Of a stretch of 64,000 bases of DNA, positions 1 through 64,000 are shown piece by piece. Positions within the stretch are counted from its first letter, which is position 1, and the number at the start of each line of letters is the position of its first letter. Below the pieces are notes generated by a model. It was not told the DNA's origin. It worked only from the letters and a program-made list of their open reading frames with translations, and did no database searches. The stretch comes from Diospyros lotus (taxonomy: Eukaryota; Streptophyta; Magnoliopsida; Ericales; Ebenaceae). The stretch is taken from the NCBI RefSeq assembly GCF_014633365.1, contig NC_068349.1, forward strand, positions 23,512,753 to 23,576,752, given 5' to 3'. The translations under genes and the position numbers were made by a program.

Positions 1-792
1 AAAAGCAGAGTCAAACATATTTTTCTAAATTTTGTATACATTTTTAAAATTTATATATTTTTAATATAAATATTAGATTATTTTCTAAAATTTTGTGATG
101 GTTCTTTAAAATCGTTTATAAATTTCATTTTTTAATCATTAAAAAAATTAATATTAATTAATTTTGTTTAATTATTATATTATTTCTTAAATTAATAATT
201 TTAGCGACAGTTTCTGATCGTCGCAAAATGATAATTTAAATTAAATTTAAAAAATATTCAAAACTTATCCTCGGTTCTAAGAAATCGTTGTTAAATTTAA
301 TTTTAATTTTTAATTTTTAAATTAATAATTTTAGCGACGGTTTAAGACTGCCACAAAAATGATAATTTGAATTATTCAAAATTTAGCGACGGTTTCCGAC
401 CGTCCAAAATGATAATTTATATTAATTTTTAAATTATTCAAAATTTAGCGACAGTTTTAGGAAATCGTCGCTAAATTTAATTTTAAATTTTTAATTTTTA
501 AATTAATAATTTTAGCAGCGGTTTCTAACCTCCACTAAATTTAATTTTTAATTTTTAAATTAATCACTTTAGCGGCGGTTTCTGACCCCCGTAAAATGAT
601 AATTTAAATTAACTTTTTGTAATTTTCAATTATTTTATAAATTTTATGGCGATTTTTAAAAAACTGCTACAAAATTTTATTTTTTAATTATTTAATTTTA
701 AAATTTTTCAACGATTTTTGTGAATCGCGGCAAAATACCTTCTTTTGAGAGGATTTATAGAACCGCCGCTAAATACCCATTTTTTTGTAGTG
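1..792. mobile_element. CACTA-like transposon, right end (enters from the left edge)
   Basis: AT-rich sequence with many dispersed, inverted copies of a short motif of the type TTTAGCGACGGTTT / AAACCGTCGCTAAA, the subterminal repeat style of plant CACTA (En/Spm) elements. It ends in TTTTTTGTAGTG at 781-792, the reverse complement of a CACTA terminus (CACTACAAAAAA). No transposase is visible and the other end is outside the window. Family is inferred from the terminus and subterminal repeats only. Confidence 0.7.
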
Positions 793-793
793 G

Positions 794-880
794 TTGAAGG
801 AATTAAAAGTTCAATTACACAAGTTTATTGATAATGGCTTTATCAAACTGAGTGCCTCGCTTTGGGGTGCATCGATGTTG
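794..880 (+). pseudogene. Gypsy reverse transcriptase scrap (about 29 codons)
   Basis: Directly after the CACTA end the plus strand reads like the start of a Gypsy RT. It has an ELK-type helix, then GFIKLSASLWGASML, matching the usual [16 protein letters not shown] block. Similarity stops at about 880. The CACTA element therefore lies against, and probably inserted into, an old Gypsy element of which only this scrap remains. It has no function. Confidence 0.6.
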
Positions 881-1023
881 TACCATTTCCACATAAACGT
901 CCAAACTAGATGACTTCGACATTCAAAATTTTTTTTGAAAAGATAATCAATTATTCTTAAAGAATTTTAATTTTGAAATGATTTTATAATATTGGAATAA
1001 ACGTCATCCATAAAAAATAAACT

Positions 1024-1159
1024 CCATCCATAACAATCTTAATCTCAGACAAACTAGGATTCATGAAGATAAACATTATTTATAAAAGACAGATGCCATC
1101 TATAATAATTCTAGTCTTAGCCAAGGTAGAATTAATCAAGATAAACGTTATTTACAAAA
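1024..1159. repeat. Imperfect direct duplication, about 72 bp period
   Basis: Two diverged copies (1024-1088 and 1096-1159) share a CCATC(C/T)ATAA(C/T)AAT start and a GATAAAC(A/G)TTATTTA(T/C)AAAA end. They lie in an AT-rich stretch (881-1480) that otherwise shows no gene. A TATA-like ACTATAAATAAAC follows at about 1189. The stretch may be an old LTR remnant; this is not established. Confidence 0.5.
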
Positions 1160-1619
1160 ATCTTAATTCTATTATACTTTATATCACTATAAATAAACAC
1201 TTACTCATTCTTGAAAAGATACAATGTCTTTTATACTAGTTTCAATATAGGTTTTTTCATCATACCTAGTGTTTGATTTAAGCATCGGAGTGTTTACGCG
1301 AGAACCTCTCTGCGCCCTTTGATTGTTTTTTTATTTTTGTACATTTAGCCAACTTAACGATGAGTTTTCAATCAACTAATTTTATTGTTATAATTAGATA
1401 ACAACAATAAGAATGAAATGTGATAAATTTTATTTAAAAAGATTAGTGGAGATACAAAGAATTCAATCAGTTGGTACATAAGATTTGGTCAGCAGAAGAA
1501 GAAATAAAGGAAATAATAATAATACTAATAATAATTATTGTGTGAGGCCAGCAATCCCTGCTTTCTTTGTTCAGAGCGAACACGCCGGATTATTGGAATT
1601 GGGCGCATTTCATATTCGC

Positions 1620-3461
1620 TCATCTCCTCAGGGTCTCTATGATGTACTCAGCATAAAGGTCCCTGCACCACCACACATCTTAATGTCACTGACTGAGACT
1701 AGCTAGTAAATTCATATTTGTAAAGCATAAATAAAATCGTGATTCAACTTCAAAACACAATGCCACCTTAATTATTAGGCCTGTTAATCCTTGCATCTTA
1801 ATGAGATTAAAATTAATAAATTTATATTTGTAATCGGATCCAAAATGGGGTATGGATAATCCAAAATATATTTAGTATAAGACTCAGAAATGAATTGAAA
1901 CTAAATTCAATTTGGATCTAAACTCAATCCGTTCACCGTTCATCAACAATTATCATAAAGAAAATGTGGAATTTGGAATTTGAATTTTGAATGAACTGGG
2001 TCATTTAAGATGAGAGATAATCAACTTTTTATATAATAGATTTGAATCTTTGAGATGGACTTGTCATGATAGACCAGTCGATCTGTTTTAACTATTTACA
2101 TAACATATTATATATTAATTTTAAATAACAGATTATATATTTAATTTTAAATAGGTTCAGATTTTAATTGAATTGGAACTAATAAATGGTAATCCAGATT
2201 CTTTATAGTAACTAAAGAAGAAATTAAGGGAGATGAAGTTTAAAGCTTACATGGAGTGCTGGATGGCTTCATGTGCAGTAGCCGAAGGCAGAAATTCGTT
2301 GACAGCGACCTCTTTGTTCTCGTTCTTCTTGTCTGAATGAATGGTCAATTAGAAACTTGAGCTTTCATTCTACAACAAATCAATTATAACGTACGTAAGA
2401 TGATCGATGGAGAATTTTTCAAGGGTGAAGAAGGATACAATCTTCGAAGAAGCGACGGATCTCGGCAAGTCGGTGAGGCGGAAGCTCCGATATGTCGGAG
2501 TAGTGGCGGTACTCGGGATCATCCGCACACACTGCAATGATTTTATCATCCTTCTCTCCCTAATTTTTCCCCAAAAGACGACAAACTCTCATTGTTAATA
2601 ATGATATATACTTTGAACAATTAATTTATTGTTTGCTTTAGTGACTAACCTGATCGATCATGGGCATCAGTCCGATGGTCCTGGCACGAAGGAAACAACC
2701 AGGAAGAACCGGCTCCTGCATCAGGACTAATACGTCCATTGGATCGTTATCTTCACACAATGTGCGAGGTATGAAACCGTAGTTATGAGGATAAACCACC
2801 GATGAATATAAGATTCGATCGACCTGCATGCGCATCGTAAAGAGACGTCAATCGACACAATATGATACAGACAGGCATTAACGATACAGCTTCATCTGTA
2901 AAGAGAGATCCTCCTCCGCGATCAGTCAAGAGATGGAAAGAGCTTGGAGCGCACACCTTAATGAGACCGGTTTTCTTGTCAAGTTCATATTTCACTTTGC
3001 TTCCTCTGGTTATCTCAACAACCTGCCTCGGGTGATTAATATTAAACGAACAACAATTAAAATAGACGCATAAAGGCAATGAGATATAAACTGAGAGGGA
3101 AAGTATATGTATATATATATATATATATACGATGCTTACAACATTGACAATCTGAGGTGCGCCAGGTCCTGTTTGCCAGATTTACGAAGTCAGATTAATC
3201 AGTTTCAGATGCAATTTTAAATGGAAAGAACTTAGCTAGGTAGACCAGGACGACGGTGTGTGTATATATATATATATATAGGTGGGTTCATACACCCGAT
3301 CGAGGGGGCCAAGGTTTGGCCTCCTTACCTATCTCGAGATCATGCCAAGGATGAGCGGCAACCGATCGCCTGGACAGCGACGAAAGAATTCTCTCGTTCA
3401 GGCGCGGGGCGCCTCGTCTGGATCCGTCTTGGGCTTGCTCTGTTTCCTTGTCCTTGCTCAT
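1620..3461 (-). CDS. PPA: Soluble inorganic pyrophosphatase, seven exons
   Basis: Family I soluble inorganic pyrophosphatase, which hydrolyses pyrophosphate to two phosphates with Mg2+. Plant PPA proteins are mostly cytosolic and pull biosynthetic reactions forward. Coding exons on the minus strand: 3461-3329, 3168-3140, 3022-2957, 2823-2650, 2559-2439, 2332-2251, 1662-1620. All introns are GT-AG, phases join cleanly, and the product is about 215 residues, the normal length for the plant enzyme. Visible landmarks are [20 protein letters not shown] and HPWHDLEIG in exon 1, [19 protein letters not shown] in exon 3, the PPase signature DNDPMDV in exon 4, and the C-terminal [13 protein letters not shown] before TGA (1622-1620). 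The ATG at 3461 gives MSKDKETEQ, like known PPA N-termini. Another in-frame ATG lies at 3482, and a CCACAG just 5' of the chosen start could be a leader-intron acceptor. No disabling change is seen; the gene looks functional. Confidence 0.95.
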
Positions 3462-4800
3462 GTTTCTGTGGCAGAAGAACAAGCCGAGTTACAAGGATGA
3501 AGTGGCCAAAAGAAGCAAAATCAAAACGCATGAAACAAGCATGCATGCATGCGTGCCTTGGATTGGAATAGAATGTAGCTATAGCTAGCTAGCAATTAAG
3601 TATAAGGCGCGAGATTAATTGGTGCTGATAATTACAGTTAGTTTAATTATATATATAGGGCTTGGCTGTTGGATATATATAGATATATAGGAACAGGAAT
3701 GGGATTGGATTGTTGGCCATTGGTGTGGAGGGAGGGGGGTAATTTATGGCAGAAATGAAGTCAGGTTGTTGGGTCGTGGACGACTTCTTCTTCTTGTGCA
3801 TGAGTCAGATGGATATATATCCAGCTGTTTGGCCAAACTCAAAATATTATTTCTTGTATTAACAAACGTGTCTGATTCATGTCCCAGTCGTCTCCACGTC
3901 CTTAGCTCTCCCTCCTTTTCAAGCCATTGAAGTAGCTCTCTCTACGTGTTCCATGAATTTATCCAATTACATAAGACTAATTATATGGTCTTTTTTATAT
4001 TTAAAAAATTCCATCTACCTAATTAAAGATTGTATTTAAAAAGTAAAATTAAAATTAAGGATATAGTCCGCAATGATCACCGTTAGAGTCTGCTTAATGA
4101 TCAGGTGAATATGCTTTCTACACTAATTACTAAAGATTAAATTAAATCTCTTTAAAAATATGAACTCATTAATTTATTTAATATACATAATTTACAAACT
4201 ATTACGAAGCTTCAGAGTTTACACAGTACACCAAACAAGTCTATTAATCTTGCATGAATTAGACTGGTCTTGTGTATTCCCTGTCAGCCTTCAGGTCCTC
4301 GCGATTAACACACAAACAAGGATGATTTGCTTTGCCGGGTCAAACTTGAATTAACTATATATGCAGATATTGGGATCTTCACAATTAGCTCAATTCGCGT
4401 TTTGGATGTCTACCACCCACCCACCCACACATATATTTGTATTTGGATAGTGATTTTTAGAGTTGGCCTTGAAGATGATTACTTAGAACTGTTCCTTTTG
4501 GCCAAAAATGAGATGATCAAACAGTGATTTTGAGGTAATAGCAATTTGCACGGCGAGAAGATGACACCTACAAGCAATCCAACACTCAAATAAGTAAGCG
4601 CTTAAGGTGATAGAGTTTTTGTTAGATTGAAAAGAATATATATTATCCGATGGCCAGCTAGCCTATATAAGAGAAAAGGAGAGAGCTCTTTACGAGTCGC
4701 CGATTGTTGTAGGCGGATTAGGAGCAGAGGATCTCAGGACAATTGAGGCTTGTTTCGGGCACAGGGATTTTGGCATGACGATGAGGGGATGAGGGATGTT
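3462..4800. other. Upstream region of PPA, no gene recognised
   Basis: 5' flank of the minus-strand PPA gene. It has (TA)n tracts inside and near the gene (about 3107-3129 and 3261-3280), an RY-type GCATGCATGCATGC run at about 3539-3552, and TATA-rich sequence at 3655-3695. No convincing ORF, RNA gene or transposon boundary was found. Promoter function is expected from position only. Confidence 0.4.
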
Positions 4801-4803
4801 AAC

Positions 4804-5909
4804 CACCAAAAAATTAATGTTTTAGCGACAAAAAATTCTGTGGCTAAAACATAAAAATCCATCACTAAATTTTTTGTGACGGATTTAGTGACGGGTATCT
4901 ATCTGTTGCTAAAAAAAGCGTCGCTGAAATTTAGCGACGAATATTTTTAGAGACAAAATCAGCGATGGGGTTATACCTGTCACTGATTCTGTCACTGATT
5001 CAAAGAAAATAAAAATAAAATAAAATTTTATACATAAATAAAATAATAATAATAAAATATATAAAAAAATAAATTATATAAATTGAAATGTGAATGTAAA
5101 TTTTTATATTTATTTAATATAAATATATATAAATAAAATTTTGATAATTAATAATTGATTTTAATTAATTAATTAAAATAACTAACTCACTAACAATATT
5201 TATAACATTATATTTATATTTTTAATTTTAAAATTATATTTATAAAATAACCAACTTGACAATAACATTTATAACATTATATTTGTACTTCTTATTTTAA
5301 AATAAAAATGAGAACTAATTAAAATACAAATATTAAGCTTTTTATTTAAAATTATTATAATATATTTAATAAATAACTACTTAAAAATAATTTTTACAAA
5401 TAAATTGTATATTCTTTTTATTTTTTATGTATAATTAATATTTCATTTGAAAAAAAATTGACATAATAATTTTTATTTCTAATTTTTTTTATCTTGTCTA
5501 AATCATCAATAATATATACACTATACACAATAATATATATACATAATATGCAACTATATAAATGTAAAATAAATAATAATATACATGCAATAAATATGAA
5601 TAACATGGATATTTTTCATCTAAACAACATTCAAAGATGCATTTAAAAGTTAAATAACAAAATACTAAAAAAATAATGCATAGACAAAAAAAAAAAAGAA
5701 AAAAGAAAATATCTTATAAATTTTGGTGATGCTAGTATCTTCTAAATGAAGACTCTACAAAAAAAATAAATAAATAAACAAAACATTAAAAGTGAAGAGG
5801 GGGGAGTGCAAAGGAGGAAGAGAGAGGAGATAGAGAGTGAAGAGGGGAGAGACAGAGTGCAGAGGGGGAAGGAGAGGGGATTTATATAAAAATGAGGGGA
5901 AATTCAAAG
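4804..5909. mobile_element. Probable CACTA-like remnant and AT-rich tract
   Basis: Starts near CACCAAAAAATTAATG (a degraded CACTACAAAAA-like terminus). From 4825 to 4985 it has repeated, inverted TTTAGCGAC / GTCGCTAAA motifs like the elements at 1-792 and 6229. The rest (4990-5790) is very AT-rich and featureless. A purine-rich run at 5797-5880 is followed by TTTATATAAAAATG. No far end could be identified; it may be cut by the LTR that starts at 5910. Confidence 0.4.
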
Positions 5910-6228
5910 TGTAATGACCCATTAGAGGGTCTAGAAGTTATTTAAGAATTATTTAATTATTTTTTAATTTTTGGCTAAGAGAATTTGTCAATTAATTATT
6001 TAATGTTATAATTTGGAATTTTTTTTAAATGAGAGGAATAGTAAAGGCATTTAAGTTATGTGAAAATTAAATGTAAGGGCATGAAGGTAATTATAGAGTT
6101 TTAAATAATAATCTCCTATTATAAAGAATTATTTAATTAGAGATATTATGTAATTGGGAGAATCCATGAGTGAGAAGGTTTAGGTTTGAAGTCTCCAACT
6201 TAATTAAGAATAAGGACTCCAAATTATA
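5910..6228 (+). mobile_element. Tekay-like Gypsy LTR, 5' portion
   Basis: Begins TGTAATGACCCATTAGAGGG, matching the first bases of the LTRs of element G (34280, 41752). It stays alignable with them: a GAAATTAAATG(T/C)AAGG block, then an AATCCAT..GTGAG block and GAAG(T/A)CTCC. It is cut at 6229 by the CACTA-like element. The segment 17142-18075 could be the matching 3' portion of the same LTR, but the flanks do not form a target duplication, so this is unproven. Confidence 0.65.
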
Positions 6229-7527
6229 CACTACAAAAAAATAGATTTTTTGCAGTGATTTTTTTGCGACGGTTTTAAAAATCGCTACAAAACATGGTAT
6301 TTTGCGGCGGTTTTTCAACCGCTGTAAAACATGTTTTTTACGACAGTTTATCCGAAATTTTGCGGTGGTTTTGAAAAACGCCGCAAAATTAATTAATTTA
6401 AAATTCAAATATAAATTTCACGGTAGTTTTAACCAACCGTCGCAAAATTCAGCAATAAGAAATAAAATATAAAATATAGTGACGGTTCTGTTCAACCGCC
6501 GCCAAATTCTTTAACAAAAAAATTTTAAAAAAGTTAAATTTAGTGGCGATTTTGTCAAAACCACCACTAAATTCATTAATAAAAAAATTAAAAAATAAAT
6601 TTGGCGGCAGTTTTAATCAACCGCCTCCAAATTCATTAATAAAATTAAATTTAGCAGTGGTTTTATCAAAACCGCCACTAAATTCATTAATAAAAAAATT
6701 AAAAAATAAATTTTGCGGCGGTTTTTGTCAACCGTCGCAAAATTCAGTAATAAAAAATAAAAAATTAAATTTAAAAAAATTAATAATTTAAATAAATTAA
6801 ATTAAATTAAAATTTACAAATTAATCAATTTTTTTTATTTTTTAATCAATTAATTTATTTATATCAGTTAATTTATTTAATTTAATTCAATTTAATTAAA
6901 TAATTTATTTATTTTAAATTTATCAATTAATTAATTTAATTTAAATTAATTAATCTATTAATTAATTTAATTTAATTAATTAGTTTAAAACATTTTATGT
7001 TCAATTAATTAATTTAATATGTTAACTTTTTTTAGGTATTTTGAGAGTTTAATTAATTAATTTAATTTGGAGTTAAGTGTAATTTCAAAAACTTGAGTTT
7101 GTGGGTGCAAAGGTAATTTTGAAAAATAGTGGTTCAATTACTTGATAAATAATATGCGCGAATATATTACAAGGTGGCTTTATAGATCAGGTGGCATCAC
7201 GCGCACACATGCGTACAATAGGTCATGGGATCGAAAATTGGGGAAAGAATTTGCAACAATTAAATTCTAGCAGGTACTGGTGGGTGTGCGCTCGGGCGCG
7301 CAGGGGTGGGGCAATGGCGCGTAGGGGTGAGCCTCGCGCGCGCGTATTATTTTTGTCTGTTGCGAAAATAGCGGTGGTTTTAAAACCGCCGCTAAAATTA
7401 CCAAAACCGTCGTTAAATTTTTTTAAAAATTAAATTTAATATTAAATTCGATTAAATTTACAGCGGTTTTAAAATTGCCGCTAAATTTAAAAAACCGCCG
7501 CTAATTGTAGCGGTATTTAAACCGCTG
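6229..7527. mobile_element. CACTA-like element, left end, truncated
   Basis: Begins CACTACAAAAAAATAG (6229-6244) after an ATA that would be one half of a 3-bp target duplication. It is filled with alternating GCGGCGGTTTT and AACCGCCGC subterminal motifs (6260-6760 and 7370-7525) around an AT-rich core and a short GC-rich part (7190-7350). No transposase is seen. The right terminus is missing: the motif field stops where K-family LTR sequence starts, so the element was truncated or rearranged there. Short frames across it are low complexity and not genes. Confidence 0.65.
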
Positions 7528-7847
7528 CTACGAGACAAGCAGTGTAGTTCAAAATTTTGAACCTTACCCCGATCCCGGCGATTGGATCAACGTCGAAATT
7601 AAATCATTCAAAAACAAATAAATAAATCTAACATTTAGATTATCGAGTCGTTCGCGGATTCGAGCTGTCCAAGCGTCCGGCCTCTAACTCGTGATACGCG
7701 GCACGCGTCCGTTGGCAAGGAGAGCGGAATAGGAGTGTTAGCTCCTTCTCCTTTGCGCGGCTTGTGTATGGACGGTAAAAGAATCGATTTTCAACTCTTG
7801 AAAACCAACAAAATAAAAGTGGCTTAATTTGGGCATCCCATAAAGGG

Positions 7848-8157
7848 CTATATATAGGGAGGCAACCTCCTAGGGTTTCCCAAACCCTAATGAATATGGA
7901 TTGGGCTAGCCCATTAATCCTAGTCTAACTAGAGATTAAAGTGGCCCAAATCCATTTATAAAATATTTGGCCCAAATCTAATTTAAGCCCAAATATTTAA
8001 TATTTAATATTTAGCCCAAATCTAATTTAGCCCAAATATAATATTTATTATTTAATATTTGACCCAAATCTAATTTAGCCCAAATATTTAATTTAATTTA
8101 ATATTTGGCCCAAATACTTTATTTAGCCCAAGTATTAAATTAAGCCCAAATTATTAA
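7848..8157 (-). promoter_or_regulatory. LTR promoter of K: TGGGCC/T array, telobox, TATA
   Basis: Read on the element strand, at least ten TGGGCC or TGGGCT motifs (complement of about 8157-7900) come first. Next are telobox-type AAACCCTA / TTAGGGTTT sequences (complement of 7890-7869), then CTATATATAG (complement of 7857-7848). The same order occurs in the other LTR (15616-15925). TGGGCY (site II, TCP-binding) plus telobox upstream of a TATA box is a known arrangement in plant housekeeping promoters. Promoter activity here is inferred. Confidence 0.55.
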
Positions 8158-8375
8158 ATTAGAAACTTCTTTTCTAATTTAATCATTAAGTTAGAAACTA
8201 CTTTCTAATTTAATCAATTTCTATTTTTAAGAAACTCTTTCCATTATGACGACTCATCGTCATATTGACGTCATTACGTCTATTTGTTCTTTTTCTGTGA
8301 GAACCTATGATGACGTCATTAAGCCAGGGACCGTGCCTATTGCGTATGACTCATTAGGCTTCCGAATATGTTGGC

Positions 8376-8600
8376 TGTAATACCCCGAGAGGCTAGAGAA
8401 GTTAGTATATATCGAGGATAGTGTAAGAAAGGAAACAACACCAGCTGGATACCTTTTGGGCTGAATGTTGGCAAAGAACTCCCAAGTTAAGCGTGCTTGA
8501 CCTGGGGTAATCCAGGGATGGGTGACCCCCTGGGAAGTTCGTGTAGACCCATCAGGATAAGTTGTTCCGGACCTTCCTATCGCTCGATCAGGTCGTTACA
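8376..8600 (+). repeat. Cassandra 5' LTR
   Basis: 225 bp, TG...CA ends. Differs from the 3' LTR at four positions seen by eye, all C/T or G/A transitions. Confidence 0.9.
8442..8550 (+). promoter_or_regulatory. 5S rRNA-like segment with Pol III boxes (5' LTR)
   Basis: Contains AGTTAAGCGTGCTTG (8485-8499), identical to the plant 5S box A core, and GGATGGGTGACC (8516-8527) followed by CCCTGGGAAGTT, matching box C. The 16-base spacing between the blocks equals that of plant 5S rRNA. The outer parts are diverged, so this is not a working 5S rRNA gene but a retained internal Pol III promoter-like sequence. A second copy lies in the 3' LTR at about 8854-8962. Confidence 0.85.
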
Positions 8601-8787
8601 AATGGTATCAGAGCCGACTCTTGGCGAAGGCGGTCCGACGAGGGCGGGGAGTGGCGCCGGGGCTTGAGGGCTTGTACAAGGAGCGGCTTCTGGCAGGCTT
8701 CTAAGATGGCAGCCCCCAAGGGGAGAAGGTCTGGGACCAGTTGTAAGGTCGCATGACGAGGACGTCATGTGCTTAAGGGGGGGAGAA

Positions 8788-9012
8788 TGTAATACCCCGA
8801 GAGGCTAGAGAAGTTAGTATATATCGAGGATAGTGTAAGAAAGGAAACAACACCAGCTGGATACTTTTTGGGCTGAATGTTGGCAAAGAACTCCCAAGTT
8901 AAGCGTGCTTGACCTGGGGTAATCCAGGGATGGGTGACCCCCTGGGAAGTTCATGTAGACCCATCAGGATAAGTTGTTCCGAACCTTCCTATCGCTCGAT
9001 CAAGTCGTTACA
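8788..9012 (+). repeat. Cassandra 3' LTR
   Basis: Direct repeat of 8376-8600, with box A-like sequence at 8897-8911 and box C-like sequence at 8928-8939. Confidence 0.9.
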
Positions 9013-10019
9013 TTGGCAATGTGTCGGTACAAACACATTAGACAAGATTGGCCTCTAGCAAGGCATCATGCCTACCCAATTATTCGGAAGGATTCATAAT
9101 CCGCAAATAACCCTTCACGAGCATGGTTACCGTGTAATTCGATCCTCTCGTCAATGTATCCTATGTGATCTCAAGTTGGCAATGTGTTGCTTGATTATGA
9201 TCACATAAATCTTTCTTCGGTTATCCGGATATCTTCACTTAATAGAAAGTGAATCAATAACTCCTTATTGATCTCTTTCACCATGGCCATGGATTTAAAG
9301 TGAATATCCACCGAAGGCGCCTTAGATACATCATCCTTTATCAAGGGATAGACGAGTCCCATCTTGGTTATGCACCCATCTCCATAAGCCTCACAATATG
9401 CCCAACGATTGCCCACGTGCAGCCTTTATCTAGGCCCATCGAAACGATGTCAAAGCATATCGGTCTTCTTATGAGATGACCGTGACAACCTCAGGTCCAA
9501 GGATTAGTTACACCCATCTCGTATGAGAATTCCATCAACATATAACCAAAATGGATTCTCATGGAGAGTCATGTCCAGTGATACGTTCTCCAACATTGGT
9601 CACCTATGTACTTGTCTAGGCATCCTCATGCCTATGGGTGTGAGACCCCCATTGCTATCACATAGCAAAAACATAGCACATACAAGTCTTACCGCAATTG
9701 TCAATGTCCATTCTTGACATTGCTACGACTTGGGACGTTTAATGATGTCTAGAAACTGTGATGCATCATCTCACATCTTTATAGATTATTCACAGTATAC
9801 ATCATATGGACTTCTATCTAGTTTCATTCGGTTATTACAATAATAACAAGAAACTAATAGAATGACTTCTTATGAATTTGAATAACTCCTTATTCAAATA
9901 ATAACATGATTACAATTGTCAGTGTACAACATGCCCAATCTGATTGGGTCTAGAGCACCTACACTAACAATCTCCCACTTGCACTAGAGCCAATCATTCA
10001 TGTATCTTATACCTGATGA

Positions 10020-13000
10020 TCAAACATGACTTTCATGTTTCTCCTGGGACAGAGCTTTAGTCAAGGGATCTACGACGTTGTCATCCGTCGACACTTTCTC
10101 TATATATGTCACCTCAGCTGATAATCTCCATTATCATATGGTGATATCGCAATACAAATTTGGTCCGTTGATGAGACCGTGGTTCCTTCGCTTACGCGAT
10201 GGCTCCATTGTTGTCCCAATAACTGTTATTGGATCAACAATGCTGGACACCACTTTAAGTTCATCAGAGAACTTACGGATCCATACAACCTCCTTAGCTG
10301 CTTCGAAGGTTGTTATGTATTCGACTTCAATTGTTGAATCTGCCACTATCTCTTGTTGGAACTCTTCCAACTCATGGCCCAGTCATATAGGCATAATATG
10401 AATTTCGACTATACGTGATTTAAAATCATCATGGTCGAATTGGAAACTGGCATCCATGAACCCCTTCGTGGTATGCTCTCATTCTCCATATGGTAAAAAC
10501 ATCTCTTTAGTACTTCACAAGTACTTAAGAATGGTTTTCACAGTAATCCAATGTTTCTAACCTAGATCAGCTTGATATCTACTACATATGCTCAAAGTAT
10601 ATGCGATATCAGGCCTCGTACATAACATGGTATACATGATCGAGCCAATAGCCAAGGCATATTGTGCTCGACTCATCCTATCTCTCTCATCTTGTGTTTT
10701 CAAACACATAGCCTTGGAGAGATGTATTTCATGTGACATGGGAAGAATTCTCCTCCCAGAATCTTCCATGCTAAACCTCTTTAGCACCCTGTCAATGTAC
10801 GTGCTATGGGAGAGTGCTAGCAACCTCCTGGATCTATCTCTATAGATCTTTATTCCCAGAATATAGGCTGCTTCTCCCAAATCCTTCATGGAGAAAATAC
10901 TTTGAAATCCATATTTTAACTAATTGCATCATGGGAACACCATTCCCTATGAGCAATAAATTGTCCACATATAGGACTAAAAGGACCACCACGCTCCCAC
11001 TAACCTTCTTGTAAACACACGAATCAACTTCACTTTTGTGAAAAATAAAACCTTTTGATCTTTTCATCAAAACATTGATTCTAACTCCGGGATGCTTGCC
11101 TTAGTCCATAAATAGACCTTTGCAAGTTGCAAATCTTATTTGTATGTTTATGAGTAACAAAACTGTCAGGCTGTGTCATATACACATTCTCGACCAGGTT
11201 TCCTTTAAGGAAAGCTGTTTTGCCATCCATCTTCCATAACCCAGAGTCAATGTCAGACATTGCCTCATCATAGGTAGTAGGCTCATCGTTCTCAGCTAGA
11301 AGCACATCTCCATGTGCCGAGATGAGAAATCCATATCTCTCTTGCTCGTGACGAACCCTCATCGACCTATAAGGTTCTTGTGTAGAAGGTTGGGGAGTTG
11401 ACACAACTTCTTGTGTCTAACCTTTCTCGGGTTCCTGAAGGGGAGTATTTGTTTGTGGTTTGCCTCGAATCTTATTCGAGCTTAACATTCCTCCCACTAG
11501 CCACAGCATCTAAGAATTCCTTCTCAAGGAATACCACATGCTTGGCAACAAAACACCTTTTGTTCACATGGGTGGTAAAAGTAATATCCATTTGGATATC
11601 CCACAAACAGATATCTCGTCGATTTGGGTTGTAGCTTATTACTGTCAACACGTTTAACATAAATTTGACAACCCCAAATCTTAAGGAAAGAAAAATTTGG
11701 CTTCTTTCCTTTCCATATCTTATATGGAATCCGAGTAACTGATTTACTTGGAACCCTGTTCAAAACAAAGATCGCGGTGAGGAGTGCGTATCCCCAAAAT
11801 GAAATAGGGAGTTCAGCGCGACTCATCATGGACCAGACCATGTCCAACAAGGTCCTATTCCTCCTTTAGACACACCGTTCATCACTGGTGTTCCAAGTGG
11901 AGTCCATTGTAAGAGAATCCTATTCTGCTTCAGATGATTTAGAAACTCACTGTTCAAGTATTCACCATCTCGATCTGATCGAAGTACTTTGATACTTTTC
12001 CCAGTTCATTTCTCTACTTCAAATCTAAATTCGTTGAACTTTTCAAAAGCCTCAGATTTGTGTCCCAAAAGATACACATAACCAAAACATGATCTATCAT
12101 CAATAAAGGTTATGAAGTAGACATATCCACCTCTAGCTTGGGTGGACGTGGGTTCACACTCATCAATGTGCACAAACCCTAGCACTTATGTAGCCTCCAT
12201 TTACTTTAAAAGGAGACTTAGTCATTTTGCCAAGTAAACAAGATTTGCAAGCACCATATGATTCATAATCAAATGTGCTAAGATATCCAGCTCTATACAA
12301 GTTGGATGTGCGAGTCTCATTTATATGGCTTAAGGCGACAATGCCATAAATAAGTGTTATTTAAATCATCTGATTTAAGTCGCTTAGTATTTATGTTACT
12401 GATAGGAGTATCAACATCAAGGACATACAAACTGTTACGTACTGTTGTTTTACCATAAAACAACTCATTTTTATAAAACGAACAACTATTGTTCTTAAAT
12501 AAAAATGAATATCCATCATTGTCAAACAAGAATTAGAAATTATATTCCTAGTCAAACTAAGATTGTAGTAACAGTTATGTAACTCCAATACAAGCCCTGT
12601 GGGCAATGTTAATAAAAAGGTCCCTACAACTAATGGAACAACTCTTGATCCATTTCTCATGTGCAGGTACATTTCTCCCATTATTAATCTCCTCATACTC
12701 CTAAGCCCATACACGAAAGTGTGAATATGAGCATTAGATCCAATATCTAATACCCATGTGGACTGATCAGAAGTAGATCGATTAATTCCAATAACATAAA
12801 TACCTTAAGTGTCCTGAGTAGAACTCTTCTTACTCTACACTTCCCGGTTTATCACAGTGGAGATAGATTGCATCCTTTTTGCCTTTTGGGTTTTAGTCTT
12901 CTGGACTCTTCCAGATTGAGCTATGGAAGAACTCTTGTTCCTTTTGGCTTTCTTACTCTTGGGCTTGCCCCTGTGAGCCTTGGACCCTTCAACTAAGAGA

Positions 13001-13060
13001 ACACTTCCCTTGGCCTATAATCAATTTTAGGCTTGGTCTCCCTAAGTATGGATAATCACT
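10020..13060 (-). pseudogene. K Copia gag-pol, degenerate
   Basis: On the minus strand, from high to low coordinates, there is a lysine-rich gag tail with a decayed zinc knuckle (about 12990-12830). A protease/gag-pre-integrase region follows with NNTYLWHCRL (about 12330) and CKSCLLGKMTKSPF (about 12240). The integrase core has DRSCFGYVYLLGHKSEAFEK and RSDRDGEY (12110-11930), then a C-terminal IWGCQIYVKR block. RT is in pieces: KTAFLKGNLVENVYMTQP, YVDNLLLIGN, and KDLGEAAYILGIKIYRDRSR. RNase H has ADSTIEVEYI (10340) and STDDNVVDPLTKAL (about 10070). Many stops and shifts are present. The N-terminal RT region, roughly 80 codons, is missing where DSGLW runs straight into KMDGKTAF (about 11240). 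It cannot make a working polyprotein. Confidence 0.85.
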
Positions 13061-15262
13061 CTCCAAGAGTTTTTTCCATAGCCGTTAAGGAGGGACTATA
13101 GCACCAAATCTAGGGTAAGTTTCTGCATCCATACCCAAATTTAGCTCTAGCAACTTATTGATAAAACGTATCATCTCCATGACATGGTTCTCAATAGATG
13201 ATCCTTGAGCCTAACCATGATCTCATAGGCATCATAACTCTTATGATACGACCTATGTTTTGGGGTCATGACAGCCAAGACGATATATCAAGCGATGACC
13301 ATATCACCCATGTGCATCGTCTAGGCCTAATGTGCTACTATTTCCTTAACTGGTGGCTTCGTAAGAAGATAGCTCTCTATCGCATAAAGAATCTTATCAG
13401 ATGTGAGGACTATCCTCAAGATGATCTCGTAGTTATAGAAATTAGTCTCATTGAAGGTATTATTGCCCTCGAGTATCGATCTTATCGACATGTTTCCAGA
13501 CATTCTGGATCAACAACTGAATAGAGATATTATTATAATCATATTAAATTGCGAAATCATAAATTGCAAGAAGTAACATTTTATGATTGCTCCCACTATT
13601 TTCTACGAGTTTGCCACCCTCAAGACATAACTCGGGAAATCCCGTTGGAAGATTTCCTAGTGAGCTAGGATCCCATCTCCCCTCGCACAACCTTGAGTGA
13701 CTCAACAAATTGTGCTAGGATCGATTAGGTAGGTACTTGCTACCAATTGCATCTCCATGCAACTCCTAGATTCATTGGGTTGACAACTCCTTGCCAAGCA
13801 CATCTTATGTGACTCCCAATCTTTGCCTGTATACTCAGTAAGGCCTTGAGTGACTCAACAAACCCCACCTTTCTAGTTAAGTCGGACCCATCATTCAGGG
13901 ACATCTCATGGCCCATGAAGCATAGGAATCATAGGTGACACATGACCTTGAGTGACTCAACAAATCAAGTGCCAGCTAGAAACCTAATGCTTCATAATGA
14001 TGGAAGGCAAGTTGGCTTAATATTAATGAGGGATTTATTATTGATTTACTAAGGTCTCATCACATGCAATTAATCAAATTAATAATGCATAATAAACGAC
14101 TCAAACCGGTGTATGGTATGGATAACTACGGCTAGCCCCCTCAAGCCATAGAAGGGAAGCTAGCGGGTCAAACCTAGGTGAAGAATCACATCTTGCTTCA
14201 TAAGCACATTCTTCATGGTCTTCGAATCTTGTCTTCAATTTGGCTCCATCTCTTGCTCTTCATACAAACTACAACTATCGCTACTCTATTCTATTCTACA
14301 TACATTACATAAAATCAAAAACCCCGAGTTACATTCGGGGGGAGTGAGATGAGAAGAGAATGTACATCAGAGTATAAGAGAGGCAGGACACGCAGGCCCT
14401 ATTTCAAAAACCAAATTTACAAGCATTCATTCCCAACATAAAATAAATGGTCGACTTGATCCATACCATACACCCATGTAATCAATCATATTGATTCATT
14501 TAAATTATGTTAATTAATTATCGCATCTATTTCAATCTTAATGAAACGATTTCAATAAATTGAAAATTTGTATAATTTTAGAAAAACAAAATTGTTTTAA
14601 TTGTGTTGGGCTTGGGCTCCATCCATTAGTCTAACTAACAAGGCTCAAAAGGTCTTGGATCAACCAATTCATGTCAAACATACACTAGCAGCCCATAATT
14701 AATAAATAATCCAATTAATGGCCTCGGCCCATTTTTTAATCACGGCCCATAAGTGTCATACACTCATGAATCGAATAAAAATAATAAAAAATAGCCAAAC
14801 AATTTGGCCGGGCCCCACCAAAGGAAACAGAACACACTGGGCCACCGAAGGGTCGGCCTGGGTGCTTCACGTGGACCCTGGGGAATGGTCAAACCAAAGC
14901 CCGAGGGAGCGGGAAGGTCCGGGAGGAGGCTGGCAGCCCAAAAAGGCCAAGGGCGCGCGATTGGGCCGCATGGGGCGCGGCTGGGCCGCGCCTGGGGTGC
15001 GCTGGGCGCGCATGGGGCGCGCGGCCGCGGCCCGTGCGGGCGACAGGGGCCGCGCGGGTCAGCCACACCCGCGCGTGGGTCCAACCCGCGGGTCGCGGCT
15101 GCGCTTGGGGCCGCCTTGCCCGCGCGCGGCCGCGGCTGGAGCCGCCTGCGGGCGCGGCCGCGCCCCAGCGCGCAGGGCCGAGCCTGGCCGGGCCCTGCGC
15201 GGGCCTAAGCCGCCCCAGGCTGTGCCCAGCGCGCGCGTAAGGAATTGAAATATTTCGATGAT
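13061..15262 (-). other. K untranslated leader and gag remnant, GC-rich 5' part
   Basis: Between the primer site and recognisable gag there is no clear coding sequence. 14720-15240 is very GC-rich (GCGCGC / GGGCCGCG-type low complexity) and gives long but composition-driven frames on both strands; I do not regard them as genes. 13691-13964 holds three copies of CCTTGAGTGACTCAACAAA. Confidence 0.5.
13691..13964. repeat. Three 19-bp copies of CCTTGAGTGACTCAACAAA
   Basis: Copies at 13691-13709, 13844-13862 and 13946-13964 sit in otherwise dissimilar sequence. Each contains the near-palindrome TTGAGTGACTCAA, with TGACTCA as a GCN4/AP-1-like core. Function unknown. Confidence 0.75.
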
Positions 15263-15275
15263 GGCTCTGATACCA
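15263..15275 (-). other. K primer binding site (tRNA-Met)
   Basis: Minus-strand TGGTATCAGAGCC, one base from the LTR end; complementary to the 3' end of plant initiator tRNA-Met. Confidence 0.9.
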
Positions 15276-15276
15276 C

Positions 15277-17141
15277 TAAAAGTAAAGCAAGATCGCTACG
15301 AGACAAGTAGCGTAGTTCAAAATTTTGAACCTTACCCCGATCCCGGCGATTGGATCAACGTCGAAATTAAATCATTCACAAACAAATAAATAAATCTAAC
15401 CTTTAGATTATCGAGTCGTTCGCGGATTCGAGCCGTTCAAGCATCCAGCCTCTAACTCGTGATACGCGGCACGTGTCCGTTGGTAAGGAGAGCGGAATAA
15501 GAGTGCTAGCTCCTTCTCCTTTGCGCGGCTTGTGTATGGACGGTAAAAGAATCGATTTTCAACTCTTGAAAACCAACAAAATAAAAGTGGCTTAATTTGG
15601 GCATCCCATAAAGGGCTATATATAGGGAGGCAACCTCCTAGGGTTTCCCAAACCCTAATGAATATGGATTGGGCTAGCCCATTAATCCTAGTCTAACTAG
15701 AGATTAAAGTGGCCCAAATCCATTTATAAAATATTTGGCCCAAATCTAATTTAAGCCCAAATATTTAATATTTAATATTTGGCCCAAATCTAATTTAGCC
15801 CAAATATAATATTTATTATTTAATATTTGACCCAAATCTAATTTAGCCCAAATATTTAATTTAATTTAATATTTGGCCCAAATACTTTATTTAGCCCAAG
15901 TATTAAATTAAGCCCAAATTATTAAATTAGAAACTTCTTTTCTAATTTAATCATTAAGTTAGAAACTACTTTCTAATTTAATCAATTGCTATTTTTAGGA
16001 AACTCTTTCCATTATGACGACTCATCGTCATATCGACGTCATTACGTCTATTTGTTCTTTTTCCGTGAGAACCTACGACGGCAAAACTTCTTGCCGAAGT
16101 GTCCCACTTAACTATACGTCCACTCTCCTAGTTTAAGCCAGGGACCGTACCTATTGCGTATAACTCATTAGTCTTCCGAATATGTTGGCAATGTGTCGGT
16201 ACAAACACATAAGACAAGATTGGCCTCTAGCAAGGCATCATGCCTACCCAATTATTCAGAAGGATTCATAATCCGCAAATAACCCTTCACGAGCATGGTT
16301 ACCGTGTAATTCGATCCTCTCGTCAATGTATCCTATGTGATCTCAAGTTGGCAATGTGTTGCTTGATTATGATCACATAAATCTTTCTTCGGTTATCCGG
16401 ATATCTTCACTTAATAGAAAGTGAATCAATAACTCCTTATTGATCTCTTTCACCATGGCCATGGATTTAAAGTGAATATCCACCGAAGGTGCCTTAGATA
16501 CATCATCCTCTATCAAGGGATAGACGAGTCCCATCTTGGTTATGCACCCATCTCCATAAGCCTCACAATATGCCCAACGATCGCCCACGTGCAGCCTTTA
16601 TCTAGGCCCATCGAAACGATGTCAAAGCATATCGGTCTTCTTATGAGATGACCGTGACAACCTCAGGTCCAAGGATTAGTTACACCCATCTCGTATGAGA
16701 ATTCCATCAACATATAACCAAAATGGATTCTCATGGAGAGTCATGTCCAGTGATACGTTCTCCAACATTGGTCACCTATGTACTTGTCTAGGCATCCTCA
16801 TGCCTATGAGTGTGAGACCCCCATTGCTATCACATAGCAAAAACATAGCACATACAAGTCTTACCGCAATTGTCAATGTCCATTCTTGACATTGCTACGA
16901 CTTGGGACGTTTAATGATGTCTAGAAACTATGATGCATCATCTCACATCTTTATAGATTATTCACAGTATACATCATATGGACTTCTATCTAGTTTCATT
17001 CGGTTATTACAATAATAACAAGAAACTAATAGAATGACTTCTTGTGAATTTGAATAACTCCTTATTCAAATAATAACATGATTACAATTGTCAGTGTACA
17101 ACATGCCCAATCTGATTAGGTCTAGAGCACCTACACTAACA
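15277..17141 (-). repeat. K 5' LTR (1865 bp)
   Basis: Full-length LTR. In element sense it runs from TGTTAGTGTAGG (complement of 17141) to ...CTTTACTTTTA. A related copy at 32305 ends ...ACTTTCA, so the final CA has probably mutated to TA here. TATA at 15616-15625, TGGGCC-type motifs to about 15925, telobox at about 15637-15658. It preserves the empty Cassandra target TATGTTGGCAATGTG (about 16181). Confidence 0.9.
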
Positions 17142-18075
17142 AGTATCTCTCCTTGTAATCCTTCTTTATAGGTTTCAGTGAGTTCTCATTTTATTGGGCA
17201 AGTCCTATATTTTTCCTTACAATAATTCCTTCCAATATGATCTTTTAATCATTCCAGATATTGTTTCATGTCAGTTGGGTTTTGATCACCCACGTTTCCT
17301 TCAGAATGGTGTAGCTATGGTAGGTTTGTATCAGAATAAGAATACTCATATCATATGATGGTTCAGGTATCTGGATGAAATCCCCCACACCCGAATGGCG
17401 TTGTTTGATGTTTGTGCCATAGCCAAATAAGTCTCAACATATCCAAATAGCTTGTGTTTTATAGGCCCAGTATATTCGGATGCCTTATTTTATATCTAGA
17501 TGTCCCTCTCAAGTTTTGGAATTTCATATCCAAATGCCTCAGTGAGATATCTGAACGACATGAATCATATCCGGATGTCCTAGTTCATATTTGAATACAT
17601 CCCAGCATATCTGAATAGCATCTGATTTGAGCGCCAGTGTATTCGGATGTCTTCCATCATATCGAGATATCCTTCCCGATATCTAGATGGCTTTTCTAGA
17701 AATCCAATTAAACTTCCAGTACAACTTAATTCAAGTTTTATTCAAATAAAAATGGTTGAACCTCATGGTAGGCCACGGTATTTTATGTTACGATAATATA
17801 ATATGTTTCACTGCGTATGTTATGGCTCGTTTAATTTAAGCCTATGTATCCTGTTAGCTAAATGGGCAAGACTGGGGCTTCTGGGATTTCCATCTGCATG
17901 TGAAGATTGTTCTTGAAGTCATTGCAGGTGCCGGTCATTGTATGCGACGCGGGTGTTTTATCTGTATGTGAAGATTGTACTCATGGCACCGCGCGTGGCG
18001 GACTTGAAAAAAAAAAAAAAAGAAAATCCCAGGAACTCCCTTATAGTGGCACGCCCGGCGAGGTAGGGTGTTACA
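17142..18075 (+). mobile_element. Tekay-like LTR, 3' portion, with ATCCGGAT-type array
   Basis: Ends GGTAGGGTGTTACA (18075), like the LTR end of element G. 17370-17690 repeats variants of CATATCCGGATG about every 25-30 bases, in the position where G carries CATTCGAATG. Cut on the left by the K insertion. A 15-A run lies at about 18006-18020. Short frames here are not genes. Confidence 0.65.
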
Positions 18076-19636
18076 AGAAACCACCCTGGCATGTTTACAC
18101 AAGAAATGAGAAAGCGGAAGCTAAGCTATATACATGCATGCACTATAGGTACTCCGCTAGCACAACGATCAAACGATAAATAAATGAATACAGACTCCTG
18201 TGTCAACATACATGAGACACGAGGCATGACCTAGCACAGTAAAAAATAATAGAGAGTCAATCCCTCTCAAACATCAAAGTTGACGGGGACTGACGGAACT
18301 TCCTATACACCATACTAACTCTACCACTAGATGATATCTCCCTTGCCCTTGACCCACGCTGCCACTACCTGGAATGATGGAAAGCAAAGTGAGTCGAGAG
18401 AGTCAGCAAACATAAAGAAAGGAAGGCAATAGGATGAACATATCTAGTAAATGCTCCTCAGAACACCAACCCCCAAGCACACACAAGCCATAAGACGCCC
18501 AACATAGTATGAAAGAATAAATGAAATGCAATGCTGTAGTGAGCATCAACGTGATACACCGACGCCCATACATCCAGGTATCAGGCCATGCTCTACCCAC
18601 ATAGTAAACCACATGCAATGCATATGCCAGTGCCAGATGCAAACTAACCATGCTAGAATGTCTGTGTCCAAGCATACTCAATAAATCAATACCCCAACAT
18701 GCATCATGTACCCATGTGCATATCAAACCATGAATGGTAACACAATATATCGACTCATGTAGTAAATCACATAAACCACATAATGGCATAGCTAGTCAGC
18801 AGTGTTCGGCACCGGTCAATGGTCAGTGACTAGGAGTGTCCACTCGACGGTCCACCCTAGGGCCGCAGAGTAGTCTACTCAACGTCACCCAACAGCCGAC
18901 CCCTGCCCACTGCTCTATAGCCCTAGCCGATCCATACCTAAGAAATCCATAAATAAACCCGTACATCTAGGAACCTATTCCTAAAGTTGGGTTTAGCATC
19001 ATTCCGAAAGAAATGGGGGCGGTACAAACCCCCGTAGGCTTTCAATAAATAAAATTCTAGAAGTCCCTAACTTAATTTAAATTATACCAAATGAATAATA
19101 CTCAATAAATAATGCTAAGCGTTGAATTAGCGTAAGGGAGGGAATAAAATATGAGAGACCACGAACACTCTCATAGGAAATTAAGAACATGAGGAGAGGG
19201 TTAGGAGCTTGCCTTTTAATAACAGATTCCCACCTCCTTGCTCTGCCGCTGCACAAATTAGTAATTCTTACTAATTACGATACAAAGCCTATACGCGTAT
19301 CTCAACATATTAACGCTCCAAATTAATTTTAAAGTGACCTCGTGGTAGTTTTTGGAAATTACATTAAGATCCCATAACTTCTGGAAATTCTCACATACAC
19401 ACCAAACTCTCTTTTCCCTTATTACACTTATACCCCGAACATTCCTAAAATTCACCTAACTAATTCCATCATTAATTCCATAAATATTCCCAAATAATTT
19501 AATTAGTTACCCTTAATTTCCCATTTCCTCAAAACAACATAAACTATTATTTTTCCTTAAATCTCCAAATACCCAACAATGACCTCAGCATTGATATTTA
19601 TAATTATTATTTATCTCCAAATTCCGGGATGTTGCA
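18076..19636 (-). repeat. F 3' LTR, outer end missing
   Basis: Element-sense start TGCAACATCCC at 19636, preceded by the polypurine tract ATGGGGGGGAGAT (complement of 19649-19637). The distal part is missing, replaced at 18075 by the Tekay-like LTR end. One minus-strand frame of 128 codons (18403-18789) shows no family resemblance and is discounted. Confidence 0.7.
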
Positions 19637-22309
19637 ATCTCCCCCCCATAATAGAATTTCATCCTCGAAATTCTCATTGGCTAGCTCAAGTCAATTAGAG
19701 AGACACACCTATTTCAAAGAATTAGATCTGCCAAACTTGTGTTCAATTCTATTTCTACAAAATGAATTAACAATTCCCATGACAACATCCCACACTCTCA
19801 AAAACATTCTATATCATCATTTTCCAATATTCCCACATGTCCGAGTCTATTACATATCCTACTTGACTTAACACACTAGCACATCTCCCCAATCCATCAC
19901 CTCAATTGGACCACGCTATGACCACTAATACCTTAACCAGCTTAAGGAACATTATCAATCATATTACATACAACAACAAGGCTTTCCTAATACAATATCA
20001 TAATCCAACTGTTCCCCAAAGCTATCTCCATTCTCATCGCACTTCCGTTAGGTACTATCTCAACCACATATTAACCTAAAGGCAAGCTAAAAATTCAGAG
20101 GTATTCAATCCCAATAATAAACTGATTCGCAGTACAAAGCTCAATGCAAATGTAGCTAACTTCCAATACAACTTGTAGTGACAGAAGTGCAGCCATCCTC
20201 TTGCATGACAAGAAACTAATACTCGGTAACGTGACCGAGACCTACCACGTACCTACGAAGCATAGGAACATGGATACGATGCTGCATACTCAACCAAGAA
20301 TTCAACAGCAATATCCTTTAGTCTGACTTTTCCCAACTAAGTCTTAATCAGGTACACAACATTTTCTTACCAGTACTTTCTCCCACAATTTGTCGCATAT
20401 GCTTGGGGTCCCGTCAATAAATATGGGTAGTCATTAAATCAGGACTATCAAGGAATAAACATTCTCCACTCAATATAGCTCAAGATCTAAAATGTCACCA
20501 GATCTCCCCCCTAAAGGAATTGACATAACAAATTGTTGGTTCTTACTATGATTTATTCGGTGACCACCAACCCTCAGTCTCGTCCTGCTGGTGATCTTGA
20601 CTCCAAATAGCTAGTTGGCCATACCTCCTCTTGATCGCTAAATACTAACCCTGGCCTCCTCAAAGACTCTATAAGTTAGCTGGAACACGATCTTTAGAAC
20701 TGGTGTTATCTGCTCTGTAGCCTACTCGACTGAAAGAACCTCACCGTATCAGTAATTGTTCTAATGCCCAAGGCATCTCATAGGTCTCGCTTTTGGGGAC
20801 AAGTAACTTAAAGATATGGGTTAAGCATTCTTCTGACAGGCATAACAGGCCATCTCATGTTTTCGTTAATGTACCACTTGACCAGCACCCAAAGGACTCT
20901 CATCCCCTCAATCGGCCAACAACCGACCTTAGGGTGTGTGGTCCGCGATTAGTACCGACCGTACTCATAGCAACCACTATCCTTACAGCAGAACCCAACA
21001 GTTACTTAGACATACAACTAACTTCGGTCCTAGCCATACACCCAAGTATCTCCCACCACAACAATATGGGTTTCTTATTTCTAATTCACTTTACTCCATG
21101 GCGGCCCAAAACGTCAACTACTACATTTGCTTTACCCTATTTATTATAGAATCTCGCAGCCTTAGTCCTTCATCACGCCAACCACGGCGTCGCCTGTACT
21201 CCGCTCCACCTATGAGAACTAAACACCTATATCCTATCTAGATAGTGATGCCAAATCTCCAAGCAGCATAACTGTTGTAAGCTCCAAGTCCACAATTCTG
21301 TAGTAGTCCTTCAGTGAATTCCCATCATAGATCTCTCTAGGGACCAAGCTTATCATAAATACCTTTGGTTTAGTGATCTATTTGCTAAGCTCCATCTAGA
21401 ACTTGGGACTTTGTATTGGTGTTTCAATGTATCCATCCAGATTCGATTAAACTTAGGGTTGATGCCCTGAACCTCCAAGGAATACAAACCCCTTAGAACC
21501 TCAATTTGCCTTCACACCCCATCACATTACATATCTCTCGTCCGAATATGTACAAACAGTTGAACTGTCAACTACACACAAGCTACTATATCACCCAACC
21601 TTCAGTTTCCCGTCTCAGTACGCTATGTACACCTCTCAGTACCCACACATTACCATTTACCATCGAACTCCTATAGCACATTCCCACCATGTGGGACCTT
21701 TTTGTACCACTCCTGGAAAAATTCAATCATGGACCTCATCTCTCATGAAATTAAGGTAAGCCTTTCGTAGGGCGTCGACAATGCCTGGCAAGACCAAGGG
21801 AAGCTCCAGACTTCTATCTCTATCACCGGTCCCGACCAATCTATAAATATTGCAAAGGCATCGGTCAACCCAAATGGCATGGCCACGAACTCATAGTTGT
21901 CGCACGAGTACGGCAAGAAATTGTTAGAAAACACCTCGAAGTTAACTCGACAAATCATCTGCTCGGGAGAAAAGACATTTATGCCTCAAGGCTATTCGGT
22001 TCAATTGTAGGGTCAATCCCTTACTATGGCAACTTCCCTGGTAAATCTTCAAAGAAAGTCAAGAGTATCCCCAACTTATTCACCACCGGGGAAAGAATCC
22101 AGCCATACACGCCCTTATCGTGAACAACGTATGCCCTAAATGTAGCTTTAAAAGTTCCCTTAATCACTTCCCTTAGACGAGGTACATGTTATCCCTAATC
22201 CACATCACTAATAGAAAATGGTTAGGGACCCAACAAATCCACCATAAGTCAGGTGTCCAGTCCACTTGGTCTTAGCGAAAATGATTCCCAACCAAATGTT
22301 CATCGCAGG
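19637..22309 (-). pseudogene. F pol remnant (integrase, RNase H, RT)
   Basis: Heavily mutated. Readable pieces on the minus strand are YEFVAMPFGLTDAFAIF (about 21895-21845), equivalent to the Gypsy RT [15 protein letters not shown] block, and GKANVVVDVLGRHG (about 21130-21090), equivalent to the GKANVVADALSRR linker between RNase H and integrase. Order and spacing fit Gypsy. The remainder up to the LTR is probably degenerate integrase but no longer reads as such. No intact frame. Confidence 0.65.
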
Positions 22310-22314
22310 CTAAA

Positions 22315-22494
22315 TGTAAGCACCTTAGGCGAATCCCATATCGGCTATGCAAAGGGGGGAACTGGGCATATAAGTGCGGAGGGTGTTCTACATAGTGACG
22401 AGCATTTTGGGATTAAATCCCAGAGCGATAAAATTGGGGATTGGTTGCGACCTAAACCGGATAATACGTTGCTATGTGGACCCTAGCCGTAACA
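22315..22494 (+). repeat. TRIM-like 5' LTR
   Basis: 180 bp direct repeat of 24076-24256, with shared GATTAAATCCCAGAGCG and GGATTGGTTGCGACCT blocks. Confidence 0.88.
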
Positions 22495-22517
22495 TAATGG
22501 TATCAAACCCGACCCCC

Positions 22518-24006
22518 TGAAGGATCATGAACGAGGAAACAAAGCATGCAACGGAAGCGTTTTAAAATCAAAAAACGTTCCTCGTATTGATTAGAATCTA
22601 GGAGACTTACTTTTGCGGCGGATTACCGGACGGAATGGAGCGATGGGAGCTTCTTCGCGTTGTGGAGACGACGGCTGTCCTGCTAGCCTTCGGCTTCGTC
22701 GCATCAGAACTCAAACGCACCCTTTCGATCTTCCGGAGTATGACTCGAACTCGTGGCCTCTCTTCGGTGAAGAAGAATGAAAAACGACTTAGATGAAAAA
22801 ACAACTAAAGAGAGATATATATAGGGAGAACCCTAGGGTTAAAACCCTAGTGGGCCAAACCCTAATGGGCCAAGATCTTTTAATTAATTTTCTAATTGGG
22901 TTAGCCCAATTAATTAATTAAAAACCCTAATGAACTATTATTTTATTCTAGCCCAATGGACCATTCTGAATAAAATAATTCTCTCTCAATGTAATTCATC
23001 CAACAAGCCAAATGTATTAAAAAATACATGAGTTACATCGAGCTACCCCGGGGACCAAAAGACAAATTATTCACGGCTACTAAAATGACCAAAATATCCC
23101 TGCTACCTAGTAGCTATATTTTGTCATTCTAAGTGTTCCAACTATCACCATATGGTAACACTGACCCCACGAATAATTTTGCATATGCCATGTCTTTGAC
23201 CTACTAGTGTAATGACAAAAATACCCCTCTGCGTAACACCCATCATTTAGAAAGGAATAATGTACTAACACCTTTCTAAATGACTTCTACCATCCTTAGA
23301 TCACTAGTCCAATAATCCGTGATTACTCGAATGTACTTGCTTATCACTGGGAGCTACCCAGAAGCACACACTCTTAAGTCACGTTCCCAGGGCCCTGGAT
23401 TATTCGATTATTCTTGGACAATCACAAGGGGGTGAATCACAGAAACTATCTTGTATTAGTCTGTCTTAGCTAATTAGAAACCATACTCCCAACTCAAAAG
23501 GATATTGATCTTTGATAGACCTCACCTACAATGAATCTAAGAATATAGCTCTAGGTTCACTAGACCACCAACTAATACTCAAGTATTAGAGTACTCGTCC
23601 ACGTAGTAGCAGTGATAGACTAGCTCCATGATAATTAGTACTTTGTCATTAGCTTCTATCACAGGTCCACTCTACGCATTCCAAATGCGCTTGTACAATT
23701 AGAGTAAACGGACTGTTTACTGGCTAAGGCAAGCCATCCTCCATTAGGATCTATTGCACAATGATCTTATCATGATAGAATGCCCAGTTCTATCAAAAGA
23801 TCAAGAGTTATATTTTCTTGCTTATTAAGTACCCATGATTCATGCCTAACTGTGAAGAACGACCCATCACATGAATCACTTACTTAATAGCATGGACACC
23901 TTTCCAACAATTAAATGCAAATAATATATGTGCCATAAACTGAATAAAAGAAACATCATTACCATAAATTAAACAAAACGTGTCTTTAGGGCATACATTT
24001 CCAACA
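22518..24006 (-). mobile_element. Solo Copia LTR (1489 bp)
   Basis: In its own sense it starts TGTTGGAAATGTATGCCCTA (complement of 24006-23987), a familiar plant Copia LTR start, and ends at 22518 with CA. Perfect target duplication CCCCC (22513-22517, 24007-24011). No primer site, tract or coding sequence, so it is a solo LTR left by LTR-LTR recombination. The promoter side (complement of about 22920-22812) shows GGGCC/TGGGCT motifs, TTAGGGTTT and AACCCTAGGGTT teloboxes, then CTATATATAT. Confidence 0.85.
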
Positions 24007-24075
24007 CCCCCGAGCCTCTAAGCACGGTGGTGGGGTAAACCTCAGCGAAGACGCTGAGTCCCTAATGGGGGTGCG

Positions 24076-24256
24076 TGTAAGCACCTTAGGCGAATCCCAC
24101 ATCGGACATGCAAAGGGGGGGAACTGGGCATATAAGTGTGGAGGGTGTTCTACATAGTGACGTGCGTTTTGGGATTAAATCCCAGAGCGATAAAATTGGG
24201 GATTGGTTGCGACCTGAACCGGACAATACGTTGCTATGTGGACCCCAACCGTTACA
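24076..24256 (+). repeat. TRIM-like 3' LTR
   Basis: 181 bp partner of 22315-22494, preceded by a short purine-rich AATGGGGGTGCG. Confidence 0.88.
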
Positions 24257-24261
24257 CTAAA

Positions 24262-25041
24262 CCTGTAACTTTCCAGGTTCATACTATTCATCACATCAGG
24301 TCACTAGGATACCCTTTGCTAATAGCAATAACTACTTGATTCCTAAGGGTCCCAAGGCTCATAAGTTAACTAAATACATCTCATTACATAATACCTTCAA
24401 ACATTGTACATGATGTTTCTCACACAATTCCCATCCTTACAAAAACTCATAATTTACAACCATACATTTATATTACAACCCCCTAATAATCATACTAACT
24501 AGAACTCCCCTCATCACCCCTGGCAATCGAGCTAGCTTCATTTTCCAAGTAAGCCAAGTCCTCATTGCTAACTACACTGGAGCTGGGTTCAACAGGTCCC
24601 TCTGGTGGCTGTGACGGTCCCCTCATGGTGGCTTGGACTGACTGGGTCTCAGGTAGTGCTCCAATCTTGGGCACGTCCTATATCGACCCCTGGTAAGGCT
24701 CCCAAATGGCAGCTTGTTGCCTCATAGCCCTGGCAAAAACATCATAATGGAACGAAGGCTCGCATCATTCATCATTATTTCTGTCAGCCACCTCCACACG
24801 TCATTCATGTGCACATGGGCAAATAAGACTTGTCTCTCTGACAATCCCCAGAAGGTCTCGTGGATCATCTCTTGAAACAACTCGTCAAGCTGATACATAT
24901 AACTCACTAGATATTCCTCTTCGTCTTGCCTACCTTCCCATCCAGAAGTGAACTCCTGTTCCCACCAACACCATAAACAATCCAATGCTGGGAGGTTATC
25001 TAAGTTGGGTAGGGGTACACCAGAATTTGGTCCTCTGGGTT
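24262..25041 (-). pseudogene. F gag-side remnant
   Basis: A minus-strand open stretch (about 25040-24722, roughly 105 codons of F sequence) starts where the solo LTR begins, so its apparent start lies in that LTR. It is rich in D, E, W and M and shows no motif I can name. Position between the primer site and RT suggests gag, but this is inference. Confidence 0.35.
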
Positions 25042-27796
25042 TGTAATACCCTTGATGAGTCATGATAAAATTATCAATTAAGGGAATATTGGTATATGGA
25101 AAATTTCCATAATTGCCCTTGAATTAAAGAGAAGGCACATAATATATAGGATGCCTTAGGAGGGGCAAAACGGTAATTTGGAGTTTCGTCCCATAAAAAG
25201 GGTGAATGATTTTTGGAGAAATTATTTATATTGGATAATTGATTTTTGGAAAATTTAATTCTTGTTTAAATGCATGGATAATTAGAAATTAAAATGGAAG
25301 CCAAGTAGGTTAGATTGGTGACACTTGGCAAAATCTCATGGAATGGGATTTAATTAAATTTGGGAATAAGAAATTGTTTGATTAAGTGTAAGAGGGACAC
25401 TTGGCATGATCTTGTGAAGCAAGAGCAAGATATAAAGAAATTCAAAAAGAAAAAGAAATTAGTCTCTCAAGCATTAAATGAGAGTCATTATGGAGTGAAT
25501 TAAAAGAAATTTCATATTAAATGGAAATTAGTCATGCATTTATGTGAGAAAATGGTGGATTAAATTAAATGCCAAAGAAAAAGGAATTATGTCTTTCAAG
25601 AGCAATTTAAATTAAATCAAAAAGAAAAGATATTAGTCTCCATTAAATGCTTGAAAAGTTATGGGATTTAAATTTAATTGAAAATGGAGAAAATAGTCAA
25701 TCTTGAAATTAGTCATTAATTCTTAATTTTGAAAATTTGAGAATTATGGGAAATGTAGCCTTGATCCAATGGTGGTGATTGAGTATTGAAATTTGAAGAA
25801 ATCCAATGGTTGGGATTTAAGCCTACCAATGGCATGGATTGCCACATGGGTAGGATAATTTCAAGAAGAAAGATAAGGGAGGGTGAGGATTTAATCTCCA
25901 AAGAAAATCAAGGGATGAGATTTAAAGAGACTAGGTCTCTTAGATTGTGTTTCTCTAAAGAGTAGAGATGGGTTCTCTTAAAATCAAAGGCTAAGATTGA
26001 GTTTAGGAGAAGCACAAGGGTTGTGCTTGTATTTGAGGGTTGAGATTGAGTCTCTTGAATTAAAGAAAAACCAATGGCTAAGATGTAATCTTGAGTTTTG
26101 GCATGGATTGAGTAAGAAATCTCTATAAATAGGGAGTTGAGATTTTAGTTCAAGGTTTTCCCACATGTTAAGAGAAAGAAACTAAGAAGAGGATTAGGAG
26201 AAGGAAGAAAAAGGGCAGGCAAGAGGTAAGCCTTAGTTTAAATCTCTTCAAGTGAGTAAGAAAGTCTTTATTCTCCTTTCATTCTTTAGTCTTCAAGATC
26301 TCTAATGCTTTAAGGATATTTTTCTTAAGGTGGTTGAAAGCCAAAGAGAAAGTCTTGGCAAGTGGAGTCTTAAAGCTTCAAGAAGAAAAGAGGTAAGGGA
26401 TAACCCCAAGTGGTGGGGTTTGTTTACATTTGTACATGTTTTAAATGAGTTGCATGTAATGGTCTTATTTCATGTTTTGTGTTCTAGTGGACCTATGGCC
26501 ATATGGAGGACTAGTGATGAGGGAGGGGTTGTTGGTGCCTTAACCTATGTGGTTATGAGGGCATGGAGGACTACCCATTATATACATTGCATTTGCATTA
26601 CATGTTTATTCTCATGTTACATTTACATTTGCATAGCACCCTTACTGAGCATTGGCTCATAAGGTCCTTTGATCTCTATGTAGGTGGAGAATCATCTAAA
26701 GGAAAAAGAGTTTTGGAAGATTGAAGGTAATGGAGCAAGGGGAAATGCATGTAAAGTATATGTATTTTGTGGATTTAGTGGATGATGTTGTATTTATTTT
26801 AGTTAAATATGTATGAATGCTTAATGTGGATGAATAGTGGCAAACTTGAATGTTTTGGAAGCCATTTAAAGTGTAAAAGCATTTTGAAAATTTTAGGTTT
26901 TAAAAGAAAAAAAAATTAATTAAAAATGGGGGCAGTGTGCTGGCGCCAGGGGGGCGTGGCCGGGCGCGCCTGGGCGCGGCCGCGCGCAGCATGCGCGCGC
27001 ATGGCAGGCGGCTGGCCACCCCCCCTTGTTGCTGTTGATTTTTTTATTATTATTTTATTTTCTTTTTCTGTTTATTTAATTATTTCTAATATTCTGGGAA
27101 ATTCTGGGAAATTCTGAAATAAAGTATGTTTAATTAATTAAATAAATGAGTATTTAGCCTCCAAATTAATTATTAAATTAATATAAAATTTGAGGCAATT
27201 GTGGAAAAATTCCTATAATTTGGAAAATAAATAATGAAGTATTTTCCTTAAATTTTGAAAAATGGTTAAGGATGCCTTGAGGTTTGAATTTCAAAATTTA
27301 ATTTCCTAAGGGTTGGAAATTTGTGGTATTTTGAAACAATTAAAGGGGAAAATCAATGGAGATTTGATAAGGAAAATTTTATTAAATTTTTCTAAAGAAA
27401 TATTAATCCAAATACTTTCTAAAGGAAATGAAGGTGAGATAAATGGGTTAATAGTTGGGGCAAAGAAAAATAATTTTTTTATAATTAAGGCCTTGTGCCA
27501 TAATTTATATGAAACAAGTGAGTTAATTTATTTCTTTCGATCCTGGGAAGTCATCCTTAGCTCTTCATTAAAGAGCTTGAGAAGGGGTGACACTTTGCGA
27601 GGTTTCGGATTTTATTTTCGCGGAGTCGTTTCGATATTTCCCGGGTCCTTGAGTGGAGGGAAGGGAAGGCAAAGCCTAGTTCCCACCTAGGTCGTTTCTC
27701 ATTGAAACGTAGCCGTCTCTTCATCTTTGCCCTAACGTGTGAATAGTAAGATGACTATTCGTGAGTAACACCCGAAGGTGGAAGCGGGGCGTTACA
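25042..27796 (+). mobile_element. Solo Gypsy LTR (2755 bp)
   Basis: Begins TGTAATACCCTTGATGAGTC and ends GGGGCGTTACA. Flanks GGGTT (25037-25041) and AGGTT (27797-27801) are a 5-bp target duplication with one mismatch. It carries TATA-like sequence near 26125 (CTCTATAAATAGGG) and a TGAGCATTGGCTCA hairpin at 26646-26659, in the same place as the hairpin in G LTRs. No primer site or coding region. The 110- and 125-codon frames inside (26330, 27313) are chance frames in LTR sequence. Confidence 0.85.
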
Positions 27797-28114
27797 AGGT
27801 TCCATTGGGAATACTCAAAATCTGCAAACAACACCCAAATATCAGGCAAATATATTAAGGCTAGATTAACCTCTTACTCAAACACCTAGGGGCAGGCACA
27901 AGTCCTAAATAAATCCCATTAATACCACCTCACGGTCCCATCCTACGTGCACTTATCACCTCTACACGAATATAAATTGGAACACAGTCTCTCACATGAA
28001 TCAGCAAAACTCAACTTGACCCAGCCTGACCCTATTCGATTCACCTAGATCTCCCTAACTCTACCCGACAACCTTGGTGTACAGGAACTCGTCCCCCAAA
28101 ACTGACTCAAACTA
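27797..28114 (-). other. F leader next to the primer site
   Basis: Continuation of F after the solo LTR. No readable protein; runs up to the primer site. Confidence 0.5.
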
Positions 28115-28127
28115 TGCTCTGATACCA
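28115..28127 (-). other. F primer binding site (tRNA-Met)
   Basis: Minus-strand TGGTATCAGAGCA, four bases from the LTR boundary at 28132. Confidence 0.85.
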
Positions 28128-28131
28128 ACAA

Positions 28132-28470
28132 TGTAAGCACCCCCGCCCGGATATCCCAACCGCTTGGATTACCCGAACAGAAGCGTTTATGGGAGGAGAA
28201 AGAATGAAACATAAGACAGAAACCACCCTAACATGCATACACAAGAATTGAGACAGCGGAAGCTAAGCTATACACATCCATGCACTAAGGGTACTCCACT
28301 AGCACATCGGTCAAACGATAAATAAATGAATATAGACTCCTGTGCCGACATACATGAGACACGAGGCATGACCTGGCACAGTAAAAAATAATAGAGTCAA
28401 TCCCTCTCAAATATCAGAGTTGACAAGGACTGACAGAACTGCCTGTACACCATACCAACTCTACTGCTAG
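28132..28470 (-). repeat. F 5' LTR, truncated
   Basis: Starts TGTAAGCACCCCCGCC on the plus strand beside the primer site and aligns with 18076-18330 from about 28225. It stops at about 28470 where K-family LTR sequence begins. Confidence 0.8.
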
Positions 28471-28473
28471 ATA

Positions 28474-30249
28474 CTATTGAACCTTACCCCGATCCCGGCG
28501 ATTGGATCAACGTCGAAATCAAACAATCACATACACAATAAAGTAAATCTAACCTTTAGATTTTTTAGTCGTTTGCGGATTCGAGCCATCCAAGTGTCTG
28601 GCCTCTAACTTGTGATACGCGGCGCGCGTCCGTTGGCGAGGAGAGCGGAATAGGAGTGCTAGCTCCTTCTCCTAACAAAGCTTATGAATGGACAGGAAAA
28701 GAATCGATTTTCAACTCTTGAAAACCAACAAAAACTAAAGCTTTATTTGGGCATCCCATAAAGGGCTATTTATAGAGAAGCAACCTCCTAGGGTTTCCCA
28801 AACCCTAATGGACATGGATTGGGCTAGCCTATTAATCCTAGTCCAACTAGAAATTAAAGTGGCCTAAATCCATTTATAAAATATTTGGCCCAAATCTAAT
28901 TCAAACCCAAATATTTAATACTTAATATTTGGCCCAAATCTAATTTAGCCCAAATATATATTTATTATTTAATATTTGACCCAAATCTAATTTAGCCCAA
29001 ATATTTAATTTAATTTAATATTTGGCCCAAATACTTTATTTAGCCCAAGTATTAAATTAAGCCCAAATTATTAAATTAGAAACTTTTTTCTAATTTAATC
29101 AATTGTTATTTTAGAAAACTCTTTCCTTTATGATGACCCCTCGTCATATTGACGTCATTACGTCTGTTTGTTCTTTTTCCCATGAGAACCTACGACGGCA
29201 CAACTTCTTGCCGAAGTGTCCGTCTTAACCATACGTCCGCTTTCCTGGTTTAAGCCAGGGACCGTGCCTATTGTGTATGACTCATTAGGCTTCCGAATAT
29301 GTTGGTAATGTGTCGGTACAAACACATAAGACAAGATTGGCCTCTTGCAAGGCATCATGCCTACCCAATTATTCAGAAGGATTCATAATCCGCAAATAAC
29401 CTTTCACGAGCATGGTTACCGTGTAATTTGATCCTCTCGTCAATGTATCTTATGTGATCTCAAGTATGGCGATGTGTTTCTTGATAACGATCACATGAGT
29501 TTTCTTCGGTCTTCCGGATATCTTCACTTAATTAGAAAGTAAATCAATAACTCCTTGTTGATCTCTTTCACCATGGCCATGGATTTAAAGTGAATATCCA
29601 CCGAAGGCACCTTAGATACATCATCCTCTATCAAGGGATAGATGAGTCCCATCTTGGCTATGCACCCATCTCCATAAGCCTCACGATATACCCAACGATC
29701 GCCCACGTACAGCCTTTGTCAAGGCCCATCGAAACGATGGCAAAGTATACCGGTCTTCTTATGAGATGACCGTGACAACCTCAGGTCCAAGGATTAGTTA
29801 CACCCATCTCGTATGAGAATACCATCAACATATAACCAAAATGGATTCTCATGGCGAGTCATGTCCAGTGACACGTTCTCCAACATTGGTCACCTATGTA
29901 CTTGTCTAGACATCCCCATGCCTATGGGTGTGAGACCCCCATTGCTATCACATAGCACATACAAGTCTTACCGCAATTGTCAATGTCCATTCTTGACATT
30001 GCTACGACTTGGGACATTTAATGATGTCTAGAAACTGTGATGCATCATCTTACATCTTTACAGATTAATCACAGTATACATCATATGGACTTCTATCTAG
30101 TTTCATTCAGTTATTACAATAATAACAAGAAACTAATAGAATGACTTCTTGTGAATTTGAACAACTCCTTATTCAAATAATAAACATGATTACAATTGTC
30201 AATGTACAACATGCCCAATCTGATTGGGTCTAGAGCACCTACACTAACA
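28474..30249 (-). repeat. K-family Copia LTR, one end missing
   Basis: Aligns throughout with the K LTRs, from TTGAACCTTACCCCGATCC to CTACACTAACA at 30249. It lacks about 50 bases at the left end and has no partner LTR, primer site or coding region next to it. Different sequence flanks each side, so a later deletion or rearrangement removed context. Confidence 0.85.
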
Positions 30250-31165
30250 CCGAAAGTATAGAGTTTTACATAAAGTGGCGACGCCCTACCATCCACAGAC
30301 CAATGGGCAGGCTGAGGTTTCAAAAAGAGAGATCAAGCACATTCTAGAGAAGACAGTCCAGCCCAACAGGAAAGACTGGAGCCAAAGGTTGGAAGATGCA
30401 CTTTGGGCCTACCGCACGACCTGCAAGACTCCGATCGACATGTCCCCATATCGACAGGTCTTTGGAAAAGCATGTACAGGACAAGTTTAGAAAGTTGATC
30501 TTATCTTTTTGGGCTTTCAAGTAAATTGGAAATGAGTTTGGCTTGGTGGGTTGATTAAGGTAGTCTTTGTGAGGATATTTATGCATGTTCTTTCTTATGC
30601 TATGCGTGCATTCACTAATTATGGGTATCACTCTAGAGCTTGTTTTGAATCTTTATTGAAGCTATCAGTGCTCATGCATGTGAAAAGATGATTAAGGCAT
30701 TCTTTCATTTTACTCGCCATACCCAAAAAAAAAAAAAAAAAGATCTTTTCCCTTCTTTAGGTTGAAGAACATTCATTGCATCCCTTGATTATAGCAAAAT
30801 ATTAAGCAAGTCCTTTGGAATCAAAAGAAAAATAGATAGAAAGGCCAAAGGCCAAGGTGAGATGGAGCGTAAAACGCACTCACCAAGGTTGGGATGGAGC
30901 GTAAAACGCACCCACCATTCCAAAAAAAAAAAAAGTTTTATTTTCTGCTTGCTTAATAGTTCTTCATTGTTCTTGGATTGTCTTGAATGTTTTCTTTCTT
31001 CCTATGGTTTACTTTTCATTGTTATCTTCCTATCCCTTTCACCTTACCATGTTAAAGCCATGAATAAAAGTCCTTTTGATTTTCATGCATAAAGCATTGA
31101 GAGTGGAGATTTAGAAGATGAGCATATCTGGTGGTGGAATTATGATTGGGTGGAGTTAAGCATAG
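30250..31165 (+). pseudogene. Athila-like Gypsy fragment: integrase piece and 3' tail
   Basis: 30269-30478 reads as an integrase catalytic-domain fragment of about 70 residues: [20 protein letters not shown], then [20 protein letters not shown] and YRQVFGKAC. That wording is typical of Athila/Tat-lineage integrases. The frame then ends. 30480-31165 is non-coding, with A runs (30726-30741, 30918-30930) and two copies of GATGGAGCGTAAAACGCAC (30860, 30892). Only this scrap of the element remains. Confidence 0.75.
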
Positions 31166-31443
31166 CGCAATTGTTAATGTCCATTCTTGACACTGCTACG
31201 ACTTAGGATGTTTACTGATGTCTAGAAACTGTGATGCATCATCTCACATCTTTATAGATTAATCACAGTATACATCATATGGACTTTTATCTAGTTTCAT
31301 TCAGTTATTACAATAATAACAAGAAACTAATAGAATGACTTCTTGTGAAATTGAATAACTCCTTATTTAATAATAAACATGATTTACAATTATCAGTGTA
31401 CAACATGCCCAATCTGATTGGGTTTAGAGCACCTACACTAACA
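31166..31443 (-). repeat. K-family LTR, 5' 278 bp, minus orientation
   Basis: Matches the last 278 plus-strand bases of the K LTRs (ending CTACACTAACA at 31443). It abuts a K-family LTR segment in the opposite orientation. Confidence 0.8.
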
Positions 31444-32305
31444 AGAAGTTGTGCCGTCGTAGGTTCTCACAGAAAAAAAACAAATAGACGTAATGAAGTC
31501 AATATGATGAGGAGTCATCATAATGGAAAGAGTTTCCTAAAATGGCAATTGATTAAATTAGGAAGGAGTTTCTAATTAAATAATTTTCTATTTGTTGGAG
31601 TGGCAATAGGAAATAAAATATATCTTGGCTTAAATTAATATTTAAACTAAATAGGATTTGGACCAAATATTAAATTAAGTATCATATTTGGACTAAATTG
31701 GATTTGAGTCAAATATTAAATATTATATTTGGGCTTGGATTAGATTTGGGCCAAAATATTTTGTTTAAACTTATAAAAGGATTTGGGCCATTTAATTATA
31801 TTTCTAGTCGGGCTAGAATAAACTCACTTAAGGTTCTAATTGAATTAGAATTAATGGGCTAGCTCAATCCATTAGGGTTTGAGAAACCCTAGGATATTTC
31901 TCTATAAATATCCCTTTATGGGTTACCCAAAATAGATGAGAGTTTTTGGTGTAGTTTTTTAAGAGTTGAAAAACGTATTGTCGTTCACTCTTCTCCATTT
32001 CTTTTGGCATCAATACAAAACAAGGGCGTTCTTTTTTCGTTCATACACAAGCTGCGAAAAGGAGAAGGAGCTAGCACTCCTATTCCGCTCTCATTGCCAA
32101 CGGACGCGTGCCGCGTATCACGAGTTAGAGGCCGAACGATTGGACGGCTCGAATCCGCAAATGACTCGATAATCTAAAGGTTAGATTTATTTTATTTGTA
32201 TGTGAATGATTTGATTTCGACATTAATCCAATCGCCAGGATCGGGGTAAGGTTCAAATTTTGTAAACTACGTTATTTGCCCTATAGCGATCTTGCTTTAC
32301 TTTCA
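31444..32305 (+). repeat. K-family LTR, 3' part, plus orientation
   Basis: Begins in mid-LTR (AGAAGTTGTGCCGTCGTAGG) and runs to the LTR terminus TTGCTTTACTTTCA at 32305, with a canonical CA. It shows the promoter order AATGGGCTAG, TTAGGGTTT, AAACCCTAGG, TCTATAAATATC (31855-31911). With 31166-31443 it forms an LTR whose first part is flipped and whose middle is missing. Confidence 0.8.
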
Positions 32306-33283
32306 CGACCTCCTCGCGTGCCTCAACCGCAGCAACTGTCATGGCCGACCTCCCATGCCCGCAGCTGCTGCTGCTCCAACTAAAACCAGCATCGTCAGTC
32401 GGCCAAGACGGCCTCCGTCGTTGCTTACTGCCACCTCTAGCAACTTCCAGCTGCCGCTAGCCATTAATTGGCCACCTTCGCACGACGTAGAACCTCCATG
32501 GTTGCTGCTCGTCGCTGCTTTTCTTCGTCGACCATGGCAGCGGCTGCCATGGCCGGTTAGCCTTCAAGCTCTCTCTCACACTCTCTATCTCTCACTCTCA
32601 ACTACTCTCCTGAGCTCTCTCCTCGCGATCTCACTTCTCCCTATCTGATTTTGAAATATCAGAGGCAAACACTTAGGAAGCTTCCTCTCACGCGCACCCA
32701 CATATATACAGATATATATATATATAATACACAAATTAAATTAATTCCCCAATTTCACATTAATTCCACTTGAGAATTTTTAATAATTACTCTTGGACCC
32801 TCCAAAGCTTAGTTAATTATCACCAAGCCACTTAGATTATTGATTTTCCCAAAAATTAATTATCGGCATTTACTCGATAAAGGTCGATTTTGTCCCTACG
32901 CCTACACAGGACCTATATTCCACCCAAAACACTTAAGGGTTGCCTTATTCTCAAAATCGGACCACCCCTAGGCTCCCCTTAGCTTCCCAGAGGTCCCCTA
33001 TGACCATTCGGGACTAACACCCATTCGGGCTTATACCGAAATTATTCTGAAAATTATTCCCGATCGGACTGCTTCCAACATCATTATCCTCATCTCGAGA
33101 CGCTCACCAATCTCTTGCTCTCTTCTCTGGATATTCAAGTCCCGAGGCACTCCTTGCAGCCAATTCGACAATTTTATTAATTAATTTCTCGAGATTGACC
33201 CTTGGGCTTCCCAGACCACCCGAGGTCTTTCAAAATAATCAAAAATTATTTATTTTCAATACCATGTAATATGGGGTATTACA
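32306..33283 (-). repeat. Minus-strand Gypsy LTR fragment
   Basis: In reverse it starts TGTAATACCCCATATTACAT (complement of 33283), a Gypsy-type LTR start. It extends to 32305, where the K-family LTR ends. Pyrimidine-rich CTCTCT runs lie at 32560-32650 and (TA)n at 32708-32727. The 118-codon frame at 32292 crosses the LTR junction and is not a gene. Confidence 0.55.
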
Positions 33284-34279
33284 CATTGTGACCTTGGCTT
33301 TATTATTTAAATAAAAGAGATATTTTTGAATAAGGCTCGGCTTGCCTTTCTTTCTTTTCACTTTGCTTTCCCTTGTTGTCACCAGAGGCCCGGGATCAGG
33401 GTGCCGAGGTTGATCTGTGCCTACGGGTTAGTGGGGTGTGCGGTGACTACGTTCTATCCTCAATTTTCCCTGGGATGCCCAAGTGTAGCGGCTTGGGGGT
33501 CGTGATTAGAGAACATGCGCGACATAGAGTCAGGGGCGCATGGTTGTGAAGGTAAAATAACACTCGGCGGTGCAGGACACGCCACCTTCTCAGGGGGTGC
33601 ATTCAAATGGTGAGGGGGTGCTTTTCCAAGAAGTGTGTCGGTTCCCTAGAGCAGGCTATTGACTACTTAGGCACATGGCTCTATTTCGATAGTGGCCCTT
33701 CTATCGGTGAATGTGGGGTATTAATGTTGAGATGGGCTGCATTATTATAGGCAAGGCGGATGACGTTTGGTGCTCCCCATTACATCTATAAAAGAGGGTT
33801 CTTTTTCCTTCCTTTTTGTATATCCTTTACTTGGTGCCTAAGCGTCTTTCTTTTAGCTAGATATCTTCGGGTTTGATGGTTGGTGATGTCAAATCGAGTC
33901 GAGGCTCTGCCGGTCCACGATACTATCTTTGGCTGCGATGTTAGCAATTCAGGTGATGCGCTGGCAGCCGGAGTTAGCCATGATTCGTGGTTTTGGGTGT
34001 TCGCAATATACGGGTTGGTAGTTCTAGGTGGTCGCGATACGGGGGTTGATTTACTCCTTAGCCTTGAGAAGTTCGCCCTTTGTCGCCTTCCTTCCTCCCT
34101 TCCTTCCCTGCAATTTTGGATTCTCTAGGGTTCACGATCATAACGTTAGTGTTGTCGCATTTCTTGGACCTCATTTTGAACTTCTTACTCATTTATTTAT
34201 GTTATTGCCAAAATACAACAATCTATTTTTACTTGTGGGCAGATGTAAGAGTCTTGGGAGTCGTGCCCTCAATGATGAG
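33284..34279. other. Unassigned sequence, LTR-like
   Basis: No gene recognised. Balanced base composition, a TATA-like CTATAAAAGAGGG (33787-33799) followed by CTTCCTT runs. It may be part of another LTR but no second copy exists in the window. G is inserted at its right edge. Confidence 0.3.
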
Positions 34280-36914
34280 TGTAACGACCCATTGGAGGGT
34301 TTAGATTTTATTTAGAAATTTCTGAATTTCTTAATTAGTATTGTTTAGAGGATTCTTTCCAATTAATTGTTAATATGGAAATCCAGAGATTTTAATTGAG
34401 AAAACATCTTTTAAATAGCATTTAATTCTTTTTATTTATGAGAAATTAAATGCAAGGACTTGAGGGTCATTTAAGGATTTGATATTAGAGTTTAATTGTT
34501 AAACAGAATTAGTGTGATTAAAGGATTAATGAATCCATACGTGAGGAGGATTCGAATTGGAAGACTCCTAGTTGTATAAGGAGATTGTGAAGGCTTTTTA
34601 GGGTTGTTTTCTCTTTATACATATATAAACTTCCATAAGCCATATGTTCTTCACGCCGCAAGAACAGAGAGCCAAGAAGCAATCAGTGAGTTCAAGGATT
34701 TGCATAGAAGGCTCTCGAGAGATCATTGAGTCGATTAAGGAGGTCGTAAGGAAAGTTATTCTCCCTGTAAACTTTTCTTACAAGATCATATATTAGCATT
34801 CGATCATCAGTTCCAGCAGTTCTTCGTTTAAGTTTCAGATTTATGTTACAGTCAGTGTATAGATATATATAGGCACGAGCAGTGAGTTCAAGTCTTGCAT
34901 AGGAGGCTCTCGTGAGATCATTAAGTCGATCAAGAAGATCATAAGGCAAGTATCCTTCCCCGGTAATCCTTTCTTACAGGTCTTGATTGAGTTGGATATC
35001 AGATTTCCATAATTGAATCAGTTCCAGTGCATGTATATTCATATATGTGCGTTATAGTGAGTTATATCAGTTCAGTGCATGTTATATATATATATATATA
35101 TATTTACATGCGTACAGTGAGTTCACAGCAGGCATGCATAATTCCTTTTAGCGATTCTCATCAATATTGTTGTTGAATCATTCTCAAGTTGTTTATTTAT
35201 CAATTGGGATTGTTCTCCCAATATTTCTTTTGGAATGGTGTAATGAATATAAGTTTTGATTCAAGTTATGATCTCTGATATCGTAAGCTGTATATCTGAT
35301 AAGATTCCAGTCATTCGAATAAGTCTTGTGTCATTCGAATGAGTTTCAAAACATCCGAATAAGTTTCAGTGTTATCGTAAGCTTTTCCCTTATAATATTC
35401 CAGTCATTCAAATGAATTCTTGGTCATTCGAATGAGTCATGTGTTATCATATCATTCGTATGAATTTTTGAGGTTTTTAGACTATCATTCGAATGAGCCT
35501 TGTTGTCATTCGAATGAGCTCTTGAATATGTGAGTAAGTTGTTGCTTTGTATAGCTTAGCATTCGAATGAGCCTTCTTGTCATTCGAATGATCTTCAAAT
35601 TGATTCGAAAAAGGTTATTGTTGCATTCGAATGAATCGAGTTTTGCCAGTTCAAATGTTGGAAATTTTCAAAATTCATTCGAATGAATTTGAGAGTCATT
35701 CGAATGAGTCCAAGATCAGATCCGAATAGCCTTGAAATATCATCTATCATTCGAATGAGCCTTCTGTCATTCGAATGAGTTTTCTGCCATTCGAATGAGC
35801 TTGCTGAAATCCCTTTTTTCATTCGAATGGGCTGCTTTTTCATTCAAATTACCTCCTTAGACTTTCTCAATCATCCAAATAGTATCAAATGGCATCCAAA
35901 TAGCTTCCAATAAATTCTTGATTCAAGTTTTAAATTTAATTTGAATATTCAATTATTCAAATATTGAATTTTATGCCAAGATATGATAAAATCCAATATG
36001 TCATGCCTATACTTAGAAATTTTAGAATATTTGAATCTCAATATTTCTAGTAAAAATCATATACCATGTTTAGCAGTTCACTATGACATGGTCAGCATTA
36101 TTTTGTGAGATTATGTGCATACACATTGTATGAGCATTGAGCATGACTTATGTGGAGCACTACATATCGTGTGCCAGCATTTATATGAGCATTGCATTAT
36201 GCGCGCCAGGCGGCTTGTCCGCGGGGATCCCACTAGTATCAGTACAATTATATCTCAGTTATGAGTTGCTCGCCTGATGTCGACCAGGGAGCTAGGGGCA
36301 TATTGCCCAAAGTATGTGCTTACAGTTTTTATGTTTGCAGGACTCAGATCAGTCAGGTATGTGTTACAGTTATGTGGGCCTATGGGCCAAAGTTGCATAC
36401 CTGCATTTAGTTTACAGCTTATGTGCATTACATCTTATAAATGCCATCCAATGATTATTATATCTCTCAGTACAAGTTTAGTAAGTATTTTTATCAGTAT
36501 CGATATTCTTCGATTCAGCTTCAGTTATTCTTTCCAGTTTATTACTTGCTGAGCTTTGTAGCTCACCTTGTACTCTTCACCATTCCAGGTCCTAGTGGGG
36601 GAGTACCAGACGTGGGGCCTAGCAGCAGTGTCCAGTAGTGTGTGTACGTGGAGCCGCTCAAGACCAAAGATGTCTGGGAGTTATTAGTTATTAGTTGTTA
36701 GTTAGTGCTTGATCAGTTTAGATTCATTTTAATTTCCAGTTTAGGGAATTTCCCTTAGATGCAATTATGATTTCAGTTTTCGATGACTCAAAGTCTTATT
36801 ACAGTTAATTGATACATATACAGTATTGGTATCAAAATTCAGTTATCAGTTGGTTTATTTTATTATCCCCAGTAACACCTCTTCTCGGGCAGTTCTAGGA
36901 GAGGGGGTGTTACA
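34280..36914 (+). repeat. G 5' LTR
   Basis: TATA-like ATATATAAAC at about 34618. About a dozen exact CATTCGAATG palindromes plus near copies at about 35310-35850. Hairpin TGAGCTTTGTAGCTCA at 36550-36565. Small substitutions and one indel of about 64 bp near 35460-35530 distinguish it from the 3' LTR. Confidence 0.95.
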
Positions 36915-36918
36915 GTAT

Positions 36919-36930
36919 TGGTATCAGAGC
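36919..36930 (+). other. G primer binding site (tRNA-Met)
   Basis: TGGTATCAGAGC, four bases after the LTR. Confidence 0.95.
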
Positions 36931-37051
36931 AGTGTTTTGAGGAGTCTCCAGTACACACATAGGATGTTGGGTAGAGTTAGGACTTGTGTCCGTCAGTTAG
37001 ATACGTTAACCCAATTTATAGTATTCTAACCCTAAGTGGTGATGCAGGAAA

Positions 37052-40000
37052 ATGAGTAATCAAAGAGGACGACCCCGTACTCGCAGCCAGGCTACTTCTA
37101 CGCCAGGCGAGGTTCCAGTTCCCACACCAGGCTCACCAGGGGATTCTGGTAGTGACTTACGACAGGGTATGGCCGAGATGCGAGGCATGTTGGCAGGCTT
37201 GATGAGGGTAGTCGATACCCTAGTGACGAATCAGGTGAGGCAACCGCAAGTACACCAAGAAGCAAGAGGCAGTGGAGGCGAACCGCTAGTCGCCCCAACA
37301 ACTCCAGTTGTAGCGACAGACACTGGGAGTCAATTATTGAAGGACTTCATGGCGTTCCGACCACCAGCATTCCATGGAGGTACAGATGCAGCAACAGCGG
37401 AGAATTGGATGCTATCAATAGAGAAGCATCTCCGATCTATTGGTTGTGCGGACGACCAACGAGTTCGACTTAGCACGTTCATGTTCAGAGGCGATGCCGA
37501 GAGATGGTGGGAGACTGCCCGCCAGAGGTTTGGTGATCGAGAGCCCACATGGGTTGAATTTCAACAAGTGTTCAACGATGCTTATTGCCCAGCATGGGTC
37601 AAGGAGCAAAAAGTCTACGAGTTCGTGGAATTGGTACAAGGTACTAACACGGTGGCACAGTACGAGGCGGAGTTTACAGCATTGTCACGATATGCTCCGA
37701 AGTTGGTGTCTAGTGAAGCAAAGAAGGCCGCCAAATTTCAGAGAGGATTGCGTGCGGATATCCGACATGCTTTTGGAGGAGCTCTAAGCGTGGATTATGC
37801 CACGGTGGTCCAGCGAGCATATGCTATCGAGCGAGATCGCAATAAATGGAGAGCAACACAAGCAACCAAGAAGGGCACAGGTACATCTCAGGGTTCGTCC
37901 AATAATAATAAGAAGAGGAAGTGGACAGCCGGACAAGGAAATAAAACGGAGAATAATCCACAATGTGGTCAGTGTGGAAGGAAGCACGGAGGACCGTGCC
38001 TAGCTGGGAAGAATGTTTGTTTCAAGTGTGGACAAGAGGGTCATAGAAAGAAAGATTGCCCGAGGAATCAAGCAGCACTCCCCGCACCAGAGGTCACTTG
38101 TTTCAGGTGCGAACAAAAAGGACACACAGCCAACCGGTGTACTCAACCGCCCCAAAATAGAGTTCAGCAAGCAAATCAGAGGCCACCAGCAGCTAGAGGG
38201 CTAGGAGCGGCACCAATACCAGCACTACCAGTAGCTCAGCATCCACCGCCCGCAGATAGACAGGTGCAGGGTAGAGTTTATGCCCTTACCACAGCTGAGG
38301 CAGAGCAGGGCGACGGGACTATCCAAGGTATTCTATCCCTATATGGTCATGATGTGCGTGCATTATTTGATACTGGTTCTACACATTCTTTTATTGCACT
38401 ATGCACAATATGTTATGTTCCCCATTCCCGGATTTCTTTGCCGTACCACTTGATTGTGTCTACGCCGGGAGATAAGATTATGATAGCTAGAGAAATGTTT
38501 GAAAATTGTGAGATCGAGGTCCATGATAAGAAGCTATTGGGAGATTTAGTAATTCTCGATGTTAAGGATTTTGATTTGATCCTTGGCATGGATTGGCTAT
38601 CACGACATTATGCAAGAGTCGATTGTCGGCGAAAGATTATTGATTTTGAACTATCTCAATAGCCAATTCTTATTTATAGAGGAGTCAAGCCTATGTCTAC
38701 GATTCCTATGATCTCAGTGATAAAAGTTGAAAAGCTAATGCGTGATGGATGCGAGGCTTATCTAGCCTTTGTAACCACTGACGAAGGAAGCAAGAAGAAT
38801 TTACCCGAGGTACCAGTAGTACGAGATTTCCAAGAAGTTTTCCCAGATGAGCTACCAAGATTACCTCCTCGGAGAGGATCAGAGTTTACTATTGAATTAT
38901 TGCCTGGTACGCAGCCTATCTCTAAGGCTCCATATCGGATGGCACCTAATGAGCTAAAAGAGTTAAAGGCCCAGTTAGAAGAGTTAATAGAAAAGGGTTT
39001 TATCCGACCCAGTTCATCCCCGTGGGGTGCACCAGTATTGTTCGTGAGGAAGAAAGATAGATCTTTGAGATTATGTATTGACTATCGTCAATTGAACCAG
39101 GTGACAGTGAAGAATAAATATCCCTTACCTCGAGTGGATGACTTGTTAGACCAATTGCGAGGAGCTAAGGTATTCTCGAAGATAGATTTGAGATCAGGAT
39201 ACCATCAGGTGCGAGTTAGAGATGATGATATTCAGAAGACTGCTTTCAGGACTCGCTATGGACACTACGAGTTTATGGTAATGCCATTTGGGTTGACGAA
39301 TGCCCCAGCTATTTTCATGGATTTGATGAATCGAGTTCTACGTGAGTACCTAGATCGATTCATTATTGTCTTCATCGACGATATCCTAATCTACTCACCT
39401 AATATGGAGGAGCATACAGAGCATCTTACTCTAGTATTACAGAGACTCAAAGAAGAGCAACTGTACGCCAAGTTCAGCAAGTGTGAGTTCTGGCTCACTC
39501 AAATTGGATTTCTAGGTCATGTGGTGTCTGGAGATGGTATTTCAGTGGATCCAGACAAGACCAAAGCAGTTATAGATTGGCTGAGACCTACGACTGTGAC
39601 AGAGATACGTAGTTTTCTGGGTCTTGCAGGCTATTATAGGCAATTCATTGAGGGGTTTGCTCATTTATCTTCCCCTATGACTAAGCTAACAAGAAAAGGA
39701 GAAAAGTTTGAATGGAATGACGCCTGTGCACGTGCCTTCCAAGAATTGAAGCGAAAGTTAACTACTGCACCAGTTTTAGCCATTCCAAGAAGTGGAGAGA
39801 AATACTCCATCTACAGCGATGCATCCCATTCAGGTTTGGGTTGCGTATTGATGCAAGAGGGTCGAGTTAATGCTTATGCATCCAGACAATTGAAGAAACA
39901 CGAAGTGAACTACCCTACTCATGATCTGGAGTTGGCAGCGGTAGTATTTGCTTTGAAGATATGGCGACACTATCTATATGGTGAGAAAGTTTAAATTTAT

Positions 40001-41704
40001 ACAGATCATAAGAGCCTACATTATCTTTTATCCCAGAAGGAATTGAACATGAGGCAGAGACGATGGGTCGAGTTATTTAAAGACTTCGACTGTGAGATTC
40101 TATATCACCCAGGAAAGGCTAATGTAGTAGCCGATGCTTTGAGTCGGCGAGGAGCTTCTATGGCTACGATGATGGTTCAAGAATGGAGGTTATTAGAACA
40201 GTTTAGTGTCTTATCTATTTCAACCCCAGAAGATAAACCAGTTGTGAGTTGCGCTTATATGAGAGTACAACCCGAGCTATTTGAATTGCTCAAGACACAG
40301 CAATCGAAAGATGTGAAGTTAGCACAAATCTTAGCAGATATTGAGAAATTTTCTCCTTTGGGATATACTCTACGAAGTGATGGTATACTTTTATTTCAGG
40401 GACGTATTTGTATACCCAATGGTGGAAATCTTAAGCAAGAGATTTTGAATGAAGCACACAAGAGTCGTTACACTATTCATCCAGGTGTTACGAAGATGTA
40501 CCACGACCTTAAGCGACAGTATTGGTGGAGTGGTATGAAGAAAGATGTAGCCAGATATATTTCACAATGTTCAGTATGCCAACAAGTTAAAGCGGAACAT
40601 CAGAAACCCGCAGGTTTATTACTTCCATTACCCATTCCGGAGTGGAAATGAGATAATATTGCTATGGATTTTGTGATGGGTTTACCCAGGACTAATAGAG
40701 GCTACGATGCTATATGGGTGATTGTTGATCGTTTAACTAAATCAGCTCATTTTCTTCCTATTAAGAAGACTTATCCATTAAATAGATTTGCGAAAATTTA
40801 CATTGAGGATATCGTAAAGTTACACGGTGTCCCATCCAGCATTGTATCAGATCGAGATCCTCGTTTTACTTCTCATTTTTGGGGAGCTTTACATGAGGCA
40901 TTGGGATCTCAGTTGAAGTTTAGCACGGCATTTCATCCGCAGACAGATGGCCAGTCAGAGAGGACTATTAGGTCTCTCGAGGACATGTTGAGAGCCTGTA
41001 TTTTAGATTTCCAAGGTAGTTGGGATGAGCATTTACCTTTGGTGGAATTTGCCTACAATAATAGTTTCCATTCAAGTATTGGAATGTCACCATATGAGGC
41101 TTTGTATGGGCGACCATGTCGATCGCCGATATGTTGGGAAGAGATTGGAGATAGGGCTTTATTAGGTCTTGAAATTGTTGAACAGACGACAGAAAAGATC
41201 CGAGTGATCAAAGCAAGAATGAAAACAGCACAAGACAGACAGAAGAGCTATGCAGACAAGCGACGGCGAGACCTCGAGTTTGAGGTAGGCAACCATGTTT
41301 GGTTGAGAGTCATGCCTATTAAAAGTGTGCGAAGATTTGGCGTAACAGGAAAGCTTAGTCCTCGTTACGTTGGTCCATTTGAGATTTTGAGACGGATAGG
41401 GACTTTGGCATATGAGTTAGCTTTGCCACCTCAGTTGTCCTATGTTCACAATGTGTTCCATGTTTCGATGTTGAGGAAGTATGTGCCAGATCCTCAGCAT
41501 GTGATCGATTTTCAGACTCTTGAAGTTAAAGAAGACGTATCTTATGAAGAGATGCCTACCACTATTTTAGAGCATAAAGAGAAAACTTTGAGGAATCGAT
41601 CAATTCCTCTTGTGAAAGTTCAATGGCAGCGTCACTTGGCAGAAGAGGTGACGTGGGAGCTAGAAGAAGAGATGAGGCGTTTTTACCCCTCGTTGTTCGA
41701 GTAA
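37052..41704 (+). pseudogene. G gag-pol polyprotein, three in-frame stops
   Basis: One frame of about 1,550 codons, interrupted only by TAG (38660-38662), TAA (39992-39994) and TGA (40649-40651). Gag lies at residues 1-300. An HGGPC knuckle is followed by CCHC knuckles CFKCGQEGHRKKDC (from residue 323) and CFRCEQKGHTANRC (from residue 350). Protease is ALFDTGSTHSFI (Asp at residue 440). RT has [14 protein letters not shown] and FIDDILIYS, then RNase H with [10 protein letters not shown] and TDHKSL, and the linker GKANVVADALSRR. Integrase has HHCC (CSVCQ), D..D..E landmarks ([27 protein letters not shown]) and a chromodomain-like tail. Each stop lies one transition from a sense codon. All three occur inside pol, so this copy should not make complete pol; gag and protease remain open. 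No frameshift was found. Confidence 0.93.
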
Positions 41705-41736
41705 TCAGTTACGAATTTGGAGGACCAAATTCTTTT

Positions 41737-41751
41737 AAGGAGGGGAGAAAT
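41737..41751 (+). other. G polypurine tract
   Basis: AAGGAGGGGAGAAAT immediately before the 3' LTR. Confidence 0.9.
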
Positions 41752-44322
41752 TGTAACGACCCATTAGAGGGTTTAGATTTTATTTAGAAATTTCTAAATT
41801 TCTTAATTAGTATTGTTTAGAGGATTTTTTCCAATTAATTGTTAATATGGCAATCTAGAGATTTTAATTGAGAAAATAGCTTTTAAATAGCATTTAATTC
41901 TTTTTATTTATGAGAAATTAAATGCAAGGACTTGAGGGTCATTTAAGGATTTGATATTAGAGTTTAATTGTTAAACAGAATTAGTGTGATTAAAGGATTA
42001 ATGAATCCATACGTGAGGAGGATTCGGATTGGAAGACTCCTAGTTGTATAAGGAGATTGTGAAGGCATTTTAGGGTTGTTTTCTCTTTATACATATATAA
42101 ACTTCCATAAGCCATATGTTCTTCACGCCGCAAGAACAAAGAGCCAAGAAGCAATCAGTGAGTTCAAGGATTTGCATAGAAGGCTCTCGGGAGATCATTG
42201 AGTCGATTAAGGAGGTCGTAAGGAAAGTTATTCTCCCTGTAAACTTTTCTTACAAGATCATATATTAGCATTAGATCATCAGTTCCAGCAGTTCTTCATT
42301 TAAGTTTCAGATTTATGTTACAATCAGTGTATATATATATATATATAGGCACGAGCAGTGAGTTCAAGTCTTGCATATGAGGCTCTCGTGAGATCATTAA
42401 GTCGATCAAGAAGATCATAAGGTAAGTATCCTTCCCCGGTAATCCTTTCTTACAGGTCTTGATTGAGTTGGATATCAGATTTTCATAATTGAATCAGTTC
42501 CAGTGCATGTATATTCATATATGTGCGTTACAGTGAGTTATATCAGTTCAGTGCATGTTATATATATATATATATTTACATGCGTACAGTGAGTTCACAG
42601 CAGGCATGCATAATTCCTTTTAGCGATTCTCATCAATATTGTTGTTGAATCATTCTCAAGTTGTTTATTTATCAATTGGGATTGTTCTCCCAAGATTTCT
42701 TTTAGAATGGTGTAATGAAGATAAGTTTTGATTCAAGTTATGATCTCTGATATCGTAAGCTGTATATCTGATAAGATTCCAGTCATTCGAATAAGTCTTG
42801 TGTCATTCGAATGAGTTTCAAAGCATCCGAATAAGTTTCAGTGTTATCGTAAGCTTTTCCCTTATAATATTCCAGTCATTCGAATGAATTCTTGGTCATT
42901 CGAATGAGTCATGTGTTATCATATCATTCTTGGTCATTTGAGTAAGTTGTTACTTTGTATAGCTTAGCATTCGAATGAGCCTTCTTGTCATTCGAATGAT
43001 CTTCAAATTGATTCGAATAAGGTTACTGTTGCATTCGAATGAGTCGAGTTTTGCCAATTCAAATGTTGGAAATTTTCAAAATTCATTCGAATGAATTTGA
43101 GAGTCATTCGAATGAGTCTCAGATCATATCCGAATAGCCTTGAAATATCATCTATCATTCGAATGAGCCTTCTGTCATTCGAATGAGTTTTCTGCCATTC
43201 GAATGAGCTTGCTGAAATCCCTTTTTTCATTCGAATGGGCTACTTTTTCATTCAAATTACCTCCTTAGACTTTCTCAATCATCCAAATAGTATCAAATGG
43301 CATCCAAATAGCTTCCAATAAATTCTTGATTCAAGTTTTAAATTTAATTTGAATATTCAATTATTCAAATATTGAATTTTATGCCAAGATATGATAAAAT
43401 CCAATATGCCATGCCTATACTTAGAAATTTCAGAATATTTGAATCTCAATATTTCTAGTAAAAATCATATACCATGTTTAGCAGTTCACTATGACATGGT
43501 CAGCATTATTTTGTGAGATTATGTACATACACATTGTATGAGCATTGAGCATGACTTATGTGGAGCACTACATATCGTGTGCCAACATTTATATGAGCAT
43601 TGCATTATGCGCGCCAGGCAGCTTGTCCGCGGGGATCCCACTAGTATCAGTACAATTATATCTCAGTTATGAGTTGCTCGCCTGATGTCGACCAGGGAGC
43701 TAGGGGCATATTGCCCAAAGTATGTGCTTATAGTTTTTATGTTTGTAGGACTCAGATCAGTCAGGTATGTGTTACAGTTATGTGGGCCTATGGGCCAAAG
43801 TTGCATACCTGCATTTAGTTTACAGCTTATGTGCATTACATCTTATAAATGCCATCCAATGATTATTATATCTCTCAGTACAAGTTTAGTAAGTATTTTT
43901 ATCAGTATCGATATTCTTCGATTCAGCTTCAGTTATTCTTTCCAGTTTATTACTTGCTGAGCTTTGTAGCTCACCTTGTACTCTTCACCATTCCAGGTCC
44001 TAGTGGGGGAGTACCAGACGTGGGGCCTAGCAGCAGTGTCCAGTAGTGTGTGTACGTGGAGCCGCTCAAGACCAAAGATGTCTGGGAGTTATTAGTTATT
44101 AGTTGTTAGTTAGTGCTTGATCAGTTTAGATTCATTTTAATTTCCAGTTTAGGGAATTTCTCTTAGATGCAATTATGATTTCAGTTTTCGATGACTCAGA
44201 GTCTTATTACAGTTAATTGATACATATACAGTATTGGTATCAGAATTCAGTTATCAGTTGGTTTATTTTATTATCCCCAGTAACACCTCTTCTCGGGCAG
44301 TTCTAGGAGAGGGGGTGTTACA
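41752..44322 (+). repeat. G 3' LTR
   Basis: Same architecture as the 5' LTR: CATTCGAATG array at about 42780-43245 and hairpin at 43958-43973. Confidence 0.95.
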
Positions 44323-44340
44323 ATGAGAATCTTAACGAGC

Positions 44341-44490
44341 AATTGGATCTGGCAGACAAGTAGATCTGGTGATCCAACAGAGTTGATGGTCTATAGGGCT
44401 GATGATCTGGTGGGCTGATAAGTTGGTGGATCTGGTAGATCTAGTGATCTGGTGGATCTGGTGATCTAGTGGGTTGATGATCAGGTGGCC
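44341..44490. repeat. GATCTGGTG-type short repeats
   Basis: Repeated GATCTGGTGG / GATCTAGTG words form a loose array leading into the 18-bp minisatellite. No gene. Confidence 0.5.
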
Positions 44491-44687
44491 CAAGATAACC
44501 GAGTGACCTGAGGCAACCGAATGGCCTTGGATAACCGAGTGACCTGAGGTAACCAAGTGGCCTTGGATAATCGAGTGACCTAGGGCAATCGAGTGGTCTT
44601 GGATAACCGAGCGACCTGGGGCAACCGAGTGGCCTTGGATAATCGAGTGACCTGAGGTAACCGAGTGTCCTTAGATAATCGAGTGGC
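44491..44687. repeat. 18-bp minisatellite, about 11 units
   Basis: Units alternate between TTGGATAACCGAGTGACC-like and TGAGGTAACCGAGTGGCC-like versions, so the higher-order period is 36 bp. A minus-strand frame through it encodes a simple LGYLRS/LGYPRP repeat, a consequence of the array and not a gene. Confidence 0.85.
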
Positions 44688-44699
44688 TTACAAAACGAG

Positions 44700-45377
44700 A
44701 GCACTGTTAGAACGCGGGTGGGGGTCCCCGCGCAAACCCTTCGATGCTTAAGTCAGATCTCGAGAAAAAGTGTGAAATTGTACTTGAATAACTCAAGAAT
44801 GCGTTACCTTGTGAGGGAGATGGGACCTTGTATTTATGGAAATTTCACGTGAATGCTTGTTATGAATTTATTTTCTGAAGCTATATATGAGGACTATCTT
44901 GATATGCTTATTAAATTCCTATGAATTTATTTTGTGTATGGGTTTATATATCTTGCTTACTTTACATTATATCTTGAGTATGCTCTTATAATGATTTTAT
45001 GCCTCCTAATTCGTCTTGCCCATGTCTTTCTTATGTTTTAATCAATATTCTATGCTTCAAGTAATCTCCTTAGTGCTCATATATTCTATAAGCCAGGGAA
45101 AGTCATATTTTTTAAAAAACTCTTTTGAGCTCTTTTGATTTTTAACAAAAATAGGAAGAAAATTGATATATTTCAAGAGAAGAAAAATAGGGATAATAGT
45201 TTCAGGGGGAGTTTATTTGAAGTGTCTTGTAAGTCCATGTTTTAGGGGGAGTTTCTTTAGTCCTTATAATCCTTCATATTATTTTTCAAATTGTCTCCTC
45301 ATATATTTTCTTAAAGCCCTTTATGTCAAAATGTTTTGTCATCATCAAATGGGCTCATAAATCAAAAAAGGGAGATT
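44700..45377 (+). mobile_element. 3' interior of a decayed Copia-like element (possibly SIRE-like)
   Basis: AT-rich, no intact ORF. It ends with purine-rich motifs CAGGGGGAGTTT (45204-45215), TAGGGGGAGTTT (45243-45254) and AAAAAAGGGAGATTAT (45364-45379). A GTTTTGTCATCATCAAA block lies at about 45333, like the 3' end of plant Copia elements that finish in a CATCATCAAAAAGGGGGAGA tract. Assignment is tentative. Confidence 0.4.
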
Positions 45378-45379
45378 AT

Positions 45380-46250
45380 TGAGAAATTTGTATTTTGATT
45401 TATGGAGAAAATAATTTTAAAAAAAATTCTTTCGATAAATTTGGTTTATTGATGATTTCTAAAATATTTTTTTGTAGATTATTTTAAATTGAAAATTTTC
45501 ATGCTTATATATATATATATATCCTTCAAAATAGCCAAATATGGTTTTATTGATTGTGGTACCCTATCTCTCCAAGAGGTCTCTCTCGAAAAGATCCTCT
45601 CAAGAAAAGGCTCTCGACGAGACCTCTCCGAGAGGTCCATGTGTCTCCCTCGATCATCGACACTTAGACTATAAAAGGCAAGGCGCAATACTATTCAAGG
45701 GATCTGAACATCTGATAACCTAGTTCTATTCTCTCAAACTTCTCTTTCTGAAGTCCTTACGTTTCTTTCCCCAGCTTCTTCTCTCCCTATCTACTGACTT
45801 GATCGTCGAAGGGTCTTCACGAAAGGTTCTTCCCGCAAGCCTTCTAACCCTCATCTTGTGCAGTAGCTCCTTCGAAAGTCAAGGTCAAGTCAGTTGTGTT
45901 TCCTCCGAGAGAGCCCCTGTTCTTTCCGAGGCCCTTCTAGCACTTTCCCGAAAGAGGTCCGTACTCTTTCCAGAAGCCAATCTACCCCTCTCCAAGAGGT
46001 GTATCAGATCCTCCCCAAGACCATTGAGCTGAGCTGGATACCAGGCCAGTCTGAGCATTCCGAGGGAGCACGTTGGCTAACTCTTTCCGAGAGATCATCC
46101 TCTCTCCAAGAGGCCCTTTCTCTCCACGAGGTATACCCTCTCCATGAGCCACCCCTCTCTTCGAGAGACCTCTCTCTATGAAGTTCCTTTTCTCCGACAG
46201 AGCGCACTCGGCGATTAAACCTTCAGTCTATGGTACCTCATACAGCTTCA
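45380..46250 (+). repeat. Probable LTR with CTCTCCGAGAGG-type array
   Basis: Starts TGAGAAATTTGTATT after the purine tract. It has ACTATAAAAGGCAAG (45668-45682) as a likely TATA box. Variants of CTCTCCAAGAGG / CTCTCCGAGAGG recur at 45565-45640 and 45935-46175. No primer site or matching LTR was found, so the right end is uncertain. Frames on both strands inside are repeat-driven. Confidence 0.4.
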
Positions 46251-46439
46251 AATGACGATTTCCCTCACTCCATACAAGTTTCTATTGTTGTATTTGGCAA
46301 CAACATTGATTGAGCATGATGTAAAGCTTACGAGAAAATATTTTAAAAAATTGACTAAGTACAAAACCCTTTGTAAAAATAATCAAGTATTGCTCAATAT
46401 TGCTTTCAAGTCAATCAAGTACTTAAACAATTCCCTCAG

Positions 46440-46795
46440 GTGGCTCAATTGTTGTAATTTTTTAGGAACAAGAAATTTCTTAAGAGAGGGAAAAATTGTC
46501 ATGACTCTAAGACATTAGGCAAGTAGAATTGTAATTGAGTTGCATTCTTTTGTAATTCTGTTAGACTTGCACATGGCTACTATTGCTGTTACAGCCATTA
46601 AAACTACCTATAAAAGGTCAATTCTAAAAGGATGGGGATTTTATACTGTGAGATAAAATCTTTTCCCTCACTTTCTAAATTTTCGCTCTCCTGTACCTTC
46701 TATCCCTCTGCAATTCTTCTTGTTCTTTCCCTTCAATCTAATTATTTTCTATGTGATTGTACCAAATTACCATTGTCAAATCATAGGACCTGACA
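46440..46795 (+). mobile_element. 3' end and LTR of a Gypsy related to A
   Basis: A TTTTTAGGAACAAGAAATTTC and AAGAGAGGGAAAAAT tract resembles the sequence before the 3' LTR of element A. It is followed by an LTR at 46497-46795 (TGTCATGACTC...GACCTGACA) with TATA CTATAAAAGGTC (46610-46621). No interior or second LTR is present. The LTR end resembles the GATCTGACA end of A, so they are probably related families. Confidence 0.65.
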
Positions 46796-47741
46796 ATGGT
46801 TTTGTTCAATTTCTAAAAGTACGGTTTCCAAACTAATCCCCAATTTGGTCAAACAACTCCAAATGCCGAATTTTGAAATCCCTTCTCACAAGTTTCGAAA
46901 CCTTGCCGGTAAAACTCAAATATTTTTTTTAATGCTTTTTTTTATATTTCTCTTCCAATTAAATTTCTAAAATCCATGAAAAATCAATGGAAAAACGGGG
47001 TATGCATGGAAGTTTGGCATACACGTCATATACTTCTAAATCAAAATTAACTTGTCAAAGTTAATTAGAAATGTCACATGGGATGGGACCAGTGTTCCAA
47101 CCTAGTTTGATAATAGAGAATGCGAACAAGAAGCATTGAAACCAATAAATGAAGCCAAGGGTCCCAGCCCAGCCAAACTAAATATCTGATGAGAGAGACA
47201 CCCTATCCATTCAATTGGGCTCTGCTCCTTTTGCTGGGTGGGATATCATATCACTTGAGAAATCTCTTCGGATTAGCCTCCAAACCCCCCCATTTTTAGT
47301 ACCCAAAGCAATGATTAAGTAAGTTGGCAACATCATCTGAAATTGCCAACTGCCACCGTTTTCCCCTAAGAAATCAACTTTTTCGACTTTCATATTGGAT
47401 CTTTTAGGAAAAAGAGGATAGTTTGGACGCTAAGACTTTGAGAACAGATTGTTTTCTTCTCCCTTGCCAAATGCACCACCCAGAGTAAGGTTACTGAATA
47501 CTACAAATGACAAGTTGAAGCCATTTAGATGCTTGTAACGAAAACGTAAAGCACACTTGGGTTCACGAATTGCTTGCAAGTGTTCATTAAAGACTCGGAA
47601 TAAAGAAGCAAATAATAGCATAAAACTACCATCCAACATTTAGTTGTATAGCAAATATCACAGACGGAGCATGTACAAACAATTCATTGCAGACTGGCAG
47701 AACCTGAAAGCATAGTTGTTGCCGTTGCCCGGTTCAGAATT
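46796..47741 (-). other. 3' flank and probable 3' UTR of MTP1
   Basis: No ORF or element recognised. The part nearest 47741 should be MTP1 3' UTR; the poly(A) site cannot be placed with confidence. Confidence 0.4.
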
Positions 47742-48974
47742 CTACTCTCTTTCGATCTGAATTGTTACGTGACTAATATTGTACTCCCTTCTTATATAGT
47801 CTATGACCTTGTCTAACACCATGTCAGCATCCGCATCCAGCTTGATTTTCACATGGCAAGCTAACAGAACCTTCCCTACAGTAATTGCCCATATATGCAG
47901 TTCATGGATGGCCACTACCTCTTCCATCTCACACAATCCTTTCTCAAGCTGTCTTGCATCGATCTCTCTAGGCGTGCTCTCCATCAGGACCTCCAAAATG
48001 TTCCGCAGCATCCTAATTGTCGTGTACAGCACAATTACGGAGAAAATTAGTGTGCATATCAGATCTATACATTTCCACTGGGGTTTCATCCAGATAATTG
48101 CACCGCCAATCATGACGCCAACACTCTGGATCGAGTCTCCCAGAACATGAAGATAAGCTCCCTGCACATTTATATTTCTTTCTTTCTTCTCTCTAGCACA
48201 ACTGTCAATCAGAGGCTGTGAGAGATCTGCTTCGCGATGGATATGATGGTGTTCCATATGCTGCTTGGAATGACCCTCATCATGGTGATGTATGTCGATA
48301 TTCACTGTCTGGCTGTGTATGTTATGATCAGTTTCCTCATGATCATGATCATGATGAGCACCCTTCCCATGGTCATGCCCAGAGTGTCCATGATCGTGAC
48401 CATGACCATGGCCGTGACTATGATCAGGACCCAGTACACAAGCCATAATGACATTAACCACTAAGCCAAATGCAGAGACAATAAACATAAGGCGGCCCTG
48501 AACTTCCCCTGTCCCACCGATGAGTCTAGCAATGGCTTCATAAACAAGGATCCCTGTAAGAAGCCATATTATCTGAATAGAAACCAATGTCCCAAGTATT
48601 TCAATTCTGAAAAATCCATAAGACTGCCGTGGAGTTGCTTCCCATCCTGATGCCCACAATGAGAACAAGGAGATTGCAAAGGCTGCAACATCTGATAATA
48701 AGTGAGCTGCATCTGTCAAAATTGCAAGGCTGTTAGCCTTAATACCTCCAGCAACTTCTACACTCATAAAAATGATACACATCACAACTGCAATCCAGAG
48801 TTTCCTCATTGATGCTGAACGCTCTTTTGCTTCTTGGGAACTGGCTTTTGCATCTGAGAATCCACATGTTACTTCCCTGCAGACCCTATTCCCACCATAA
48901 CCCTTCTCCACGGCAGGCATATCTGCAGAAACTTCAATTCTATGTCCATGATCTTTAGAATTCTGTGGCTCCAT
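47742..48974 (-). CDS. MTP1: MTP1-type vacuolar zinc transporter (CDF family)
   Basis: 410 residues in one exon, the usual coding structure and length for plant MTP1. It is a cation diffusion facilitator that exports Zn2+ from cytosol into the vacuole in exchange for protons. Six membrane segments are predicted, the first near residues 59-77. Zinc-site residues are His91 and Asp95 in HLLSD (segment 2) and His276 and Asp280 in HVLGD (segment 5). The cytosolic loop between segments 4 and 5 (about 183-248) is extremely His/Asp-rich ([14 protein letters not shown]), the MTP1 hallmark thought to tune zinc sensing and selectivity. The C-terminal domain has [20 protein letters not shown]. The ATG (48974) directly follows CTCTTCAG, so a leader intron very likely ends at the start codon, as in other plant MTP1 genes. 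No lesion seen; probably functional. Confidence 0.95.
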
Positions 48975-49233
48975 CTGAAGAGTAAAAGTACCATAACAAC
49001 TAAATCAAAGGTTATAATTTTCATTGAATAAAACAGCGTTGATTATTTTGCCATGAGTCATTTCTGACACAATAGTGTAATTGAAAAGCAAATTATAATG
49101 TATATCACCATCTAAAATATGGCACCAATTATACAAGAGATAAAAAAGAAAAGGTTAACCATGACATCGTGTCCAATCCTCAAAATTGGTCATATGAACG
49201 TTGCACATCATCATTCTCCAACTACTAAACTTT

Positions 49234-49277
<44 letters not shown>

Positions 49278-49767
49278 TTTATTTTCTCATCATTCTCTCT
49301 AGTCTATGTAGTTTCACTAGTGGATTTGAAGTTACATGAAGATGAAAGTGCTGTGTATTGAGTCAGTATATTCAAAAACTTACAGGGTGTTACTTAACTG
49401 AAAAGAAACTTACATGATGGTGAGCTCATCTTCACGTAATTTCACTACTCAAGACTCGATACAGAGCTTATCCTCAACTTCATGTAATTTCACTAGTCAT
49501 ATGCAATCCGGTTTATGTTCAAAAACTAGCTTCAGGAAACCTAATTCTGCACCATAACAATGTAGTTCTACTCCTATTTGCTACTTTTTCATCCAGAGAA
49601 GGGTGTTAACTTGGTGCTTATCAGTAAAATATAGCAATTGATATCAGCATAACAAAGTAACGAACTAAGAGTTCAATATCCACATAAGCTGCACACACTT
49701 GTAAAAATTTTAACTCATATGCTTGGCATCATAAATAAAGGTGCATAATGATATTTCAGAAACAAGT
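48975..49767 (-). promoter_or_regulatory. MTP1 5' leader region (probable leader intron)
   Basis: Read on the minus strand it ends in a pyrimidine-containing tract and CAG immediately before the ATG, a good splice acceptor. The leader exon was not identified. Holds a compound (TA)n-(GA)n microsatellite (49236-49277). The Gypsy A nest starts at 49768. Confidence 0.55.
49236..49277. repeat. (TA)n(GA)n compound microsatellite
   Basis: About nine TA units followed by about twelve GA units. Confidence 0.95.
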
Positions 49768-50022
49768 TGTCACCTACTTAGGCTGCTATGCCTTTATTTT
49801 TTTAGAGGGAAATTAGCTTACTAGAGGAATGTTCCAAGCATGAGTTAAAATTCCCAGCCATTTGAACTAATGGAAATAATATTGAATCAGTCCATTTCTC
49901 TCTCTCTATCTTCTCTTGGATTTCCCCCCTCAATTCTCTGATTCTCACCCTTCCCTCTCAAATTCCCACCCAATTCTCTCTCAAATAGCAGAGAATTCCC
50001 CTATTAGATCTAGGATCTGACA
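49768..50022 (+). repeat. A 5' LTR, promoter-deleted
   Basis: Lacks about 70 bases present in the 3' LTR between GGAATGTTCCA and CCAGCCATTTG. The missing part contains the 3' LTR's TATA box (GTATAAAAGG, 62241-62250). Confidence 0.9.
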
Positions 50023-50025
50023 TCC

Positions 50026-50037
50026 TGGTATCAGAGC
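50026..50037 (+). other. A primer binding site (tRNA-Met)
   Basis: TGGTATCAGAGC, three bases after the LTR. Confidence 0.9.
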
Positions 50038-50072
50038 AAGTTCCTAATTGGCGATCTTGAAACGATCAGACC

Positions 50073-52577
50073 ATGGCTGACGGTACCCGAATGAGGCAGA
50101 TGGAGACACAATTACAGCAAGTGACAGCATCGATGGTGGAAATTTAGAACCACATGGAGATGATGGAGGAGAAGATTGAATTGGTGGTGGACCGGAAGTT
50201 GGAGGTGGTTATGGATAAGCCACGTGGGGATATGCGCGAGCACATAAGGGAGGAGACACGAGAGCAAGGCAATTTGTTGCACAATCAACTGCAGCAATTC
50301 ATGTTGGAAAAGAGGCATGAGATTCCAACTCTTCCACACCAATGCGGTTTCCCAATCCCGAAACTTGAATTGCTTGTATTCAAGGGACAAAAGCCTCGAT
50401 GCTGGATAAAACAATGTGAAAAGTTGTCTAGGATCCACCAAGTGGCAGAAAATCAGAGAGTGGCCCTGGCATTGGCCTATCTCAATGATGTTGGGGACAT
50501 GTGGTTCCAGGGGTGGTCTAAAGTTAAGAGACATATAATTGGGATGATTTTACTAAGGGGCCGTGTGAGAGATTTGGTGAAAAAGGCATGATGGACATAG
50601 TGGAGGAGCTTAATCAATTGAGACGAGAAGGAACAGTGCTGGGCTACCAAATGAAATTCGAGGAGTTGGAAGTCACTGGTGCTGAGCAGAAGCCCTTACA
50701 TGACAGATGAGTATTTTGTATCTAGTTTTATAGGGGGATTGAGTGATTAGCTGAGATCAACCGTGAGGATGTTAAAACCAAAAACAGTGCAGGAGGTGAC
50801 AGAAGGGGCCTTTTTGCAAGAATTGACAATTGAGGCATTGATGAGAAAACAAAGGGGCAAAGTAAGGGAGGAACTCAAGGGTTAATACAATATGGTGCGA
50901 GGTTACAAGGGATGGAACCCCTGAAGGCCGGAGCAGGAGTTAGATACCAAGTAGCCCCATCATCTACCCAAGCCTTACAGCCAAGAGACAACTCATAGAA
51001 TAGAGGAGACAAGCGGGCTTGTGTTTTAAATATGGTGATAAATACTCACCAGGGCATCAACGTAAGAAGCAGTTACTGCTGCTAGGAGGAGAAGAGGAGG
51101 ATGAAGAGGAAGGCTTGGCATTCCTGGAAGAATTAGGGGAAGAAGACAATGGCACAATATCATTACATGCCATCAAGGGAATGGATAGTAGCAAGATAAT
51201 TAAGGTGGAAGGTAGGGTACAAGAAAGCACCCTGATGGTTTTGATCAATAGTGGGAGTACCCACAGTTTCATTGGATGAGGGGATTGCTAAGAAGATAAA
51301 GTGCCATTTGTCGAATACTTAACCACTATCAATGACTGTGGCTAATGAGAACAAGGTGATAAGCGAGTCTGCTTGTTTGGGATTCTGTTGGGAAATGTAA
51401 GGAGAACTTTTTGAAGCTGATTTGAGGCTCCTGAAACTTAGGTGATGTCACATGTGATGGGGGTGGATTGGATGAACAGAGTGAGTCCAATCAGTTTCGA
51501 TTTTAAAAAGATGGAAGTATCCCTTGAAAAAGAGGGTAAAAGGGTGGTTCTCCAAGGGAATATGGAGATGGGGACTCGCAAATTGATTAAAGAGGCTGCA
51601 GCAGCTATTCCAGAAAAAAATGTCCCAAGTGGCACAGCTATTCTCTATTGAAACCAAGGAGGAATGGGAAACCTATGGAGAATTAGAAGAGAAAAGCTTA
51701 ATAACCAGACACAGGCAGCCTCAAGCTTCATGGAAGGTACATGAACTAACCTTACTTGATCTATTATTGGTTGAATATCAGGACCTTTTTGTAGAGTCTA
51801 AGTCTTTTCCACCCGAGAAACCATTGGACCACTCTATACCCCTTCGACCAAGTACTAAACCAGTCAATATCAGATCCTATAGATACCCTCCCAAACTTAA
51901 AACAGAGATTGGAAGACTGGTTAGGGACATGTTGTCCTAATTAGTGATCAGGCTCAGCCATAGACCTTTTGCTTCACCCGTCCTTTTAGTTGAAAAGAAA
52001 GATGGCATATAGCGCCTTTATGTTGACTATAGACAACTAAACGCCATTACCATCAAGGATAAATTCCCAATACCAATCAGTGAAGACTTGCTTAATGAAC
52101 TCAAACATGTCTCTAACTTCTCTAAATTAGACCTACGGTCAAACTACCATCAGATAAGAATGAACCAAACCGACATTCCACAAACTACTTTTAGAACACA
52201 CCGTGGCCATTATGAATTTACCGTAATACCTTTTGGCCTTACAAACGCATCTGGGAAAATTTGTGATGGTCTTTTTTGATGACATCTTAATATATAACTC
52301 CTCCTTCAACCAACACCTTGAGCATCTTAGGACTACTTTTGAAGTTCTGCAATTCAACCGGTTGTACCTCATAAGGTCTAAGTGTGCCTTTACACAGACT
52401 CAAATTGAGTACCTGGGACATATTATATCCAAGGCAGGAGTTGGCACTGATCCTAAGAAAATTGAGGTAATAACAACATGGTCAAAGCCCATTAACATCA
52501 GAGCACTAAGGGGGTTCTCGGGGCTTACTGGATACTGCCGTACTAGAAAAAATTTATAAAGAATTATGGGTTGATCG
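50073..52577 (+). pseudogene. A gag, protease and RT, degenerate
   Basis: Gag begins at the ATG at 50073 (MADGTRM), with an in-frame TAG at about 50145 and a frameshift near 50560. After it ERFGEKGMMDIVEELNQLRR can be read. A decayed knuckle CFKYGDKYSPGHQRK (51022) is followed by protease SGSTHSFIG (51253-51279; the usual Asp is Asn), then GVDWMNRVSPISFDFKK. RT follows: [49 protein letters not shown], then an internal deletion (about 52250), [13 protein letters not shown] and IEYLGHIISKAG. The RT is cut by Copia B and resumes at 57048 with ...FEQLKRAMSEVPV. Inactive. Confidence 0.85.
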
Positions 52578-52582
52578 ATAAA

Positions 52583-52729
52583 TGTTGATTCCCATGTCAA
52601 ATTCAATAGAAAGAGGAGAAGAAAGTAGTTGTCCATGGCTACTTCTAGAGTGTTTAAGGTTTTTAGAAATTTCTAAATTCTATTTTGGATAGTTTCCTAA
52701 TTCCAATTTAGGATACTTTCCTAAAGTGT
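52583..52729 (+). repeat. B 5' LTR, truncated
   Basis: Aligns with the first part of 56804-57042 to CTTTCCTAAAGTGTG, then continues as RT. Confidence 0.85.
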
Positions 52730-52910
52730 GCGAGCTGAAAAAGGCTCTCAATGGCCTCAACCAATCCCTGAGAGCCTGGTTTGATAGGTACTCCAAGGCC
52801 ATAAAGTATATGGGATATCATCAAAGCAGGGGGGATCATACTCTCTTTTTTAAGCACTCATTAGAGGGAAAGATGACTGTCTATGTGGATGACATTATTG
52901 TCACAGGGGT

Positions 52911-53536
52911 CAATGTTCTAAAAGGCGGCCTAGGCGGCGAAGAGGCGCTAGGCGGCCCCTGGCCGCTACGACTTCCTCCAAATCGGCCTCTTAGGCGCTG
53001 GCCCAATTAATCGGGCTCGGGCGGCTCCTAGGCGGCCGATGCGACCAAGGCGGCGATTCGTTGCCTTGGCCACCCAAACATGGTTTGGGCTCGAGACCTC
53101 TCACCCGACTCCATCAGTGATGATCGTCGTAGCCGCCGCCGCCGCCGCATCGACCTGGGTTGCCCGACTCCGTTGTCGCCGTCATCGCCGCCGCCGCTGG
53201 ACAGGGACTGGAACAGCCTTCGAACTTACCTGTGGTCACACAGCGACGGTCCGATTGGCAATGGCGGGGGGCAGCAATGTGCTCGGAGGAGGCAGACGGT
53301 CCGATTGGCAATGGCGAGGGCAACGATGTGCTCGAAGGAGGCAGGTTTGAAAGAGAGTGTGCTATGAAATTTTTTTTTTTTTGGGGGGGGGGGGGGCAGT
53401 GAGAACGCGCTGAAATTTGAGGGGGTGGGGGAAAGAAAGAATATATTAAGAAAAAAAATTAAAAATTTAAAAAATATTAAATTTTCTAGGTGGTAGCTTG
53501 TTGCCCAACTAGCACCTAGTGCCTTTTAGAACACTG
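52911..53536. mobile_element. TIR element 'C' (hAT-like, non-autonomous)
   Basis: Inserted in the RT codons of Copia B. Ends form 16-bp inverted repeats CAATGTTCTAAAAGGC / CAGTGTTCTAAAAGGC with one mismatch, then diverged GGCCTAGGCG-type sequence. The interior is GC-rich and contains a 50-bp tandem duplication (53245-53294, 53295-53343) and a T/G homopolymer run (53373-53396). No transposase. A clean 8-bp target duplication is not visible, so the superfamily is tentative. Frames inside are not genes. Confidence 0.65.
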
Positions 53537-54230
53537 ATGACATGGAAGAACAGAAGGTCCTAAGGAACAAGCTAACTCAAAATTTTGAAATCAAAGACGT
53601 GGGATCACTCAAATACTTCTTGAGAATAGAAGAGGCCTACTCCAAAGCAAGTATTTTCCTATCCCAACGCAAGTATATACTGGATCTTCTAAAACAAACA
53701 GGTCTACTAGGAGGAAAAGAGGTTTGCACTCCAATGGAACCTAATACTAAATTGGGAGAAGATGCTAGCAATCCACCGATGGACAAAGGGAGATATCAAA
53801 AGTTTGTGGGTCAATCGATCTACTTGTCACACACCAGGACGGATATTGCATATGCAGTGAGCTTGGTAAGCCAATTTAAGCATAGTCCCACTAAGGATAA
53901 TATGCAGGCTGTCAGAAGGATTTTGTGTTATTTAAAAACAACCCTAGGCAAAGGAATTTTATTCAAATTAGGAGATACTTTGGATATTCAAGACTATATA
54001 GATGCAGATTATATTGGATCTTTAATTAATAGAAGGTCTACTATTGGGTATTGCGTGTTCCTAGGTGGAAACAAAGTCTCTTGGCGAAGCAATAAGCAGG
54101 GTATAGTGACAAGGTCAAGTGCTGAAGTTGAATTCAAGGCTATGGCACTTGGTCTATGTGAATTGCTATAGCTAAGAATTGTTCTAGAAGTTTTGAAAAT
54201 TTATGTTAATGAGCCAATTAGATTGTTTTG

Positions 54231-56556
54231 GGTCAAAGAGGACATGAAAAAAGAATGTTCCAATCTCTTTTTCCCCTTTGATGGGTGAATCAAATTATAT
54301 ACAAAGCTTCCTTACTGAATTAGGAAGTTTCTAAGAACCTAAATAAGAGAGTTTCCAAATCTGGTTTTGGAAACTTATACAACTTTAGGATATAACAACT
54401 AATGGAAAGATACAGCTAATAATAGAAAGATACAACAATCTAAATCTAGAATATACAATCACTATTTTAGGAAACAAGTAATAATTAGTGTCAATCAATG
54501 CTGATCTGATCTTGTCTGAGAATAAGGACAAGATCAATCTTCCCAATCGTTGACACTCTCCCTCAAGATTGAGAATGGATGTCATCACACGACTACAGGT
54601 AACACTTTAGTTAAAATATCTGCAAGCTAATCATTAGAGGAGATGTATGGAGTACAAATCAAGCTACTATCTAACTTTTCCTTAATAAAATGCCTATCCA
54701 ATTCAACATGCTTAGTTATGTCATGTTGGACTGGATTGTGAGCAATACTTATTACTGATTTATTATCACAATAGAGTCTCAAAAGTGTTGTCCACTTGAT
54801 TTTCAGATCATCAAGCAATATTTTCAACCAAAGTAACACACACACTCCTAGAGCCATAGATCTGAATTCAGCTTCTACACTTGACCAAGCCACTACACTT
54901 TGTTTTTTTCTCCTCCACATAGGAAAGTGCAATAGCCTGATGTGGATCTCCTATTCACTATGAACCCTGTATAATCTGCATCTATGTAGGCCTCAAGTGA
55001 CATGCATTCTTCTTCCTCGAACATGATTCCTTTCTCGGGTGTCCCTGTCAAGTAATGCAATATCCTATACATTGCCCTTAGGTGATTTTCTTTAGGATTA
55101 TGCATGAATTGGCTAACCACTCCTATTGCATATGCAATGTCTAGCCAGGTATGAGCTAGGTAAATCAGCCTTCCCACTGGCCTTTGATAGGACCCCTTAT
55201 CAACCAAACTATCTTAAGGAACCTCTCCCAACTTGTAATTAGGTTCAATTGGAGTATCTGTTGCCTTACAACCTAGCAACCAGTTTCGGTTAGGAGGTCC
55301 ACAATATATTTCTGCTGAGAAATAAAGATGCTCTCCTTTGAGTGTGTTACTTCTATGCCCAAGAAGCATTTCAATCTCCCCAATTCCTTTATTTCAAACT
55401 CATTAATCAAACACTCTCTGAGTTTATTCCTGCCTTCCTCATCATTTCCAATAACGACAATATCATCCACATACACTACTAACACTGTCACTCTCCCTGT
55501 GGCTAAGTGGTGAATGAATAGAGGGTATGGGTATGGTCCCCTTAACTTTGTCTATACCCTAGGGTGAGCATCACTTTTGTAAACCAGCCAAACTAGGCCC
55601 TTGGGGATTGTTTTAGGTCATATAGAGCTTTTTTCAGTCTGCACACTACATTCTTCCGAGTGGTTAGGCCATATCTTGGCGGTAAGTCCATATAAACTTC
55701 TTCTTCTAAATCTCCATACAAAAATGCATTTTTTACATTATATTGCTACAATGGCCATCCTAGATTAGTAGCCAAGGATAAGATAACCCTGACTGTATTC
55801 AACTTTGCAACTGGTGCAAAGGTATCTAGGTAATCTACCCCATACAATTGAGTGTATCCCTTGGCCACCAGTCTTGCCTTATATCTGTCCAATGTCCCAT
55901 CAGACTTATATTTCACGATATAGACCCATTTGCAACCCATCGGGTGTTTCCCTTTAGGTAATTTAACAAGCTCACAAGCTTGATTCTTTCTAAGGCTGCC
56001 ATCTCGACTTCCATGGTATTCTTCCAATTCTCATTCCTTATAGCTTCAGGAAAAGTTTTGGGAATAGGAATGGTATGAAGACTGGTCAAAAAGGTTTTAT
56101 GTGGAGATGATAATCTGGAATAGGATAGAAATAGATGTAAAGGATGTTCGTCCAAGTTTTAGTGCCCTTTCTAAGTGCAATAGGCCAATCAAGATCGCAC
56201 TTAGAGGTTTTTGTTTCATGCAAGTGTTCAATAGGTTCATCAACAGGTATAGAATGTTCAGCACAAGAATTACCTAGACGTGGAAAAGAATGTTTCAATC
56301 TTTTTTCCCCTTTGACAAGTGAATCAAATTATATACAAAGCTTCCTTACTAAATTAGGAAGTTTCTAAGAACCTAAATAAGAGAGTTTCCAAATCTAGTT
56401 TTGAAAACTTATACAACAACTAATGGAAAGATACAACAATCTAAATCTAGAATATACAATCTCTGTTTTAGGAAACAAGTAAAAATTAGTGCCAATCAAT
56501 GCTGATCTGATCTTGCCCAAGAATAAGGACAAGATCAGTCTTCCCAATCGTTGACA
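54231..56556 (-). mobile_element. Copia 'D', internally deleted, nested in B
   Basis: Minus-strand Copia. 3' LTR 54231-54555 and truncated 5' LTR 56281-56556, both starting TGTCAACGATTGGGAAGA in element sense. Polypurine tract CTTGAGGGAGAG (complement of 54567-54556). Target duplication TTTTG (54226-54230, 56557-56561). The outer edge of the 3' LTR is slightly uncertain because it does not end in CA. Upstream of RT, the remainder of the 5' LTR, primer site, gag, protease and integrase are missing. Confidence 0.85.
54556..56280 (-). pseudogene. D RT and RNase H, degenerate
   Basis: Minus strand from 56280 down: a post-integrase linker (SKCDLDWPIALRKGTKTWTN), then RT blocks [60 protein letters not shown] and ELGRLKCFLGIEVTHSKESI. 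RNase H follows with HTWLDIAYAIGVVSQFMHNP, DADYTGFIVNRRSTSGYC, SSVEAEFRSMALGVC and YCDNKSVISIAHNPVQHDIT. Stops and shifts separate the pieces. It is close in sequence to B and shares its polypurine tract, so the two belong to related families. Confidence 0.85.
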
Positions 56557-56803
56557 TTTTGTGATAACCAATCAGCCATACGTATTACTCATAACCCTGT
56601 GCGGCATGACAGGACTAAGCACATTGAGATTGACTGGCATTTTATAAAGGAGAAGCTTGAGAAAAGTATGATGCAAATACTCTATGTTCCATCAGAGAAA
56701 TAGGTGGCTGATCTTCTAACAAAAGAGCTGGCAACTAGAAGATTTGAAGACCTAGTATGCAAGCTAGGAATTATTGATATTCATTTATCAGCTTGAGGGA
56801 GAG

Positions 56804-57042
56804 TGTTGATTCCCGTGTGAAATTCAAGAGAAAGAGGAGAAGAAAGTAGTCGTGGACGACTGCTTCTAGAGTGTTGAGTTTTTTAGAAGTTTCTAAATTC
56901 TGTTTTGAATAGTTTCCTAATTCCAATTTAGGATACTTTCTTAAAGTGTGTTGTTGTAAACTTTCCTAAGTTGCAAATACTCAACCCTATAACTAGGGTT
57001 GTATGATAATGAAAAATATATGGTTTTCCATTCATTCTTACA
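56804..57042 (+). repeat. B 3' LTR
   Basis: 239 bp, TGTTGATTCCC...TTCATTCTTACA. Confidence 0.9.
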
Positions 57043-57047
57043 GTAAA

Positions 57048-57187
57048 CCATTAAATGAATAGTTGAAAAAAGATGGGATCAGAGGGCAAAGGACACGTTT
57101 GAGCAACTCAAGAGAGCCATGAGTGAGGTGCCAGTGTGTTATGTACTTGCTTGATGAATTGTATTCGAGAATAAGGGAGGGTAGCAT
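57048..57187 (+). pseudogene. A RT/RNase H tail and junction to E
   Basis: Codons resume after B with a short LKKDG block and FEQLKRAMSEVPV, the usual start of Gypsy RNase H, then stops at about 57153. From there to 57187 the identity is unclear; AAGGGAGGGTAGCAT could belong to E. Confidence 0.6.
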
Positions 57188-59272
57188 TGTAATGCCCCGA
57201 AAGTATATTATGGCTATGTTATTGTTCTAGGAATTACTTATTATGTGAAAAATAACTTGGAGAATTAGTTTGGTGTGTGCGAGGTAGGGCTTAAAGGATT
57301 AAGGAAGATCAAGGAGCCAAAGTAGAAGTGTTGACAAGTCAAGAGAGTAAGCAAGGGAGGTTGAATAATCAAAGTCAAAAGGGAAGCAAGCAAGTAAAAT
57401 AAGGGCCAAGGTGGAAAAATAAGGTAATTAGTCTCTAAATTAAGGGAAATGAAATGCCAAATAAAGGGAAATAGGAAAATAGAATGAGCTAGAAATTTGG
57501 GGCTTAAATTAAAGCAAAAAGGTGAGAAAGTATAAAAGGGAGCCAAGCTTGAAGAAGAAGCCATTCTTAAGGCGGTGGAGCTTCGGGGGAGTTTCTTCCA
57601 GCCACTAGGTCTCCTTCTCCTCACTTCTCTTCTTCTTGAGGCAGCTAGGGAGTTCAAGGAGGTGTTTCAAGGTAGGAAGCTTGTCTTCTACCACTTCTTT
57701 AGCTTAGAATCTTGTTCTTCCTTATTTTGTGGCTGAGAAGAGATGGAAATCTCTATGTTTGGCAGCTAACAAGTTGTGTTGAAGGCAAGAAAAGGCTGGG
57801 AATTGTCAAACAGAGAAACTAAGGCAAGTTTTACCTCTCTCTTCTTCCTTTGATCCTTAGGTTTTGGTGTAATCCCTTAATCTTTTCAAGAGGAGCCTTT
57901 ATTAAGAGCTATGTAGAGTTGTTTGTAAATCTTTCTCTTCTATTGCTTAATCTCGTTAGTCTCTTTTGAGTTGTGAAATAAGGTTTGTTTCACCCTATAA
58001 TCTTCAAAGGAATGATGTATTTTGGGTTAGAAATGTGTATGGAAAGTTTTGGGATGATTTTGTTTCGTCCGTGTGCGTTTCTGGGTTCTAGGAGTTGACT
58101 AATTTGGTCATTAATCGACTATTTTGGGCATCAGTCGACTAATTTGGCCCCAAAGTCAACTAATCAGAACCATGGTTTTGCAAGCTCTCTACCGAGTCGA
58201 CTGGGCCATGCCCCTAGTTGACTCAACGCAAGGCAACTCAAACTACGCACCCTGTATGGTTTTGGCCATAACTTTTTGTGTAGATATCCGATTTGCAAAT
58301 TGTTTGTTGTGTTGTAAACTAGACTCGATAAGCTTCGATTTGGTACCAAATTTGGATTATTTGGACAAGTTTTGAGTGGTTTCTTCTTAGTCCCAAAACA
58401 TGTTGGAAACCTTTTCTCTCCTTTATGAAACATGTTGTTCCTATCCTTGTGTATACCCCATGCATTTCAATCATAATTATGTGAGTATAATTGTCTTGTA
58501 CATGTCATTACAAGAGGTCTTAAGCACAGGTTGTTGTGTGGAGCATGATGTCTTTATTATGCATGGCATGGTTTTAGGAATTATATGTGACTTAATGTGC
58601 ACTGCGGACGGAATCTGTTGGGATATCTCCTACGGTGATAAACCAAAAGCTCGAGTAGGCTATAAAGCCGGACTCATGTCAACTCAGATGGGCCACAAGG
58701 CCGGACTCATGTGGGACACAGATCCCTTATTATGATTATGCTATAATGGTATGATGGAAGCTTGCATCTTATTTTCCATACATGGACATGGTGACTTGAT
58801 TTCACCCCTTTATGTATGCATGAGTGGGGATGTTGTCTTCATTTATAGTTGGACCCTATAACACTTGTTGTCATTTTATTCTATATTACTTGTTGGGCTT
58901 TGTAGCTCATTTGTTTTTGCATCATTCTAGGGAGAGGCAAGACTAAAGAAGATGGGGAGCCTAGCAAGGTGGGGTCTAGTGTCTAGGCGTGTACAGAGCT
59001 GTCCCAAACAGAAGGTCTTTAGGGTTTTTGTCATGGTGCTTGAGCTCATGGATGTATAGCCCTTGTAGGCCCTGTTTTATCTTCTTTTGTAAAACTTCAA
59101 GTATATGGCCCGTTGTATGTGACAGTACGACGTCCAATTTTGTGTATACAGTCTTGATGTAATTATTAAATATTATGATGTGTTCTCATATAACTCAAGC
59201 AGGTACCATTTCTTCTTGACACTTCTCCCTTGGAGCCTCGGTCGGGGTTTCTAAGGGTGGGGGGGCATCATA
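57188..59272 (+). mobile_element. Solo Tekay-like LTR (2085 bp) with AGTCGACT array
   Basis: TGTAATGCCCCG...GGGGGGGCATCATA, flanked by a perfect AGCAT duplication (57183-57187, 59273-59277). The final TA is probably a mutated CA. It carries several AGTCGACT-like palindromes (58090-58225) and a hairpin TGGGCTTTGTAGCTCA (58894-58909). No primer site or interior. Frames within (57265, 58124, 58400) are not genes. Confidence 0.82.
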
Positions 59273-59277
59273 AGCAT

Positions 59278-59567
59278 AGCCAAGGTGCACATGCCTGGCG
59301 TGAGGGAGGTTAGTCGATTATTTGTTTTTTGGCAGGAAAGCTCCCACGTGACTAGGGAGATCAATATAAATATGAACTGATCTCACCCGATGAAAGGCAT
59401 ACAATGAACTGTTATCATTCTGGAATTCTCTCTCAAATTCTCTTATTCTCTCTTTTTTTCTCTCATTGTCTCTTGTCTCTCATTTCTATCTTCTCTCCCA
59501 ACCGATTCTTTCTCTAATTCTCTACGAAATTCTTAAGGATTCCTTGTCAAATCTCTAAGACTTGACA
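59278..59567 (+). repeat. Gypsy 'E' LTR, 3' part
   Basis: TATA-like CAATATAAATATG at about 59361, long TCTCTC-rich stretch, end CTAAGACTTGACA next to a primer site. Its beginning is not certain. Confidence 0.6.
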
Positions 59568-59569
59568 AT

Positions 59570-59583
59570 TTGGTATCAGAGCC
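59570..59583 (+). other. E primer binding site (tRNA-Met)
   Basis: TTGGTATCAGAGCC just after the LTR end. Confidence 0.85.
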
Positions 59584-59621
59584 CAATCTAGGCCGGATCA
59601 GATCACGATGAATTCAGGCAA

Positions 59622-60590
59622 ATGGCTAAGGGAACACGAATGAAGAACATGGAGCTACAACTGCAACAAGTCAGCTCTACAGTAACCGATTTGCAAGCAA
59701 GAATGGATCAATTAGAGTTCGAATCCAACCGCAACCATGAAACAATTATTTCCATCGATTGGAAACTGGATGGGGCAATAGTCACTCAAATCCGCGAAGA
59801 GGTGGGAATTCATATCAAGGAGCAATTGTAGGGGTTCATGGTAATGTTTGCACGGCAGAATTTGGTAAGGCTTTACCCTGACTTTCCTCCTAAGGAGAGC
59901 TCTAATCCGATTCTTCCTAGACAAGGGATGAATCAAAGGAGGCCTGGAACATCCAAAATTGGAGATGATCCAATGGAAGTAGGAGATAATGTAGTGGGAT
60001 GGAGGCAAGAAGGAATTGGGGGGCATAACCACCCGAGTTTCCTATGCTAACACTAGATATCCCCATGTTTGATGGGAATAGTCCCAGATGATGGATCAAG
60101 CAATATGAAAGGATGTTTGATTGGTCTGGGGTCCCAGATCAACAAAGGGTGGCCTTGACTACAGCCTACCTCAAAGATGCGAGAGATGATTGGTACTAGG
60201 GATGGTCCAAGGTGAATGAAGGGTGTCAGTGGGCCGAATTTGCAAAAGAATTATGTGAAAGGTTTGGAGACAAAGGTATGACGGGTGTTGTGGCGGAATT
60301 CAACAAGATCCGACAAGGGAGATCAATGTTGGAGTACCAAAGTAGGTTTGAAGAACTTAAAGCATTAATGCTTAACCACAACCCTTACCTCATTGAAGCT
60401 TATTTCATTTTAGGCTTTATAAGTGATTTAAATGAGGAGTTGAGACTAATGGTGAAAGTAGTACAACCTAAAACCCTCAAGCACGCAACAGAGAGTGTAA
60501 GATTACATGAGTTAACAGTAAAGGCACTAATGAGGAAGCAGAGGTTATTGAATAGGGGTGGAACACACAATGTGTTGTCACCCGTGGGCA
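59622..60590 (+). pseudogene. E gag, with stops
   Basis: Gag opens MAKGTRMKNMELQLQQVS (59622), similar to A's gag start. Early coiled-coil-like region, TAG at 59829-59831, further lesions to about 60200. A long open part from 60212 includes WAEFAKELCERFGDKGMTGV, EFNKIRQGRSMLEYQSRFEE and ISDLNEELRLMVKVV. It is the same retrotransposon gag domain as in A. It runs without stop into integrase-side sequence. Confidence 0.8.
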
Positions 60591-62040
60591 AGAACCTTGG
60601 AAAGGAAGCTATCACAACAGTAGTTCCTGATTGGTTCCAAGAAGTGACTGAGAGTTATCAGAAAGGAACATGGGCAAAGGAACTACTAGAGCAGCTTAGC
60701 ATTAGTGGAGATAACAGGTCGGGCTATGTTCTAACCAATGGGTTGATGAGGTACAAGGGCAAGCTGGTGATTGGGGAGTGTAAGACACTAAAGAACTGAA
60801 TTCTTCAGCCATTGCATGGATCCCCACTGGGGGGGCACTCCGGTATACAAAACACATATTGGAAGGTTAAACAAATCTTTTATTGGCCGCAACTTAAGAA
60901 GTTTGTGATGGAATATGTAATGAATTGTGATGTTTGTAAGAGATGTAAGCATGAGATAGTAGCTCCACCAAGACTACTGCAACCCTTAGCCATTCCAGAG
61001 AAGGCTTGGACTAATGTGACTATGGATTTCATTAAGGAGTTACCAAGGTCTGAGGGTAAGAGACTATATTTTGGTGGTGGTCAATCGATTTACAAAATGC
61101 AATCACTTCCTTGGTTTATCCCACCCCTTTACAGCTCAGGATGTTGCTAGAGTTTTCTTAGACAATGTGGTGAAGTTGCATGGGGTCCCACAATCCATTG
61201 TATCCGACAAAGATAAGGTAATATCAATTTGTTTTGGAGGGAATTACTAAGGTCCATGGGCACTAAGTTGCACATGTCCACTACCTACCATCCAGAGACG
61301 AATGGGCAATCTGAGAAGGTCAATTAGTGCCTAAAATCTTACCTAAGATGCCTTTGTTTTCTACAACCAAAGGGGTGGCACAAGTGGTTATCCGTAGCTC
61401 AATGGTGGTATAATTCCTGCCACCACAGCTTAATCAAGATGACCCTCTTTGAAGCCTTATACGAGTACAAACCAGCCCTCCTACTAGCTATGGGGGAATA
61501 GATTATAGTGGCAGTTGTTGGGGCATACATGCAACAAAGACAAGACATCCTAACACTACTGAAAACGGAATTGGGTAAGGCGCAAAATAGGATAAAACAA
61601 ATGGCAAATAGGAGGCATAGAGAAAGGGAATTTACAGAAGGAGAGGAAGTGTACTTGAAGTTAAGCCACCCACACCTCAGAGCTCTCTCTCGGCAGCCAG
61701 TGTCTAAGTTGAGCCCCAAGTTTTATGGACCTTTCCCAGTGCTCCCAGTGCTTGCAAGGGTAGGACAAGTGGCCTATCACTTGCAATTACCGGAGGGATC
61801 TCAAATACACCCGGTATTCCACATCTCCCTACTCAAGAAAGGAGTTGGGACACAAGTGGCCAGCCCATCCCTTCCTCCTAACCTCAGGGAAGAAGCAGAT
61901 CTGGTAACACCTACTGCCATCCTAGACAGAACAATCATCTAAAGGCAAGGAGCTCCCATCACCCAGGTGTTGGTCAAATGGTCCTCACTTCACTCAAGTG
62001 TCGGAATACCTTCTAGACCTACTAAGGTAGTTTCCCAACT
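60591..62040 (+). pseudogene. Integrase region of the A/E composite
   Basis: Begins in the segment between RNase H and integrase (SGYVLTNGLMRYKGKLVIG), open from gag. A stop follows at 60797, then the zinc-binding part HGSPLGGHSG with CDVCKRCKHE, and VTMDFIKELPRSEG of the catalytic core. After shifts come YHPETNGQSE and, from 61508, the C-terminal part KLSPKFYGPFPVL, VGQVAYHLQLPEGSQIHPVF and HISLLKKG. Protease, RT and RNase H are absent between gag and here. Inactive. Confidence 0.8.
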
Positions 62041-62096
62041 CGACTAGCTTACTACACATTTCTTTAGGACAAGAAATGGATGGAGGAGGGGGAAGT

Positions 62097-62420
62097 TGTC
62101 ACGTACTTAGGCTGCTATGCCTTTATTTTGTAGAGGGAAATTAGCTTACTAGAGGAATGTTCCAGTAATGCAAGTTGTACTATTGTATTGATTCTAGAAG
62201 ATTTGGCAACTGTTTTTGGCACCAAATCCAAGCTGAGGCAGTATAAAAGGAACTGACCCAGCCATTTGAACTCATGGAATTAATATTGAATCAGTCCATT
62301 TCCCTCCTCTCTCTCGGATTTTCCCCCTCAATTCTCTAATTCTCACCCTTCCCTCTCAAATTCACTCCTAATTCTCTCTCAAATAGCAAAGAATTCCCCT
62401 GTCAGATCTAGGATCTGACA
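62097..62420 (+). repeat. A 3' LTR (324 bp)
   Basis: Complete LTR with TATA GTATAAAAGG at 62241-62250, ending GATCTGACA, then the target duplication CAAGT. Confidence 0.93.
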
Positions 62421-62425
62421 CAAGT

Positions 62426-64000
62426 ATACTTAAAGCATAGGCCACTTATGCATGTCAATAACTCTGTCAACAGGCACCTCATGTAGCACTTGGTACTTAG
62501 AAAGGAGAATAGATACTTGCAAGCATAAACCTTCAACAAAAGGGAACTTTTAAAAGAGTGACAGGGGGAAGACCATCATCGATGCTGCAGTGTATTGCAG
62601 GAAAATTTTTAATATTAAATTTCTAGTTAGTGAGTGTTTGCAACAACTGGTAGATTTCAGAATAGCACAGAACCTAGGAAATATCTTTTGCAATATGCAC
62701 ATCCATGCTTCAATGTTCAATTTTACACTCGATCTATTTCCTGGATTTTTTTTCCATAGATGGTGGTCCATCAGACATATCATCTTTAAAGAGATATGAA
62801 TGACTCCTAAAAAGAGTAAGGTAAAAGGAAAGAAAGAAAAAAAGAAAATGGAAGGAAGGAGTAAAAAAATAAAGAATAAAACAAGAATAAGATAAACTAG
62901 GCTCAAAAAAAAAAAGACACTTCCTCAACCAAATGAAGCCACTGCAACAACATTGTCATAGCAACCTTTGTGAATAGAAAACATAATGCTTACCAAAATG
63001 ATCCAATAAGAACATAGAATTGACAAAGTGATAAATAAGTCCATTAAGCTCAAGACATATACAGATATGTAAAGTTCTGTACAGTCTCAGTGCTACTGCA
63101 AAACCTATTTTATTTCCCAGCCTTTGTCAATGAATGTTATATATATTTTCTTTTCTTCTTCTTCATGACAAGAAACCTCTCCAAGGCAAGCCCATGTTGC
63201 ACCCAACCCTGCAATCTGTCTTCACTTGTAACCACTCGTGGTAAATGAGCCTTAAGTGCACTAAGTGGATTCAGATCTAAGACCCTGTGAGCTAATGGTT
63301 GATCCTAGAGTTCAGCACCTTCTCCATAGGGCTACCTATATAGGTAAAATTATAATGTTTTGTGGTGCTGAGAAGCGGTTAGAATACTTTAGGCAATAAA
63401 CACATTCTGTTCTGAGGTTATCTACAATTTCAAGGTGAACTTGGCATTTAAGTTACATATTTTGTATTGTTACTGTTTCCTTCTTTTCAAGGTTCGGGGT
63501 GGGCGGGTGGCCAAGACGGTCACAAAATCGAACCTGAGGCCGGGTCCTGTCCCATACTTGGCACCTAATCCTAAGTTCAAGGTCTTCCAAAATGACCGAC
63601 AAGGTTAGTGATCTCCATCCTTAAAAGAGAGATGGAGGACCAATTAAATCATTAAGGAGAGAATTCAAACAAGAAAAAAATTATTGTAATTTCACTACGA
63701 AAAACAAAACAAAGTTGAAATAGAAACAAAAACGTCTTGATTCCAACCATTAAAGAAACAATCAAAAACTAGACAAAGATCCGAAACTCTCTCCCTCCCA
63801 ACAAAAACAAAATAAAACAAAGATACAAATACGTAAGACAGGAGAGGGCAGGGCATGCACACCTTCAATAGCAAACCAATGGGAACCAATGTTCATAAAC
63901 ACAACAACAAAAGTATTATTAATCAGACTGAAATAGAAAATAAAACAAGTAGATAACCCAGAAAACATTATCAAAACTCTAGAAGAATACGAAATATGGA
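62426..64000. other. Flank right of the Gypsy nest, no gene recognised
   Basis: Would be contiguous with 48975-49767 before the A insertion, so it is the expected place for the rest of the MTP1 leader intron, leader exon or promoter. Contains A/G-rich (62812-62915) and pyrimidine-rich tracts and an oddly GC-rich patch (63492-63560). I could not place an exon. Confidence 0.35.

Follow-up and report, generated by a model that had tools for sequence, protein, structure and literature searches.

Does the small LTR element at 8376-9012 of this Diospyros lotus sequence belong to Cassandra, a lineage of TRIMs reportedly going back to Kalendar 2008, and how would its 5S rRNA-like boxes serve its transcription and movement? 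We addressed this question in the window, i.e., the whole stretch of 64,000 nucleotides (64 kb) that was analyzed. The first-pass annotation had described a Cassandra TRIM with Pol III boxes in both LTRs, cleanly inserted into an LTR of another element, here called K.

Structure of the Element and Its Insertion Site

The element and its insertion site comprise the following features.

8376-9012, plus strand: complete small LTR element, 637 bp
8376..8600, plus strand: LTR1 (5' LTR), TGTAATACCCCG...GTCGTTACA, 225-nt direct repeat, 98% identical to LTR2
8601..8787, plus strand: internal domain, 187 bp, non-coding
8603..8614, plus strand: primer binding site (PBS) TGGTATCAGAGC of the initiator Met tRNA type, two bases past LTR1, identical to the Cassandra PBS in PMC7215508
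8775..8787, plus strand: polypurine tract AAGGGGGGGAGAA, directly abutting LTR2, read from the sequence
8788..9012, plus strand: LTR2 (3' LTR), 225 nt
8371..8375, no strand: left copy of the target-site duplication TTGGC, read from the sequence
9013..9017, no strand: right copy of TTGGC, a perfect duplicate of the left copy
7527..9970, minus strand: K LTR hit by the insertion, matching 15295-17142 on either side of the element
15295..17142, minus strand: partner K LTR with the empty site, a single TTGGC directly followed by AATG
28477..30249, minus strand: third K copy, without the element, TTGGTAATG at about 29302; the empty site reads TTGGT

The primer site, polypurine tract and perfect duplication claimed for a 637-bp element could thus all be located. 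LTR1 and LTR2 are identical at 221 of 225 positions, and both carry TGTAATACC at the start and GTTACA at the end. Each of the four differences reads C or G in LTR1 and T or A, respectively, in LTR2; with the small n of 4, this may be the pattern expected from decay of methylated C. Across all six frames, stop-free stretches in the element reach at most 75 codons. The PBS is not specific, with six exact matches in the window including the element's own.

The orientation of the K LTR at 7527..9970 was taken from its PBS and PPT-like positions. When the flanks of the element are joined with one TTGGC, they align across the junction with the partner K LTR, which bears out the clean insertion and the empty site noted earlier; the third K copy is empty as well. 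The completeness of this copy, its target duplication and the empty site demonstrate a clean insertion without pointing to new biology. With the flanks of the left copy joined, 1802 bases of the left and right K LTRs could be aligned, 30 of which differ (1.7%); a few of these differences adjoin a 46-base gap and are perhaps artefacts of the alignment. The third K copy diverges from the other two by 5.5-5.8%. As the K LTRs differ by 1.7% and the Cassandra LTRs by 1.8% (4/225), the ages of the two insertions are indistinguishable by divergence. The nesting of Cassandra within a K LTR, the sole evidence on their order, places the Cassandra insertion second.

A stretch of 46 bases present in the partner and third copies is missing from the left K LTR near 8308, approximately 60 bases to the left of where Cassandra inserted. 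A link between this loss and the insertion was rejected because the 57 left bases adjacent to the junction align with both the partner and the third copy.

5S rRNA-like Boxes in Both LTRs

The 5S-like parts of the LTRs are listed below; the plant 5S reference used throughout for alignment was a presumed sequence.

8475..8550, plus strand: 5S rRNA-like region of LTR1, local alignment score 75
8485..8499, plus strand: box A, AGTTAAGCGTGCTTG, matching plant 5S at every base (presumed sequence)
8500..8514, plus strand: intermediate-element region, ACCTGGGGTAATCCA, diverged from plant 5S GGCGAGAGTAGTACT (presumed sequence)
8515..8524, plus strand: box C, GGGATGGGTG, one change from AGGATGGGTG, the canonical box of PMC10853983
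8897..8939, plus strand: box A, spacer and box C of LTR2, from the box-pattern search

Against the presumed plant 5S sequence, LTR1 reached an alignment score of 75 and LTR2 a score of 70. The aligned region at 8475-8550 covers bases 40 to 118 of the 119 bases of that sequence, and its initial 60 alignment columns are ungapped with 48 identities (manual count). The first-pass annotation would have been undone by a 5S similarity no better than that of shuffled sequence, but dinucleotide shuffles of LTR1 scored 26 at most (0/1000 at 75), and the 839 other window tiles reached no more than 25. Furthermore, we searched the window for the published Cassandra pattern of box A-N18-box C (RGTTAAGYRHGY and RRRATRGGTRACY with 18 nt between; PMC7215508), allowing up to three mismatches. 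Two matches were obtained in 64 kb, both exact and one per LTR, compared to a mean of 0.00 matches in 100 shuffles. The 16-base spacing proposed from the first reading is likewise present in each LTR, between AGTTAAGCGTGCTTG and GGATGGGTGACC (8485-8527, 8897-8939). A chance likeness to 5S is excluded.

In the 801 bases searched, the only two Rfam matches, again one per LTR, came from the 5S model (RF00001), at 22.3 bits (E 0.051) and 21.0 bits (E 0.12) over 4227 families. Neither LTR reached the RF00001 gathering score of 38, and the whole window yielded no match at the Rfam gathering threshold; the element is therefore not classed as a 5S gene. Folding of the 119-nt 5S-like stretch was somewhat more favourable than that of shuffles (z -2.06, 6/200 as good), from which no claim is drawn.

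Within this region, the 15 bases from box A to box C have drifted at constant length. The intermediate element, which we take to be at 67-72 of 5S, reads CTGGGG here vs. CGAGAG in the presumed plant 5S sequence. The number of bases kept in this comparison depends on placement, with 3/6 at 67-72 and 4/6 at 69-74, the latter being implied by the 4-base and 5-base motifs of PMC10853983. An intermediate element with three or four of six bases kept argues against a canonical copy.

Predicted Start and Stop Signals

Numbering by the 5S gene places four signals on the element.

8406..8412, plus strand: TATATAT motif, -30 to -24 of the predicted 5S-type start
8436..8436, plus strand: predicted Pol III start, with box A set as +50 by 5S numbering
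8454..8457, plus strand: T4 run of LTR1, +19 to +22
8865..8869, plus strand: T5 run of LTR2, predicted Pol III terminator, +18 to +22 of the predicted LTR2 start at 8848

Starts had originally been proposed near 8440 and 8854; 5S numbering retains one putative start per LTR and shifts them to 8436 and 8848. TTTT is the terminator of plant 5S genes, and the T-runs of the element may be of this kind. Runs of at least four T occur in the element only at 8454-8457 and 8865-8869. In LTR1 shuffles, TATATA started at -33..-23 in 8/5000 and T4 started at +12..+26 in 142/5000, and both coincided in 0/5000, with these position ranges being defined after the motifs were noticed. The TTTT-free stretch between the two T-runs was considered as a sign of selection and rejected, as 2953 of 5000 mononucleotide shuffles behaved likewise; it is also usual for such a sequence to hold no more than two T4 runs (4540/5000 shuffles).

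From the predicted start to the T-run there are 18 bases in LTR1 and 17 in LTR2, and at most 22 with the T's included. An RNA running from 8436 to the T-run of LTR2 is thus predicted to have a terminal repeat of approximately 18-22 nt. Cassandra RNA starts in the 5S sequence of the 5' LTR, stops in that of the 3' LTR, and carries 18-bp end repeats (PMC10886601); our prediction, then worded as ~20 nt, was made before the comparison with this value. Judged from sequence, this agreement is in favour of a Pol III life cycle, with a Pol II start from TATATAT as a minor possibility. The predicted RNA of 434 nt also folds somewhat better than shuffles (z -2.33, 3/100 as good), from which again no claim is drawn.

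The TATATAT motif itself can be read in two ways. Its distance of ~30 bases to the predicted start also suits a Pol II start, but TATATA at -28 to -23 is normal in plant 5S genes (PMC8264772). The same genes have a GC dinucleotide at -12/-11 (PMC8264772), where the element has TA. Cassandra-related TRIMs of Carduoideae carry TATA boxes and no 5S promoter (PMC10853983), and Cassandra has been found in EST and RT-PCR material (PMC7215508), both of which would fit a TRIM that is mainly transcribed by Pol II from TATATAT and whose 5S-like boxes are inherited and out of use. We nevertheless regard this reading as unlikely, given that box A equals the presumed plant 5S sequence, box C deviates from it by one change, and their spacing is unchanged despite the drift in between. 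Boxes that are kept while the intervening sequence drifts form the pattern expected under selection on the boxes.

Relationship to Cassandra and Other 5S-Derived Sequences

As stated in the first-pass annotation, Cassandra is a known group, with published descriptions in PMC7215508 and PMC10853983. Seven features of Cassandra identity were examined; five were found in the element and none was contradicted, with mixed observations on the other two, the intermediate element and the place of the 5S-like region in the LTR. The five features are the 5S boxes in both LTRs, the box pattern with its spacing, the Met-type PBS, the polypurine tract, and the combination of non-coding content, length and LTR identity. 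According to PMC10853983, 81 Cassandras measure 563-968 bp and have LTR identities of at least 74%, ranges that accommodate the 637 bp and 221/225 LTR identity of our element, which has no coding region. The same source describes a 5S-like region at 25-75% of the LTR and never at the termini, boxes that are kept next to variable adjacent motifs, and an absence of larger indels, and it places the intermediate element inside the shared region of all its Cassandras.

The element resembles Cassandra in its boxes A and C at N18 in both LTRs, the PBS TGGTATCAGAGC, the purine tract, the lack of coding sequence and the length, and additionally in the inter-box drift at constant length and a predicted terminal repeat of ~18 nt. 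It also departs from published Cassandras. Its 5S-like region occupies LTR positions 100-175 of 225 and thus 44-78% instead of 25-75% (boxes A to C at 110-149, i.e., 49-66%), box C starts with GGG, not AGG, and the intermediate element has diverged. With the Cassandra-like TRIMs of Carduoideae it shares small size, non-coding content and a TATA motif near the LTR start; in contrast to these, it has kept its 5S boxes. Compared to a plant 5S gene, box A, box C (one change) and the upstream TATATA are alike, whereas the first 39 bases lie outside the local alignment, the intermediate element has diverged, the GC at -12/-11 is absent and the Rfam score falls below gathering.

A 5S-derived promoter part in TRIM LTRs and a 5-bp duplication are also found in Ajax, a nemertean 5S TRIM that is held to be of independent origin (PMC10886601); unlike our element, Ajax is an animal element of 421-434 bp. 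Ajax shows that separate captures of 5S sequence happen (PMC10886601), and the likeness to Cassandra is known here from the 5S region of the LTRs and the layout. A capture of this kind by a TRIM unrelated to other Cassandras is nevertheless highly improbable for our element, as it agrees with the published Cassandras in size, Met primer site, purine tract and spacing, and chance likeness is excluded by the box pattern and the 5S alignment. Moreover, PMC10853983 defines the lineage by the shared 5S promoter, so that the element would still be filed as Cassandra. Two copies of 5S-derived sequence could also arise from a tandemly duplicated 5S pseudogene or a 5S-derived SINE in the absence of any LTR element, a reading with next to no probability that is already refuted by the element structure, i.e., the TG...CA ends, the primer site, the purine tract, the 5-bp duplication outside both repeats, and the empty site in two K copies.

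Proposed Life Cycle

The best explanation of the locus is a structurally complete Cassandra-type TRIM that is transcribed by Pol III and mobilized by proteins provided in trans (probability of approximately 0.9). We infer the Pol III transcription, its start and stop, and the protein supply in trans from the arrangement of the signals. In this life cycle, the 5S-like boxes of the 5' LTR would recruit host TFIIIA, TFIIIC and TFIIIB, and the upstream TATATAT would assist these factors, giving a Pol III start near 8436. The RNA would pass the primer site and the internal domain and end at the 3' LTR T-run at 8865-8869. This T-run lies just past the 3' LTR equivalent of the start, which would leave the terminal repeat of ~18-22 nt at both RNA ends. 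As the same T-run occurs early in the LTR1 transcript, read-through has to be assumed there. Proteins of an autonomous LTR element would then package the Cassandra RNA, the initiator Met tRNA would prime at TGGTATCAGAGC, the second strand would be completed from the purine tract, and the DNA would integrate via a 5-bp staggered cut.

According to PMC10886601, nothing indicates which autonomous element moves Cassandra, and the window does not reveal one. When LTR1, the internal domain, the first 40 bases and the purine-tract junction were compared with the window, only matches of 11-15 bases were obtained. The short-match search within the window returned 13 rows with a best E of 0.094, five of which were the primer site. 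An autonomous partner inside the window was rejected on the basis of these short matches. A box-pattern scan of viral and bacterial/archaeal contig collections yielded no match; plant copies are not expected there.

As a more specific and rather doubtful proposal, boxes A and C at 5S spacing, the upstream TATATAT and the start-proximal T-run may form a composite switch in which the intermediate element has decayed. If true, an active Cassandra would need no intermediate element for Pol III, given an upstream TATA.

Other Elements and Genes in the Window

The K element provisionally extends over 7527-17142 on the minus strand, and its LTR starts with TGTTAGTG after AAGTGGGAGAT, a start that is presumably Ty1/copia-like. 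Between its LTRs, no stop-free stretch of at least 150 codons is listed on its own strand, and K may therefore be non-autonomous. On the opposite strand, the GC-rich part at 14706-15248 is open in two frames that overlap each other, over 180 and 150 codons, with a high content of Ala/Gly/Pro/Arg; it is probably not a gene.

A second short LTR element at 22315-24256 has repeats of ~180 bp (TGTAAGCACC...GTAACA/GTTACA) that are 93% alike, a perfect CTAAA duplication on both sides and an internal part of ~1.58 kb. Right past its first repeat lies TGGTATCAAACC, with two mismatches to the PBS, and its LTR contains TATAAG; its appearance is that of a Pol II-type element. At 34280-44322 lies a Ty3-type element with LTRs of ~2.6 kb and four stop-separated frames that show matches to gag, protease, RT, RNase H, integrase zinc-binding and Tf2-1-like SH3. 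Its purine tract agrees with that of Cassandra in 14 of 15 bases (E 0.38), which was discarded as evidence.

A metal tolerance protein 1 gene is located at 47745-48974 on the minus strand according to Pfam and homologue names. Among the best 120 of 1846 matches (E <=1e-50), the product is 94% identical to Diospyros lotus MTP1 over the whole query, and the other full-query matches show 76% identity or less; first by E-value is a match from Syzygium grande (64% over 88%), with that of Diospyros lotus ranking second.

Significance

The element is a clean example of the Cassandra lineage, not a new kind of system. Both the structure and the name given in the first-pass annotation were correct. A limited look at the literature found no Cassandra description from Ericales, with 'Ericales' absent from the text of PMC10853983 and both 'Diospyros' and 'Actinidia' absent from that of PMC4717578. 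Within the same limited coverage, no paper was found that names Diospyros, Cassandra and retrotransposon together, which says little. What the locus contributes is a complete Cassandra copy from an Ebenaceae (Ericales) host, together with an empty-site control; of interest are this host and the signals predicted for start and stop. The copy separates parts that have drifted, i.e., the intermediate element and the spacer, from parts that have been kept, i.e., boxes A and C and their spacing. These drifted and kept parts bear on the question, raised in PMC10853983, of whether Cassandra promoters follow the 5S gene of their host.
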